DNA from: Symbiodinium sp. CCMP2592
Taxonomy: Eukaryota > Sar > Dinophyceae > Suessiales > Symbiodiniaceae
Assembly (NCBI GenBank): GCA_905221615.1
Contig: CAJNDT010000332.1
Coordinates: forward strand, 1-64,000
Length of the DNA stretch: 64,000 nucleotides
Direction: 5' to 3'
Shown here: positions 1 through 64,000 of the stretch, piece by piece
How the letters are laid out: every line of letters begins with the position of its first letter
Position numbering within the stretch: position 1 is the first letter of the stretch
The notes under the pieces: generated by a model
The model's input: only the letters and a program-made list of their open reading frames with translations
Databases searched by the model: none
Told to the model about the DNA's origin: nothing
Program-made: the position numbers and the translations under genes

Positions 1-288
1 CTGGAATCAGACGCATCTTCGGATGTTGCTCCTTCAGCTTCTGCACTCCGGCTGAGCCTATGATTTTACCGGTCTTACACTTCTCCAGATTACCAATCTC
101 CTCACACATGCCTGCGAAAACTTGGTCTCCCGGCAACTCTTCAAAGGTGGAATCATCAATGCCGCCCTGAGGTTTCCAAACAAGCACATCCGACCCACCT
201 AGTCTCCTACGTTCCGAACCCCCTTTCACACTGTGCCCGTCATCAAACCTGATGCTACAAATGGTCTCATCGTGGATCTCAGGCCTAG

Positions 289-933
289 TCACATGATGGT
301 CCATGCAAACTCCCACAGATGCATCTGAGCACCAGAACAGACTCTCCAACATCCTGGGCTGAGGCGGTCCTGACTCTGCGATCTCACGCTCAAGATCGAC
401 AATCTCAACTTCAGAAGTTCTCTTGACCCCTTGCGCTCCGGACGAAGGAGCAGACGCATCGGGAGATCCAGACGAAGAGGGCTCGGATGGCCCAGGAAAT
501 GGCCTTTCCAGAAGGCTCCGGCGAGGCTCTGAAACCCCTGGTTGGATGCCATCTCCAGCGCCTGCTGAAGAATCCTGTGGTGGGGAATCGCCTGTCTCAC
601 CACCTGACAGGTCATCACGGATACCCGTGCAGCCTTCAGCGGCTGTGATTCCTCTGAGGGTGGAGCTCCAGAGCGGTTGGAGGCTCCAGCAATGCTGGGA
701 GCTCCAACTGGCATTGAGACGGCAGGTGCAGCACTGGTGGAGTCTGGCAGAGTAGGTTCCTCTGACTGAGCCGGCAAAGCCGGGCCACCGGGACGTATCC
801 CAGCACCTTCAGGAGCAAGTGTGTCGCGCAACCAAGTGGCATACCTCCTATGACATGTGACGTTGTGGTTGCGACCAGCCTTACGACCTGCACTGATGTT
901 AGAGCATGCACCCGGCCGTTGGACCATGATCAC
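289..933 (-). pseudogene. Integrase/RT linker of the decayed copia element (shifted frame)
   Basis: A 214-aa frame without ATG, overlapping the end of the protease-integrase frame. Its start (AGRKAGRNHNVTCHRRYATW) is clearly parallel to GMFHGVKHSVTCRKRYRAWL in the intact element, which lies just after the integrase and before RT. The rest is Pro/Ser-rich and not conserved. It shows that the element carries a frameshift rather than a true stop at 899. Confidence 0.6.
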
Positions 934-2617
934 GAACCCACGACACCGGAGGCCCTGACGAAGGAGGCTGAACCGACACAGGCGGCTCCAAGGACTCCCT
1001 TGGCTCTGAAGGCAGCTCCTGCCTCGGACCCGAACCCAACGGCTTCAGCAAGCCCTCGACAAGCTCAAGGCGCCACGACAAAGGAACGCAGATCTTGACA
1101 GAAGTGGCATTGAAAAACTTCAGCTCCATACTCGAATCAATCCGAACCAAGCCACACACCCTCACCGCCTGCGAACAAAGCACAGGATGCAAGAAAGCCG
1201 CCTCAACAAATCTCGACATGTTGGGAGCCAACTCACGCATGGACTGCGGCAACTCAGCAAGGACGGTCGCTCCATACATGGTGAAAGGGCCTCTGTGCGC
1301 CGGACGCCCAATCGCGATATCGATTGGAGCCAAATCGCTCCCGTGAGCTTTTGCAAAGCGGTTAAAGCTTGCACACAAGAAGTTCAAAGCCGAAGCAAAA
1401 GCATCAGTGGAAAAGTGCAAATCAAGATTCTCTTGGTTAAGGTCTGATCTCAAAGTCTGGAGTCCCTCTCTCAACTTTCTCACCGCTCTCTCAGCCGCTC
1501 CGTTCGCTTCATGATCTTGGGGCGCGGCCTTTCTCACTTGAAATGTAAACTCCGCTGATGCCCCAACAACGAGATCCGAGACTGCCTCCTCAGGGTCAGT
1601 CACCAGCACAATCGAAGCGCTGCCCGACTCCAGTCCAAACTCACGCAGCCACTTGATGACTTGTGTTCTTGTCTGCACCACGTCACTCCGCGTGACGACA
1701 GCTCCAATCATACAGGTCATGCGTTCAGTCAATACCAAAATCCTCAGGTTGTCAGCCCTCACTCTTCTCTCACTCTCTCCAGTAGAAGACAAGAAGAAAA
1801 AATCAGCATACACCTCACTCTCCAGGCGACCGTTCACTCTACGACGATGTTGGTGGACCGACCTCGACATCTGACAATGACGACATGCAGGATGATATGG
1901 AGTGTGACCCTGCATTCTGTGTTTCGCAAGTTCGGCCTCAGTTGTCTTCGAAGTCAAAGGTGCAATCACTGAGATGCCTGAAACCTCCGTGGACACAGGA
2001 ACCATCTCACACACAACCGTAGACCCCTTCACGGGACGAAGTCTCAACCAAGGGACGTTTGCAAACAGAGTGACTTCCTTGGCTGTACCACCAACTCTCC
2101 ACAAGCTAGCTCCTTCCTGGTCCTGGAGAAATGACCATCCTTTATGACAAAGTGAAGTGGTTGACAGAATGTTGTGTTTCGTGTTCCCAATCAAGACTGA
2201 CATCGAAGCTTTCATCTCCTGACACTCTCCGTGCGGATCTTCTAGAACAATCGTGACCTCAATCACGCAGGACTGATACATCACCACAGGTGACCCGTTC
2301 GCAGACGAGTACTGATGCTTGATCTTGCTGCTATCTTTCTTCAGTTCCACCCCAAAATAAGCAGCGTGCTGTTCACTCAGCACCGTGACGCTGGCGCCAC
2401 TGTCAAGCAGCCACCACTCAGACTCATCATCAACTCGATCTAGTCCGTGAATAAACAGCGTACTCAACTCTCCGGTCTGACACTCTGTATCTTCAACATG
2501 CGACTGGGGAACATGAACATGACTGTCTGCAACATCCAACTGCGGCACATGACTGTCTGCAACATGCAACTGCGGCACATGACTGTCTGGCAAGCACAGC
2601 ACCGCACTCAACTGCAA
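899..2617 (-). pseudogene. Protease-integrase part of the decayed copia element
   Basis: A 572-aa frame without its own ATG (internal fragment). From the N-terminus: a His-rich tandem repeat around DSHVPQL; an aspartic protease site LLDSGASVTVLS (about residue 70); then an integrase with an H-X3-H plus C-X2-C zinc site (HRMQGHTPYH...CRHC) and a D,D,E-type core (VYADFF, DPEEA, NGAAERAVRKL). The frame ends near 899 inside a region that continues in another frame: the sequence after it (289-933) matches the post-integrase region of the intact copia element around its CHRRYATWL segment. A single indel near position 910 explains the break. Confidence 0.8.
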
Positions 2618-2948
2618 GCTCTCAGCTGCTTTCGGCTGGCTTTGGGGAGGTGGTTGGGAGTGTCCATCACCTGGTTGCTCCTATTCTGTTCCATTCCACT
2701 CCTGTCCCCAGTGATCCTGCCAGCCCTTACTGCCCCACCAGCTTTCATCCCAGGTTCCTTTCTAGCCTTCTCCTCCTGTCTGCCCATCAGCAACCTCAAA
2801 CTCTTTCCTTTCTTCCCTTTAGAGCCCTTTTTGACCTTTCGCTTTGTCTTTTCTCTTTCCTTTACCTTTAGGGCCTTGCCCTTTTCCTTTGTCTTTTCTT
2901 TTACCTTAGGTCCTGTCTTACCTTTAGGCTGGCTTTGTTAGGAGATTC

Positions 2949-3152
2949 CTAGCTTGGCTTCGGGCAGTAAGCACTGATATGCCCATACTCAGAACAAGCG
3001 AAGCACTGCACTTTAGACATGTCTGTCTTGCAAGCATCAGCCTTGTAACCTTTCCCACCGCACTTGCTGCAATGATCCTGTACTACCGCGTTCACATCAT
3101 TCCAAGCTGTGTCAAAAGAACCATCATGATCTGTGCAGAACATGGAACACAC
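2949..3152 (-). pseudogene. Zinc-knuckle segment of Gag (copia-like)
   Basis: A 67-aa frame with two Cys/His clusters: CSKCGGKGYKADAC and CFACSEYGHISAYC. The second fits the retroviral CCHC zinc knuckle (C-X2-C-X4-H-X4-C). The first lacks the His, with Tyr in its place. Such knuckles bind RNA in the Gag of LTR retroelements. Downstream in element orientation (2600-2948) the DNA encodes a Lys-rich tract, as in the intact copia element of this window. The segment is separated from Gag by an in-frame stop and a frame change. Confidence 0.75.
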
Positions 3153-3225
3153 ATCTGGTCTGGTGCTCCAGCAACCGAACTCGAACTCAAAAGCTCATGC
3201 ACAGATTTTCCTCAACTCGCGCCAT

Positions 3226-3765
3226 TCAAATCCAAAAAAACAATCTCTGTTGTCTCATGACGCAACGCAGCAACACGACAACATGCCATGTATGAATCTT
3301 CCGTGCTGTGATGCAAAACATACTGGTGGCATCCTCAGGTAAACTTCTCAGTAAAATCACCATCATATCTCCAATACTCAAACCTTGTCTGTCAACGTGG
3401 TTAAGCAAGATTCCCAAAAGTTTGGAAAAAACGAGCGATCTCAATGTCAATCTTTCTGACGATGTCTCCCACTCGTGTCGCAGTCGTGGTTTCTGCTGTT
3501 CGCATGCAAAGATGCTACCCAAAAGTTCAAACTTCATGGAAAGAGCCTCTGCACGAGATCTCAACGAAAATTGCTGCGCCAACTGCCCAAGAAGTTCATT
3601 AGAGAGCAGTTGGGAAGACACGTTTGTGCCAGATGTTCCGTCGAATTTGCCATTGCCCGGGCAGTGTGGACAGAGTCTGCGCTTACTCTCTGTAAGAGTA
3701 GGGATGTGTTTTCGCGAGCGGACTGGCATTTGCCTGCGAGTTTTGATTCCGTCTGAGTTGCACAT
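3226..3765 (-). pseudogene. Gag-like fragment of the decayed copia element
   Basis: A 179-aa open frame starting at an ATG. It lies directly upstream, in element orientation, of the zinc knuckles. The part from about residue 50 is a Leu-rich, helix-forming stretch typical of copia Gag capsid regions (motifs such as LLSNELLGQLAQQF and LLRSLPEDA). Residues 33-36 hold a CPHC pair whose role is unclear. The frame runs into a stop at 3226, where the zinc-knuckle frame should follow, so the protein is broken. I infer Gag from position and composition; no signature motif proves it. Confidence 0.5.
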
Positions 3766-4332
3766 CCTAGCCGCTCTTATGGGACAGACTTTTTGTCACC
3801 CAGTTCGAACGGCCTTCGGCATCTCAGCAATTCTGGCCGCCCACGCCACCAAACGCAGCTCGCTTGGAATTTTGGGCTGCGCGAGCTCCTCCAAAAGCTT
3901 CTCTCGTGGAGAAAATCGACCGCAAGAGCGGCCGGTGTGAGGCGACCGGAGTCAACGGACCTCCCCGCAACATGACCATGTTTGCCGTTTGAGACCTTTC
4001 CTTGGAGTGTGTCGTGATCAAATTTGGAGAGCACTGGACGTGTTTCTACAAGTATTGAAAATGCGGCGCATGTCCTCCTGGCCTTAGCATGCCCGTCCAG
4101 CCGTGCACCCAACCTAGGCCGCGGCCTCGCTTGTGCTGTCTTTCTCAGCCGGGCAGCTGCCAAGATCTCACAAACGTGGACATGGACATTGCAGTGGCAT
4201 TTCCCAAATCATCTTCTAGCAGATAACTACTGCGTAACATGTGGGCTGCGTGCTGCCTGGTATGCGTCCTTTCCCGTCATAATGAACTGGCTGCCTTGTC
4301 CACAAAACACCAGTTGTCAGCTGTGTAGTGTT
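3766..4332. other. Unassigned DNA between the copia remnant and repeat R1
   Basis: About 570 bases where the 5' end (LTR and leader) of the decayed copia element would be expected. A 128-aa minus-strand open frame (3777-4163) has no recognisable motif, and I do not call it a gene. I see no LTR boundary, since the matching LTR is outside the window. Confidence 0.4.
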
Positions 4333-5376
4333 ACTATGGGGGTACCTTAACGCGTCCTACAGTTTTCGTGGTTTTTCGAACACTGAAAATGGCCTCGCGC
4401 GATAGTACAATTTTGGAATTGTTTGTCCACAAATCTTGAAACCTTCCAGACCCCCCGCTCCCCCCAAATTCAATGTTTACATGGAAGCGCCCAATGAGCA
4501 TTGCGGCACACATTGTGGCACACATTGAAATTGAGGGGGCGGGGGGGAGGTTTCTGAATATGCAAACAAGAAGACTGTCAATGACTGACTGCTGCTGCAC
4601 TCGATAAAAACCATAACTCCTTCACAAAGTCTCGTTATAGATCCTCCCCGAAGTCCTGCCTGATCTTTCCGTAAACCCTCGCATGGCCAAGGCCCCCGTA
4701 AACTTGTAGATAGACTACCCTACAATTTTTTGCACATGCCACCCCTCATGTTTTTCGTGTATGCTCCTCCAAACGCTTGCTTGCGCCCCAAATCCTGCCT
4801 TGCAGATCCTGCCCCAAACTCTGCAGATCCTTCCCTAAACCCCCCCTTTTGCATTCCAAACCCTGCCCCGCAGATCACTCCCCAATGCCTCCTGCAGCAC
4901 AAATTCCTATTCTTCGTGCGCATTTCCAGTGCTTTGGTGGTCCTGCAGGCCTCCCAACCCTTAGCCCTCCCAGATAATGCCGCCCAAGCCTCCACCTGGC
5001 ATAGTGCCCGAATAGTGCCCGAAATAGTGCCCGAATGAACCCTTCATAGTGCCCAAATACATTTCCTTTCGTAAAGGAAGGAAAATCTCCTTTTTCTTCG
5101 CGAAAAATCATTTGGGCACTATGAAGGGTTCATTCTGGCACTAGTTCGGGCACTATTTCGGGCACTATTCGGGCACTATTCGGGCACTATTTGAAGGCGT
5201 CTACTATTCATGCACCGCAGCCTTGCCAAGTCCCTCCAAACACTTCTCCAGGCCTGAAAACCTCCGTCCAGGGCTTCCCTACCCTGCCACACTTTCGACG
5301 AGCTTTACGAGCCCATTTTCGGGGCCCGGAAAACAACAAAAAACGTAGGACACATCAGAGTACCCCCACAGTTGCA
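4333..5376. repeat. Repeat R1, copy 1 (about 1 kb, with a foldback)
   Basis: This stretch recurs at 5824-6524 plus 15331-15601. Both copies start around GTACCTTAA.GCGTCCTA and share blocks in the same order (ACTGAAAATGGCCTCGCGCG; CCTCGCATGGCCAAGGCC; GGGCCCGGAAAACAACAAAA). The copies differ by scattered substitutions and small indels, so they are old relative to the copia insertion. No coding capacity was recognised. The centre holds a large inverted repeat, listed separately. It may be a non-autonomous mobile element, but its ends have not been defined. Confidence 0.75.
5001..5192. repeat. Long inverted repeat built from a 12-bp ATAGTGCCCGAA unit
   Basis: The left arm (5001-5058) is an iterated ATAGTGCCCGAA unit followed by TGAACCCTTCATAGTGCCC. 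The right arm (5110-5192) is its reverse complement with one extra unit. The roughly 50-base spacer holds a smaller hairpin around TTTCCTTTCGTAAAGGAA. In repeat copy 2 the right arm is largely lost. The arms could fold into a stable cruciform or RNA hairpin. Confidence 0.85.
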
Positions 5377-5823
5377 GAGGCAAACAACGGTGCTTAAGCA
5401 GCACAAGTCCAATCACCAGGGTCGCAACGGAGCGTTTCGATTGATTTCAACAGACGCGGTCGCTCGCGACACTGGTCGCCGCATGTCGGGCAAAACTTTG
5501 GTAAAGCTTTAAAAACGTCTCTCTCGCAGAATTCCGCAGTTTTTGAGCTCGGGTTGTGGCCAAAAATTGGTTCCCAAAGCTGAGACCGCCTGATTGGAAA
5601 CTATTAGGGAAGACCCCATTTTGGGCTTCGTTTTTGGAGCTCGAAAATGGGCTCTAGAATGGATCGAAAACCTTGGACAAAAGACGCTCCCAATTGGATT
5701 GGAACGTTGCTCGAAAAAACAACCTTGTAGCTCCGCGCGGGGTCTGTGCGTGGTCAGCTTGAGACTGTCGATGATGTCATGACAAGTACTTGTAATAAAT
5801 ACCAGGCAAGCGAGGCGGCAATG
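5377..5823. other. Spacer between the two R1 copies, no gene seen
   Basis: About 450 bases without a recognisable gene. It contains short open frames on both strands, none with a family motif. Confidence 0.4.
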
Positions 5824-6524
5824 ACTATGGCGTACCTTAATGCGTCCTATAGTTTTCGTGGTTTTTCGAACACTGAAAATGGCCTCGCGCGATAGTACAA
5901 TTTTGGACAAACAACAAATCTTGAAACCTTCCAGACCCCTGCTCCCCCCAAATTTAATGTTTACACAGAAGCGCCCAATGAGCATAGCGGCACACATTGC
6001 GGCACACATTGGAATTGAGAGGACGGGAAGAAGGTTTCTAAATATGCAAACAAGAAGACTGTCAATGACTGCTGCAGCACTTGATAAAAAACAATAACTC
6101 CTTTATAAAGTCTCGTTATAGATCCTCTCCGAAGTCCTGCCTGATCTTTCCGTAAACCCTCGCATGGCCAAGGCCCCCGTAAACTTGTAGATAGACTACC
6201 CTACAATTTTTTGCACATGCCACCCCTCATGTTTTTCGTGTATGATCCTCCAAACGCTTGCTTGCCCCTAATCCTGCCTTGCAGATCCTGCCCCAAACTC
6301 TGCAGATCCTTCCCTGAACCTCCCCTTTTGCATTCCAACCCTGCCCCGCAGATCACTCCCCAATGCCTCCTGCAGCACAAATTCCTATTCTTCGTGCGCA
6401 TCTCCAGTGCTTTGGTGGTCCTGCAGGCCTCCCAACCCTTAGCCCTCAGATAATGCCGCCCAAGCCTCCACCTGGCATAGTGCCCGAATAGTGCCCAAAT
6501 ATTGCCCAAAATAGTGCCCGAAAT
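5824..6524. repeat. Repeat R1, copy 2, left part
   Basis: This matches 4333-5030 of copy 1 with substitutions and small indels. It is cut at 6524 by the copia element, and the copy resumes at 15331. The interrupted point lies inside the iterated GTGCCCGAAATAGTGCCCGAA tract of the foldback arm. Confidence 0.8.
6520..6524. repeat. Target-site duplication GAAAT (left)
   Basis: The five bases GAAAT directly before the LTR recur directly after the other LTR at 15326-15330. A 5-bp duplication is normal for Ty1/copia integrases. Confidence 0.8.
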
Positions 6525-7094
6525 CGAAAAACTTCGAGACCGTCACAACCAAGTTCAAAACCTTGAAGTTGCAACCAAAAGCTCACGAAGCTCTCCCAGT
6601 CGGAAAACAAACTTCACGAAGTGGCTCAGGACAAACTGCAAAGCGAAGCGTTGCACTCGGACTTCTTTTTCACACTCGCGCTTGAGCCAAGCAGTTCGGT
6701 CACGCTTTCACTGCAGCAAAAACTTCTGAACTACAGCTTGCAACCAAACTCGCACAACCAACTCAGGCCCCTCAGAGACACTAGTGCTTCTGCTAAGCAC
6801 TTCAAGCACTTCACAAAGATTCCCTTGAGGATCCTTTCAAACTGCAGTCTCATCCTTGAGGCAGTTGGCACAAAACAAGCTCAAGACTCTTCAGACATGC
6901 TCAAACATGCTCAAAACATGCAAATACCATGCCGTTCTGCATGAAATTCTCTACTTGCTCAAAAACTCGACTTGAAACACTTTTGCTCTCGCTGCTGACA
7001 GGTGTTGGTTCTTCAGGGCAAAACAAACGACAACTTACTTAAGCAACCATGCGAAGCAAGCTCCATCCCACATCAACGGTGTCGAATTCCTTTA
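6525..7094 (-). repeat. 3' LTR of the intact copia element
   Basis: A 570-bp block repeated at 14756-15325 with a constant offset of 8231 and no difference seen. In element orientation the LTR reads TAAAGG...TTTTTCG, so it lacks the usual TG...CA ends; the limits are fixed instead by the GAAAT duplication, the primer-binding site and the polypurine tract. LTR identity implies a recent insertion. Confidence 0.9.
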
Positions 7095-7441
7095 CCCCCT
7101 CTTGGAGGTTGCTTCGTTCCGACAGTTGGTGCAGAATCAAGGCGGTTGATGCAATTGATGCACACCCGAAAGGTCTTCAGCCTGGCGTGGCGACCTGGGC
7201 ACGTTGGAAAGAGGTGCAAAGTCTTGCCAGCTGAGGAAAGAAAGAACTTGCTGTGTTCGTCCAAAGTTGTAGTAGGCGAAGCTGTCGAAAGATCTTCTTC
7301 TGATTCATCCGGATCGTCCAGTCTGACTTGCGTTTTCAAACTAACCGACTTCCGGGGAGCAACCAAGCACCAAGTGACCAAACTGGCCACCGCAGCGGAC
7401 ACTGTTGCCGTGGCAAGTAGAAGCCAAAGAAGCTCGTCCAT
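7073..7441 (-). CDS. Small ORF downstream of pol: membrane anchor plus Cys/His cluster
   Basis: A 122-aa frame with an ATG at 7441. It begins 106 bases after the Gag-Pol stop and ends just inside the 3' LTR. Residues 5-27 form a hydrophobic helix (LLWLLLATATVSAAVASLV), suggesting a signal anchor or single membrane span. An acidic Ser/Thr-rich stretch follows. Then comes a His/Cys cluster (H76, C81, H85, C94, C97: LHLFPTCPG...CINC) that could bind a metal. Copia elements normally lack a third ORF, though some plant copia elements (sireviruses) carry env-like frames. No similarity to a known envelope protein is visible. It could be chance, but the hydrophobic start, the metal-like cluster and survival in an intact element argue for a real accessory gene. 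Confidence 0.5.
   Translation of the reverse strand: MDELLWLLLATATVSAAVASLVTWCLVAPRKSVSLKTQVRLDDPDESEEDLSTASPTTTLDEHSKFFLSSAGKTLHLFPTCPGRHARLKTFRVCINCINRLDSAPTVGTKQPPRGGKGIRHR
7095..7103 (-). other. Polypurine tract
   Basis: On the element strand AAGAGGGGG lies directly upstream of the 3' LTR, the expected place and composition for priming plus-strand DNA synthesis. Confidence 0.7.
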
Positions 7442-7547
7442 GGCTCGTCACTAAAAGAAAGAAACTCTAACTGGCACTCAGCTCGAGGTTACCAGCTGCG
7501 GGTCTGCGGCGTCTCTGAGTCTAAGCTGAGGACGCGACGTATTGGGC

Positions 7548-10500
7548 TCACTTCAAAGATTGCAACACTTTGTCACACAAGGCAACAGGGTAGTGCTGCG
7601 TCTCGCGAAGATTGAAGTTCTCGGAAGGAACATGGTCCTTGGTGCAACGAATGCTGTTCAACGCGCAAGCAAGTGGCTCGAAGTCGGTGTCCACGCGCCA
7701 ACGCTTGTGAATCAATGCTCCATCTGCTCCAATCATGCCGACAGCACAGCCATCAACGAAGCTGGTAATCACAGGACGCTCGCGGCTCGCAAGCACCTTC
7801 TTAACGTCTTTCCAACTCCAGTACTGGCACGTCTTGGGCCACTCGACTGCAAAGTACGGCTGAAGCTCGGCACTAATCCCTTCAACTGGCGACACCAACA
7901 GGCAGAGGTTCTTCCAAAGCATGCGCTGGATGCCCCACAGTTTCCTGAGGCGGGCATCGTGTCCAGCTCTGCCCATATGAAGATGCTGCCACAAGCATCC
8001 ACCTGTGCACGGGGTCGAAGACCAAACAAGCACACGCACCTTGTGTTCAACCATGCGCACGATAAAGCTTCGAGTCAACGCGATAGTGTCCTCAGACAGT
8101 CCATTCTCCTCTTCCGTGATGCAAATAACCTTCAGATCTCTGAAGGCCTCGGCAGAAACCTTCATGCCGGAGTTCACTGAGGTGCAGAACTCAACCACAA
8201 CCCAACGGTTTCTCAAAGGGTTCACCTCGTCAAGCTGGCGACTAAAGCGCTCAAGGACGGGGGCAGACACCACTCTTCCAAGCATCGTGCAGAGCACCTC
8301 GTTATCAAAATCAAGGTCAAGCAACAAGAGAGATTGCCGCGGCAGATGCTCGATGATCCCAAGCTTTTCCCAATGCACTTGTGGCTTTCCCAGCGCTTTC
8401 GTGAAGATATCAGCGGGGTTCTGGGCTCCAGGAACCCAAGACAACGTAATCAACTTATCCTGAATCGCAGCCTGAGTCCAACACACGCGAAGATCAATGT
8501 GCCTGACTCGACGAAGCAAACCATGCATGGATCCAATATTGATGGCGGCTTGCGAGTCTGAGTAGATCGCGGGTGGCTCCTGACAGGTGCGAAACATTCC
8601 CCAGATGTGCTGAACCAAAGCAACAACTCCTACCGCTTCCTTGGCTCCCTCGGTGATCGCAACCAACTCTGCTTCTGCGCTCGACATTGCCACGCTGGTC
8701 TGTGTCCGGGTAAATGCCTTGATGGGGAAGCCATCGACGAGGATAACACATCCCGACAGGGACCTCCGATCGTTATTCCGTTCGGGGGCCCAGTTCGAAT
8801 CGACGTAAGCTTCGACCCTTCCAGAACACTCCTCGGCACTCATGAGTTGTTTGAGGTGATCCACCGAAATCAGATACCTGAGGAAAGCCCGAAGGCAGGC
8901 TTCATGTACAACCAAAGGCGTTGACTGGCCTCGGCTCAGAACACTGATGAAGTAGGTCAAGTCTATTCTCGTTTGCCCCGCCCAACTGATCTTGCCCACT
9001 GCTGAGCGATATTTCGTCGCCGCTTCTGTGGACAACGGTCTCTGGGAATCGGGTTTCTCCAGGGATTCATCCAATATTTTTCTAAGATCTGGCGGCGTTG
9101 GGCTCCCCCGTTTTATGCCGTAGGACTCATACACCGAAGTGAAGTAGCCCTCTGGAAGCCCCAACATGAGCCCCCATTCAACCTTCTGGATCACTCTTCC
9201 CAAGAAGTCGATCTTCTTGTCACGGGACAGGATCCCTGTGACCTTGATCTTCACCGAACGCCCCAGGCGCTCGATCAAATTGAGTGCTGCTTCTCTGTCC
9301 TTACAAGCAATCATCAAATCGTCGACGTAAGCAAGCAAAAGCATCCAAACTTTCTTTCCCTTGAACTCGTATTCTCCCGAAAACACGCTCTTCTCTGTAT
9401 CCGACGCATGCAAGCCCGTCTCTTTCACAAGCTCGCTCAGATGCTTGTACCACGCAAGTGACGCCGATCGCAATCCATAAAGTGCTTTCCGCAACTTCAT
9501 GAAAACTCTTGAGTTGTCACTGAAGCGAATGTTTGGTGGTAGCATCACACACTCAGGCGACACAATGAGCGCAAACAAGAAGGCTGTTGAAACGTCGGCA
9601 AGCACAATGTCCGAATCAGTCGCAGAGACGAAAACAAGGAAGGACCGGAACGCTTCATTGGACGAAGTAGGACTTGAGATCCCCAGCTCGGCCGCCGTAG
9701 GGCTGCCGCTGGCGTAATCACGTGCGACCACTCTGGCACGCACGATGTCCTCCTTTGTTTCTCCGTCCTTCTTCTCCACCACAACCCACCGAGTGGAGAG
9801 GATCCGAATCCCATGATCTCGACAGTACTCATCCGCCTCGCGCTTGGTCACAACGTCTCCAACTCGAAGTGAATCGAGTGCTCGAATCTCCTTAGTCATT
9901 CCCTCGCGGGTCTTCGTGGGATCGAGCGGTTTATCAGTGGCATCGTCCCTCACGAAACTAGGTTTCTGGAGGTAGATGATGCGGTCACGCATCTTCAGTT
10001 CTGTCCAACCATCATCTTCAATGCTCGAAAACACGCTCGCCCGACACTCGACTCCAACAGCAAAGTTCTCCGCAAACTCAAGTGGAACAGCATCAAGTGC
10101 ATCATAAGAGGCAACCGACCAACATGCATCAACATCCATCGGGATTTCACCGACGCCTCGGGCTTCATCCTCTTCTGCTTCTCCCTGTTCCTCCGAAGGC
10201 TCGGCCTCAGAAGCTACAGAAGGAGGTGACCCAGAGGGGAGATAATCATCAACCGATGGCATCCAAAGATCCCGAACCTCAACATCATCATAGTCATCTG
10301 GAAGTTCCACCTCAACTCTCGGGTCCTCATCATCCATCCCAATGGGCTCTGGCACTACGTCTGAAGGTTCCTCGCCTCCCTGTCGTCCGGCGGCTGCCGG
10401 CTGATTCTCACGCTGCTCCTCAAGCCACGCACGATAACGCTTCCGACAGGTCACTGAATGTTTCACTCCATGGAACATGCCACGCTCACAAGCCAAGCAA

Positions 10501-13500
10501 CGACGGGTTCGACCATGCTCAAGCAACCAATCCTTTGGAGGGTTCCCATCTTCAGTCAAGCTCAACGGCAACACGGTCAACTCATCGTCGACACGCTCAA
10601 TGTCAGGCAAGCGCGGCGGTCTATGCACAATGCTCCCAGACCTCTTCCCAAGCAACCCAAGCAACTCAAGGTCGTATCTCACTGGCAACAACATCTTCAC
10701 AGCAGGTGATGGCAGGATCTCAACCTCTCCCGGCCTCAGCTGGATCGAAGCCCAATGTGAAGCCTTCCCCAGAACAGGTCCCAGGTAGGCTCCATACGCA
10801 AATCGACCTGTGATTGCTGCTGCTTTGCTTGGTGGTGGCGCAACAAGAACAGTCCCACCGAAAACGTAGGTTTGGTGTGCTTTGTGCTGGTTCCCTCTCA
10901 GTCTCTGCAAAGGCGACAACATGGATCCAGACATGGTGTTGTATCTGTTATGCACTGCGCAAGCATGGGCAAACAACAAGCTAAAGGCTTTCCGATTGTT
11001 CCTCAACCCAACAAAGCTGTCCTGCATCTGCAACAAAATCCCACTGGCAACTTCTCTCAAAGCTCGAACCCCGCGTTCCGCCACAGGGGCGTGACGGCCT
11101 GCTGCGAACTGCTCGATGGTACCTTGGAATGTTGGGTGATCCTGCAGGAGCTGCTGCCACAACGCACGCATGTAACCCTCAGCGTCACAAGTGAAGAGGC
11201 AGTCTTTGTTGGACAAACCGAAATGCAAAAGCCACTGAGACATGTCTGCAACAATCGCTTCCTTCGGCCTATCACCATTCACGCAACCTATGGCAAAAGA
11301 CCTAGAATGCACAATGATCAAGAACTTCAGCGACCCATGCCAGAACTGATCAAGCTGTACCTCGTTCTGGTGCACATCGGTCCTTTGGCGGGCTTTCTTC
11401 AAACCCCTAGCTCTCACGCACACTTCGCAGGAACTGCTGTATGGAACATGCGACCGCAACTCATGCTCAAACAAGCTGAACCTAGGCAGCACATCTCTGT
11501 CACTTGCAATCCACCACGCATCAGAAGGCTCGGCGCTATTTTCTTTTCCACCACAAAACTCTGGGCCGTCACCTACAGAAGCTCCTCCTCCGGAACCGGG
11601 CTGCGCGAGCCCCTCGGCTGAACCCTCCGCCTCACCGGAGATCTCGATCTGGCCTTCGGCACTGCCGGAGGCTTCGGCAGGTGCCTCCCCCACTTCACCG
11701 ACACGATCTCCACCGATGGCGGCGATGGAGGGGTGTTGAGATCGTTGATCCGTGGCTTGAGCACAACCGGAGGCGGTGGTTTCGGCAGGCAGAGGCCGTG
11801 CAGCCCCCAACCGCCCCCCACAGGGCTGGTCCTCAACTGCTCGACCTCTTGCTCCTCGGATTCCGGCGTCTGATCCTTGGCATCCGTGACGGATATTGGT
11901 GGGTATGGTAGCACCGGCGGTTTCGGCCTGGCCTTCGACTTCACCACCTGTGGCTCCAGTGGCTCCGTCAAAGACTGAGCTGGCCCCTCTATGGTCTCGA
12001 GTGGCTCTGCATAGATCGCCGGCGTCTCCACATCCACGTGCCAAGGAGTCTCCTCGAGACCCTTCTGAAGGTGAGGCGTCTCCCTCTCTTCCATCTTGTT
12101 GCCCTCCATCCCGGACTGAGCTCCCTCCGCTGGCGACCTGCTCCCGCTGCTCACCGAAGACGTCGCTGACCTCGGGGACGTTACCCGAGACCACGCTCCC
12201 TGGAGAGTCTGCTGCAGAGCACTGTGCACCACCGTTGTGAGGTGCTCCGCGAAGTTCATCACTGGGGCCTGCTCCTCCTCGGTCTCCGAGACTCCGCCCC
12301 AGTCTGCTTCCATCGCCGTCCGAGCTGAAGAGCTCGGAAGTGAGGGATCTCTTGTACTTCTTTGTGGGTATGCTGTAGCACCATCCAACGTTGCTGTAAA
12401 CAGTCGTTCCTAGCTTCACTTCTTGGTTGCCGTTACTTAAGGACACCACAACACCTGAAGCACAAATCGACACCTGCCAGCCCCTCTGAGCCATTTGGCC
12501 GGTAGAGAGGATTGCGTGGTTGCAGCTTGGCGCAACGAGAGCACTCAAAGTAGCGCAAACGAGCCCCTCTACATCAGTGATAAAGCAGGCTCTCACGGAA
12601 ACTCTCCTACGCAAAACTATTGGCTCTCCGGAAGCAAGGCTGCACTCAACACTCACCGGACGCTCCTCCAGGACCTCGACGTGGCCACCATCTAGCATGC
12701 CCTCCCCGATCAAGTGACATGAAGCTCCAGAGTCTATCAACCAAGCACATTGCTCTTCAAAAGAAAACGTGGAGGCTCCAATGCTGTTCACCTGCTCGAC
12801 AACATGCTGTGGAAACAACTGACCACGCTCAACGTTCTCATGCCCTGTGTCTTCTGCAAAGCGAACGTGACCACGCAAAGCTGCTAGCTGACCATGTTCT
12901 TGCTGTTCTGCAACGTGACCATGCTGTTCTGCAACGTGACCATGCTGTTGTGCAAAACGACCATGCCCTTCGTGCTGTTGTAAAAAATCTCCCGAAACAT
13001 GCCATTCTTCATGAAAAAGATCTCGATCATGCCGCTGTTCAGGAAAATCACCGTGACCATGCCCTTGTGAAAGAAAACCTTCTCGACCACGCGCTTGGAA
13101 AGGGCCGGGCTGCGGCTCCAAAGCTCCAACCAAAAACGTCATCGTCACTTGCGGCGTCGTCGCTGTACTCTTTGCTGCTGCGCTCTTTGCTTTGGCCTTC
13201 GCAGAGGCCTTGTCGTCACCATTCTCGTTCTTCCGCGGCTTGGGACAGTCTCGAGCGAAGTGCCCCTTCTCACCGCAGTTGAAGCACTTCCCCTTGGTAG
13301 GCGAAGCAGACTGCGACCTTCCCTTCTCACCTTTTCCTTTTCCCTTCTTGTCTGGGCTCGTGCTCTTGCCTTTGTCTTTTCCTTTCTCCTTTCCTTTTCC
13401 TTTCTTTCCTTTTCCTTTGCCCTTCTCGAAGGCAGCCACCATCTCTTCAGTCCAAGCGGCCTTCCCAGTCTCCTTCTCATACCCGATGAGCCGAAGGTGG

Positions 13501-14678
13501 GAGTCATAAAACTTGATCGACGCAAGGACCTGCTCAAGAGTCTCACTCTTCCCGGGCAAGAGAACGTAGTGCTTGCAGTTCTCCGGCATGCACTTGAAGT
13601 GGAGCATCACCTTCTCAGCTTCCGATAGGCGCACAGACGGATAGGAACTCAAATTCCTGTCTGTTCTCAAGAGCTCTGCTTCGACCGCCCGATAAATGTC
13701 CAAAGGGCGCTGCAGATGTTTTCCGGGACGGTAGTTCAGGACAGACTCTCTAATCGCACTCGCTTCCATCCGGGACTGTATCCCGAACTCCAGGTTCAGC
13801 TTTCTGAAGGCCTCGTACCCACAAGCTGACCCCAACTGCTGCTGCTCTGCCTGGCGAACGATATCCAGTCCACGCTGGAACGTTCCCAAACTCTGCTTCA
13901 ACAAGTTGTGGAACCTTGCGCTTCTCGCAGCTGGTCCCTTCTCCAAGGTGTCTTGACGCACCACCTCTTCAGTGATGCTCGCCCTGTAAAGCTCGACGGG
14001 GTAGAAGTCGTCCAACAACGCAAGCCAAGAACTGATTCCCTCAACAAACTCGGTCCAGTAGTTGATCTCGCTGGACCGCGAAACCATCTTCTCAAAGTTC
14101 AACATGGGAATCTTTGGCAAGTACTGCTCTGCTTTGTTGTGCCTCACTCCTCCGGTGTCTTTGTCGACCTCCATTGGAGCAGGCTCTTCACCACTCTTCT
14201 CTTCTGCAGCCTTAGGGCTAGCTGCAGCCAAAGTTTGCTCTTGAAGTCTTCCAAGACCCTTCACAATCTGCATCAACTCGCTGATCTGAACAGACTGCGC
14301 TTGGATCTGGCTCGACTGGGCCTGGATCACACTCAAGGCCGCGTCAGCAGTAAAGGTTCCAGAAGTTGGCGCAGGAGGCTGCGTCACAGGAGGCACTTGT
14401 GCTGTACTTCCAGAACTCGCTGCTTGCTGTTGCACTTGCTGTGGTGCCGTAGGCGAACCAAACGCACTCGGAGTAGGCGTAGGCGGTCTCTGCGGTACTG
14501 AAGTCCTAGAAGGCGCCCTCGAAGAAGCACGTGCCCTTGAAGGCGAACGACCTCGAGTCTGCAGAGGCAAGTCAGCAGGCCTCCTAGGAGGACTGCGGTT
14601 CCTTCCACGGCTTCCACCACCCAAGCTGGACAACGAAGAGTCATCCCCACCGGCTGGCAGAGACACTGGTCTTCTCAT
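7548..14678 (-). CDS. Copia Gag-Pol polyprotein, intact, with extra C-terminal domain
   Basis: A single 2376-aa frame; the first ATG is at 14678, and an in-frame GTG lies two codons earlier. Order: Pro/Ser/Arg-rich N-terminus; Gag; Lys/Gly-rich tract; CCHC zinc knuckle CFNCGEKGHFARDC (about 465); a His/Gln-rich tandem repeat (QQHGHVAEQHGHVAEQ); aspartic protease LIDSGASCHLIG (about 650); integrase zinc site (HELRSH...CEVC, about 1075) and D,D,E core; RT with AYVDDLMIA (about 1785); RNase H (AYVDSNW about 1960, SSAEAEL about 2000, YSDSQAA about 2045). Beyond RNase H are about 265 further residues with LVWSSTPCTGGCLWQ (about 2222). All catalytic motifs look intact. Gag and Pol are in one frame without a shift site, so their ratio must be set by processing. 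Confidence 0.93.
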   Translation of the reverse strand: MRRPVSLPAGGDDSSLSSLGGGSRGRNRSPPRRPADLPLQTRGRSPSRARASSRAPSRTSVPQRPPTPTPSAFGSPTAPQQVQQQAASSGSTAQVPPVTQPPAPTSGTFTADAALSVIQAQSSQIQAQSVQISELMQIVKGLGRLQEQTLAAASPKAAEEKSGEEPAPMEVDKDTGGVRHNKAEQYLPKIPMLNFEKMVSRSSEINYWTEFVEGISSWLALLDDFYPVELYRASITEEVVRQDTLEKGPAARSARFHNLLKQSLGTFQRGLDIVRQAEQQQLGSACGYEAFRKLNLEFGIQSRMEASAIRESVLNYRPGKHLQRPLDIYRAVEAELLRTDRNLSSYPSVRLSEAEKVMLHFKCMPENCKHYVLLPGKSETLEQVLASIKFYDSHLRLIGYEKETGKAAWTEEMVAAFEKGKGKGKKGKGKEKGKDKGKSTSPDKKGKGKGEKGRSQSASPTKGKCFNCGEKGHFARDCPKPRKNENGDDKASAKAKAKSAAAKSTATTPQVTMTFLVGALEPQPGPFQARGREGFLSQGHGHGDFPEQRHDRDLFHEEWHVSGDFLQQHEGHGRFAQQHGHVAEQHGHVAEQQEHGQLAALRGHVRFAEDTGHENVERGQLFPQHVVEQVNSIGASTFSFEEQCAWLIDSGASCHLIGEGMLDGGHVEVLEERPVSVECSLASGEPIVLRRRVSVRACFITDVEGLVCATLSALVAPSCNHAILSTGQMAQRGWQVSICASGVVVSLSNGNQEVKLGTTVYSNVGWCYSIPTKKYKRSLTSELFSSDGDGSRLGRSLGDRGGAGPSDELRGAPHNGGAQCSAADSPGSVVSGNVPEVSDVFGEQREQVASGGSSVRDGGQQDGREGDASPSEGSRGDSLARGCGDAGDLCRATRDHRGASSVFDGATGATGGEVEGQAETAGATIPTNIRHGCQGSDAGIRGARGRAVEDQPCGGRLGAARPLPAETTASGCAQATDQRSQHPSIAAIGGDRVGEVGEAPAEASGSAEGQIEISGEAEGSAEGLAQPGSGGGASVGDGPEFCGGKENSAEPSDAWWIASDRDVLPRFSLFEHELRSHVPYSSSCEVCVRARGLKKARQRTDVHQNEVQLDQFWHGSLKFLIIVHSRSFAIGCVNGDRPKEAIVADMSQWLLHFGLSNKDCLFTCDAEGYMRALWQQLLQDHPTFQGTIEQFAAGRHAPVAERGVRALREVASGILLQMQDSFVGLRNNRKAFSLLFAHACAVHNRYNTMSGSMLSPLQRLRGNQHKAHQTYVFGGTVLVAPPPSKAAAITGRFAYGAYLGPVLGKASHWASIQLRPGEVEILPSPAVKMLLPVRYDLELLGLLGKRSGSIVHRPPRLPDIERVDDELTVLPLSLTEDGNPPKDWLLEHGRTRRCLACERGMFHGVKHSVTCRKRYRAWLEEQRENQPAAAGRQGGEEPSDVVPEPIGMDDEDPRVEVELPDDYDDVEVRDLWMPSVDDYLPSGSPPSVASEAEPSEEQGEAEEDEARGVGEIPMDVDACWSVASYDALDAVPLEFAENFAVGVECRASVFSSIEDDGWTELKMRDRIIYLQKPSFVRDDATDKPLDPTKTREGMTKEIRALDSLRVGDVVTKREADEYCRDHGIRILSTRWVVVEKKDGETKEDIVRARVVARDYASGSPTAAELGISSPTSSNEAFRSFLVFVSATDSDIVLADVSTAFLFALIVSPECVMLPPNIRFSDNSRVFMKLRKALYGLRSASLAWYKHLSELVKETGLHASDTEKSVFSGEYEFKGKKVWMLLLAYVDDLMIACKDREAALNLIERLGRSVKIKVTGILSRDKKIDFLGRVIQKVEWGLMLGLPEGYFTSVYESYGIKRGSPTPPDLRKILDESLEKPDSQRPLSTEAATKYRSAVGKISWAGQTRIDLTYFISVLSRGQSTPLVVHEACLRAFLRYLISVDHLKQLMSAEECSGRVEAYVDSNWAPERNNDRRSLSGCVILVDGFPIKAFTRTQTSVAMSSAEAELVAITEGAKEAVGVVALVQHIWGMFRTCQEPPAIYSDSQAAINIGSMHGLLRRVRHIDLRVCWTQAAIQDKLITLSWVPGAQNPADIFTKALGKPQVHWEKLGIIEHLPRQSLLLLDLDFDNEVLCTMLGRVVSAPVLERFSRQLDEVNPLRNRWVVVEFCTSVNSGMKVSAEAFRDLKVICITEEENGLSEDTIALTRSFIVRMVEHKVRVLVWSSTPCTGGCLWQHLHMGRAGHDARLRKLWGIQRMLWKNLCLLVSPVEGISAELQPYFAVEWPKTCQYWSWKDVKKVLASRERPVITSFVDGCAVGMIGADGALIHKRWRVDTDFEPLACALNSIRCTKDHVPSENFNLRETQHYPVALCDKVLQSLK

Positions 14679-14739
14679 TGTCACTCACGCTTCTCTCAAG
14701 CAACAACCAAGCACGTCCTTGCTGAAGCGTAGCCAGGAG

Positions 14740-14755
14740 CCACGCTCCGCTACCA
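14740..14755 (-). other. Primer-binding site of the copia element
   Basis: On the element strand TGGTAGCGGAGCGTGG follows the 5' LTR end with no gap. It starts with TGG, the complement of a tRNA CCA end, and resembles the initiator-Met-type site TGGTATCAGAGC used by many copia elements. Confidence 0.75.
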
Positions 14756-15325
14756 CGAAAAACTTCGAGACCGTCACAACCAAGTTCAAAACCTTGAAGT
14801 TGCAACCAAAAGCTCACGAAGCTCTCCCAGTCGGAAAACAAACTTCACGAAGTGGCTCAGGACAAACTGCAAAGCGAAGCGTTGCACTCGGACTTCTTTT
14901 TCACACTCGCGCTTGAGCCAAGCAGTTCGGTCACGCTTTCACTGCAGCAAAAACTTCTGAACTACAGCTTGCAACCAAACTCGCACAACCAACTCAGGCC
15001 CCTCAGAGACACTAGTGCTTCTGCTAAGCACTTCAAGCACTTCACAAAGATTCCCTTGAGGATCCTTTCAAACTGCAGTCTCATCCTTGAGGCAGTTGGC
15101 ACAAAACAAGCTCAAGACTCTTCAGACATGCTCAAACATGCTCAAAACATGCAAATACCATGCCGTTCTGCATGAAATTCTCTACTTGCTCAAAAACTCG
15201 ACTTGAAACACTTTTGCTCTCGCTGCTGACAGGTGTTGGTTCTTCAGGGCAAAACAAACGACAACTTACTTAAGCAACCATGCGAAGCAAGCTCCATCCC
15301 ACATCAACGGTGTCGAATTCCTTTA
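14756..15325 (-). repeat. 5' LTR of the intact copia element
   Basis: Copy of 6525-7094. It contains the promoter by position; I cannot point to a specific promoter motif. The 107-aa open frame inside it is present in both LTRs and is probably not coding. Confidence 0.9.
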
Positions 15326-15330
15326 GAAAT
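15326..15330. repeat. Target-site duplication GAAAT (right)
   Basis: Partner of 6520-6524. Confidence 0.8.
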
Positions 15331-15601
15331 AGTGCCCGAATGAACCCTTCATAGTGCCCAAATACATTTCCTTTCGTAAAGGAAGGAAAATCTCACTTTC
15401 GGAGGGGCATAAGCCGGCACTATTTGAAGGCGTCTACTATTCATGCACGGCAGCCTTGCCAAGTCCCTCCCAACACTTCTCCAGGCCTGAAAACCTCCGT
15501 CCAGGGCTTCCCTACCCTGCCACACTTTCGACAAGCTTTACGAACCCATTTTCGGGGCCCGGAAAACAACAAAAAACGTGGACACATCTGAGTGCTCACA
15601 G
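15331..15601. repeat. Repeat R1, copy 2, right part
   Basis: This continues copy 2 after the copia insertion: AGTGCCCGAATGAACCCTTC through GGGCCCGGAAAACAACAAAA, matching copy 1 at about 5025-5376. The right foldback arm present in copy 1 is replaced by a short unrelated stretch, so this copy no longer forms the full hairpin. Confidence 0.8.
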
Positions 15602-16069
15602 TTAAACAAGCATGAACACGCTGTCGCGTTGGTTCTCAGCTTTTCTTGCAAGTTTCGAGGTTTGGAGAAAGCTTCATCTCGCTGACTTTTCAGTCATGTG
15701 CATTCAAAATAAAACATTTATAGATGTGTTTTTTTGTAAATATTTTATATTTCAGAATTGATCTACAAATGTATCAACAAAAGAAGCTCTCTACTCCTTC
15801 TAAGACTCTGTTCCATTTTTTCTATGATCATCACACAGTGAGCTCAGCTGCTCTTAAAAGCTCAATGGAGGTCGAGGATTTCCACGCAAGAAAAAAGTGC
15901 TGGCCTCTAGACCATCCGACGACCAAGCAGAGCTTCTAAGTGAAAGGAAACAACACACAGACAGCATGTGTGCACTCGGCAGAGCAAGAAATCTTTCTTC
16001 GGAAGAATAGCTCGCTGTTGCGTTGTGATTCTGGCTTGCATTGCGTCCTTGTAGGATCTGCAGGTTCGG

Positions 16070-16165
16070 CCAGGGTTTCGGGTTTAGAGTTTAAAGGTTT
16101 GAGATTTTCAGGGCAGGCCCGGGTTTAGAGTTTGGGGTTTAAGGTTCAAGGTTTAAAAAAAATAA
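16070..16165 (+). repeat. Degenerate telomere-like GGGTTTAG repeats
   Basis: Several imperfect copies of GGGTTTAGAGTTT and GGGTTTAAGG, close to the plant/dinoflagellate-type TTTAGGG telomere unit but too diverged to be a working telomere. Similar traces occur at 52135-52300, 59575-59600 and 60050-60250. Confidence 0.5.
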
Positions 16166-16311
16166 ATATATGTATATACAAATCATAGATATGTATGCGT
16201 ACAATCAGGGTTTAATTCATTTAACTTCAGGCCATTTAACTCTACATTCAACTTTAAGTGGTTTAGAAGTTAAATCAAGCTTTTGTAATCTTTGGGCGGA
16301 TTTAACTCGGC

Positions 16312-16402
16312 ACATATATATACACACATTTATATATATATATATATATACTAACATACATGCATGTGTTACATGCATATGATGGTTGTAAAAACACACA
16401 CA

Positions 16403-16433
<31 letters not shown>

Positions 16434-16434
16434 G
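16312..16434. repeat. (TA)n microsatellites
   Basis: Two TA-rich runs, 16312-16352 and 16400-16434. Similar runs occur at 20196-20238, 20926-20948 and 23495-23530. Confidence 0.9.
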
Positions 16435-17759
16435 GGATCGAACCTTGCAATATGTATATATGCGTACATACGGTTGCACAACTCTTTCTTTTCGTCGGCG
16501 GAGGGTTCCTTCTTCACAGTCACCTAGGCCTTGGGGGCAGTTTTAGGCTTTCCCATGGCTGGCAAGGGAGCTGAGGAAACTAAGGGCAGAGGGCACAGCG
16601 AAGCTCGCAGCCAAACTCGCAGCAGGCAGAGCAGTCAGTGCAAAGGTGCGATCCGACTGCATGTTGCATGCACAGGCAACTCAGCAACTGCCAGGAGGCC
16701 TTCACAGGAGCCTCCTCAATTAAAATATAGGCAACAAAGCTAGGAGCTGCAGAAGCTCCTTCTGCTTGTTGTTGCTTGAACAATTAAAAATGCATAAATA
16801 TTCTATGTGAAACTTGCAGGGTTCGGGTCCTATGTATGTATACAGTGTGAGAAAGTTCTGTTTGCAAGGTTAACATGTTTGCGAGCGTTCCACTTGTTAT
16901 TTTGAGTTTTGAAGGAACACCGGCAAAATGCAAAACAGAGCTGGCGAGGTTTATATACTGTTGCACGCAACGGCCAGCTGTGCACGCAGATGTGGCATCT
17001 GCTCGACGAAAAAACGGCATAACTGGGCCCCAGAAATGGCTCCCAAATCTGAGCTCTAATCTGGGGCCCCGAATTGCGTGAGCTTGTATGTCCAACGAAG
17101 AAAGCCAAAATCGGGAGCCCCGTTTCGGTGCCCGGACTAGAGCTGCTTTTTGGAACCCGTTTCAGCTGGAAAACTGCACGGAAAAACAAAATTCCTTCCG
17201 CATGCTGTTTGGATCAACGTCCAAGAAAGCCAACATGCTGTGAAATGTGAGATACTTTTGAAAAAATTGCCAAATTTGCCATCGGCTGCCGTTTCAAGAC
17301 AAGTGCTTCTGTTCTTGTTCGTACAAGATCTTTCCCGCACAGGGGAGGCCCTTCGAGGCTTCCTACGATTCTGTAGGAAAAAAGAGCTCCTGCAAGTGGA
17401 GCTTCCCAGTGCAAAAACAGCCCACGTACAGCAAGCAATCGAAACAGTTGAAGATACAAGCTGAGATTAACATCTACCAGTAGATGCTGCAAAATCCTCG
17501 CATCAGCGTGCCAGCATTTAGCCGCAGCAAACTTATCAAGAGCATTACCACAGGAGGGCGGCGAGCCTCATGTGCATCAGAGGTGAGCCTGTTTAACGTC
17601 TTTGGTCTCGACCCAAACTGCAGATAGCAGACGTGCTTTTTGCAGCCTTACTTCAAAGCAGCAAATCCAAATGCAGCGCAAGATGTGCGATGGAACTGGG
17701 CCACACCTGCAGCCACTGTCCTGAACATCTTCTTCAGTTCCACTCTTCTCTGAAACATA

Positions 17760-18580
17760 ATGCGCGAGCTGGAGAAACCATGGGAACCCACATGTACCCC
17801 ACAGGGAACCGAGCTGACACACTGCAAGAGCCAAGGGAGCCCGCCCAGACCTTTGCGCAATATATGCTGGGAAAACCATGGGAACCCACTTGCAATGCTG
17901 CAAAAAGCAAGGAATTTACAGGGAACCCACCGTCGATGCTGTTAAACCATGGGAACCCAAAAAAAATGCGGCAAAAAACTAAGAAACCCACAGGGAACCC
18001 AGCTGACATGCTGCAAAAGCCAAAAGAGCCTATTGGAAAACCATGGGAACCCACTTCAAATGCCGCAAAAACCCGGGAACCGAACAGAGAACCCACCGTA
18101 TCGACGGTGAAAAACCATGGGAGCCCATTTAAAAATGCTGCAAAAACTAGGGAACCCACAGGGAACCCACCGTCCATGCTGCAAAAACCATGGGAATCTA
18201 CAAGACAGCTAAGTGAAGAACATACACAGACCACCCGAAATGCTGCAAAAAACAAAGGAACCCATATGTTGCCCACCTGAAGTGTTGCAAAAAACAAGGG
18301 AACCCACAGAGAATCCACCGTCGATATTCGTAAAAACCATGGGAACCCACTTAAAAATGCTGCAAAAACTTGGGAACCCACAGGGAACCCACCGTCCATG
18401 CTGCAAAAACCATGGGAATCTACAAGAAAGCTAAATGAAGAACATACACAGACCCACCCGAAATGCTGCAAAAAACAAGGGAACCCATATGTAGCCCACC
18501 TGAAGTGCTGCAAAAAACAAGGGAACCCACAGGGAACCCACCCCATCTGCTGCAAAAACCAAGGGAACCCACTTACACAC
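17760..18580. repeat. GGGAACCCAC minisatellite with 222-bp higher-order repeat
   Basis: Iterated blocks of CCATGGGAACCCAC and ATGCTGCAAAAAC, with variants. A larger unit repeats with a period of about 222 bp: 18137-18305 and 18359-18530 share the same block order, including GGGAATCTACAAGA and GAAGAACATACACAGAC. Because the core has no stop in several frames, long open frames appear on both strands (215 aa plus, 302 aa minus). Their amino-acid repeats simply mirror the DNA repeat, so I do not call them genes. Confidence 0.9.
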
Positions 18581-18599
18581 CCTTTGGGTAGTATAACAC

Positions 18600-20195
18600 T
18601 ATTAGAACGGTGGAAGGTCCCAGACATGCCGGAGTCAATCAAACTCAGTTGGCAGCTGAGTATTATACCACCGGCTTTGTCCTAAGGGTGAAATCATTTG
18701 CCCGCCACCTCTGGGCTCGTTCAGGTTCCCTCGTCTGTATCCTCACACCCTGCAGCATACAATCTCGAATCAAACTGCGGCGGATCAGTAGAGTCTGCCT
18801 GTCCTAGCTTTCTGCAAGCGGACAATTTCGGATCCAGATTTCCCATGCTGCGCGTTGCTCTACGTAAAAGACTACGGCGCTCAGCTTCGACCTTGCAACA
18901 GGCTCAACATTTCAGAAGCGAATGAGCATGATATGACGGGCTCACATTCGTGCATTCGGAAAAACCTGCTAGATGTCAACAAAAAGTTTTGGCTGCCCAC
19001 ATGGACTACAGCAAGGCTCACTTACTCATCCTAAACCCTACACCGCAACGCAACCACGTTTTGTGGCCTTCAGAAAAAGAAGGCTGGGATTACGTCAAAG
19101 CAAGGCTTCGTCACTGACTAGCCGGAAAGTTTACCAGCTGCTCAGGCAACAGTTTGGGCAATGCTCATACATTCACTGGCTCAGATGGCAGACCTCATTG
19201 CCAGATGGCAAACCCCACTCCGCAGAGTCATCGCTTTTAGTGCCGGGCTCAAAGCCCGTAAAACATTCGTGCCCTGCCTCAGACAAGGCTTGCACACTGC
19301 TGAACCGCTCACGCTCAACCGAAGACGAAGAAGTTACTAGCTGCCACGCAACAGTTCGGGTCACAGCCAAGCTCTCTCACCCACTGCTTCGGCAGGGCTC
19401 GCACCGCTGACCACTCTCAGCGCCGGGCTCAAAGCCGTAAACATTCATTCCCTTGGAAAAGAAAGAGCGAAGCTTGGTCACTGCTCACCCGACACCGAAG
19501 AAGAATTTACGCGCTGCAGGCAGCCGTTCGTCGCAGCAAAGCTCACTCATTCACACTCACTGACTCACGTACTAAAAGCTGGCAGAGCTTAGTCACTGCT
19601 CAACAAATACTCGCTGCTGGGGCAACAGTTCAACACCAGAGAGGCGACAGCGAAGCTCACTGACCGCTGATCACTCTCAGTGCCGGGCTCAACGCGCGTT
19701 AAAACATTTGCGCCATCGTGTGAGAAACGACAAGGGTTAATTACTGCGATTCAGAAAGCTGCCGTGCTACTGTTTTGGCCTGGGCAAGTTCAAACATCTA
19801 CATTCGACGGGGCAGCAGACAGAACCATGCCTTGCGAAGTCGTTTTTGCTCTGCTTTCAGGATCTTAGCGACTCTGCGCGCTTCTACCTGCTTTGGACGA
19901 AAGACAATCAAGACATCTTGTAGACACGCAGACAATACCACACCTTTGCATCCTGACGCTCCTGTCGCAGGCGGGCCAGACGGGCGGACAAAGTCTCCTA
20001 GCAACAGGCAGACGAGGAAGGACCATTTATTTACGAAGGACGTTCTACACTCCTGCGGCAACTCCACTCTTTGAGGGGGAGGAACAGGAGGTGCTTCCAC
20101 GTCGGACATCGTTGCAACACATGGGCCAAAAGAACGCTCGAATTACGGAGCCAACTCCGGAAGCTGTTCTCTAGGATGCTTGGAAGGGCCTCCTC
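18600..20195. other. Diverged repeat region, no gene called
   Basis: It contains at least three diverged copies of a segment around GCCGGGCTCAAAGCC..GTAAA.CATTC (about 19242, 19423 and 19681), spaced about 180-260 bases apart, with further GCTCACTCAC/CAGTT blocks between. Open frames are short and lack motifs. Confidence 0.5.
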
Positions 20196-20237
20196 TGTAT
20201 ATATATATATACATATACATATACAACATATGTATAT

Positions 20238-20420
20238 ATGACCCAGGTGAAGAACAGCGACCAGCCAGACAAGGTTGCGGTGTACAAGCACTACGCAAGC
20301 CTCGGCCGCTGCGACAAGCACAAGAAAGAGTTGTTGTCGTTGTGGAAGAACGACAAGACTTGCAAGTGGAACGGGAGTTGGTCCAAAAGGGTGACTTTCA
20401 CCGAGAAGGAAGAAGCCGAA
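20238..20420 (+). pseudogene. N-terminal domain of the transposase-like gene
   Basis: The frame beginning at ATG 20238 encodes a compact charged domain (DKVAVYKHYASLGRCDKHKK, then LWKNDKTCKW). This pattern, an aromatic helix start followed by KKELL..WK.DK.C.W, is one I recall at the start of many dinoflagellate repeat-family proteins. It follows a TA microsatellite. The frame degenerates after about 60 residues. Confidence 0.4.
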
Positions 20421-21607
20421 GGTCGCACAGGTTTTGGCACCAGGATCCCAGGATGCATTTGGGGCATCTGCATTTGGCTTCTGCCTTTTGTTGGTGTTTC
20501 GTTCTGGTCTTTGGAGCATCTAAGGTTCCAAGTTGCCAGCCTGGGAGATGCCGGCAGATTCGAAAAAGTTCCAGGCAGTGGAGACAAGCCTTGTGGCCCA
20601 GGACGGAATGGCAGATGATGAGAAGGACGACAAGGATCCCACCCAAATGGCTTTTGCCAAGGCCAAGCTCAAGGTGTTCAACTTGGCCAAGATCGCCGTG
20701 ACGTTTTGGCAAGATCACCACCGACAAGACCTGGAGTGATTGAGTCTGTTGAAGCCAATCGGCAGACTGGCAAGGCCTCAGGCGACCAGCTCTCCAGTGT
20801 TCTGGATGCTGTGGGAAGAGCAGGAGGAACCAACGAGGCTGGATCCTCCTCGCAGGGGACCGAGCAGGTAAAGACCCTCCAAGAGTATCTTTCTTGCGTT
20901 TGACAGATATGCATGCATGCTTTTTTGTATATATATATATATATACACATGTTTTTTCTATATCGGTCTCAGGTTCCGTGGATCGGGACCTCAGCAAGCT
21001 CTCGGCTATTGCTGCTCGCCTCCGGCATCGTTCGGATCCAGCCCTCACCAGCAAGGCCGGGCAGCTGAAGAAGTAACATGCCGAGCAGATGGCTTACCTC
21101 GACGATGCCACAATCTTCGTGGGAGCTGCCGAGGAAGCCTCCGAGAAGGAGATCGGCGAGGAGCAGATGGAGGTCTTGCAGGGCCACTTGGAAAAGATGG
21201 GCGAGCTGGCTGTGGCAGTGAAGGACAAGTTGAGAAGGAATACGGCACTCTTGTAGCTAGGTTCCCTGAGCTATAGGATCGTATGATAGGATGCATGCAG
21301 AGCAACAGCCTCGCATGGTCCCGAGGATATCTTCGATCGCTACAGCAGCTTTGATCAACCATGGCAGCTTCGCTCGCTCTGCAGTCAAAAAAGGCCTGCG
21401 TGCTCCAGGGTTTGTGGTCCGAGTGCAGTGCATGCATGCATGCTGCAAGATCTCAATATCTCACACACCTCAGGCGCTTTTTCAAGTTTCGAACATGCCA
21501 TGCTTTAAGCTAGCATGAGGGTCATCGTCGGGCCATGTTTCACAAGAGAGAGAAGGAATTCCGATCTGCAGGTCTTCCCCCAAGAAAGCGGCTGAAGGCT
21601 AACATCG

Positions 21608-22661
21608 GTGATTTTTTTGGCGAACCAGATCTCGGGACAGAGGGCTCAGGACATTTTCGAGGATGCAGATGCAGCTGGCCTTGCTGAGGCCAAGGATCTT
21701 TGCAAGGGCCTGGACTGCGATTATGCAGTCAAGCTGGGCCGGAACCCGAATGCAGCTCGGGACTTGTCTAGGAGGCTTTTGAAGCGATGTTCATGGCCTC
21801 CTGTATACTTCGCTTCTATTCCGGTACTGGATTTGAAGAAGCAGATCGAAACAACAGTCGACCTTCCCTTTTTGCTACCCCATGAGCTTATTCGTTGCAT
21901 GGGCATGCATGCATGCAAAAAGGATTTGCTGCAACGATCCGGCATGTGCGAGGCCAGTTTGGCCCATCTCCTGAAGATGGAGCAAGAGTTTGATGCACGT
22001 GGCGCCTTAGGAGTTGGCCTCTGGATCGACGGCAGTCCTTATTCGTACGACCGATTGTTGAGCCTCGAGTTTGTGGTTCTCAACTTTCCAGGGAGACCAA
22101 CAAAGGCTTCAGGCTTCCGCACCGTCATTCCCAAGCATTTTTGCATCAAGTTTCGAACTTTCGATTGCATTCTGGGAGTGGTGGCATGGAGCATGCAACA
22201 AGCATGCATGGGAATCACACCCAGAAGAAGGCATGATGGCCCAGAGTGGTCGAAGAATGGCTCTGATGCAGCTAGTAGCAGCTGGGGCGAGATGGGGTGG
22301 TTCCTCCATAGGCCCTAGGCCTGCGAGCCTTCTTACTGGAAGTCAGAGGAGACTGGGCAATGCGAAAAAATATTTTTGCTTTTCCCGGCTGGAAAGAAAA
22401 CACTGGGATTTGTCACGTTTGCCGGTGCAGCAGCGCAGCATGGAGACCATGGACCAATTTGATGCTGAGGCTGAGTGGAAAGTTCAGCCTCCCTTGCAGC
22501 ACTGGGAGCTGATGGACAGGATCATGCTCAGAGGCATGCACATCAGCCAGGTGTTTGGTTGCCCTGGCCTGACTGCAAAGCAGATATTATTTGATTGGCT
22601 CCACAATTTCGACCAAGGCATCACCGCAGACTTTTTAGGAAATTCTTTTATTACATGATCT
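21608..22661 (+). pseudogene. Core of the transposase-like gene, two overlapping frames
   Basis: The first frame (21608-22318, 236 aa) contains RAQDIFEDADAAGLAEAKDL and LGVGLWIDGSPYSYDR. The second (to 22661) contains RRSMETMDQF-like sequence and DWLHNFDQGITADFLGN, which resembles the DWMH.D.G motif of plant-type Tnp2/KDZ-like transposases. The two frames overlap near 22300, so at least one frameshift or a short intron lies there. A TGCATGCATGC insertion at about 21903 adds residues to the middle of a helix. Confidence 0.4.
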
Positions 22662-22689
22662 CAGAAGAGGGGTACCTGCCAGGTACCAG

Positions 22690-23269
22690 CAAGCCTGAAA
22701 GGGTAAAGAGCTGTCCAAAAAGCTCCAGCAGTACTACAGCCCACATGGCGACATGAGCACAGACAGTCGGCTCGGAACACTGACTGAAACGATGATCCGC
22801 AAGACGACTACTAGCTCGCCGAAACTGCGAGCCAAGGCTGCAGAAGCCAAGGCACTGGTGCCCTTTGTGCTGCAGTTGTGCCAGGAGGCATTCCCTCCTG
22901 GCACAAGCAGTGAGAAAGAATCTTGCATCAGAGAAGCTGCCGTGAGATTGCAGGATTGTTATGCCATGCTGCAAAATGACAGGTACAACCAGGATGCCCT
23001 TGTGGCATCTTGCACACAGTTAAAGGTGAAAGTTGCGGGATCCGGAAAGATGCTTGTGGAAGATTAAGCCGAAACACCATGGTGCCCTCGAGGTCTGCAT
23101 GCAGCAAGGAAGCCCCAGCCATACCTGGACTTACAGAGATGAGGACATGGGCGGATACCTTGCAAGCCTGGCTCGATTGAAGGGTGGTTCGCGCAATCCC
23201 AGATCTGTTGCCTTCTCTGTGCTGCAGAGGTGGAGGGCCAAAGGCCTGCCACATCTTAATCCTGGCTGA
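22690..23269 (+). pseudogene. C-terminal part of the transposase-like gene
   Basis: The frame 22741-23067 encodes a helical segment ending near GSGKMLVED, then the frame shifts: 23033-23269 reads IKPKHHGALEVC...WTYRDEDMGGYLASLARLKG. The latter is highly charged and aromatic. It matches a pattern I recall (KPK.H...ELC...YRDED.GG) at the C-terminus of the same transposase-like family. One indel near 23040-23065 accounts for the break. Confidence 0.45.
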
Positions 23270-23279
23270 TGTCGCAATC

Positions 23280-23960
23280 GCAGCTCGCGAGATCAAAAAG
23301 GATTCGTCTTGCATGCACTTAAGCTTGGCAGCTAGGAGGCTCTTCAGCCTCCTCTCGGAGGTTAGAACCCATATACCTCCTGCACGGGCTCAGGTCGTGC
23401 CAAATGTACATAGTTTTTTCTGCCAGGGAAGCCTCCTCCAGGCCCAACCTCCTGCACCTACACATGTTTTTTTCTGCAAGGGTCTATATTTGTATTTGTA
23501 TATATATATATATGTGTATAGATATACACACATGCACTATATGTATAACGATAGATATTAATATCATAGACCTTAGAATAAGGTTTGTTAAAACACCTTC
23601 AGTAAGGTATATGTGTAGATTCCTTAATTAACGCTTTCGACCCTATTTTAAGGTCTCGTAAAATCCTTTAAATTAAACAGAGTCTATTGGAAGCTTTGGG
23701 TACGTGGCCTTGCGTTGACAACCAGCTCACAGCCCTCGAAGTTTCAGGCCTGTTCTCCTCGCTGCCCATCTCCACACCTCGCAGCTAACCGAGCTCCGCA
23801 TAAACTCCAGCTCCGCCGACTGGAGCAATCCCAAGCCGTCGCCGGCCGACATGCAGACCGTTATGTCAGCGTGGCCTTCCTGGCCAACAGAACAGGACCT
23901 GCCCAAACGGGTCTTTGCCCACCTGGCCCAAAGCATCCCCTGACGGAGCAGGACCAATCC
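23280..23960. other. Intergenic DNA with TA repeat
   Basis: No gene recognised. A TA-rich run lies at 23495-23530 and an AT-rich stretch at 23560-23680. Confidence 0.4.
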
Positions 23961-24039
23961 GATTATGCATTGGGACTATGATCTGATGTCCCCAATAGCA
24001 GGGTCAGCCTTTCCGCCTTAATCTCATGCAAGCCTTTGC

Positions 24040-25612
24040 CGACCTCCTGAAGCGCAGGCTTCGACGAGGCCAAGCGCCTTTGGCCCAAAGGCATTGCTGT
24101 AGGCAAGCTCAGCCTTGTCAAAGCCGACAACCGAGACCCTCGCCTTGTTCTAGACAGCACAATCTGCCAGGTCAATCCACTTTGCCGGATACCTGAAGCC
24201 GTATCCATGCCTGCTGTGCGAGCAGCCTTTATGCCATCCGACCCAGCCAGTATTGACTTCAAGGCAGCGCACAAGCCGGTCAAGGTACACAGATCCGAGC
24301 AAGGCCTTCTGCTTTTTATGTTTGAGAAGATTTTGTACAGGTACGTCGTCTGTCACTTCGGCACAAAATTTTCAGCCTATTGGTGGCAGCGCGTTGGTGG
24401 CCTTATTACACGCATTGCCCACCATGCCTTAGCCTTTGCCCCGCGCAAAGCCTGGCTGTATGTTGACGGCCTTCTCACTTCCTCCTCATAGCCACCCTGG
24501 CTGGCCTTGCGGCGTCAATCAGCTGGAAAAAGGCCTCGGTCGGCGACAGCCTCATTTGGTGCGGCTGGCACTTCAAATTCCGCGATCAGATTCGCAGCCT
24601 GATTGCCAAAAAGAAGGTGCCCAGGAAAGACCTTGAAGCCTATATGCACATCAGCCGCGTTCTGAGGCCCCACGTCGCGCCCTTGTACATTGTCCTTATT
24701 ATAACAGCCCCCCAGGCTCCAACGTGTCCATAGCGCTTCGCATGTGGCCAGCCTCCCTTCACAGCCTGGATTCCAGAGCCGTCGTGAGCAGACTCGTCAT
24801 GCGAGTCAATTTGCCTATAAGCCGCGTTATCGAGATCGGCAACAAAGCTGTTTGTTGCAACAAGGCCGACCTCCCGCCTGAGCCAAAGTCAAAGCCTACC
24901 TGGATTCGCCTATCGGGCCCGATGTTCCCGGAAATCCGGCTCACCAACGCGGCCCAAGACAGCCTCCGTTGGCTGTTCCCCAGGATAGAATCCATCCCCG
25001 CAACCAGCCTCTCCCTCCGCCTTTAATGCCATGCCTGGCTCGAGCGGATGCCATGGCAGAGGGGTCGACGGTGGGATTGGGGGTTGGATCACCGCCAAGC
25101 ACAGTATGGCCTGGTTCGCCGAAAGCTGGTCCATGGAAGAGATACGGCAGACATGGCCTTTCCAACCCAAGGACGGACAGAAGTACATCGCCTGCTTTGA
25201 AGCCCTTGCTCAGCTTGCCTTGGCCATGGCGGCCAGAGAACGTCACGCCTTCTCGCACTTCGCGGTCTGCCTTCCAGCCCAGAGTGACAACACGCCTTCT
25301 AAAGCAGGCATCAACAAACTTTTTACCACTGGTTGGCCGCTTTCGCAGTTTCTGCAGCTGATAGCCTCATGGCCCTCCAGCCACGGAATTGAACTCCAGG
25401 TCTCGCACGTGGCGGGAGCCCGCAACCAATGGGCCGACGATCTGAGCAGAGGCCGCCTTCAAGCAGAAACAGGAGCGAGTACGCATCTCACTCTCCCGCC
25501 TCGCCGATGCAGCCTCGGAAGCCACTTGGTCCAGTGCCGATGGGACCTCCAAGTCGCCCCTCCTGCCCAGCGCCGCCTGCCTTTCCGTCAGACAGCCATC
25601 GCAAAAGCGTAA
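24040..25612 (+). pseudogene. Broken reverse transcriptase/RNase H of another retroelement
   Basis: Three plus-strand segments in order. First, RT fingers/palm (24091-24491): GIAVGKLSLVKAD, LVLDSTICQVNPLCR, YRYVVCHFGTKFSAYWW and a catalytic-site relic YVDG where YVDD is expected. Second, RT thumb (about 24490-24720): SISWKKASVGDSLIWCGWHF. Third, RNase H-like (25031-25612): a Gly-rich start (GIGGWIT), QKYIACFEALAQL, QSDNTPSKAGINKL and VAGARNQWADDLSRG. The style (YRY.VCHFG, WIGW-type thumb, C-terminal RNase H) recalls DIRS-like or related elements. Stops and frame changes between segments, plus the lost second Asp, mark it as dead. Confidence 0.65.
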
Positions 25613-25721
25613 AAAGGAGATTGCCTCCAAGCGTGCAGCCTTCTGAGCAGCAGGTCCAATCCACCGCCCGCGGCAGGGGAGATCCTTTGCTGCGCATTAC
25701 TACCGGTTGGATCTGTCCCTG

Positions 25722-25852
25722 AAGGGGGGTTTTACTTGCCCATGTAGCTGCCTTAAGCGGCATGGGCCCCCGGTCTAGCCGCATTGATTTACAGATCCAA
25801 CACGGTATAAAGAGAACTGAATTGCTAGAGCAGTGCGAGCCTACCTTAAACG
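25722..25852. repeat. 130-bp direct repeat, copy 1, with hairpin
   Basis: Matches 26576-26704 with a few differences. It contains GCCCATG...GCATGGGC, an inverted repeat around AGCTGCCTTAAGC, and ends near CAGTGCGAGCCTACCTTAAA. It follows the RT/RNase H remnant and could be part of that element's end. Confidence 0.8.
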
Positions 25853-26575
25853 TTTCCTGTTTTTGTTCAGGTATGTTTTAGGTGGCAGACCTGAACGTGC
25901 AGGGCAGCAGACTGGCTAAGTGCAGATAGTAGCTAGGCTAAACGGCTGAGGCCTGAGGCAGGCCCAAGTGTTGACTTGTGCAACTTTAGGCTAGAGCTGA
26001 GGTCGGCTTTGCGACGACGAGCTGGGGCGCCCAGAGGTGCTGATGACGGGGTCGAGGCAAGACCTGAAAGGCAGCAGGATCTTCCAGTGACGCAGGTGCC
26101 TGCGTGAACACTGTTTTTAGGCCAAAGTCGGCTGTGGGCATGCAGTCGACTTTGCGGCTCGGCTGAAAGGTAGTCGAAGCCGTACCTGGTGTGGGCGGGC
26201 GGGCTTTTCCAGAGATCTGCAGTGCTAGAGCCAGGCTGCGTGGATACCGAGGCTTCACCATGTGCAGAGATTCACGCAACATCAGCGACGTCCTCGTCAG
26301 CCATAGGTGCCGGAGACCCCTTGGCTTCCCCGTCCCGAACCCGCCACGCCCAGGTGCTCGTCTTCGCCGTCGTCACCGCAGTGATTCGGGGTCTCGGGAG
26401 CTTGCAGAGTTTCACGCCGACCTTGGAACTGCCTCAGTTCACAACAGATTCGCGTTCACACGCCTTACCGCTTCCTGGCCTTGCCAATTAGTACTCCGCA
26501 GTAGTAAACCTCGGAGTTCATAGCCTCAATTAAATCAAGCATACTTGGTTCACTCAACTTCTCAGAAAGTCTACT
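25853..26575. other. Spacer between the 130-bp repeats
   Basis: About 720 bases. Open frames on both strands (such as 26191-26523) have no recognisable motif. Confidence 0.35.
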
Positions 26576-26704
26576 CCGGGGAGGTTTTTACTTGCCCATG
26601 CAGCTGCCTTAAGCGGCATGGGCGTCTAGCCGCCTTGATTTACAGATCCAACACGGTATAAAAGAGAACTGAAGTGCTAGAGCAGTGCGAGCCTACCTTA
26701 AACA
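26576..26704. repeat. 130-bp direct repeat, copy 2, with hairpin
   Basis: Partner of 25722-25852. The stem GCCCATGC/GCATGGGC is perfect here. TATAAAAG follows the conserved ACACGG, but dinoflagellates rarely use a TATA box, so I attach no promoter meaning. Confidence 0.8.
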
Positions 26705-28900
26705 ACGAAGGCTTACCCTGGCCACTATTCAGAATGTCTTCCGCAAGCTTTCCCCGGCGGATGTCCACGTGGGGCATCCAGCCTAGAGAAAAACAATATT
26801 CTCGCGGGTCTACCTTCTCGTACGCAGGCTATGCCCCTGGCGCAGCGCCTTGAACTGCAGCGGCTGCTTCGTGTCTCGGGTCCTTCGTTAACAGTGACAC
26901 TTGCAAGCAAAATTTGCCCTAGGTCCGCTCTTCCGATCTGATTCCATGGAAAACAAGGCGCCCAAGGGGCTGCTCAGTTAGCCGAACGAACATACATCCT
27001 CGTGAGGCTTGCTCGGTGCGGAAGTGTAAGCACAAAAACAACATCTGCGGGATTTCCGGGCGTCATCTTCTGGCCGCAGCAGGTCTGGTTCGCTTGCTGT
27101 TCATTTTCTGCTCTTGCGAACTTCTGCAGGCGGTTTGGGAAAGACGAAGGGGTTCCTCGCGTGTTGTTCTGTTGTGCGGTGATTCAGTTGAGCGGTTCCG
27201 TGAGTTCCGTTCGGGAGCGAGCAGGTGTGGTTGGTTAGTTTGTACGTCAGTCAATGAGTGGGCGAGTTCGTTAGTTGGTTACTTAGTAAATTAGTTGGGT
27301 TGTTGGTTAGTTAGTTAGTCAGTTCAGTTATCTTTTTTAGTAAATGAGTTGTTTGTGGTTAGTTACGGTTAGTTCGTTAGAGTGTTAGTCAGTCAGTTAG
27401 TTAGTCAATCAGTCAGTTAGTTAGTTAGTAAGTTAGTTCGTTAGTTCATGCTTACCAAAAGAAGCAAAGCCTGTACGTGAGCCGTGAGCCAGATGTTGTT
27501 TGACTAATTGTTTTTCTCTCCGTTTTTGTAACCGAGCTGTTTGATTTACTTGCATGCTGTATTTTGCACAGTTTTTTTGGTCATTCCTTTGCTTGGCTGC
27601 GCTGTGCTCTGCTGTGCGCTACAGCATGGCGAGACCACAATTGCTGCATCACGAGGGCCCAACAAATAGATTGCGTGATTTACAAACATCCATTCGTTGA
27701 AATGAGCATAGCTCGACTTAAGCAGGTTGACGTCACAATATGCTTTTTCCAATGCACATTCTCTTCCGTGCCGACAAGTTCATACCAACTTATCAAAGTG
27801 CATCCTGCCGTCCGAGTGAGCTCCGCAGTGGGCCGAGATGCACGCAGATTTCGAGCCTCACGCATGTGGAAATTTCAGCATTTGATGGGCATGCATCCGG
27901 CGTAACGTGTATTGTAACGTGTTGCAACGTTCGATGGCATGCTCATCGCCACACTGTCTGGGTTCTTGGCGCTGCTATTGCCGGGAGTCCAAACCTCGGC
28001 TGCTCCACTGAATGCCCAAGGCCACGACGCCTTGACGTTGTAGGGCCCGCCGATGCTCGTTAGCATTCCCGCAAGGCCTTCATCCGACAAAGTGGAGGGT
28101 GTTGCTTGAAGGGCCCAGCTGAGAGATGCTCAGTCACTCACTTCGGCAGTACATTTGAATGGATCGGTTTTTCTTGGTCTTTGCAGGCGGTGGTGTTTCC
28201 AAGCCGACGCACGGAAACCAGATTCCCAAGCTGAGCCTCGTCGGTCCGACAAAGCGATGGTGTGTCAAAGGTGCGTGTGAATTTCGTTCGTTGGACATTC
28301 AATCTCATTGATGAACCTTCCATCATCGAAGGTTGCTTTTATGTGAAAGTAAAGATCGTTTTTCCTGAAAGCAATTGGCGAGTTTGTCCCAACATTGTCA
28401 AGTGCAAATAGTATTGCGGACTTCAGGAAGCCGCATGCATTTACATCAGCCATTGTGTGGAGTTGTCTGTGGTTCACCATGTGGAGGCAATGTGTTTAGA
28501 TCTCAGTATTTTTTGTTCATGCTTGCATGAGACAGACAAATGCGCCGTCCCAGCAGCGGCTTGTGCGTTGTGGTGTCCGGCCTCCCTCATTCTAAGGATA
28601 TGGTCGTTCTGGCATACCGAGGCACTTGCCACTTTCCTGCATGACGATGGCATGTCCTTGAGCTTTCCGGCATTGCTTGGATTCACGTTTTTGGATTTCA
28701 TGCCAACAATACAAACCTTCCTTGAAGGGCAGTGGAGCTTCTTGAAATGTGCACAGGTGCCAGACGTGGTGCGCTTGGCCCAAGCCACCTGGAGGCACTT
28801 CGCGACTCAGTTGCAAGCGACAGCTTAGCATGGCTTTTGGCAATCCGCTAGGCATCTGGACTTCCCAGCAATTTGTTTTAATGTCCTTGCATTACGAACA
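26705..28900. other. Unassigned DNA with TTAG-type tetranucleotide repeats
   Basis: No recognised gene. 27225-27450 is a degenerate GTTAGTTAGT/CAGTCAGT array. A 123-aa plus-strand frame (28457-28828) contains a moderately protein-like stretch (FPALLGFTFLDFMPTIQTF) that could be an exon, but no family was recognised. Confidence 0.4.
27225..27450. repeat. Degenerate (TTAG)n/(TCAG)n array
   Basis: Imperfect tetranucleotide repeats, GTTAGTTAGTTAG and CAGTCAGTTAG, spanning about 220 bases. Confidence 0.8.
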
Positions 28901-28973
28901 AAGCCGGGTATTGTGGCATCAGGTCAGCCATCAGATAGTTGGTTGCGATATCCGCCGGCCCCGCTGCTGCTTC

Positions 28974-29090
28974 ACCACCGCCATTGCCAAGGCCACCGCC
29001 ACCCCCACCACCGCCACCCCCACCACCGCCACCACCACCACCACCACCACCACCACCAGCGCCAGCGCCAGCGCCAGCACCAGCACCATG
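28974..29090. repeat. (CCN)n trinucleotide-rich tract
   Basis: A CCA/CCG/CCC run followed by CAGCGC repeats. It yields poly-Pro, poly-Gly or poly-Thr in different frames and strands, so open frames here are artefacts. Confidence 0.85.
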
Positions 29091-29099
29091 CTTCAGCTC

Positions 29100-32000
29100 A
29101 TCTGTCACTCTGGTCTTTGTTTGTTTTTCTGTTCGAGTTGTTTGCTCAGGCTCCGGACTACCAGCTTCGATTGCTGAATGAGCGAAGTTTCAAGGACGTT
29201 TTACCCAGCCGCAAACATCCGTTGTAGCTTCGCATAGTCAGCTCCTTTGGATTCAAGCAGGTACAACGATTCAGCTGCAAGTAGCTAGGATGTGGCCGTT
29301 GCCACCGGCCACAGTCATAAGTTGGAGATGAGTCTCTAGGCCTCTAGGTTAGAATGCTACTCTGCGGCGAAATCGTGGGATCGCGCAGTTCCCATGCTGG
29401 GCATGCCAAGTGTGTGCAGGCATTAGTAGCCGATTTCACAGCATAAGTCTCGAGACATCCTTCGCTGAAGCACAGCTTGCCACCAACCAAAGCTTGAACT
29501 GCGATACATCCTGCAGGCCCAGCTGCCAGTCAGCGTTTGGGAGCAACTTGAGAATAGACTCACATCCAGTCACATCTAGAGCCTGCGACAGAGCATTCCA
29601 GGCACAAAGTTGGACGTTGCAAGACGTGTGCATGTGCCGCCGTCTAGCTTTCAAATGGATGCGAAAACGATACAGCTGTGAAATCAGCGCTGTCAGTAGG
29701 ATTTGAGGCTTGCATCACTTGCATTCTGCGGGATTCTTGCAGTGACACTCTGATTCTGACTGCGGGAGTCACATATTTCGATTCATGCAACTACTACGTC
29801 ATAATCAGGAGTACCTGCCTGCGGGAGAGCGTGACGTGAGTCCGGACTCCTTCTTCACACTCAGTGCCTTCACGGATTGGCTGAGTTTCTTGCGATGCCA
29901 TTGGTATGCTTTTTTAAGAAGTCGCCTTTCACAGAGTCGTGATCTGTGCCCACAAAGTGGAAGTTCTAGCTTGCGGTTTTTTGGGAGCAACCTCCTAAGT
30001 AGTCAACAGTATTGAAGGTTCTCACTTGCTCTTAATGGTTGCAGCAATGCGAGTTGAGGATTGAGTCTGCTCGCCTCTTCCGGCGGCATTTGGATTGACT
30101 CGACGCTGTTGTTGAGACCTTGACTCGGATTATTCGCAGACAGACAAGCACCACTGCACTGTTGGATAGCGGCCTGATGTACAGCAGCCGGGTATCCCTT
30201 TCGAGACTCTTCGCATACATTCCTTATGACAGTGCGCAGGGTTGCTCGTTTGGAGGGTTTTGCAAACGCCTTGGTGATGGAATCTCTGCATGGAGACCTT
30301 TAGCCTCTGGAGGACGGATTACCAAATTCATCGAAGTCTATGGAAGCCTGAACGTTGGCTCAGGACTGCACCGGTGGAGTCACTCCTGAACCAAACTGCT
30401 CGTCTAAGTGGTCTTCACTTGGAGGTTGCCCAGAGAGTCTTGGAAACTTGCCGTGCTAATGTTGTGTCGCGTTAGCGTGTGCCATGCTCCAGCGCTGTAG
30501 CATACTTCGTCGCGGTCCGTTTTGTGCTAATCGGCTCAGTCCAGATGTTGCAGGCTGCTCTTTTTGAAAGCTACTTCCTTGCCGCAAGGCCTGAGGACGG
30601 ACTTTACCATGTCCGCCGAATAAAAGCGTGTGCCGCTTGCAAGACCATCTTTCAAGTACGATCAACGCATAGAATTTCTGAGTCAGGCCTGTTGAGCAAC
30701 GTAGTTCGAGTCGGAGCGACCGTGTTGCCCAATGCAGGAGGACATCGTGCAGAGGTGGCGAGACGAGATGTGGCGCATCGGCACAATGCCAGAGCTCCAT
30801 GCCATGCACGAAGCATTGAACGTTTTGTATTTTTTCGGGCGGATATTACCATGGCAACCTTAACCCACCATGGGAATGGCGGGACGCAGGATAGGCAAGT
30901 CGTTTTGGTGCAGCGAACACTCCGCCAAGAGCTCGAAGCAGGGACCTCCAGCATTTTGTCGAGCAGAAGCCAGTGCATCTCGAAGTTGCAATGGCCAAGC
31001 AGTGTGCCGAGGAAAGACTACGACGTGCATCTGACTCAACTAAAGACTCGTGGCATCGAGCCGCTGAACGGACACATGTCTGAATGCGACTGGCGAGACC
31101 GATCCACTGTCCACGAAGTCGCCCACTGGGTCTTGCATCGGGCCGTGGCTGCTGTAAACTTCTTTGCTTCTAGGCGAGAAATTTGCAAAGCACGAGTTGT
31201 AGGTACCATCGTTTTCGTGCGCCAGTTCTGGGGCAAGCTGGTTGGAATCTTCAAGTATAGTGGTGCATGCAGTAGACATCAAGGTTGGATACACGAGTTT
31301 CTATCTTCACCCATGCGGCCAGCACTATTGGATGTGGTATTATCGTGTTTGCGTCGCGCAGCTTGGCACAACTGGAGTCCCCGAGTTGGGCAAGGCTGAG
31401 GCTGTCGAGGTAAAAAGCGCGCTCGACTCGAGGTTCAATTCGGTTGTGGTGAGCGCTGACGGGAGCGACATCACTCAGCTCGCTGCTCCGCTGGGCATCT
31501 CGGCTTAGGTTGTGCGTTGTGCTCTCTGGGAGTGTTTGAGGCTGTTCGCATCTGACAAGACCCCCACTCCCCTCACTTCTCACTTGACCTTGCATGGATA
31601 CTGCTGTACTCGGTAGGAGATTCTGCAGCCCCTCCGTCGAAAAGCATGTTCTGTGCACGAACTCTCGCTCTGAGGGATCCATATGTCTGACTCCACCCGG
31701 ACGCTGAACAGAATCGCAATTTCTTTCGGATGGGACACAGCGCAAATTGCACCTCAGTGGCATGGGCCCGTTAGGAGTTTACAGGAGCAGCTGTAATGCG
31801 GAGACGTGGCCGAGCAGAGACCTTGGGCAACTCGCACACGTCATTCATTCTCCGAACAAAGGAGACCTGAATAGCCATATGGCCATATGGCCGTCATCGC
31901 AGCTAACCACGGCATCGGCATTGCCTTCACCTCCCAGGTTCGTTTCCTCATTACCCGGAGCAGCGAGGACTTCCAGTTCGCGCCCATCCGCGGTATCAAA

Positions 32001-34573
32001 CTCCGCCCCGTGGCAGCTTTGGGAAAGCGAACCTTTGAGGCTTTTTTGGTCTTTTCCCAGAGAACAATGACTACGTCATTTCATGCAGCCTGCTGAGCTG
32101 AAGACTGCTTGTTGAGCTGACATGCAGCGGATCGAACAGAACGAGTATCGCTTTTGCAAGTTTTTTTTTTGAGTTTTCTGCCACGCAATCAGTGTGCACG
32201 CAACGTTTGCTGTTTGTCGCTTGTGCTGTAGTTACCAGCTATCAGACGAGGTCACGTGTCGGGAAGAGTTGTTCGGAACTGTAAAACAGCACAGCAGGGT
32301 TGGGGAGCAGACGTCGCATGGTTCGAGGTCTCGCGGCCTTGGGGTGTGACCTGGGGAACTGTCCTTAACTCCGCCGTTGCTGTCGGGTTCGTGAAGCTGG
32401 ATCTGCGCTGCTGCATGAGAGTTATGAGGTGTGTAGTCTCGTGCCGAATTGTACCGTCTCGTCTCGGCGACCCATAAACAAGACCAGCAACTCAATATCC
32501 TCAGAAGTGGCTCGTTTTCGGGCAGACCTGTGTCAAGACGGCTGGAAAGCTTGAGCAGGTCTGCACAGAAGCAGTTCAACGGCACGTTGCGCTTTCAGCA
32601 TTGCCAAGCCAACACCCCTCCCGTGTCACGTTGTCTCTGGACCGAAGATTTGTTTGTGCGGTGTTCGGGGGGAGATGTCTGTTACTTTGCCTCTGCGGGG
32701 TGTGCCTGTGCTCAGCGACGGTTGTTGGCTTGTTTTCTTGATCCTTTGTCGATGCGAGACACCGACGCAGAGTCCATGGTACGTTCTGCATTGCAGACGG
32801 CACATGCTCGTGCAGGTTGGCAGATCATGCGACAACCGCACAACCGCGTGTCTCTAGCGATCGTCCGCCGTCTTCACATTCGGTGTTGTCACACGCATCC
32901 ATGGTCCACGTCCTCCCATCGATAGGTTGCATCATTCAAGGAAAACAACCAGGAGCCTGTGGCTGTGTGTCACGAGCCTTAAAGACCCAATCCTGCAGAG
33001 GTTCCAAGGAGAGGAACTTGCTCACGGAGCTTTCTTACTGTGAGACGGGCAGCATCATCTGCCAGGTCCCTACGACAGTCGGCAAGGCATGGCAAGGCTT
33101 GTCGCCTGGTCGTTCCGTACCGTAGGCAGGTTTTCCGGTCGTAGTCCAAGACGAGTCCGTTTGTTCAGAGTCGTCGGTCGCTGCGGCCACGGGCAGAGCA
33201 GAGCCGCTCGTCTGAGGCAGGCTTCAAGCACTCGTTGGCGACCAGTTCTTCGAAGAGAGGGCGAGTCCCTCATTGGAGACTGCGGAGCTGTGATCTGAAA
33301 AGGTGTCAAGCTTTCATGCCTCTTGCCATGCGACATGGAGCTCTAGGTCAGGTGTCTCGCAGTCGAAGTCGGCTGCAAGTCAATTGAGTCGGTGTGGCGT
33401 TTCTCATACGTTCCATCTTTCAGTGTTGAAGCCTCCTCAAAGACCGAAGGCTAGACTTGATGGACTGGTTTCGCAGCTTTGATGCCGTCACAGCACACTT
33501 TTGCAGATTTTCTCGCCGTGCAGTTTGAAAATAGTCCCGGAGATGTGCTGGTTTGGTAGTTAGCTAGCTGGCTGATTCACAACATAATGAATTACCTTAA
33601 TCGAATAAGTCCACCCCGCTACAAGTAGCAGAATGACGGGGAAACAAGGGCTTCGCTAGGGAGTCTGGGAGGGAGAGATCACTGGTCACTGTGGTTTGTC
33701 TTTCGGTTCAGAGTGTGTGTGCTTAGATCGTTTCGGATTCATAACAAGTCTTCATGCGTTTGTGGAATCTCCAGTCGAAAGCGCAGTGCACAAGGCTCGT
33801 GCGTTGTGCAGAAGGCTCAGATACACACAAGAACATTCAGAAACACGTCGGTTCACAGCGCTTCCAACTTGGCCCTAGGCCCTAGGTGAGATGGATGGAC
33901 AATAGCCTGAATCGCCATTGTATGATTGCCCAAGCCTTATAGCCAAGAATAGCCAAGACACGGTAGCGGAATGCATCAAGCAAGTCAGGATGGAGTCTTC
34001 ACGAGTGCTGCTTGTTGTTGTTGTTGCTGCGGCTGCTGCTGCAAAGGTAATGAGCTTCGGAAAGTCTTTTGTGCACTAGTGCGAACCGCCACTCCTTGTC
34101 CGATCTGCATTCACAGATCACCAGTACTTGGATGCCATGGCATTGCAGATGGCGTCAGAAGAAGAGGCAGCGAGGGCTGCTGAGAGCTTCACTTGCTGCC
34201 TTGGCTGTACTGGTCTTGTGCTTTGGCTATCTTCGTTATGACAGAGGTGCAGCGCGTCCGCAGGGTAGGTGCAAAGGATCTCAGCCTTCACCAAACCACG
34301 TTCCTGGGTTGATGTCGCATTTGCTTTCTGCTGATTCCTTTTTTTGCTCACTTTCGACAGGGTGGCCAGTGCTGGGCTCCACGTGGCTTGCGCCCCTCAT
34401 TATTGTAGTTTCCTTTCGCTCGCATGTTCTCTTCTCTTGTGTTTGTGCGTCAATGCATCGAAGGGCTTGATGTATGAATGAAGGCATGTTAAGCATGGAT
34501 TGCGACTGCCACTACCACTGCTGCTGCTGCTCTTGGTGGTGACACTTTGCTGTATCTGTTTTGTACTGTGCCT

Positions 34574-34578
<5 letters not shown>
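29100..34578. other. 5.5 kb without a recognised gene
   Basis: Open frames are scattered on both strands. The longest is a 306-aa plus frame at 30479-31399 with mixed composition and no motif; it may be chance or a fragment. A TGT/TGC-rich run lies at 34008-34050. I see no RNA gene. Confidence 0.4.
30479..31399 (+). CDS. Uncharacterised 306-aa open frame (doubtful)
   Basis: An ATG-started frame, longer than its neighbours in this gene-poor stretch. It contains a CAAC pair near residue 50 and evenly mixed composition without low complexity. No domain was recognised, no DinoSL-like motif was seen upstream, and minus-strand frames overlap it. Listed because of length only. Confidence 0.2.
   Translation: MPCSSAVAYFVAVRFVLIGSVQMLQAALFESYFLAARPEDGLYHVRRIKACAACKTIFQVRSTHRISESGLLSNVVRVGATVLPNAGGHRAEVARRDVAHRHNARAPCHARSIERFVFFRADITMATLTHHGNGGTQDRQVVLVQRTLRQELEAGTSSILSSRSQCISKLQWPSSVPRKDYDVHLTQLKTRGIEPLNGHMSECDWRDRSTVHEVAHWVLHRAVAAVNFFASRREICKARVVGTIVFVRQFWGKLVGIFKYSGACSRHQGWIHEFLSSPMRPALLDVVLSCLRRAAWHNWSPRVGQG

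Positions 34579-34610
<32 letters not shown>
34579..34610. repeat. (TG)16 microsatellite at the left edge of the giant PLE
   Basis: A perfect TG run ending exactly where the left pseudo-LTR unique sequence begins (ACAACCCTG). The internal junction at 49417-49427 carries a short version (GTGTGTGTGTG), which fits insertion into, or slippage at, TG repeats. Confidence 0.95.
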
Positions 34611-34611
<1 letters not shown>

Positions 34612-35305
34612 CAACCCTGTATCCAAGGGCCTTCTCCTCACGCTCTGCAGCCATTTCCTATTTACGATGTACATATAACTGAACTTGAGGGCAGATTACA
34701 CAGCAGGGGCTTCAGTGCAGATTACACAGCAGGGGCACCAGGGGTGTGTGGCTTGGCCTGGTGCAACGAAGCTCCAGTCACACACCAGGATATGGTCGGG
34801 GGACGCCTTGACCACGTACCTGCACTTTGCTTGTGACGCAGTACATGGACTTACGCTGTGTATTGGTTATTCTTCGTATTCCGTATTGCTGCTGTTAACG
34901 GGTATGGCCCGGGGCTAAGCCGAGAACCCCAACCAGTCGTTCTCCTGCAGCTATGGTATCACTTCAGAAACAGTCAGTGCTTGAGTTCATGTCGTCTGGT
35001 ATGTGCTGGTTTCTGGATGGCCTGGGGCTAAGCCGAGAACCCCGTCTAGCGCGTACACTTTCAAGCATTGCTCAGTGCCAGTGTCCACCTCTTCAGTCCT
35101 TGCCGTGTCCTTCGGTGCGTTGGGGTTCAGGCTGGCGTTGTGGTTTAGTTAGGCAGGTTGAGGTGTGAGCCACAGACTTTCTGCACTTCATCTTTGCAGT
35201 TGCTGTCCATGAAGCTACCTGTCCGAAGTCTCTGATGTGTGGTCGCTTGAGACCTGGACATCAGGTGGTCCGTCGCATACCGAAACCTTCCTTAGCATTC
35301 AGTGT
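34600..35305 (+). repeat. Left pseudo-LTR of the giant PLE
   Basis: About 705 bp, repeated at 49417-50122 without differences that I could see. Contents: a DinoSL-like motif CTGCAGCCATTTCC (34645-34658), a 26-bp tandem duplication (GCAGATTACACAGCAGGGG at 34691 and 34717), and two copies of a GGGGCTAAGCCGAGAACCCC block (34911-34930 and 35024-35043). It should hold the promoter and leader for cistron A. The small ORFs inside (77 and 71 aa) are present in both copies but lack motifs. Confidence 0.9.
34906..35043 (+). other. Twin structured blocks in the left pseudo-LTR
   Basis: GGCYYGGGGCTAAGCCGAGAA followed by CCCC occurs at 34906-34930 and 35019-35043, 113 bases apart. GGGG/CCCC and GGCT/AGCC complementarity would allow small hairpins. 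The spacing and conservation suggest a conserved RNA or protein-binding element. Hammerhead-ribozyme core bases (CTGATGA...GAAA), found in canonical PLE pseudo-LTRs, were not seen. Confidence 0.5.
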
Positions 35306-35613
35306 GTAGTCCTCCGGGACGGTGGTGTATGCCTCGGTGCTGCACTCAGATCCTCCAAGTTCGGAGGCGCCAAATTCAGTGTCAGCGCTCAGACCAGTTC
35401 AATGGAGAGAACAGTGAAGCCACATGGCCTACCCGCCTCTCATGGCACCCACAAATTCGGCTTCATGCCTACCAACACGCGATTGCAGCTCAAGCGGCTT
35501 CAAGCACTCATACCCAAGGAATCAGGCAGGATGCGTTTTGACCGTAATGTTCTAGCGACTTTTCCCTGTAGTAGTTGTTGTTGTAGGCTGTGCATTGCTT
35601 GTTTGCATTCGCC

Positions 35614-36909
35614 ATGCCTCCTCGTCCCCGTCCATCCTGTGCACCTGGACTCTGGCCGACCGCACCCTCTAGATCACGATCTCGGCGACGCCCGAGGTCT
35701 GCGTCTTCATCGTCCTCTACTTCTTCTTCCTCGTCAACGCCGGCGGCACCTACGACCCGGACTGCCGCACCTCAACGTTCCACGTTGACTGGCCGAATCG
35801 CTGCCCCGTTACAGCCTCCACGACCTATTGATATGGCAGCTCCGAGCACTCTCCCTGATCTTTCTCCTCTTCCTCCGAGCCCGTTTTGGCCTGGTTTACC
35901 TCCCGCTGGCTCCCCGCCGTCTTCCTCCAACAACGACCAGTCCGTGCCTGCTGCTTATGCCTCCGCCTCGCCGCCGGACCCGTCTTCTACCCCTACGGCA
36001 TCTTCGACTTCGCCACCTACAGCATCTTCGACTTCACCAGCTCCTTTCAGCTCTGCTTGCACGCTGGCCACCTTACGCCAGTGTTTGGCCGCGGCAGGCC
36101 AGCTTGATGCCTACCTGCAATCCGATTACTCTACCCGACTGGGCTCCCTCAAGGCGGTACACTGGGATCGAGTATATACTGCATTGCTGCAATACAGGTC
36201 CTACTTCAAAGCGCTCCCTCATCGTCGACAATGTCAACAGGAGTTGCTCTTGGACGGACGCAAATTTGACGTGCCTTTTACTTTAGCCGATCCGTTTCTT
36301 ACAGTGATGCATCTGCTGGTACATGCGGGATACCATCCTCACAGTGTTCAGTTCAAGTTCACACACGTCGAGGCTCCCCAACATCAACCAGACAAAGCTG
36401 GCCGACCCATGCTCATGGTGTCGCTCCCCTTCCCCGCAGCAGCTGTACGGGTTAGCGGGGCACCTGCAGTCGCCTATTTTGGCCATAACACGGACCTTCA
36501 GGCCGCCTTTGGCATCCTGAAAGAAGGATGCATTCGCCCCAGCAACTATGACCCCGTTGACACTTCTTGGCTGCCGAGTCCTGCCTTTTACTCTCGCGCT
36601 TCCGTCCACAGTCTCAGCGGAGCCCTACGGGCTGCAGCCAAGTTTGGGGGATGGGGTTCTCCCCGTCCGATTTGTGTATATGGCCGAATCCCTATTTGCT
36701 ATCTCGACATAGCCAATGCTGCGCCTACCGACACACCGTCTTCAGTGCTTCCCAACACTCCCGCGGCCTATCACCTGAAGAGCGACAGCGGAGGCACCGT
36801 CCCCGAAAACGCGGCGAACTACTTCGTCTCCATCCTCCACGGCAACGACAACCGTTGGGGTGTGCACTCCACGCTCGCGCAACCAGAAGGCATCGCCGTG
36901 TTCATGTGA
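35614..36909 (+). CDS. PLE cistron A: Ser/Pro-rich N-terminus plus ART-like C-terminal domain
   Basis: 431 aa from the ATG at 35614; an in-frame ATG at 35590 is also possible. Residues 1-150 are Pro/Ser/Arg/Thr-rich, with an Arg/Ser cluster (SRSRSRRRPRSASSSSS). The rest is globular-looking. Near residues 285-310 lies YFGHNTDLQAAFGILKEGC followed by IRPS, which resembles the H-x-T...A..IL..G.I.PS start of ADP-ribosyltransferase-like/RNA 2'-phosphotransferase-like folds; further down come PICVYGRIPICYLD and VPENAANYFVSILHG. The ART reading is an inference from one motif. It is the first cistron after the left pseudo-LTR, and no CCGCAG motif lies directly before it. CTTTTCCCTGTAG at about 35570 is a possible acceptor, and the pseudo-LTR motif lies about 0.96 kb upstream. 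Confidence 0.7.
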   Translation: MPPRPRPSCAPGLWPTAPSRSRSRRRPRSASSSSSTSSSSSTPAAPTTRTAAPQRSTLTGRIAAPLQPPRPIDMAAPSTLPDLSPLPPSPFWPGLPPAGSPPSSSNNDQSVPAAYASASPPDPSSTPTASSTSPPTASSTSPAPFSSACTLATLRQCLAAAGQLDAYLQSDYSTRLGSLKAVHWDRVYTALLQYRSYFKALPHRRQCQQELLLDGRKFDVPFTLADPFLTVMHLLVHAGYHPHSVQFKFTHVEAPQHQPDKAGRPMLMVSLPFPAAAVRVSGAPAVAYFGHNTDLQAAFGILKEGCIRPSNYDPVDTSWLPSPAFYSRASVHSLSGALRAAAKFGGWGSPRPICVYGRIPICYLDIANAAPTDTPSSVLPNTPAAYHLKSDSGGTVPENAANYFVSILHGNDNRWGVHSTLAQPEGIAVFM

Positions 36910-36989
36910 GAGGACCCACAAAAGGTGTGCGTGATTTGCGTTATGGCATGGCTGGTCTCTTTGTTGCTGCCGCCTTATTCTTCTTCATC

Positions 36990-37003
36990 CCGCAGCCGTT
37001 TTG
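36990..37003 (+). promoter_or_regulatory. DinoSL-like acceptor motif before cistron B
   Basis: CCGCAGCCGTTTTG preceded by TTATTCTTCTTCATC. DinoSL begins CCGTAGCCATTTTGG, so 12 of the first 14 bases match. The polypyrimidine tract plus CAG fits a 3' splice acceptor. The next ATG, 38 bases after the AG, is the start of cistron B. Confidence 0.7.
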
Positions 37004-37033
37004 CTGAACTAAGTGTGACCTTGCTAGCACATC

Positions 37034-37981
37034 ATGGCCTCCTCCGCCTTCACTCCTGAGTATTTGCAGTTGTTCTTGGTGTTTTTCGAGTCGTTGTCCG
37101 ACCACCAACTGCTCCAAGTACGTGATGTATTACTACGAGCCCATCAGAATCGATCGACGTTGACTCCTATGACACCGGTGGCTACGACAACTACTCCACC
37201 ACCTCCGGATGCTCCCCCACCTGCCACGGCGCTGCTCACCTCCAGTGACCCAGGCCCTTATTCCTCTTCTGGACCTCCAGTACTTCCAGACAGCAGTGGT
37301 AGAACAGCGGCGATGCCTACGACTCCCATGGGACCACCAGTACTTCCAGACAACAGTGGTAGAGCAGCTGTGATGCCTGCAACTCCCATGGGACCACCAC
37401 CGATTCCGTCTCATTTGGATCCTTCTCATTTGGATCCTTCCCAGCGCCAGACCCTACCACGGCTTCGCAGACGGGACCGCGACTATCCCCGAGATGAAGA
37501 CCGTTCTCGCCCTGCAGACCGCGATCGGGATCGTCATCGCCGGCGACGTCGTTCAGTATCGTCACCTCCTGCTGACCCACTACCTGCCGGCCCTTCTTCT
37601 CCTCCGATGCCATCTACTTCGGGGTATTCTGATGCCAACCAGATCGGCCACACAGCTCCACCCCCCGCCGTCTCCAAGCATTCTGGACGCGCTCTTGCAC
37701 CTAAGATCGATGCTGACGGTTCTGTCATTTACGTGCCGGTCAAAGCCCGACCACAAGTTCCACCTCCGCGGACCACAACGTCGACAACTGGCCGATCCCG
37801 CAGTCGGCGTCGCCGCCGCGATCGTGCTGACCGAGACCGTGACGATCGTGAGGATCCTGACCGCTCTCGAGGTGCGCGTGATGTCCCCCATCGCGATCGA
37901 GACCGCGATCGACACCGTCGGGATGTGAGCGGCGACCAGCAGCGGCCACCCTTGACTCTCTACTCCGTCGCTCGGGCCTGA
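37034..37981 (+). CDS. PLE cistron B: Arg/Asp-rich, RS/RD-type protein
   Basis: 315 aa; ATG 37034 is the first after the acceptor motif. The N-terminal 40 residues look folded (YLQLFLVFFESLSDHQLLQV). A Pro/Thr-rich region with a duplicated GPPVLPD(S/N)SGR(T/A)A unit follows. The last 180 residues are very basic and acidic in alternation (RDRDRHRRRRRS; RDVPHRDRDRDRHRRD), like the RS/RD domains of splicing-related and RNA-binding proteins. A nucleic-acid-binding role is an inference from composition only. An alternative frame (37494-37928) is also open but lacks support. Confidence 0.65.
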   Translation: MASSAFTPEYLQLFLVFFESLSDHQLLQVRDVLLRAHQNRSTLTPMTPVATTTTPPPPDAPPPATALLTSSDPGPYSSSGPPVLPDSSGRTAAMPTTPMGPPVLPDNSGRAAVMPATPMGPPPIPSHLDPSHLDPSQRQTLPRLRRRDRDYPRDEDRSRPADRDRDRHRRRRRSVSSPPADPLPAGPSSPPMPSTSGYSDANQIGHTAPPPAVSKHSGRALAPKIDADGSVIYVPVKARPQVPPPRTTTSTTGRSRSRRRRRDRADRDRDDREDPDRSRGARDVPHRDRDRDRHRRDVSGDQQRPPLTLYSVARA

Positions 37982-38031
37982 ACAAAACATGTGCCCCCGC
38001 GGCCTCTGCGCCTCCTTGTTTCTTGGTTGTT

Positions 38032-38045
38032 CCGCAGCCATTTCC
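38032..38045 (+). promoter_or_regulatory. DinoSL-like acceptor motif before cistron C
   Basis: CCGCAGCCATTTCC after CTCCTTGTTTCTTGGTTGTT. ATG of cistron C lies 47 bases after the AG and is the first ATG. Confidence 0.7.
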
Positions 38046-38084
38046 TACATCATTCCACAGTCTTGCGCTTCCCTGACACCACAC

Positions 38085-38696
38085 ATGTCTTTCCGACGCT
38101 CTGCTTCCTTTTCATCTTCTGCCTCTTCTTCCTGCTCGACATTGTCGTCATCCACTTCGGCAACTGTTCGGGAGTACTTGGACGTATTAACTGATCCTTT
38201 CATTCTCTTCCGGGTGTTCTTACTATTCTTGGAACTTCGTCTACGCACAGCTCTCGTCCCTCCGGACTCGATGATGGACACTGCCTCTGCCCGTCCACCT
38301 GCTCCGGACTCCACTTTGAGGTGCCTCTTTCCTATTGCTGAACTACATGGCCAGGCCCTTGCGTTCCGGACGGAACGCGACTATCACCTTCACTATGCCC
38401 TCGCCGAGATCACATTTCATCCCCGTGCCGTTGCTTCTTTGATGGTGACCTGCTCGCGAACATATTACGCAGTACGAGCCCTTCTTCGTGATCGTGGACT
38501 TCAATACGCCTTCTACGTGGAACGCACCCCCGATCTTCCACGCTCACATTCTTCTCGACCGCGCTTGTCCATTTTCCATCCGTTTTGTCCACAACAAGTC
38601 CGTGGCATGGCGTTACACCGTGGACTTCAACATTGGGTCTTCATTCCCTCCAGCTACCAGGAGTTACCTCTGATCCGGCTCGGACGTTTCTCATGA
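38085..38696 (+). CDS. PLE cistron C: unknown, probable member of the E/F/H/L family
   Basis: 203 aa from ATG 38085, chosen because it is the first ATG after the acceptor motif (the frame itself is open from 37989). A Ser-rich start is followed by a Leu-rich helix (FILFRVFLLFLELRLR, residues 39-54). Then RDYHLHYALAEITFH (about 98-112), an Arg-rich helix and PSSYQELPLIRLG near the end. The YH...(A/L)..TF...L...R spacing matches the core of cistrons E and F (YYHGLFVLTF...NR). No known domain was recognised. Confidence 0.65.
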   Translation: MSFRRSASFSSSASSSCSTLSSSTSATVREYLDVLTDPFILFRVFLLFLELRLRTALVPPDSMMDTASARPPAPDSTLRCLFPIAELHGQALAFRTERDYHLHYALAEITFHPRAVASLMVTCSRTYYAVRALLRDRGLQYAFYVERTPDLPRSHSSRPRLSIFHPFCPQQVRGMALHRGLQHWVFIPSSYQELPLIRLGRFS

Positions 38697-38763
38697 CGCG
38701 CACTCAGGATCTGGACAAAGAGGACTATTTGCTACCGCAGCAGTTCCTAAGCGAGCTCATTCC

Positions 38764-38787
38764 CCGCAGCCGTTTCTATTTTGGCTC
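38764..38787 (+). promoter_or_regulatory. DinoSL-like acceptor motif before cistron D, with second relic
   Basis: CCGCAGCCGTTTCT at 38764-38777 runs into ATTTTGGCTC at 38778-38787, an exact 10-base match to the 3' part of DinoSL. The arrangement resembles tandem spliced-leader relics known from dinoflagellate retrocopied genes. The first ATG is 63 bases after the AG and starts cistron D. Confidence 0.7.
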
Positions 38788-38832
38788 CTTTCGCCTGCTT
38801 CCTCACGCCTCCTCCCATTCTTCCTCCTCCTG

Positions 38833-40317
38833 ATGCCTCCACACCGTTCTCGCACTCCACCTTCCCGGCACCATCGTCTACATGGACGTGATGAACCTTC
38901 TCGACATGATCCCTATTCGTCCCAGCGGAACATGACGACGCAACCTCCCAGGTCCGGGTCCTTCCGGGACAATCGCGCATACAGCCGGACGTCTCCTCCG
39001 CGGTCCCGACGACATCGCAGCCGCACTCCGGTGTCCCACACGCCGGAACATCACCGCCACCGCAACCGTGGCCCTTCGATTGGACAACATCGACATCGAG
39101 ATCCTGACGCTGATTCTCCCCCACGACGCCGACTACACTATTCTTCACCACGGCCATCGTCTCGACGACATCCTCTTCCTTCCGCCTCTGATCGACGGGC
39201 ACCACACTCGGACAGCCGGGTGCACTTCACTCCTCCACCTCATGACGATCCATCCCACTATTCCTCCTCCGGTGCACCTCCAGCTCGACGTGAACCTCGC
39301 CGTGACCGTCGTGATCCTCCTTCCGCTCGGGATCATCGCCTACTTCAAGAACGCTACGAAGACATCTATTCGCTCGGCGCCAACTGGGAAACCACCGACC
39401 TCTTCCTTGATGCGAACCCAGACCGCGGTTTCCCTCTACCGCGCAATGTCGTAGACACTGCCTTTACCCGGCGTCTCGGCATCGCCGAAATGCCTATTCA
39501 TCTCGTCCCTATTGTGTCGCTTACCCCAAATGCTGGACAAGCATGGATCGTCCGCCTGCTGGCGGCTGGCCGCCCTCTGGTGATTGAAATTTTCAGGACG
39601 CGGCAGGAAGCGCTTTTGGCGTCATTCATTATTCGGACGCTCCGCAAATCCTCGGACCAATACGACATCTCTGATGTCCTTAAACAACTACATGACAATC
39701 ACACAGTCGCTACTGAAGGCCCACGCGACCTTACCGTATGGGCGTATCGCGCTCAGCTCTTGCAACACGTGGCAGACAAGGTTGCTGCGACGATTAATGA
39801 TCTACTACCCCACGGAGAAGGTGCAGCTGGAGGACGACCTGGACTTCTGGAACAAATTCAACGGTTGCAGCAGGACAACGACCAGCTCAGGATGCTTGCC
39901 GCTGGCACGGGCGCCGAGACCCTACCTCATCCACTTGCAGAACCGAACCCTCCACCAGATGCCGCCACCAGACTCCGGGACTCCTTTTCCAAGTTCGAAC
40001 GACTCGATCGCCGCGCTGTCCTTGCGTCCAACTCCCCCAAATCCGCTTCTACCACCGATGTGAAGAAATGGCTCGACGGTCTCATCAAGCTCCATCGCGA
40101 ATCCTACACACCGAAGCTCACCGAGTTGCAGGGCATCTTGAAAGAGGCCACCGCGGGCGTCTTGCCACCCTTGGACAAAACCCTTGTAGATTGGGGACTG
40201 ACCGTCAGTTTGGCTTCCAAGTTGTCTGAAGTTAACCAGCAAAAGCTCTTAGCGATGACGGCGGTCCTCTCCGCCTTCCAGCCAGCCGTGGTTCCTGCTA
40301 CTGCTCCCAGCACATGA
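38833..40317 (+). CDS. PLE cistron D: RS-rich N-terminus, helical C-terminus
   Basis: 494 aa. Residues 1-180 are rich in Arg, Ser, His, Pro and Asp (SRTSPPRSRRHRSRTPVSHT), resembling SR-protein tails. The second half looks folded: PLVIEIFRTRQEALLASFII, then a helix LLEQIQRLQQDNDQLRMLAA that could form a coiled coil (about residue 345), then a Leu/Ala-rich helical end. This layout would suit a Gag-like or RNA-packaging protein, but there is no zinc knuckle or known domain. A second frame open at 39068-39454 overlaps the RS part; it is explained by base composition. Confidence 0.7.
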   Translation: MPPHRSRTPPSRHHRLHGRDEPSRHDPYSSQRNMTTQPPRSGSFRDNRAYSRTSPPRSRRHRSRTPVSHTPEHHRHRNRGPSIGQHRHRDPDADSPPRRRLHYSSPRPSSRRHPLPSASDRRAPHSDSRVHFTPPPHDDPSHYSSSGAPPARREPRRDRRDPPSARDHRLLQERYEDIYSLGANWETTDLFLDANPDRGFPLPRNVVDTAFTRRLGIAEMPIHLVPIVSLTPNAGQAWIVRLLAAGRPLVIEIFRTRQEALLASFIIRTLRKSSDQYDISDVLKQLHDNHTVATEGPRDLTVWAYRAQLLQHVADKVAATINDLLPHGEGAAGGRPGLLEQIQRLQQDNDQLRMLAAGTGAETLPHPLAEPNPPPDAATRLRDSFSKFERLDRRAVLASNSPKSASTTDVKKWLDGLIKLHRESYTPKLTELQGILKEATAGVLPPLDKTLVDWGLTVSLASKLSEVNQQKLLAMTAVLSAFQPAVVPATAPST

Positions 40318-40451
40318 ACGTGATCGTCCTCGCTGTCCTTCAGCTGGCACTTCGCATCAACTGCTACCATCGCGGGGGTGGCCGCAGTCGAACGGAAACA
40401 GTCTGCAGCGTTGCTTGCCTGCCTGGACGTTGAGTCATATGTTTACGATTT

Positions 40452-40465
40452 CCGCAGCCGTTTCC
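40452..40465 (+). promoter_or_regulatory. DinoSL-like acceptor motif before cistron E
   Basis: CCGCAGCCGTTTCC. ATG of cistron E lies 31 bases after the AG. Confidence 0.7.
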
Positions 40466-40488
40466 TTAAGGGTTTTGCTATTAATACC

Positions 40489-41091
40489 ATGCCGCTCCAG
40501 CTTTCCACACTTCCTTGCGGATTTTTGCATCAGCTCCTGGACTACCACCAGAACTTGTTCGCGTACGCCGTGGCCGCGACCCACCCTCCTATTGATAGCA
40601 GTCCAGGCAATTCTATTCGGCAGACCACGCGACATCCCGATGACATCATGATCCGTGACCGTCTTGCGGAGCTCATTGACCGTCACAATAACCTCTTCTA
40701 CGGGTTCTTCCGCGTTGGGGACAACTATTATCACGGCCTATTTGTTCTTACCTTCGACATCGGCGTCATTTCGGCACTTTCGGCTACCAACCGCCATCTG
40801 AATGATGCACTCGCCATCTACCTTCTCGCTCGCTCCATGACCACAGTCGCCCTCCTACCCGCGGATCGTTCTGAACCCCCTGATCTTCTTCGTCGGCGTC
40901 TTCCACTTGGGTCAGAGTTCTCCAGCATTGTGCGGTTCTCCTCTTTGACATACCGCCTGGGCATTCCCTCCTATTTGACTGAGTTCGATTGCACGGAGGT
41001 CCCCCGCAGTCGTCTATTCCGATTACGACTCCATGCCTTCGGCACCGCCTTGCAGAGCAGACATCTTCAGGACACCTCCTGGAGCGGATGA
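40489..41091 (+). CDS. PLE cistron E: paralogue of cistron F
   Basis: 200 aa from ATG 40489, the first after the motif. Residues 78-85 read DNYYHGLF, followed by NRHLN (101-105), an Arg-ending helix, VRFS (148-151) and IP (159-160). Cistron F has the same landmarks in the same order (DNSYHGLF 109-116, NRNMN 132-136, VRFS 193-196, IP 204-205), so the two are clearly homologous and arose by duplication within the element. There is no signal peptide. No catalytic pattern or known domain was recognised; a structural or nucleic-acid-related role can only be guessed. Confidence 0.75.
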   Translation: MPLQLSTLPCGFLHQLLDYHQNLFAYAVAATHPPIDSSPGNSIRQTTRHPDDIMIRDRLAELIDRHNNLFYGFFRVGDNYYHGLFVLTFDIGVISALSATNRHLNDALAIYLLARSMTTVALLPADRSEPPDLLRRRLPLGSEFSSIVRFSSLTYRLGIPSYLTEFDCTEVPRSRLFRLRLHAFGTALQSRHLQDTSWSG

Positions 41092-41169
41092 TCGTGGGAT
41101 ATAAAGACTCCTCACTGTCCCTTTCATCACTGACTTCATTCCCTCTGAGTTATTTTCCGTGTTCTCTGC

Positions 41170-41183
41170 CCGCAGCCGTTTCA
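41170..41183 (+). promoter_or_regulatory. DinoSL-like acceptor motif before cistron F
   Basis: CCGCAGCCGTTTCA after TTATTTTCCGTGTTCTCTGC. The first ATG, 47 bases after the AG, starts cistron F. Confidence 0.7.
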
Positions 41184-41222
41184 GCTAATTGGCTTACCCT
41201 TCATCCACTTGCTCGTCACACC

Positions 41223-41987
41223 ATGGCGAACTTGGCACCGGAGGCACTGGTGGACCTTCCTACTACCTCTGAATACCGCGAATGGGTCGCAGCTGCTCGA
41301 GAATCTCGCAGAGATCGCACTACACCGACCTCCTCGACCAACTATGTCTCATTATCCTCTGGGGAGAACCCTACGATTCCCATCTTCACCGACGTCCCGG
41401 TCAATTTTTGGCTTTCTCCTTTCATTGTGATGAGAGGCTGGTTGGTTCCGTTCTCCTCGACCTCACCGCGACCGCACATCCACCAGATTATGCACGAGGT
41501 GATGACGGAGGCCTGTAACATGTACTATGAGGTCGTCCAGATCGCGGATAATTCTTACCATGGATTGTTCGAGATTATACTCGACTTGTATCTCACTACG
41601 CAGCTCCTCCGGGTTAACCGCAATATGAACTATGAAGTCATTCACTTCTTGCACGGGCGCAACATTACCCACTTCATTACTCGGGACGTTCATCAGCCTC
41701 GACCCGCTCAACTACTACCAGGTGAACCTACTCCCCGTATGCGCGGACCGTTTCTGCCTCCACGCATCCTACCCATTGGCACCACCTACGCTGACGTGGT
41801 CCGGTTTTCAGATGCGGTTCTGACATTGATGATCCCTCATGAAATTCACACCTGGGAGGCTCTTGAGTTGTTGCAAACACAGCTACGGTGTCTACGCGCC
41901 CGCTCCTACCTATTGCTTGGACAATGTCTTCATTACCACCGCCGCGTGTTCTTCACCGCAGCTTCCGCCAACGATGTGGATCCATGA
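41223..41987 (+). CDS. PLE cistron F: paralogue of cistron E
   Basis: 254 aa. Shared core with E: DNSYHGLF (109-116), NRNMN (132-136), VRFS (193-196) and a following IP. F has a longer N-terminus (EYREWVAAARES, then WLSPFIVMRGWLVPF) and a longer loop before VRFS. It is preceded by E and followed by G after 175 bases. Sequence divergence between E and F is high, so the duplication is old although the element copy is young. Confidence 0.75.
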   Translation: MANLAPEALVDLPTTSEYREWVAAARESRRDRTTPTSSTNYVSLSSGENPTIPIFTDVPVNFWLSPFIVMRGWLVPFSSTSPRPHIHQIMHEVMTEACNMYYEVVQIADNSYHGLFEIILDLYLTTQLLRVNRNMNYEVIHFLHGRNITHFITRDVHQPRPAQLLPGEPTPRMRGPFLPPRILPIGTTYADVVRFSDAVLTLMIPHEIHTWEALELLQTQLRCLRARSYLLLGQCLHYHRRVFFTAASANDVDP

Positions 41988-42102
41988 CGCCGTGCTCCGC
42001 ATCCTGGTCCTCATACACTCTTTTTGACTGCCCGCACGAAAAAGATCCTACGCTCGATGCCCCATTCTTTTCATGTGCAATCCTTTCTCTGATTTATGGA
42101 TC

Positions 42103-42116
42103 CCGCAGCCGTTTTC
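42103..42116 (+). promoter_or_regulatory. DinoSL-like acceptor motif before cistron G
   Basis: CCGCAGCCGTTTTC. ATG of cistron G is the first ATG, 54 bases after the AG. Confidence 0.7.
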
Positions 42117-42162
42117 CCATTGGGTTATAACACGGCCGCGTCCCTTTTTCACGCCGACCTCT

Positions 42163-42573
42163 ATGAAACGATCAGCCGCTGTCGCAGGACTACCTACTCC
42201 ACCTAACCTAATACGTCTGCGTGTTCTGATTCCAGCCTGGTTCCTTTGCTGTGACCTACCCGATGACGGTGGACATGCAGAGTGGTTCGACTTTCATGTG
42301 TGGAGCGACATGCTCATTGATCATGTGAAACAACGACTCTCGCAACTGCTTCATCAACGCCATGGTCGGTACTTGCACCCATCACACTTTCAGTTACTCC
42401 AGGGCGACCGGCACCTCTCCTACATGAGGAGCACCACTGCGATTGCCACCGTCAAGGACGCTGAAATCCTCCGAGAAGAACCCGCTTGTGGCAGTCTACT
42501 TGAAGCCCGCCGAACGACCTGGCAACCGGCCATTGAACTACCTCCTGGTACCACACCGACTTGGAGACCTTGA
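42163..42573 (+). CDS. PLE cistron G: small protein with possible ubiquitin-like fold
   Basis: 136 aa. The middle has a pattern of strand, strand, helix and Leu-containing turns (IRLRVLIPAWFLCC; WFDFHVWSDMLIDHVKQRLS; HPSHFQLLQGDRHLS; ATVKDAEILRE) that follows a ubiquitin-like beta-grasp layout (beta-beta, K-containing helix, FQLL.G..L, then D.E.L). There is no C-terminal Gly-Gly tail, so it would not be a conjugated modifier. The fold is my inference from pattern; no sequence family was recognised. Confidence 0.65.
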   Translation: MKRSAAVAGLPTPPNLIRLRVLIPAWFLCCDLPDDGGHAEWFDFHVWSDMLIDHVKQRLSQLLHQRHGRYLHPSHFQLLQGDRHLSYMRSTTAIATVKDAEILREEPACGSLLEARRTTWQPAIELPPGTTPTWRP

Positions 42574-42633
42574 CGGCAAAACAGCTCGCTGCCGCCCTTT
42601 GTGATGTGTTTCTTGTTCTCCTTTCAATACATG

Positions 42634-42647
42634 CCGCAGCCGTTTCG
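42634..42647 (+). promoter_or_regulatory. DinoSL-like acceptor motif before cistron H
   Basis: CCGCAGCCGTTTCG after TTTCTTGTTCTCCTTTCAAT. The first ATG is only 17 bases after the AG. Confidence 0.7.
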
Positions 42648-42656
42648 ATCATCATT

Positions 42657-43151
42657 ATGAGTGTTCCCTTCCCCATTGCCTCGCTCGCACAAATCACCTC
42701 GTACCTGCAGTACATCGATGTGATCTTGGAGTTACACGACGATGCTGACGACTCCCCAGAATCGCATGACAACTTGCCTTTGTGGGTGACCAGGTCGTGC
42801 GCTCTGATTACCAACTCCATGCGAAGGGCCCGGCTTCAATGCGGCACACCGAGATTGATTCGACACGGATACCATGAAGCAGTCTTTCGCGTCTCCCTAC
42901 AACATGTGAGTTTATTCATTTGTCAGACAACAGCAGCTGTTTGTTCGGAATGGTGCCACGTTCTACGTGATTGTCTCGATGCCACTGAACATTTGCAATT
43001 ACACCTCACCCGCATCCCACAAGCTGCTCTACGACAAGGTGCTCCTTGCAAACTCTTCTACTGGGACGACGAGGAAGGCGTGGAAACATCTATTTCGATA
43101 CTACGAGCTGCCCTACCAGTTCGTCGCGTACGTTTTCAGCCTCTTTCTTGA
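42657..43151 (+). CDS. PLE cistron H: unknown, possible member of the E/F family
   Basis: 164 aa. Residues 71-77 (GYHEAVF) sit in a context like E's YYHGLF, followed by a helix with VSLFICQTTAAVCSEW. The protein is Cys-richer than its paralogues. Its upstream neighbour G ends 83 bases before. No domain was recognised; homology to E/F rests on a short core and is tentative. The RT cistron follows after 109 bases. Confidence 0.65.
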   Translation: MSVPFPIASLAQITSYLQYIDVILELHDDADDSPESHDNLPLWVTRSCALITNSMRRARLQCGTPRLIRHGYHEAVFRVSLQHVSLFICQTTAAVCSEWCHVLRDCLDATEHLQLHLTRIPQAALRQGAPCKLFYWDDEEGVETSISILRAALPVRRVRFQPLS

Positions 43152-43232
43152 TTCACTCCATACCGCCCTGCCTTCGGAAAACCGTCCGACCTTGCTATCC
43201 TTTGTTGCGCTTGCTTGCCCCTTCCCTTTGGT

Positions 43233-43243
43233 CCGCAGCCGTA
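43233..43243 (+). promoter_or_regulatory. DinoSL-like acceptor motif before the RT cistron
   Basis: CCGCAGCCGTA after CCCCTTCCCTTTGGT. The first ATG, 22 bases after the AG, starts the 1274-aa RT protein. Confidence 0.65.
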
Positions 43244-43260
43244 TATATTCGGGACGCTTC

Positions 43261-46200
43261 ATGCCCCCTCCCCCACCTACGCCCATGGTCCATGAACGGC
43301 GTCGGTCTCGCACTCCACGTCGACACCATTCTGTACGTGCTGAATGCCCTCCTCATGCACGAGTACGAGGCAACAGACAGGCTCAGACCAGACAAGCTCG
43401 ACTCATTGATTTTCTACATCAGGGCCCACTTCACCCACTGTATCGCCGTTTTGCCAATGGCCAGTCGGTGTACCCGCTTTCTTTCGATTCCACCGATGCT
43501 TTACTACTCGTCAACGAGGTCATTCGTCAATTGACAGAAGGTTCTTCATTGTCACCAGCACAATTTTCTGCACTACGAGATGATGACGTTGCCCACCACC
43601 TACGACATGAACTCTTCCCTTCTTCATCATCCTCTACCTCTTCAACATCCCGGCCAGTCATGGGTTTTAATCATCTGAGGAGATCACAGACATCTGACAG
43701 TCTACTACTCCGAGCAACCCCGACTTCATCTTTGCGGCGCTCTATGACCAGGACATCCACAACTCCGTCTACATCTTCAACCTTATGGATTCCACCACCC
43801 CCTCTCGATGCCATGTTCTCTCACCGTCCAGATCCCACACACAGGCCGTCTCCACCTCGGGTACATTATACCTGTCCTTCCTCATGTGACAGGTCCCAGC
43901 CACCTCGGACTCCCACATCTTCCTCTACAGGTCTAACTTCCTCGACCAGGACGTCCCTTACCACACCAACCGGCTGGGCTAAAGACTCGGACCTCAAGAT
44001 TGACGGATTGACATCGGCACTACGACCAACTTTGCCTTCGATCTCCGACTCGCGCATCAATGAGTGGTTGGTCAGCAGATACGCACTGACACGCGTTCAG
44101 GTTGCTCACACCTTACAAACCTCCGCTCTCCGACTCCTCTTCTGCCTGGAGATCTTCAGCTTTGACCACCTTTTCGCAGAAGATTTGGGAGACGACGAGG
44201 ACGACGTTCCACAATTATCTCCGCGAACCCCAGCACGTCACCGCCTACCACCTCATCTACACCGACTTCTTACATCCTTCCTAGACTTTTACATTGCGGC
44301 ATTGCCGATTATACGACAAGTTCTTCCACATCATGTCTTTGGACGTCTCTCTTGGGTACGTGCTCTGTGGTTCCTACAACTTCATCGTCTACGGTTCGCC
44401 ACTACTACCAACCATCGCGGTCTCCAGGATCTATTCTTCAATTTGGACGTACAGCCGTACACTCTGCGACATCATTTACAGTCCAGCGTCGTCTACATCA
44501 AAGTCTCCCACAAACACCCCGGATGGTACATCGGCTCCACCATCCACACGATCATTGACCGGGAAGTTAGCCGCCGCTCCAAATACAATCAACTTTGTTC
44601 TGGCACTCAAGCGTTCTTCGAGCCTGCCTTACGCATTTGGCACGCTGCCGGTACCTACGACCATCACCTACCTATTACTTTACAGCACCGACCTACTGAA
44701 GAACAAGTCCGCGCCTTGGAACAATCTCTAATTGCCACATATCATCCACACTTGAATGCCCCCTTCGTCTACACGTTCCTACGGAAACTGGGAGTACAGC
44801 TGGAAGCACCCATGGTCACCACCTTCTTGGAGGGTGGCAACGGTGCTCGTCTCCTACGTGCTCATCATCGCTACACACACTACCGGGATCTACCGGAACT
44901 CCTTGGCACTCGCTCCCTCATCGAACAACGGGAGACCCTGGCCACAATTATACAATATGTCGGCAGCAATGGCGTCCTCAAGTTTTTCTCACAACGAGTT
45001 CTACGTCGGAATGGCACTCCGATAGCCTACCTGTACTTACTCGTACGCTTCCTTGTCTTCGTGGATGAGCCACATCAAACACGTGCCCTACAAGCTTTAC
45101 GCTTAGCCCTTCGCTACAAAGGAGGAGAGATCCCACCTCGTCATCGATTACTTCCTCTTCCTCAATTGGCTCATGACTTTTTACGACAAGCTCAACATTG
45201 GTTGGACAGCTACATACTTCATCACCGAGAATGGTTCCCACCTTACCATCTACCACGATACACCATCACCGAGAAGAAGGCCCCTACGCTTGGTCAAACC
45301 TTATTCAATCACCACGCATGGCTACGATTGTGGGACCCAGAGAAACCCTTCTTGTGCTGTTGTCGACAACTACCAGGACAACGCACACCCTCGGACCACG
45401 TCGCAGCCCCAGCCGATGTCGTTCTGAACGAATCCATCTTTCGGGAAAACATGAGCGACGGCCGATGGTTGACCAAATCCCAATTTCGCAGGTGTACAGT
45501 GGCCCCTTTGAACCGATGGTTCAAGTTGTGGCGACAACCCGACCAATCCTTACTTCGCTGGCAAGTCTTTGTTTCACACCAATGGCAACTCCACAGCCAC
45601 ACTCTACGGATGCGTCCTGACGGCAGACAGTTACGCGAACTCAAGAATTTACGGGAAAGCTCGGAGCACATCGTGATCTCCCCTATTGATCATGGACCGC
45701 ACTTGGCTTATGCATTTTGTCCTCGACAATACTTCGACATCTTGACCAAGACTTTCTTGGATCCTGCAGTCTTCTGGCGACGAGACACCAACCCGATGCA
45801 GCTATCGGAACACATACAACGAGCTATAAAACGACATGTTCCCCCACGTTATCACTGGGCCCTGGCACCCAAAGCAGCTTTGCCGTATGCCTACGTGCTC
45901 CCCAAGCCCTCCAAACAATTCCTGAAGGGGCGCCCGATTGTCAGCTATTCCAACACGTGGTGTGCCACGCTCGCGAAATTTCTTTCTACCGCGGTCCTAC
46001 AGATGCTACAGACTGTTGTTCCACCTCAGTTCGTGTCTCCTACCGTCCACTCCATCATCCAGACGTTCATCCATGCCTTCCGCAACAACCCGGTCACCGT
46101 GGAACTTCAGCTACTTCAACAAGATCTTTCTGGTTTCTTCACTTCGGTTCCACATGATCGCATTTACCACTCGATCTCGTCGTTGACAGACATGTTCGCT

Positions 46201-47085
46201 CGCCACCAACAGATTCCTTTGGACTCCGACATACAGATCACGATGCGGGACCGCAATTCACTTGGTCGCCTATTTCGAGGCCGATATCGAAAAGCCGGTT
46301 CACATTACAAACCTCTATGCCTTCGCGACTTACCTTCATTGGTTATGTTCTTGCTACGACACTCCTTTTTCACAGTTGGCACGGAGATTTTGGTACAACA
46401 TCGCGGGGCCTCTATGGGCTCACCCATGGCCCCCTCAATGTGCGGAGCGACTGCAGCCCTGTGGGAAGCCACATTCCACCAACTCATCCGCGACCAGATG
46501 CTGACCTCTCGTTATTTCTGTTCTTCACGCTATGTGGACAATCGGTGCCTCCTTCGGATTTGGGACGGGGAGCTGGAATCCCTGGACGATCACCAACGGC
46601 ACCACTCCCACCGAGGCCACGATCCTTTTTCGTCATCCTCTACGTCCCCGTATGGTTGGTTCCAAGAAGTATATTTACATCCACATTTCTATGGCCTTCC
46701 ATTGGAATTGGAACATGTTCCGGGACAAGAACTACTGGGCACCGTCGTGGACACCGCACAACGTACCATTCGACTCGTCCTTCCACGGAACAGTATTTCA
46801 TTGCGCTCCCCGTGCTCAGTCTCTTCGACACGCAGGAACACTCAGGGACTGACCACACGGATTTATCTCATTTGCCGATTATCCTGGCCCAAAGCCGTCA
46901 TTGCTCCTCAAGTTCGTGAACTTGTTCATCTATATCGTGAACGAGGTTTCTCTGAACGCTCACTGGAAGACGCCTCCCGGTCCGTACTCCGTCGTTTTGG
47001 ACTACGTTGGCGACAGGTCAGTGAACCCCCGGAAAACTTGCTCGCATGCGTGTATCGAACTGGCACCCTTCAGTCCGTTTGTTGA
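43261..47085 (+). CDS. PLE cistron I: GIY-YIG endonuclease-reverse transcriptase
   Basis: 1274 aa from ATG 43261; the frame is open from 42967, but this is the first ATG after the acceptor motif. Residues 1-340 are Arg/Ser/Pro-rich with weak folding signals. The GIY-YIG endonuclease starts with VYIKVSHKHPGWYIGST (411-427), continues with a basic stretch and ends with LEQSLIATYHPHLN. A CCC cluster (699-701, LCCCRQLPG) lies between endonuclease and RT, where N-terminal-endonuclease PLEs carry a CxC motif. RT motifs: GRPIVSYSNT (about 890), QDLSGFFTSVP (Asp 955), RGASMGSPMAP (about 1050) and catalytic YVDN (1091-1094), where the family normally has xDD. PLE RTs are related to telomerase. The Asn needs checking: it could lower activity or mark this copy as dead, but the frame is otherwise intact. 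Confidence 0.88.
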   Translation: MPPPPPTPMVHERRRSRTPRRHHSVRAECPPHARVRGNRQAQTRQARLIDFLHQGPLHPLYRRFANGQSVYPLSFDSTDALLLVNEVIRQLTEGSSLSPAQFSALRDDDVAHHLRHELFPSSSSSTSSTSRPVMGFNHLRRSQTSDSLLLRATPTSSLRRSMTRTSTTPSTSSTLWIPPPPLDAMFSHRPDPTHRPSPPRVHYTCPSSCDRSQPPRTPTSSSTGLTSSTRTSLTTPTGWAKDSDLKIDGLTSALRPTLPSISDSRINEWLVSRYALTRVQVAHTLQTSALRLLFCLEIFSFDHLFAEDLGDDEDDVPQLSPRTPARHRLPPHLHRLLTSFLDFYIAALPIIRQVLPHHVFGRLSWVRALWFLQLHRLRFATTTNHRGLQDLFFNLDVQPYTLRHHLQSSVVYIKVSHKHPGWYIGSTIHTIIDREVSRRSKYNQLCSGTQAFFEPALRIWHAAGTYDHHLPITLQHRPTEEQVRALEQSLIATYHPHLNAPFVYTFLRKLGVQLEAPMVTTFLEGGNGARLLRAHHRYTHYRDLPELLGTRSLIEQRETLATIIQYVGSNGVLKFFSQRVLRRNGTPIAYLYLLVRFLVFVDEPHQTRALQALRLALRYKGGEIPPRHRLLPLPQLAHDFLRQAQHWLDSYILHHREWFPPYHLPRYTITEKKAPTLGQTLFNHHAWLRLWDPEKPFLCCCRQLPGQRTPSDHVAAPADVVLNESIFRENMSDGRWLTKSQFRRCTVAPLNRWFKLWRQPDQSLLRWQVFVSHQWQLHSHTLRMRPDGRQLRELKNLRESSEHIVISPIDHGPHLAYAFCPRQYFDILTKTFLDPAVFWRRDTNPMQLSEHIQRAIKRHVPPRYHWALAPKAALPYAYVLPKPSKQFLKGRPIVSYSNTWCATLAKFLSTAVLQMLQTVVPPQFVSPTVHSIIQTFIHAFRNNPVTVELQLLQQDLSGFFTSVPHDRIYHSISSLTDMFARHQQIPLDSDIQITMRDRNSLGRLFRGRYRKAGSHYKPLCLRDLPSLVMFLLRHSFFTVGTEILVQHRGASMGSPMAPSMCGATAALWEATFHQLIRDQMLTSRYFCSSRYVDNRCLLRIWDGELESLDDHQRHHSHRGHDPFSSSSTSPYGWFQEVYLHPHFYGLPLELEHVPGQELLGTVVDTAQRTIRLVLPRNSISLRSPCSVSSTRRNTQGLTTRIYLICRLSWPKAVIAPQVRELVHLYRERGFSERSLEDASRSVLRRFGLRWRQVSEPPENLLACVYRTGTLQSVC

Positions 47086-47090
47086 TTTAT

Positions 47091-47111
47091 TCGCAGGCAT
47101 TTTAGGTCAAG
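47091..47111 (+). promoter_or_regulatory. DinoSL-like acceptor motif before cistron J (longest match)
   Basis: TCGCAGGCATTTTAGGTCAA plus G. Aligned without gaps to the 22-base DinoSL, 17 positions agree, including ATTTT and the TCAAG end. It directly follows the RT stop after GTTTGTTGATTTAT. The first ATG is 36 bases after the AG. Confidence 0.75.
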
Positions 47112-47132
47112 TTACCACCAGAGCCCTTCATC

Positions 47133-47987
47133 ATGGCCGGTTCTTCACCCGATTCCTATCTCTTGGACGACGTCACCTGGACACCAGACCCGGACATGGA
47201 CTCAGACCTGGACGCCTCCTCCGCCCATGATGCTGGTCTACCTCCCGCCGGTTCAGATGTTGATGGGGACCACACACCTCATCCCACCCTTCCTCTTTCT
47301 CCCTCTCCTCTCCCCAGAATACCCGCCAGAAAACGCCGTCGACGACACCGCCACCACACTACCTCCTCTTCTTCCACATCATCCCGACCTTCCAAGGCCA
47401 CGTCAACATCATCTTCGACATCTTCATCGTCTTCATCCTCTTCTTTGTGCCCCACTGCGGAGCTACGAACACGGGACCCACCTATTTCCTCGTCCCGTTC
47501 GAAGACACGCTCACGGAAGACACCTTCCGGGACCAGCACTACCACTCCAGCGACAGGAGCTACACCAGCCCAGACCAATTCTCCCTCAGCGACTTTACAC
47601 GCTCCCCCTCGTGTCCGAATTCCTCCCCGAGGAAATGGTTATACATTACATCGAGTACGCCGCAGCAAGTCGGGCACTACACATTCCACCGTATCATTCC
47701 ATGGAGATGCCGCAGAACGTCGCCGACAACAGTGGCTCCGACAATGGCGCCAATGCACTCCTGCCTCCCCGTACTATCAGGACGTGCAGAACTGCATCAG
47801 ACATCGCGCCCGCATTATGTTGGACATCATAGCACATGAACGAGGAGGACCCACTGCGGCTTCGGACAATTCACGGATACGACGCCGCTATCACCTACCA
47901 GAAGACCAACTCATCCCTCTGGCACTCATCTACCGGGATTGCGCTGCTCGCCGACGACGGTCCGTCCGTGAAGTTCTGAGTACCTGA
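47133..47987 (+). CDS. PLE cistron J: acidic start, Ser/Arg-rich middle, basic C-terminus
   Basis: 284 aa. It begins with an acidic segment (DPDMDSDLDASSAHDAG), then a basic cluster ARKRRRRHRHH that could be a nuclear localisation signal, then long Ser/Thr runs. The C-terminal 90 residues look folded (YYQDVQNCIRHRARIMLDII; EDQLIPLALIYRDC). No known domain. Two other frames are open over part of this gene (47227-47832 and 47447-47839). They arise where the main frame has C at the second codon position, and I prefer the main frame because it starts at the first ATG after the motif. Confidence 0.6.
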   Translation: MAGSSPDSYLLDDVTWTPDPDMDSDLDASSAHDAGLPPAGSDVDGDHTPHPTLPLSPSPLPRIPARKRRRRHRHHTTSSSSTSSRPSKATSTSSSTSSSSSSSSLCPTAELRTRDPPISSSRSKTRSRKTPSGTSTTTPATGATPAQTNSPSATLHAPPRVRIPPRGNGYTLHRVRRSKSGTTHSTVSFHGDAAERRRQQWLRQWRQCTPASPYYQDVQNCIRHRARIMLDIIAHERGGPTAASDNSRIRRRYHLPEDQLIPLALIYRDCAARRRRSVREVLST

Positions 47988-48046
47988 TCCTACCGAGATC
48001 CTGCTCTGGAAAACATGCCCGATAACTCCGTTTCGTCGTCCCATAC

Positions 48047-48060
48047 CCGCAGCCTTTTCA
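48047..48060 (+). promoter_or_regulatory. DinoSL-like acceptor motif before cistron K
   Basis: CCGCAGCCTTTTCA, directly followed by a second partial copy CCGCAGCTTTTC (48061-48072). The first ATG is 57 bases after the first AG. Confidence 0.65.
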
Positions 48061-48109
48061 CCGCAGCTTTTCTGTACAAACACAGTTGGCTTCCCTTCCT
48101 CACCAACGA

Positions 48110-48688
48110 ATGGCTTCCTTCATTGACGTCCTCCCCTTGCTCCTCTCCTATTTCGAGATGCAGACTGTGATACAATTGGATCCCCGTCATTGCCAACGTC
48201 CACACACTGACGACCGCCACACCACTCGTTCCGCCTTCTCCATTTTGACCGCACATCACGGCGATTGTTCCTGGCACCAATATGGCGTTTGGCAACAGTT
48301 CCTCGCCGCCCTTCAAGATCACAAGATGAGCGCCCACAACTTCTTTGGCTTCCACCACGACAACACGGTGTTCACGATCTATCACTATCAGCCCTCGGTC
48401 ATTGTATACTGCAATCAATTGTGTTGGCGGGCCCACGTCCACCTACGTTCCGCATCACGACTTTGCCTACGTGTCCGTATTCGAGACCCTACCCTAGCAC
48501 AGTGGCGACCTACTTCGTCTGGACCCTGGATTACCACATGCTGGTGTTCAGCGCATTGCCTTTCCTTTTCCAAATGGACACCTACGATTTCTCGCCGCCA
48601 TTCACCTCCCCCACCCATCGCCACGGACAATCCTTATTGGCAGCAAGAACAACAACGACATGGTCTTCTTCCTGCTCTGAGACGGTGA
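48110..48688 (+). CDS. PLE cistron K: unknown 192-aa protein
   Basis: ATG 48110 is the first after the motif. The middle (NFFGFHHDNTVFTIYHYQPS, about residues 77-96) recalls the aromatic/His core of cistrons E, F and H. After about residue 120 the composition changes to Trp/Ser/Pro-rich, and another frame (to 48747) looks at least as protein-like (TLDYHMLVFSALPFLFQMDT), so a frameshift in this copy is possible. Function unknown. Confidence 0.5.
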   Translation: MASFIDVLPLLLSYFEMQTVIQLDPRHCQRPHTDDRHTTRSAFSILTAHHGDCSWHQYGVWQQFLAALQDHKMSAHNFFGFHHDNTVFTIYHYQPSVIVYCNQLCWRAHVHLRSASRLCLRVRIRDPTLAQWRPTSSGPWITTCWCSAHCLSFSKWTPTISRRHSPPPPIATDNPYWQQEQQRHGLLPALRR

Positions 48689-48766
48689 AGCTTTGGAAGA
48701 CACAGACGGCGATTTTTGAGACAAAGACCTTCACTTGCACATCATGACCCTGGTCATTTTGCTCTA

Positions 48767-48780
48767 CCGCAGCCCTTTCA
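48767..48780 (+). promoter_or_regulatory. DinoSL-like acceptor motif before cistron L
   Basis: CCGCAGCCCTTTCA after TGGTCATTTTGCTCTA. The first ATG lies 65 bases after the AG. Confidence 0.65.
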
Positions 48781-48837
48781 GCAATATTTGGTTAGTCCTC
48801 CGCCTCTCCTTTCCTTCCTTTCGTCGCCCGTACACTC

Positions 48838-49428
48838 ATGGCCCCGCACCTATCCGACATTCCCTTGGAATGGTGGCTTGATTACCTGGTGGAGCTCCGA
48901 GTATGGCAAGTTCGTCCGATGACCTCCCCCGATCTCCGGATCCCTAGCACCCTCCTTGACCCGCGCTTTGTGATATCGCAACACCGATTCACCACATCTC
49001 AGAACCGCTACTACCTCGACACCCTCCACGGACTTTGTCAACTCAATCCTTCTTTCCAGCGACTGGATTACTATGACCCGGACATTTGCGGTTACCAGTA
49101 CAGCATGTTCACAACTGCACCATCTCCGAGTGCACTTCACGCACTACTTCTCGCCGACCGTCGACTACATTGCAACATGAGTCAACTGATACTGCGCCAT
49201 CGCTGGCAACTTTGTCTTGGTTTACTTGCACCTAGAGTCTATGCTCGTCATGTTGATCGACGTCACTTTCAAAGACACGAATTGCCAACTCCTCTTCGAG
49301 AAGTTCTACATCGACTTGCCTTGCACCGCTGCCAGATCCTGCAAGTTCACCCGATGGCTCTACCTGCCCTACATGCTCACCGTCTTCGTCTGATTACTTC
49401 ACCCCGCTACGGCGGGGTGTGTGTGTGA
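48838..49428 (+). CDS. PLE cistron L: last cistron, probable member of the E/F family
   Basis: 196 aa. N-terminal Trp/Leu helix (LEWWLDYLVELRVW). GYQYSMF (85-91) is followed by PSALHALLLADRRLH and an Arg-rich helix, in the same spacing as E's YYHGLF...NRHLN. The C-terminus runs into the right pseudo-LTR: the stop TGA (49426-49428) is formed where the GTGTGTG run meets ACAACCC. The last residues (YGGVCV) are therefore encoded by the junction hairpin and the TG repeat, so the natural end of the protein depends on the tandem arrangement. Confidence 0.65.
   Translation: MAPHLSDIPLEWWLDYLVELRVWQVRPMTSPDLRIPSTLLDPRFVISQHRFTTSQNRYYLDTLHGLCQLNPSFQRLDYYDPDICGYQYSMFTTAPSPSALHALLLADRRLHCNMSQLILRHRWQLCLGLLAPRVYARHVDRRHFQRHELPTPLREVLHRLALHRCQILQVHPMALPALHAHRLRLITSPRYGGVCV
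49401..49418 (+). other. Junction hairpin with TACG tetraloop
   Basis: ACCCCGC-TACG-GCGGGGT: a perfect 7-bp stem with a C(UACG)G loop, a very stable tetraloop class. It lies directly before the TG run that opens the right pseudo-LTR, at the candidate 3' end of the element body. Confidence 0.75.
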
Positions 49429-50122
49429 CAACCCTGTATCCAAGGGCCTTCTCCTCACGCTCTGCAGCCATTTCCTATTTACGATGTACATATAACTGAA
49501 CTTGAGGGCAGATTACACAGCAGGGGCTTCAGTGCAGATTACACAGCAGGGGCACCAGGGGTGTGTGGCTTGGCCTGGTGCAACGAAGCTCCAGTCACAC
49601 ACCAGGATATGGTCGGGGGACGCCTTGACCACGTACCTGCACTTTGCTTGTGACGCAGTACATGGACTTACGCTGTGTATTGGTTATTCTTCGTATTCCG
49701 TATTGCTGCTGTTAACGGGTATGGCCCGGGGCTAAGCCGAGAACCCCAACCAGTCGTTCTCCTGCAGCTATGGTATCACTTCAGAAACAGTCAGTGCTTG
49801 AGTTCATGTCGTCTGGTATGTGCTGGTTTCTGGATGGCCTGGGGCTAAGCCGAGAACCCCGTCTAGCGCGTACACTTTCAAGCATTGCTCAGTGCCAGTG
49901 TCCACCTCTTCAGTCCTTGCCGTGTCCTTCGGTGCGTTGGGGTTCAGGCTGGCGTTGTGGTTTAGTTAGGCAGGTTGAGGTGTGAGCCACAGACTTTCTG
50001 CACTTCATCTTTGCAGTTGCTGTCCATGAAGCTACCTGTCCGAAGTCTCTGATGTGTGGTCGCTTGAGACCTGGACATCAGGTGGTCCGTCGCATACCGA
50101 AACCTTCCTTAGCATTCAGTGT
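49417..50122 (+). repeat. Right pseudo-LTR of the giant PLE
   Basis: Copy of 34600-35305 (ORF translations identical, no indel). It contains the DinoSL-like motif at 49462-49475 and the twin blocks at 49723-49747 and 49836-49860. Similarity ends at ...CATTCAGTGT; the left copy continues GTAGTCC (element body), the right copy continues AGGGGCAGG (flank or truncated junction). Confidence 0.9.
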
Positions 50123-53100
50123 AGGGGCAGGTGTTCAATCGAAATCCTTGTAGGAGTTGCACATCTGTCGGGTGCATTCTCTGTTTGTGTGAAGCAAAAA
50201 AAAATGTATTTGGTCCCCCCCTTTTGGTCGAGGGGTGATGCCCTCAGCATCAGGCATCGTCCCACACGCCAAGGGGACACTGTTCGAGTATTTGCAGCCA
50301 CAAGGGCATTAGCTGAATGTGCTTTTGCCCTGAGTCTCGCTGCCGGTGCTGTGCGTGTGTGCGTGTTTGGTCGACCACCCCTCCCCCCAATGCCCCGCCT
50401 CTCTGAGCCAGTGTCCCCAGCTTAGTACTTCGGTGAGAGATCATCGAGGGAAGAGCTTTGTTCCTGTGATGTGGGCTGTCTTGCCAAGTGTCCAATTCCA
50501 ACCCAAGCCGCCCGGCTTGGGGGGGCGGGCCCATGGAGGTTCGGGTGGCACATCCCTCCCCTAATCCCCGGCTCGGATCGAGGGGCCCGGAGCGTTGAAC
50601 TCTGCACCGGAGCCCTGATGACGTATGCGGAGGGGCAAAGAAGGCGAGAGGGACCGTTTCCGTAGGCCGGAGAGCACCCCAGGTCGACACTCACTCACTC
50701 ACTCACTCACTCACTCACTCAATGTATTTGGTCTGGTCAACTTGAGGTCGAGATCCAGGTCCGACCTTGCCATGTCTTGACAATTTGAGGCCGAAGGTGC
50801 CGTTGTACGGATGTGTCTGGTGATGAGTTGATTTTTTTGCACTGCCGGGTACGAAGTAAAGTCCAAAACCATCCCGTGGAGAGCTACCTTGGGCAAACAC
50901 CACATGTGCAAGTCAGTCCGTTTTCATTGTCGAAACATGGTCAGGCAAAGCCGAAGCTCAATGCGAAGACACTCTTCGTATTGGGAGCCATGAATCTCAT
51001 CGATTCTCGTCAGCATGCCGGTCATTCTTGCGCTTTGTTGCGCAGAACCCCAGACTCGAAAGCCAAAGCCTCTTGACGGGGCAATAACGTCCTAACTGGT
51101 CTTCGGAGGATTGTATCAACGTGAACCTCCTCACTCCGTACGTCGACAAGATGGTCTCGACTTTTTTGGACAAGAGCCCGCAGAGTCCTGAAGTAGCTCA
51201 CACAGCCGCTCGCCAGCAGCTCGCGTGGGACTTGTCTGAGGCCAAACTTTGGCAGGTTTATGGTTTACCAGAGTATTCCCGCATAAGTCTAGGTTGACGA
51301 AACGAACCGAGCGGAGTTGTCTTCAAGCTCTGTGCTTTCGGGGTCTGACGAAGCGCCTTCAAGAAGTGGAGGAGCTTTTGCTCCGAAGTAGCTCAAACCG
51401 AAGCCAGCAAAGGTCGGTTTGCTCATTGGCCTTTACTCGCTCTTGGAGGTGGGCACTTTGCAAGTGGGCTTGGGAACACCACCTCTTGTTGCAGGAAAGG
51501 ATTGAGAGCTCATGGCAGAATTGCTGACTGTTTCGACTGGTCAGGTCATCTGTTCTCCATTCTGGGGAATGTTTGCCGATTTTGCGGGACGGAAGCGAGT
51601 GCCTCGGAGGGGGCGTGCCTCAGGGCCCGGGGGGTCCTCATTCCTATTGTTTGCTTGAAGCACGCAAAGGGCTATAACTTGCCAATAGGAGTCGAGAAAC
51701 AAAGCAAAGAACAAGTTCCGATTGTAGGTGAATCGAGCATGAAATGTCAGAGTGGACGGTTGCAGCAAGTTGGACGCTGGAGCCATACTGGATTGGAGGG
51801 CCATCTGAGGCTACCAGTTCTCAGGTCGTCGGACGCATGAAATTATCCAACATGCCACCCAGCTTCTACTGAAGCAGCGGTGATGTCGAGAATCAGAGTT
51901 CTCCCCCTCCCTCACGTTGCGGTTGACATGACTGCTGAAACATTTGAATTTACACTGTCGCATTCTTTTCAGAATGGGAGTGGATGCAAATTGCAGCGCT
52001 CAAGTTGTCATACCGTATATAGTATATATCGGGTTTGAATGCGAAACCGATTCTTTGGCCCCTTTTCTCATGCTTCGGGGTGAGGGCTTTCTTTTCGAGC
52101 AGGGTTGGTCTTCGTTTTGGGCTTGGCAGTCTATGTTTTAGGGCTTTCGGGTTCTGGGTTTGGGTGCCTTGCTGGGTTCAGGTTTGTCGGTTACCCATAT
52201 TCGGGTCACGAGTTGATACCCTCCATGCTTTTGTGTGGTTTCGGGTTTAGCATTTGCGGCTCCTGGGTTGGATCACTTCCGGGTAGTTTTAGGTTTCCAT
52301 GTTGTCGTTTCTTGATTATGCAGTCCAGACCGTAATCGATCCCTCCACATGTCCTTCCCTTGACACTGGGATGGATAAGCTCTAGCAGACCTTCATGCCA
52401 GATTGCTATGCAGGTTTTCGAAAACGTCCTGCTTCAATATTACTCGCAAGCGCGTTCTTGCAGAGGTCAAGGCCTAGACGGCTTCCACCTACAGATTTGG
52501 CAGAGCAAAAACAAAGGGCGTCATGCTCCAATGGCCGAACTCGGACAGCTTACCAGAGGAAGGGAGCAACGAGGAGACCCCCTAGCTGTGCACATGCGCA
52601 ACACCCTCAAGAGTGTGAGCCGGTGGAAGCATGGAAAGCCGAGTGGGGCGGGGGTGGGGTCGTGCAAGATGGCGGCACCAAAGGCTCCGCGAGCACCCTG
52701 TTGTGCGATATTGGTTGCAAGGAAGGTTCGAACTCGTTTACGTCTTACGGTTGTTCGAGCACCCCACAGGCTTAAGAAAGCACATACATCAGAAGCCTTC
52801 AGAAACGCCAAGCCACGATGAGGCCATGTCTCCTCATCGGCCTTGCCGGTTCGGCAATTGCCCCTATCCTTTTCGGTGCCCTGCCGTGCGCTTCAGAGCC
52901 AGGTTACCTTCAGTCGCAAACCTAGCAAATGTTTGCGCTGACAGCCAGTTTGCGCCATAGCCGTAGCCGCCAAGGCCGCAGGGTGTGCTGTTCTTGTGAC
53001 CGAAACGAGTCCTTGTGCGACTTGTGTGTGCTTCTGTGCCACACTTGGCGTTCAAGATGTGAATTTCCAGAACTTCCGCGACCTCGGGCGTCTGAGGTTT

Positions 53101-53500
53101 GGGACAGTCCCTGCCAGTCATCTTCGCTGCCCGTGCGCTCGACGGCTTCTTCTGCGGAAACATGGGCGTGGCTTCGCTTGGTTGGTCAAAGAAAATCCAG
53201 TGAGACATCGTTGAGCAGCCTGCCGTCGCAAGTTGACTTGTTAAGAGTTTGATCGGCCTCAATTCGGGTTCATGAAGCTGATGACCGGACTACTTCAGCC
53301 GGACTTGCAGCATTTTCTTTTAAGCTGGTGTGTGGCAACAAGAGATTTCGCAGCGATGCACCACGTGGGGCTGAGGTCACACGAACGTATTTGGGCGAGA
53401 TAGTCGATGAGACTAATGAGGCCCACGGGAGAGCCGGCTTTGTAAACACGCCGATGCTCGGTTCGGTTTCATGTGGTGCTCAAGGTTGTGAAGGGAGGGA
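50123..53500. other. Unassigned DNA right of the giant PLE
   Basis: No recognised gene. It contains an (ACTC)n microsatellite at 50690-50721 and a degenerate GGGTTT-rich stretch at 52135-52300. Open frames up to 153 aa have no motif. Confidence 0.4.
50690..50721. repeat. (ACTC)8 microsatellite
   Basis: A perfect tetranucleotide run. Confidence 0.95.
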
Positions 53501-53529
53501 TTAGACCGGGCATCACCCGCCCGGTCTAA
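53501..53529. repeat. Perfect 11-bp hairpin
   Basis: TTAGACCGGGC, a 7-base loop, then GCCCGGTCTAA. No T-tract follows, so a terminator is unlikely. Confidence 0.8.
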
Positions 53530-56500
53530 GTTCTAAGCCAGCGCTGGTCCTTCGCAGAGCTACGACCGAAGGCTGCCCGTGCGCCCCTTTGCAAATTTCC
53601 GTATGAGATTTGTGATTTATGAGGTGCCAACACCCCAGCCTCCCAAGCCCGACCGCGAAGGCGCGAGGCTTCAGCTTTCTGGCTCTTTGCTTCTCAGTGG
53701 GCCTTTTCTTGGGACCCATCTTGGGAGGAGAGCTGCTCGAACCAGAAATCTGGCTTCTGCTTTGCGGGAGCAGCTGCAGTTGAATCTTGTGTGAGATGAT
53801 GTTACAATCCAGACTCGCGACTAGCACCAAGCAAGCTGAAGCAAGATGCCTAATTAAGGTTGGTGTATCCGGCACACTGGGCCCCCAGCATTTTCGGCGA
53901 CACCGTCTTCGACTCCCATCCTTTCTTGCTGCCCAATCTGACGTATGCAGCATGGCTGAGCTGTATACTGGATGCTATAATGCACGAACAGGTTGCATCA
54001 TCACTCGGAGATAGCTGCAGCAGTCATGGCACAAGATTCCCTTCGTGTCTGGAGTAGCGGCTTCTGGTGCATAAGTTTTTTTTGTCTGAGGCCATTTTCG
54101 CAGCAGTATCCTGGCCCCTTATCTGCAGCCAGTAGGATGGCTTGGAAGCTCAGCGGCGCAGCAACAAGTTGTGCGACGAAGCTTGAACAGAAAAGATCCT
54201 CACCTCGAGCCTCGGATTCCCTCAGACTGTCCACACGTCGGACGTTGCGACAGCAAGTCTGAGCAGGAACTGTTTTCCCCACTTAAAAGCTTAGCAGAAC
54301 AGTACCTTTTCGACCTGATCAGGTGCATTGGGGCGACTTTTTTGGAGGAGTGGTCTTCGAAGCAATCCCTGATGGTTCCCTGTATTCCTGTTTCATGCCA
54401 CGCTTCAGCAAGGGACGACAACCCTGAGATCAAAAGGTTATGCGGGAATTCACAAGACTGTTGGGCATTCATGGTGCCACCGACCAGTAGACTAGCAGTT
54501 TTTGCAGCGCTCTGCAGGTTCTCGGCGGTCAAGTAAGCAGACTGTGTGTGGAAGCATAGCAGCATATAGCAGCAGTGCGAAGCCCTCGAGGATGCCACTA
54601 GCCAGGAGAGTGTATAGTCAGTGCAAAATTCAGAAAAGGCAGACAAAGGGCCTTGTCGCGCAGGAGACATTACCCAAAAGCCAGCGCTGCGGCCGTCATC
54701 GAAGCACCGAAGCCTTTCCGCCAGGTTCTAAGACGGCGCAGCATTTTCTCAGCCTGTGCGTTGACATACCTGAGACGTGTTGAGTGTCTGCCGGGGCAGA
54801 CACTTGGGCAGTCGATGGCAGATCATGGCAGGTCGCAAGAGGGAGGGCTCAGGACAACGAAAACACGATCAGGTGGCAGCAAGGCTATGCAAGAAGGGCA
54901 TTGAGCACTGCTCGAACTTCAAGCCAGCAGTGACGAAGTTTAGCGGTGGAGTTCTCTATGAATATTGGATTCCGAGCATGGCCTCGTGGCAACTGGCCGA
55001 GGCTAATGAGGGAAAGAGTGTTTGTCCTTGCACAAAAGCCATGACACTAGAATGCTTTGTCGGATTCTTCCTTCCTCCCGTGCGGAGCTTTTGCGGAATC
55101 TGGACAGATATCCAATGCCTTCTTGAGCACTGACTGGCTCAAACTTTCAAGTTCCATGCTGTCTGCGTTACACCTGCGGCAGTGCTCGGAGGTTAGGGAT
55201 TGACAGTGAGAGCTCCACTGGCCTTTGGGCTAAACCAGCCCGCCGCCGGGAGCTCCGCGATCTGTCTTCGCTAGGGGCGGATATCGATTTTTCCCGCGAA
55301 GGGTCGCGGCGGCTCGCAGGCTGAGGGAGGCTCAAAAAGAAGGTTTGGGTGGGGCAAAGGAAAGGAACCGGAGAGCTTCACGGCTTGACCTGCTCCAAGG
55401 CCTACCCCGTCAATGCGACGGACGCTCTCAGGCACAGATCCCTCAGGCTCTGATCCGCGTGGTCAAGCGGGCAGTCATTGCTTCGGAACCAGGTACTGGA
55501 CACAACTTGGCCTAGAGTCTGTGGGATGCTGTACCAAAGCAATGTTGTCAGCTAGTGGGAATAGGTGCAGTAGCAGAAAGTGCAATCTGACGCAGTGTGA
55601 CGGGCGATTGTGACTGAAACGCTGTCCCGTGATGTTGTGAAGGATTTCGAAATCTCTTGATTTTTGTGTGAAGTCGTGGAATGAATGTTGTTTGGGACAT
55701 GATTGATCTCGACCAAAACCGTGTCGCTAGGGAAGGTGCTGCGGTGAATTAACAGCCCATGCCGGCCTTTTGCAGGTGCGCCTCGTTCATATGTTTGCGA
55801 GGATGCCAATGAACCTGCGAACCCAGGACACGAGTGTGAATTGGGACCACCTCTCATGGCAAGCCGCAGGCTGTGTAAGATTGCGACGTAGATGGGGCGC
55901 TGCGCAACAATTAGCACAGACACGAGAGTTCCATGTTGTTTCACCCGATTCTACGATGGCTTGGGGATTATCAACTCCTGAAGGCTCTTCAAGGCTAGGG
56001 CAGTCATAAGGCCACTTGTACTTGACCTTGGACATGTGAGGAAGTGCTGGCGGCAAGTGCTATCCAATGACAGTAATCCAGAGCCTTGGTTTAGATTAGC
56101 TCACATCCAGATGCACGGTCATGCATAGGAGATTGAACTGGAGCCGTTCGGTTCGCTTGCACCGGACATTGCTTGCTTCCGCATCTACACACTCCAAGAC
56201 TGATTGCAAGGCATTGGTTCACCAGACCCCACAGTCCCGCAGACTGCCCCACCAAGCGCCAAGTGCCCAGGGTCATGATCGCGTACTGTGGCCTGTCGGG
56301 ATGCGTAGCGGCGCAGAATCAGCTGATGATTCTGTTGGTGCCCGGCTCTCAGCATCTTCTGAGGTCGACGACACATGCTCTGAGTGTGCGGACCCAGATC
56401 CCAAAGCCACTCAGGTCATATGACCGCTCAGCTGATGGGTTTGCCTTCGGCCCACAGGAGATTGGGATCATGCAAAACATAGGCCTGCCGGGAAACTTGT

Positions 56501-59500
56501 TGACAGTTTGCGGGGCAATTCTGAGCCCACGATCGCCCCTTGTCAAAAAAGTCCGTTCCAATTCTTGCGAGGCGCCGTTGGACTGTTGATGTCTCAGCTG
56601 TTTCTCTACCCGACCCTGACAAAGAAGCTGGGCCTCTTGCCAACACGAAGACGCGTTCACCCATCCCTGTCGAGAGAGTGGAGAGAGGAGCGCAGCGAAA
56701 GAGATGAGTGAGCCTGGGCCTAAGCTCAAGCCCAGAGCTGTATTAGCTGAGGTGCCATCCCCGCGGCTGTAGCCCCTAGAACACACTGAGCCGCAGTTTG
56801 TGACTGAAAAAACAGACCCGCCGCAGAATGGCAAAGGCCGAGAGAGGCGATGCTTTCAAGCACAAGAAGCACACCTTGAATCAGTGCTTCTCAGGTTTCC
56901 TGAATACCTTCGTGATTGGGTGCGTGTTGTGCAATCTTTCCTATGGCCTGTTCCCAATTTATGGTGCCGCGGATGCAGTAGCCACATTTGCGCAGCTTCA
57001 GTTTGGACTCTGAGGGTCTGTCATGATGCCATCACAGTTCACTGGCTCACTCTTCTCATCCCGAGGTCTCTATGCAGATCCGGCAACTTACGGTGCCATG
57101 CCTTGAAGCTTTTCTCCCCCGGCAGCGACGAGAGTTGAGGCTGTCACTCTTGTTCCCGCTCCTGTAAAAAACGCATAGTCATGGGGCTGACGAACTTGTT
57201 TGCATCGCCCCTGGCTTCGAGATTGTTGCTTTCTGAGCGAAGCTTCCAGCAGTTTGTAGCACCAAGTCTGCATGTGCAGGAGTCTGAGATTCTAAACTGT
57301 CTACAGTTTTCCTTTCGACACTCGCATGGCCGCAGGCTCTTGGAGATTCTTGCCTTTGGGCCTCTGCCAGTTTTTCTACACAGCGGGGACAGGCATGATG
57401 TACCCCACTACCTTCGCATTCATCAACCGCTGCTCGGTCGCAGCGAATGGACTTCTCCCTTGCTCGTAGGCAGCCTGAAGTCGAAAGTGAAGACTCACGG
57501 GCGAGCGTCAAAGACATGCGACCATCGGCGTGGACCCGGCGTGCAATGGTGTCAAATCCGGGTATGTAGCCAGGACGAGTGAAGTTCTGGAGAGAAAGTG
57601 CGACGACTGTGATAACAGCTTTGGCTGGAACTGTGAACGAAGTTAAGGCACCAGTTGACCATGCACTGCCCAAACTGATGTTGAATGTTGAAACCTGGGA
57701 TCGCATGGCATGAATGCATGCACGTCAACTTTCCAGGTTTGAAAACTAAGATCTCTCGGCCTGGGCACCGCAAACTTATCCTCAGGCGCATCGGAGGGCA
57801 TGAGCCGAGGGGCCGTCAACGGCTGGGCAAATTCCACGGGCTCCCTGGCTGCTTGGATCCTCACGTTGCACAGTTCTTTGGACTGCCCAATTCCGAAAGG
57901 AACTTGGAGCCCTACGTCGCTAAGGCCAGTAGTCACCACATGTTCGAACGAACGAAGCACAGGTGCATTGTGTCGTGCAGTCTTTCCACCTGCAGCTGCT
58001 GCTGCTCGGCTTTCAATGCTTCAGGAGAGTCTGGAATGTATAGGTGTCGGTGACCACGTTCTAAATGCGGACTCGGGCAGATGCACATGACTCATATTAT
58101 GCTTATGCTTCAGTCCTGTCTTGAATGCGGGATGCAATGCGGCGAGTTGGACCTCTCATCTGATGGCAACTGCCGCCGAGGCGCTCCTGGGTCAATGTAA
58201 CCGTTGCTTGTCTCGGCTTGAGTGCAGCTGCGGCTGCGAGATGTCTAAGTGGAGAACTTGCGCACTGTCGTGTTTGGGCGGCGGGACTTGAGGACTGGGG
58301 CCGTTTGGCCGCTACATCCCTTTTTATGTTATCACTTTCATTCTGGTCCTGACCCTGGCCCTGGCCTGAGTTACGTCGCAGCATCGCGAATCGCAGCAGC
58401 ACCAAAAGAGGTCCTCCGGTCCTCCTTCCGCTTCTGAGCTTAGGCAGTCTCCTGGACCGGGTTGCGCAAGATCGATCAGAAGAGTGTGCGCACCGTCACT
58501 TCTCAGACCGCTCAGAGCAGCTGCGCGGATGAGGAGGACTGTAGAAGATCGCGGCGCGAGCCGCTCATGGAGAGTTGAAGCTTCAAGACAAAGGCTCGGG
58601 GTCCAAGAATGGTTCTGGCAGTAATCCTAAGAGTGTTAGAGGGGTGGTCCGGGGTGGTGCTCTGGTTCATTACCGATCCTCAGCAGTCCAGCCTGGATTG
58701 AAGCTTTGCTCCAGGCTGGCGTTTCAGGGTCGGCTAGACCCGCGGTTCAATTCAGCGTGACTCCCTCCGATTTTCGCCCAGGTTTTCTGGGTTGACACAG
58801 ATTTCTTGTTTGCTTGCATACCCCTTTCACCTCCCGTCTGCTTGGGATTCGGAGGCTGAGCTGCTAGCAGCTTGCTCCGTTCAAGGGATGTACAGACAGT
58901 TGCAATGTGCGGAAAATGCATCACGATGAAAGGGCCACATCCGACAGTCCAATGAAAGTCGGTTAACATGGTTAGGACCGTGGTCGGCTGATAAGGGAAC
59001 AGGTGTCACCGGGTCATTCGCTGCTGCCGCACCTGCCCTTCCCCAATTTCGGTGCAGCAGTAGCGTGTGCTGTGGTGCCTCTCTTGGCGTGCTCATGATC
59101 GATCAAGTCCTGTGGCTCGAGAAGTGCACGGGAGCTGCGTTCTTGGAGCTCCAGACCCAGGCATCGCTTCAGCATTTTGCTACAAAGTGCTCAGTCACAT
59201 GAAGAGCACAAAGAGCCATGGACTGGAGATGTTTTGCTGTCCTGCCGCTCGCTGAGACTCTTGTGACCGCTTGCTTGATGTAGGTCTGAATCAGATTTCA
59301 GGCGAGCCGCAACCTCCACTAGAGACAATCTGCATAGAAGCTCATGTGTGAGAGAGCAGTTGGTCCAAGGGTCAGCTTCGGCTTCGCAGCAGAAGCTTCG
59401 CACTTACTTGGATGCTGCACTGATGTTTTCTCCGAAGCCGTGCTCAGCATTGCACCTTCAAGCTCACCCTAATCTAAGTAAGGTGCCTTGCGCGGGCCTT

Positions 59501-60300
59501 CCCTTCCGTTGCGAGCCTGGCGGTGAGCCCCGGACTCGGAAGCAATGCATGGGTTGGAGGTGGTTGGCGGGAGTGTTTCGGGTTTAGGGTTTTCTTGTTC
59601 GGTTTTGGAGGGGCTGCAGTCCGGGCTTTCCTGTGGCCCTGTTCTGCCTGCAGCGAGTTTGGGCCTTCTTGGCCTCGATCCGGCTTGGGTCCTTGTCATC
59701 CCTTTCTAGGCACTCATCTTCTGCCTTGGTACGGTACCTGGTAAATGAGACCCCTAGCTAGATACTGACCGAGCCTGTTTGTTGCTGTGTGTGACTCCAT
59801 CTTGTGTTTGGCTGCATTTAGTACTACATGCGAGATGCCACAATACGTGATGCTGCCCGTAAGCCAAGCACCATGCAGTAAATCGCGATACAACACCGTA
59901 TCATTTGATATGCATTCCAGCTAGGGCATGCATGTGCACCTGTATGGTCACGTGCTCTGCCCCCCCCGCCCCCTCCGGCCCTGCATTGTCTATGGTCGAG
60001 GATTTCCCCCCCCCTCCCTGTGGGGTGTGGCCCTATTCTCCCTGTGGGGTGGTTGCGGGGTTTTGGGATTTTGGGTTTAGCTTAAGCTTTTGACTTTTGG
60101 GTTTAGGGTTAAAAGGCATAAGGCTTCGAGTCGACAAGGGCTTAGGGAGGGTTTTCGGTGTAGGTTCGTTAAGGTTGACGGTTTATGTCTTCTTTTAGGC
60201 GTAGAGCCTGGACTTGGGCGAGGTTTAGAATTGGGTGTAGGGTTGATAGTACGGGTTCAGGTTAATCAAAACAGGAGCAACACGCTCCTGCGCTATGTCA
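53530..60300. other. 6.8 kb without a recognised gene
   Basis: Many short open frames on both strands. A segment at 56828-57010 encodes a hydrophobic stretch (GFLNTFVIGCVLCNLSYGLF) that could be an exon of a membrane protein, but no family was recognised. A perfect 10-bp inverted repeat lies at 54783-54804. Telomere-like GGGTTTAGGGTT traces lie at 59575-59600 and 60050-60250. Confidence 0.4.
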
Positions 60301-60435
60301 TACTTGGAGGGTCGGGGGACTTAGTAACTGGTTATTTTAGGGACTTATAAGTACCATAACCCCAATTAGGCTCCCTTTTAGGGTACTTATAAGTCTACTT
60401 ACTACCTACTTACTAAGTTCCCCGACCCTCCAAGT
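60301..60435. repeat. MITE-like foldback with 27-bp terminal inverted repeats
   Basis: TACTTGGAGGGTCGGGG and ACTTAGTAA (60301-60327) and the reverse complement (60409-60435) agree except for one base. Inside, GGGACTTATAAGTACC and GGGTACTTATAAGT form further complementarity. About 135 bp in all, with no coding content. Confidence 0.8.
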
Positions 60436-61400
60436 AGGGTTTTTGGCTTGCGTACGATGCTGGCCGTGTCGGTGACCCCTGACAGCCCCTCCAGCTGCAG
60501 CTCCACGGCCCCGACCCCGCTCCGCAAACGCCAGCCCCCTCCTCCCCGGCCCTCTACCAGACCAGGGGGGGTCAAAACGAAACATCTGCGCGTGCTTACT
60601 TACCTGCCTGCATGGCTGCTTGCCTGACCCTCTACCTACCATGATTGAGGCACAGGTAGGCAGGAATCGGCAGGAAGGTAGATCGTAGGACGGCAGGAGG
60701 GTCGGAAAGTGGGAGGAATGGAATAAGGTGGGAAGGAAGGAGGGGCAGGGACGTTGGGTCGTTGCAAGCATGCATGTCAGCCACTACAAACGCAACGAAG
60801 TGCAGTGTTTGTCTTGCGCGGTGCTTGTTGCCTGCTTGTTTTGAGCTTCCTCTCAATCTGTCCGACGCGGGCAGGCCTGTGCCGTGCAGGCTGGAGAGAG
60901 GGAAAAGAGCTGAGAGATCAGGTGTGCAAGAGTATGTCTATGGTGACGGGAGTAGGCCCGCATAAACCGAGAGTGCAAGGCTTCAGGCCTCGTTGGTTGT
61001 AGCCTTCGATTCCTGTCTCTCTGCGCGCTTGACCAGGCCAGTTTCGGCTTTCAACTGGCCAGCAATCCTGGACCTCCTCCGGAGCGACGAGGCTGTTGTT
61101 ATGAGATTTTTGGCGACCAGTCTGGCTCTGGGTGGCTTTCGTGAGAGGCGGCGGCGCTGCTCGGTGCGTCCCCTGCACTGCATGGTGAGGTGACTGCGGC
61201 GGTGAAGAGCGGAGAAGGTGGGGGACGTGGACAGTGAGACCCAAACTGAGAGTTGACGGACGTGTTCCCTGTTGAGGCGTGGTCTGTGCATGCTGGTGTC
61301 TTCAGCCGAAATCAGGTTTGGGGCAGATTGGGGCAAGGGAGGGTTCCGGGACTTACAGAAGGGCACGCCCCAGTCCACTATGTAACCCGCCGGCACACCA
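60436..61400. other. Unassigned GC-rich DNA before the AT-rich switch
   Basis: No gene recognised. The overlapping open frames on both strands (such as 60983-61510 minus) show no motif. Confidence 0.4.
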
Positions 61401-61742
61401 GCCCGCCAAATATCAACGCAATTTTTTTTTAAAAAAACTATTTTCCAAAATTTTAACCCAAAATTTCCGTAAAAATATTTTCCAAAAATCACCGTTATAC
61501 CGTTAAGCATAAATCCCCGTTACTTCTCCGTCCAAAATCCCAGTAAAATATTTTCACAAATTTTTATCCTAAAACTTTTGTAAAAATATTTTTCCAAAAT
61601 CCACGTAAAACCATATCCCAAAAATCCCAAGCCTAAACCCAAGAAAAAACACCTTCCCCCACAAATTCCCGTTATTCCTCAACCCGTAAACCCAAGCCGT
61701 AAACCCAAGAATAACAATAAGCCTTATAGTTGGGGCAAGGTG
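61401..61742. other. AT-rich transition with AAAATCCC-type repeats
   Basis: Composition switches abruptly at about 61420 (T9 then A7). Iterated AAAATCCCNGTAAAA and ATATTTTCCAAAA motifs follow, then AACCCAAGCCGTAAACCC, which is faintly telomere-like. This probably marks the boundary of an inserted AT-rich element. Confidence 0.5.
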
Positions 61743-62385
61743 CCTCTAATGAAATTTAATATTATATAATAATAATATTAAACTACATTTTTTGAACTAT
61801 AATATCTGAACGACTTTCACCACAGGCAAGTCTATGAGTAAACCAGTTAAAATGTTCTTCCCATTTTTCAGGCGTTACCATCAATTTGCAGATTTCGCAT
61901 GTCTTGTGTCCTCTTGCTAATCGTGTTTCCAATTGCTTTTTAAGCATGTCATCAACGAGTTTCTGTTTTTCTTTTTTTGCTTGTTTCTCATCCATTCCTT
62001 CTTCTGCAATCCGCTTATTCAATAGGTGATTTTTAGTTTCTACGTGTCGTTTCCAATTATTCTTTAATACATCCATTTTGCAAAATTCACAATATATTGT
62101 AACAGTTCTCCATTCTTTTACTTTCTCGGGGTTCTTTTCTTTGTATTGTTTAGCTTTTGTATTCACGACGTCTTTATTCTTTTCATAATAATTTCTCGAA
62201 TAGTTAGAACATGTTAAACACTGTGATTTGTAAAATTCTGTAATCTCCTTTTCTCTGTTACACTTTGAACATACCTTTTTCTCAATCTCACTCATCCCTA
62301 CTACTAAAGAGGAACTTACCTTTAATACCCTTTCCTATAAGCCGTAAACCAAGAATAACAATATGCCTTATACTGGGGCAAGGTG
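61694..62385. repeat. Near-identical 47-49-bp direct repeats enclosing the zinc-finger ORF
   Basis: 61694-61742 (AAGCCGTAAACCCAAGAATA, then ACAATAAGCC...GGGGCAAGGTG) recurs at 62339-62385 with a few differences. Between them lie only AT-rich DNA and the 170-aa ORF, so the pair could be terminal repeats or a large target duplication of a small cassette. Confidence 0.8.
61783..62295 (-). CDS. Zinc-finger protein of DNA-virus type
   Basis: 170 aa from ATG 62295. N-terminal Cys cluster (CSKCNREKEITEFYKSQCLT followed by CSN..RNYYEKNKD), a treble-clef-like pattern often found in proteins of large algal DNA viruses. Then two C2H2-type fingers (CEFCKMDVLKNNWKRHVETK with a following H; CEICKLMVTPEKWEEHFNWF with a following H) joined by a Lys-rich helix. 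It is probably nucleic-acid binding. Base composition (AT-rich, A/T-ending codons) contrasts with everything left of 61.4 kb. It is enclosed by direct repeats. The viral-type reading is from general knowledge of such proteins. Confidence 0.7.
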   Translation of the reverse strand: MSEIEKKVCSKCNREKEITEFYKSQCLTCSNYSRNYYEKNKDVVNTKAKQYKEKNPEKVKEWRTVTIYCEFCKMDVLKNNWKRHVETKNHLLNKRIAEEGMDEKQAKKEKQKLVDDMLKKQLETRLARGHKTCEICKLMVTPEKWEEHFNWFTHRLACGESRSDIIVQKM

Positions 62386-62485
62386 TGTTGTGCATACATC
62401 GCTACTGATTTGGTGGTGAATGCCTAATAGAATGATGAAAAGCCATCTGTGCAATGCGAGACACTTTAGTTTTGGATGCACAAAC

Positions 62486-62586
62486 CCACATAATGCATGC
62501 AGAAATCCGCATTGATTATGCCCAAACCCGCATATTTATGCCCAAAACCGCATAACGCATGCAGAAATCCGCATTGATTATGCCCA
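62486..62586. repeat. 39-bp direct repeat, period 62
   Basis: CATGCAGAAATCCGCATTGA and flanks occur at 62486-62524 and 62548-62586, with a partial unit between. A CACACCGACACACGAC run follows to about 62650. The minus-strand open frame here is a by-product. Confidence 0.85.
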
Positions 62587-62678
62587 GAACAGCACCACAC
62601 AACACACCGACACACGACACGCCGACACACGACCGACACACACCGCTGTGACCACACGCCACTATGATACACAGAAAG

Positions 62679-63317
62679 CTACACTTTCAGCAATTCGTGA
62701 CGCAAATATCCGCGCCCATTGATATAATAATGTTTTTGCCCTAAAACAGTTTTTATATCATCAATACTATAAGAATTTTCACTCCACGAGCTCTTTCTCT
62801 CTTTATCCAATTTATCTTTTTTCTTAAATATTTTGACTTTATCGCCTTTTTCTAATTCGGGATACTTTCGAGTTTTTGTTGCATTCATTGCGATATTAGA
62901 CTTAACTTTGAGTTCGTTTTCGGGCTTTCGTGCTTCTTTGGGCACTATTCCAGTTGCTGAATGAACCATTTTATTATTATATGTAAGCATAATTTCAAAT
63001 ATGTAATCCGTCCATTGAATATTCTCTTTACCTTTCTTTTCGCCGGCTTCAACTCTTTTAAACAACATATCTTTGAACGTGCGTATGAATCTCTCGCTAA
63101 AAGAACTGTGACCCCTTGTTTGATACGTTTCTATTTTCTCTTTATCAAAATATTCTTTTACTACGCTACTGTTTAAACTACCTTCCTCGTCTGAATATAT
63201 TAGCTCGGGGGCTTTACCCAACTTGTTTATTCCTTCCATGATTCCCGCTAATAAATCGGGTGGTTGCTTACTTTTGATAGGAACAACTACAGCGTATTTA
63301 GAAAAGACATCTATCAT
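62679..63317 (-). pseudogene. Maverick/polinton-like integrase, main part (frameshifted)
   Basis: 212 aa with the retroviral-type integrase core: MIDVFSKYAVVVPI (Asp 3), LIYSDEEGSLNSS (Asp 43) and SFSERFIRTFKDML (Glu 75), giving a D,D,E triad. The C-terminal part (YPELEKGDKVKIFKKK; YYINGRGYLRHELLKV) follows the pattern of Maverick/polinton and related DNA-virus integrases. The N-terminal part lies in another frame at 63320-63595, so the gene is split by one indel, most simply at the A5 run near 63345-63350. This may be real decay or a sequencing error. Confidence 0.8.
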
Positions 63318-63319
63318 AG

Positions 63320-63595
63320 CTAACCCAATCCTAAACTTTGGTTTTTCAAATCGTTGTTTGTAATAAAGAATAAGTCGATTTGGTATTCGTAGTGTGCATG
63401 GGGAGCAATAAACGAATTAAATCCTGACATAGGTTTTTTTCTTTCTATGTTCTTTTCAAACCATGCCTTAACGTCAGCCATTGTAATACTCTTATCCTTC
63501 GCTTTTGCATCTTTAAAAGTTGTGGCTTGTGACCCAAATCCGCTTCTATCAAAATAGATATCGGATATTATCTTATCTTTATTAGAATTACTCAT
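63320..63595 (-). pseudogene. Maverick/polinton-like integrase, N-terminal part
   Basis: 91 aa from ATG 63595. IYFDRSGFGSQATTFKDAK and SITMADVKAWFEKNIERK match the start of polinton-type integrases (a short DIYFD..G.GS segment, then an IT..DVK.WF helix). It ends by frameshift just before the catalytic core. Together with 62679-63317 it makes one gene of about 310 aa. Confidence 0.75.
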
Positions 63596-63637
63596 AATAA
63601 TAAAGATGAGATTTAAATATTAATATTGTTCTGTTTG

Positions 63638-64000
63638 TTACCTTGCACAACAATTACACATAATGCACATACTGTTGCAATTGTTTATATAATGTGCTTT
63701 CTCATTGTCAAGCCTATTAGCTGTTAAATTGGTAGTGAGCTTGTGGTCAATCCTTTCAACTACAAAGGGTTCGTTACAGTCGGTGCATCTGTTTTTTAAT
63801 TGACCCATGAGCCATTCAACATTTACATAGTCCTCTTCGTTTATTGAACGCCCCGCTTCTATATCTTGTGATTTGTATTGTTTAACCTTTTGGTTAAAAT
63901 ATCGTTCGACTTCATGTTCTTTAATGTCTCGTGCTATTTCATACTTATAGAATTTAACTCTGTTTAAATCCTTACTTCTCGTGAGGGATGTATACAACCA
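63638..64000 (-). CDS. Helicase-like C-terminus fused to Cys/His nuclease-like tail, cut by the window edge
   Basis: The frame is open to the right edge, with no ATG inside, so only the C-terminus is visible. It starts YTSLTRSKDLNRVKFYKY, the pattern of motif VI of superfamily 1 DNA helicases (Y-T-x-L-(T/S)-R). Then a Lys/Glu helix (HEVERYFNQKVKQYKSQDI) and NEEDYVNVEWLM, and finally CTDCNEP...ERIDHKLTTN and a terminal CIMCNCC cluster, which resembles the Cys and Asp-His parts of an HNH-type domain. Helicase plus such a tail is a combination I associate with large algal DNA viruses and polinton-like viruses. It lies next to the integrase on the same strand. Confidence 0.6.
   Translation of the reverse strand, partial: WLYTSLTRSKDLNRVKFYKYEIARDIKEHEVERYFNQKVKQYKSQDIEAGRSINEEDYVNVEWLMGQLKNRCTDCNEPFVVERIDHKLTTNLTANRLDNEKAHYINNCNSMCIMCNCCAR

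Follow-up and report, generated by a model that had tools for sequence, protein, structure and literature searches.

A multi-cistron retroelement in Symbiodinium

The window analysed here, a 64,000-nucleotide stretch from Symbiodinium sp. CCMP2592, contains a 15.5 kb retroelement in which 12 open ORFs, all on the forward strand, are flanked by identical 706-bp end repeats. The upstream repeat, or pseudo-LTR (34600..35305), adjoins a (TG)n microsatellite on its left side and is identical to the downstream one (49417..50122); this is a young mobile element with 12 tandem genes. Cistron A (35614..36909; 431 aa) is followed by B (37034..37981; 315 aa, rich in Arg, Asp, Ser and Pro), C (38085..38696; 203 aa, 95% identical to part of P0008 from Symbiodinium sp. 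CCMP2592), D (38833..40317; 494 aa), E (40489..41091; 200 aa), F (41223..41987; 254 aa), G (42163..42573; 136 aa), H (42657..43151; 164 aa), the RT cistron (43261..47085; 1274 aa), J (47133..47987; 284 aa), K (48110..48688; 192 aa) and L (48838..49428; 196 aa), the stop codon of which lies inside the downstream pseudo-LTR. Relatives of D are present on ENA contigs (P0006, 56% over 61%; P0009, 46% over 53%). E and F are paralogues (E 2e-16) and F and L are perhaps similar (E 0.014); otherwise there is no clear similarity among the cistrons. A Copia-type element, also present in the window, uses a polyprotein, unlike the 12-cistron element.

The multi-cistron element is probably Penelope-like. 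Its RT cistron encodes a GIY-YIG-like stretch followed by a reverse transcriptase with the catalytic box RYVDN, which is shared by P0001-P0004. Reverse transcriptase motifs are visible, although the match to RVT_1 is weak (E 0.012-0.087 only), and the GIY-YIG-like stretch (approximately residues 410-497) also matches weakly: for PF01541 we obtained E 0.17 with the window and 0.012 with P0003, values below the cutoff that cover nearly the whole domain in both. The AlphaFold model of the reverse transcriptase was useless (pLDDT 32.9). Identical direct repeats of 706 bp are what the pseudo-LTRs of Penelope-like elements (PLEs) would look like, and true LTRs would look alike. Hammerhead ribozymes have been reported in the pseudo-LTRs of PLEs and are not considered universal; in the pseudo-LTR studied here we found no Rfam match at the gathering score or at E up to 5. 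In canonical PLEs GIY-YIG is C-terminal to the reverse transcriptase (PMC11167929), whereas here the GIY-YIG-like stretch is N-terminal. A close parallel in architecture is with Terminons, giant multi-ORF PLEs of bdelloid rotifers, which likewise combine a Penelope-related reverse transcriptase with many accessory ORFs and a size far over the usual 4-6 kb (PMC6431247). Terminons are, however, endonuclease-deficient and telomeric and carry hammerhead ribozymes (PMC6431247), whereas our element has a GIY-YIG-like stretch before the reverse transcriptase and, at E up to 5, no Rfam ribozyme in its pseudo-LTR. Neither 'trans-splic' nor 'polycistronic' occurs in the text of the Terminon review (PMC6431247).

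A 12-base motif in every intercistronic gap

As had been originally predicted, a common motif precedes all 11 internal cistrons on the forward strand. It reads CCGCAGCC-N-TTT, and each copy sits in the gap between an ORF's stop codon and the ATG that opens the following ORF. Seven copies are exact matches to CCGCAGCC(A/G)TTT, namely those before B (36990..37001), C (38032..38043), D (38764..38775), E (40452..40463), F (41170..41181), G (42103..42114) and H (42634..42645). The other four have one or two changes: there is one mismatch before RT (43233..43244; CCGTAT), K (48047..48058; CCTTTT) and L (48767..48778; CCCTTT), and there are two before J (47091..47102; TCGCAGGCATTT), where the motif is furthest from the consensus. 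Each pseudo-LTR also has its expected single copy, in the form of the variant CTGCAGCCATTT (34645..34656 and 49462..49473, forward strand). For cistron A the nearest motif is the one in the end repeat, approximately 960 bases upstream.

A de novo search for 12-mers (up to 2 mismatches), which was run without knowledge of the predicted motif, found its best 12-mer in 11/11 gaps; 100 shuffled gap sets reached at most 5 and 100 coding-segment sets at most 6. The window contains 7 exact matches, whereas 100 dinucleotide shuffles average 0.03 and never exceed 1. Tolerating 2 mismatches makes the window count less impressive (24, where the shuffles average 11.1 and 1/100 reaches that number), and the signal lies in the placement of the motif, not in its window-wide count at this stringency. 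Within the 12 bases the copies are 90% identical in pairwise comparison; identity falls to 28% in both flanks, where the random expectation is 26%. Given this difference between motif and flanks, the copies look as if they are held by selection and not the result of recent duplication.

Acceptor-like context and upstream A-runs

The motif resembles a 3' splice acceptor of the form CCGCAG|CCNTTT, and this part of the original prediction is well supported by the sequence around it. We found that: (i) GCAG is invariant in 11/11 copies; (ii) AG-free sequence extends over a median of 51 bases ahead of the motif, compared with 20 bases ahead of randomly chosen positions in those gaps (p = 0.0004); (iii) T makes up 43% of the 25 bases before the motif as opposed to 32%, a level matched by 0/5000 random sets (p below 0.0002); (iv) pyrimidine content before the motif, where pyrimidine-rich tracts had been described, exceeds that of random positions in the same gaps (p = 0.02) and (v) an A-run lies upstream. 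As a group, then, the copies have the AG with a pyrimidine-rich, AG-poor upstream side that is expected of a spliced-leader acceptor; single copies vary, and the one before D has an AG 14 bases upstream. The first ATG past the AG, 17-65 bases downstream, does open the ORF in 11/11 cases, but this rule is partly automatic in that the cistron start is the next ATG for 69% of gap positions. ATGs are nevertheless placed unevenly within the gaps, with 11 in the 807 bases before the motifs vs 0 in the 477 bases after them (p = 0.006).

The A-run is a part of the junction that was absent from the original prediction. Exactly one A3-5(G/C) run occurs in the 120 bases before each of the 11 motifs, at a distance (run start to motif) of 37-70 bases. 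The runs, all on the forward strand, are AAAAG before B (36920..36924; 70 bases), AAAAC before C (37984..37988; 48 bases), AAAG before D (38717..38720; 47 bases), AAAC before E (40396..40399; 56 bases), AAAG before F (41103..41106; 67 bases), AAAAAG before G (42039..42044; 64 bases), AAAAC before H (42578..42582; 56 bases), RT (43178..43182; 55 bases), J (47033..47037; 58 bases, within the 3'-terminal part of the RT ORF) and K (48010..48014; 37 bases), and AAAG before L (48723..48726; 44 bases). Among 1000 shuffles and 1000 random sets, none places more than 6/11 runs in its best 34-base window; in a 20-base window the observed 7 compares with at most 6 (shuffles) and 5 (random sets). The two pseudo-LTR motifs have no A-run in the preceding 120 bases.

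These runs resemble the published dinoflagellate poly(A) site, AAAAG/C, in which 3-5 A commonly precede a G or C (PMC2488372). All but the run before J (10/11) lie between stop codon and motif, 2-78 bases past the stop, and 6 of these have at least 4 A. In Amphidinium, where 3' UTRs of 42-143 bases are described, the poly(A) site is 85-982 bases from the acceptor (PMC2488372), and the runs of the element are closer to theirs. Their spacing is tighter to the motif (SD 10) than to the stop (SD 33), a difference for which Levene's test gives p = 0.07 only. AGs intervene between run and motif in 5/11 gaps, with up to 5 before D.

Likeness to the DinoSL leader

Of the 12 bases that open DinoSL, the motif copies share 9-11 (10/12 in most copies and 11/12 in the one before C), whereas 0/3706 other AG-anchored 12-mers on the forward strand reach 10/12. 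The claim that they correspond to the start of DinoSL with a constant T-to-C change held for that change; position 9, however, is A in only 2/11 copies (7 G, 1 T and 1 C in the others). The copy before J has the longest leader match, at 16/21 positions (equivalent to the predicted 17/22 if the free first base is counted), and the leader's ATTTTGGCTC does follow the motif before D exactly, at 38778. Past the 12 bases the tests disagree: compared without gaps, the tails match the leader at chance (p = 0.10 and 0.86), and the longest words shared with it are slightly above chance (p = 0.012). Derivation from the leader is supported for 12 bases and only weakly beyond them.

In retrocopied dinoflagellate genes the AG inside the leader is described as the point where a new leader is rejoined (PMC12014239), and the 12-mer aligns with DinoSL in register at this same AG. 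DinoSL-tagged retrogenes (DinoRL) share with the element a leader-like sequence upstream of the ORF; in these retrogenes the new leader is joined at the AG inside the leader and CCATTTTGGCTCAAG is present once or in tandem per gene (PMC12014239, PMC6050394). The element, in contrast, retains no more than 12 leader-like bases, in which TAG has become CAG, and does so at 11 of its junctions. Downstream of its acceptors only CCNTTT of CCATTTTGGCTCAAG is kept; the best copy (47097) matches at 12/15, and such matches are at chance in the window (2 vs 2.5 expected).

Other copies of the element

Conservation of the motif across copies could be followed in a few translated gene models from Symbiodinium sp. 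CCMP2592 (P0001, P0005 and P0007), which show it at three leaders. Across 9 proteins compared, PQPF (CCN CAR CCN TTY) is seen 3 times, each time at a leader site: RT in P0001, H in P0005 and D in P0007, the last judged by order. P0001 thus has PQPF where the window has CCGTAT. In these predictions the exon text also fits an intron end at the motif AG (P0001 at H, P0005 at RT and P0007 at F), whereas the exon edges of P0001 at F and J fit other AGs.

A candidate polycistron resolved by trans-splicing

We think it likely, from the sequence features described above, that polycistronic retroelement RNA is resolved into single mRNAs through spliced-leader trans-splicing, probably coupled to polyadenylation. 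The full-length element RNA would be one long polycistronic precursor, and each of the 11 junctions would act as a two-part RNA-processing module made up of a poly(A)-site-like A3-5(G/C) run and an acceptor, in the order A-run, a spacer of approximately 55 bases that is T-rich and for the most part poor in AG, the acceptor CCGCAG|CCNTTT and a short ATG-free leader. Host spliced-leader machinery would join DinoSL after the CAG and, coupled to this, the A-run would serve as the polyadenylation site of the upstream message; 11 monocistronic mRNAs would result. The core of the acceptor may be the domesticated first 12 bases of DinoSL, altered from TAG to CAG. Trypanosome polycistrons, which undergo trans-splicing and polyadenylation, have the same repeated order of poly(A) site, spacer, acceptor, short leader and ORF, but they are host gene arrays, whereas we describe a retroelement with an acceptor consensus and very compact spacers (PMC5029490). 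Tandem dinoflagellate genes have the same AAAAG/C poly(A) site, AG acceptor and order of parts; they differ in having no acceptor consensus, longer spacers and copies of one gene in place of 12 different cistrons (PMC2488372).

Several points count against this explanation. A consensus of 12 bases exceeds the needs of an ordinary acceptor, as host trans-splice acceptors had no simple sequence consensus in a published survey (PMC2488372). If polyadenylation took place at the A-run before J, which is located within the RT ORF, the RT message would have no stop codon. The pseudo-LTR motifs are without A-runs and cistron A is without a motif directly upstream. The A-runs are near both stop and acceptor, with AGs between run and motif in five gaps, and the P0001 exon edges at F and J also fit other AGs. 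Finally, reviews raise the possibility that tandem genes of the host are not transcribed polycistronically (PMC6027434, PMC5029490).

A variant of the trans-splicing explanation, which is not exclusive of it and which we consider doubtful in this one detail, is that the A-run is a branch-point region and the module a splice signal only. The tighter spacing to the acceptor and the location of the run before J within the RT ORF would suit this variant. A-run spacing does not discriminate, however, because in trypanosome-type coupling the downstream acceptor also places the poly(A) site. Furthermore, branch points are usually 18-40 bases upstream (PMC5029490), compared with about 37-70 bases before the AG for the A-runs, and the AGs between run and acceptor in 5/11 gaps are unfavorable to it.

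We regard as unlikely a retrovirus-like alternative cis-splicing, where a single 5' donor within the leader of the element is used with each of the 11 acceptors and the mRNAs share an element-encoded leader. The acceptor features would be the same, as cis and trans acceptors are indistinguishable from sequence alone, and an intron end at the motif AG fits three gene models, albeit predictions and with other AGs fitting in P0001 at F and J. We infer trans-splicing because trans-splicing is described as general among dinoflagellate mRNAs (PMC12014239, PMC6050394) and the motif resembles the trans-spliced leader itself; also, acceptor choice in cis with one terminal poly(A) site needs no poly(A)-site-like run per junction.

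Separate transcription of each cistron, with the TTT of the motif as the dinoflagellate TTTT/TTT(G) promoter element, would build on proposals of a TTT(G) promoter in leader relics and of TTTT upstream of genes (PMC6050394, PMC6027434). We find this very improbable: TTTT is present at only 4/11 motifs, GCAG belongs to the invariant part, and AG depletion, upstream T-richness and A-runs are left unexplained. Still less credit can be given to a translational signal through which a polycistronic mRNA would recruit ribosomes, perhaps with AGCCGTTT pairing to the 18S rRNA sequence AAACGGCT; the distance of 17-65 bases to the start codon would be suitable, but position 9, within the pairing, varies while GCAG is constant, and AG depletion and A-runs are again unexplained. 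Least credible of all is a functionless motif carried along by duplication of cistron units: E and F are paralogues, but clear mutual similarity is otherwise lacking, apart perhaps from F and L, and the flanks of the motif are near random identity whereas its copies share 90%.

Polycistronic transcription of dinoflagellate genes is a debated question (PMC6027434), and one that becomes testable on one locus because approximately 14 kb of the element consists of 12 different cistrons and 11 uniform junction modules. The element also supplies an acceptor consensus, whereas none emerged from a survey of host genes (PMC2488372). Going further, we would put slightly better than even chances on a retroelement with a trypanosome-style operon, in which 12 proteins are encoded by one genomic RNA that host spliced-leader machinery cuts at element-encoded modules. 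Unspliced RNA would be the template for transposition and spliced RNA the messages, so the trans-splicing balance would control transposition. If this is true, a eukaryotic retroelement would be expressing many proteins without a polyprotein, unlike the Copia-type element in the same window.

A conserved block between the ORFs

Twelve ORFs, A to L, lie on the + strand of the retroelement between its first terminal repeat and the start of its second, all of them open and all TGA-terminated. The element is 15.5 kb long and is bounded by identical 706-bp direct repeats (the pseudo-LTRs, 34600-35305 and 49417-50122), which argues for a young insertion. It had been predicted that a leader-derived trans-splice acceptor precedes each of the 11 internal cistrons and resolves a polycistron there. 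The motif on which this prediction was built, a 12-base CCGCAG|CCNTTT block, was indeed present between each pair of ORFs (11/11 gaps), and a de novo search carried out without it returned the identical 12-mer as the best shared word, found in 11/11 gaps with at most two mismatches. In the controls for this search a shared word reached at most five gaps in 100 dinucleotide shuffles of the gaps and at most six in 100 sets of coding segments.

The uninterrupted conserved block is 12 columns wide, and elsewhere there are only scattered single columns (1.13 bits at +34, 0.90 at -8). Pairwise identity of the copies is 0.905 inside the motif versus 0.282 and 0.277 in the flanks, where random expectation is 0.261. 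Any duplication that spread the motif must therefore be old, its bases having been kept while the surroundings were lost.

Context of the motif and its relation to DinoSL

Judged by its sequence context, the motif appears to behave like a 3' splice acceptor. None of the 11 copies, nor either pseudo-LTR copy, departs from GCAG, whereas position 9 takes all four bases. Using random positions in the same gaps as the control, we found that the AG-free stretch upstream of the motif is longer (median 51 vs 20 bases, p = 0.0004), that T is enriched there (0.425 vs 0.319; 0/5000) and that pyrimidines are mildly enriched (p = 0.02). The copies vary in this regard, an AG being found 14 bases upstream of the motif before D. 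The position-based control was used because AGs cluster, which biases a comparison of nearest AGs with other AGs. ATGs are also unevenly distributed, with 11 in the 807 bases between stop codon and motif and none in the 477 bases between motif and start codon (p = 0.006). For C, F, G and RT (the ORF between H and J, 43261-47085), the reading frame continues upstream beyond the motif without a stop and includes an in-frame ATG there, so that the motif, rather than the limit of the ORF, would determine the start.

Aligned in register with bases 1-12 of the dinoflagellate spliced leader (DinoSL), the consensus CCGCAGCC(G/A)TTT agrees at 10 or 11 positions and individual copies at 9 to 11; of the 3706 remaining AG-anchored 12-mers on the + strand of the window, none reached 10 and nine reached 9. 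The place of the motif AG is that at which retrocopied leaders are re-spliced (PMC12014239, PMC3229502). The proposed derivation from DinoSL was supported within these 12 bases, and beyond base 12 the picture was mixed. Only two of the leaders (the stretches from motif to ATG), those at 47091 and before D, look DinoSL-like there, that of D containing the exact 10-base DinoSL word noted before. For the tail past base 12, the ungapped comparison gave p = 0.10, the best offset p = 0.86 and the longest words in common with DinoSL p = 0.012. TTGGNT occurs in 5/11 leaders (null 0.41) and, having been chosen after looking, is not counted as evidence. Either the start of DinoSL was domesticated and the remainder decayed, or DinoSL's own start and the motif answer to the same recognition.

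An A-run upstream of each motif

Exactly one A3-5(G/C) run, and never two, is found within 120 bases upstream of each motif (11/11), this pattern being one of six related ones tried and its exact form post hoc. The run was first spotted by eye, prompted by the published dinoflagellate poly(A) site, and then tested; PMC2488372 gives this site as AAAAG/C, a G or C often coming after 3-5 A. The start of each run lies 37-70 bases upstream of its motif (mean 55, SD 10). In a window scan that allows for choice of position and not of pattern, 1000 shuffles and 1000 sets of random body positions reached at most 6/11 in their best 34-base window; with a 20-base window, 7 were observed versus at most 6 in shuffles and at most 5 in body-position sets. 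The distance from run to motif seems less variable than that from run to stop codon (SD 10 vs 33; Levene p = 0.07), and longer gaps have longer run-to-stop distances (Spearman 0.80, p = 0.003).

We lean towards the A-run being a poly(A) site rather than a branch-point region. The latter reading is at ease with the run before J, which falls within the 3' end of the RT ORF and fits a poly(A) site less well; the other 10 are found between stop and motif, 2-78 bases past the stop. On the other hand, the pseudo-LTR motifs, the first of which has no preceding cistron, lack an upstream A-run, in keeping with a poly(A) site. The RT ORF continues, as a putative C-terminal tail, for about 50 bases beyond its A-run (47010-47085), and a TGA in another frame lies just upstream of that run.

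A model for expression of the element

In the simplest account, a single precursor RNA would arise from the pseudo-LTR region and would be cut at each module through DinoSL trans-splicing, coupled to polyadenylation of the preceding message, and the uncut RNA would serve as the transposition template. Cistron A lacks its own motif and might draw on the acceptor in the pseudo-LTR or on a different AG. The main rival to trans-splicing is cis-splicing from a common donor. Chance and duplication without function were rejected as sources of the motif, as were internal promoters and ribosome landing as its role.

Polycistrons resolved by spliced leaders are known for host genes. Among the matches listed, open-licence papers described no retroelement that encodes uniform processing modules at each of its junctions, and no title or abstract start pointed to a dinoflagellate Penelope or polycistronic retroelement of this type. 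Terminons are already known as multi-ORF Penelope-like elements (PMC6431247).

Coding capacity and relatives

Penelope-like is a working label for this element, membership being unproven. In RT, the largest ORF (1274 aa), a reverse transcriptase comes after a GIY-YIG-like stretch. Pfam recognises each of the two only weakly, and the catalytic box is RYVDN instead of YxDD, a feature common to the relatives P0001-P0004, including P0003 (from an ENA contig), which is 33% identical over 93%. An AlphaFold model of RT from a 5-row alignment had a pLDDT of 32.9; a PDB sequence search with RT gave no match, and a profile search gave a single chance-level match (E 0.27). When codon usage trained on RT and D was applied to the 10 other ORFs, the annotated frame was the best of three + frames in 9; the exception was E, where frame 2 narrowly wins, and in E and J one reverse frame outscores the + frames. 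E and F (40489-41987) are diverged paralogues (28% over 144 aa) that both carry a YHGLF box, and L may be a third member of this group (E 0.014).

Among the relatives found, gene models from Symbiodinium sp. CCMP2592 come closest, with 95-96% identity over 12-52% of the query. The D protein has relatives in ENA contigs at 56% (over 61%) and 46% (over 53%), which makes D a lasting part of such elements. No relative was confirmed in viral contigs scanned with RT, P0003, A2 and A4 or in genome contigs scanned with A2. The gene models of other copies contain parts of C, D, E, F, H, RT and J in the frame annotated here, and a part of G in a non-annotated frame only; none of A, B, K or L was seen in them. 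Two models from CCMP2592, P0004 and P0007, are built from pieces of this element and named AMY1.1 and B'ETA, host gene names that look like misannotations.

Conservation of the motif across copies, a check proposed with the original prediction, was indicated at three leaders in translated CCMP2592 models, on proteins rather than copy DNA. The nine proteins retrieved contain three instances of PQPF, as encoded by CCN CAR CCN TTY, and all three sit at leaders: that of RT in P0001, that of H in P0005 and, by order, that of D in P0007. The RT leader in the window has CCGTAT where P0001 reads PQPF, so the P0001 copy is nearer the consensus. An exon starting just behind the motif AG fits the protein text of P0001 at H, P0005 at RT and P0007 at F (where the motif reads CCNTAY), and at F and J the exons of P0001 fit other AGs. 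These fits concern gene predictions and are no evidence of splicing.

Other features of the window

No further copy or fragment of the 15.5-kb element was found in the 64-kb window, and Rfam gave no match in the window at gathering scores and, with matches up to E 5 allowed, none in the pseudo-LTR region. A (TG)n microsatellite adjoins the left end of the element (34580-34610); the right flank is not TG-rich. A Copia-type LTR retroelement occupies 6525-15055 on the - strand, with one 2378-aa ORF (7548-14684; RVT_2 E 3.6e-21, zinc knuckle) lying between two repeats. The 300-nt blocks reported for these repeats are 100% identical, and each repeat contains TTGGCTCAAG, with which DinoSL ends (10 bases, at 6681 and 14912). 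An ORF at 902-2617 on the - strand matches a retroviral-type aspartyl protease (E 3.8e-05), and 17872-18584 consists of degenerate repeats with a unit of roughly 60-120 bases, rich in GGGAACCCAC and TGCTGCAAAA.
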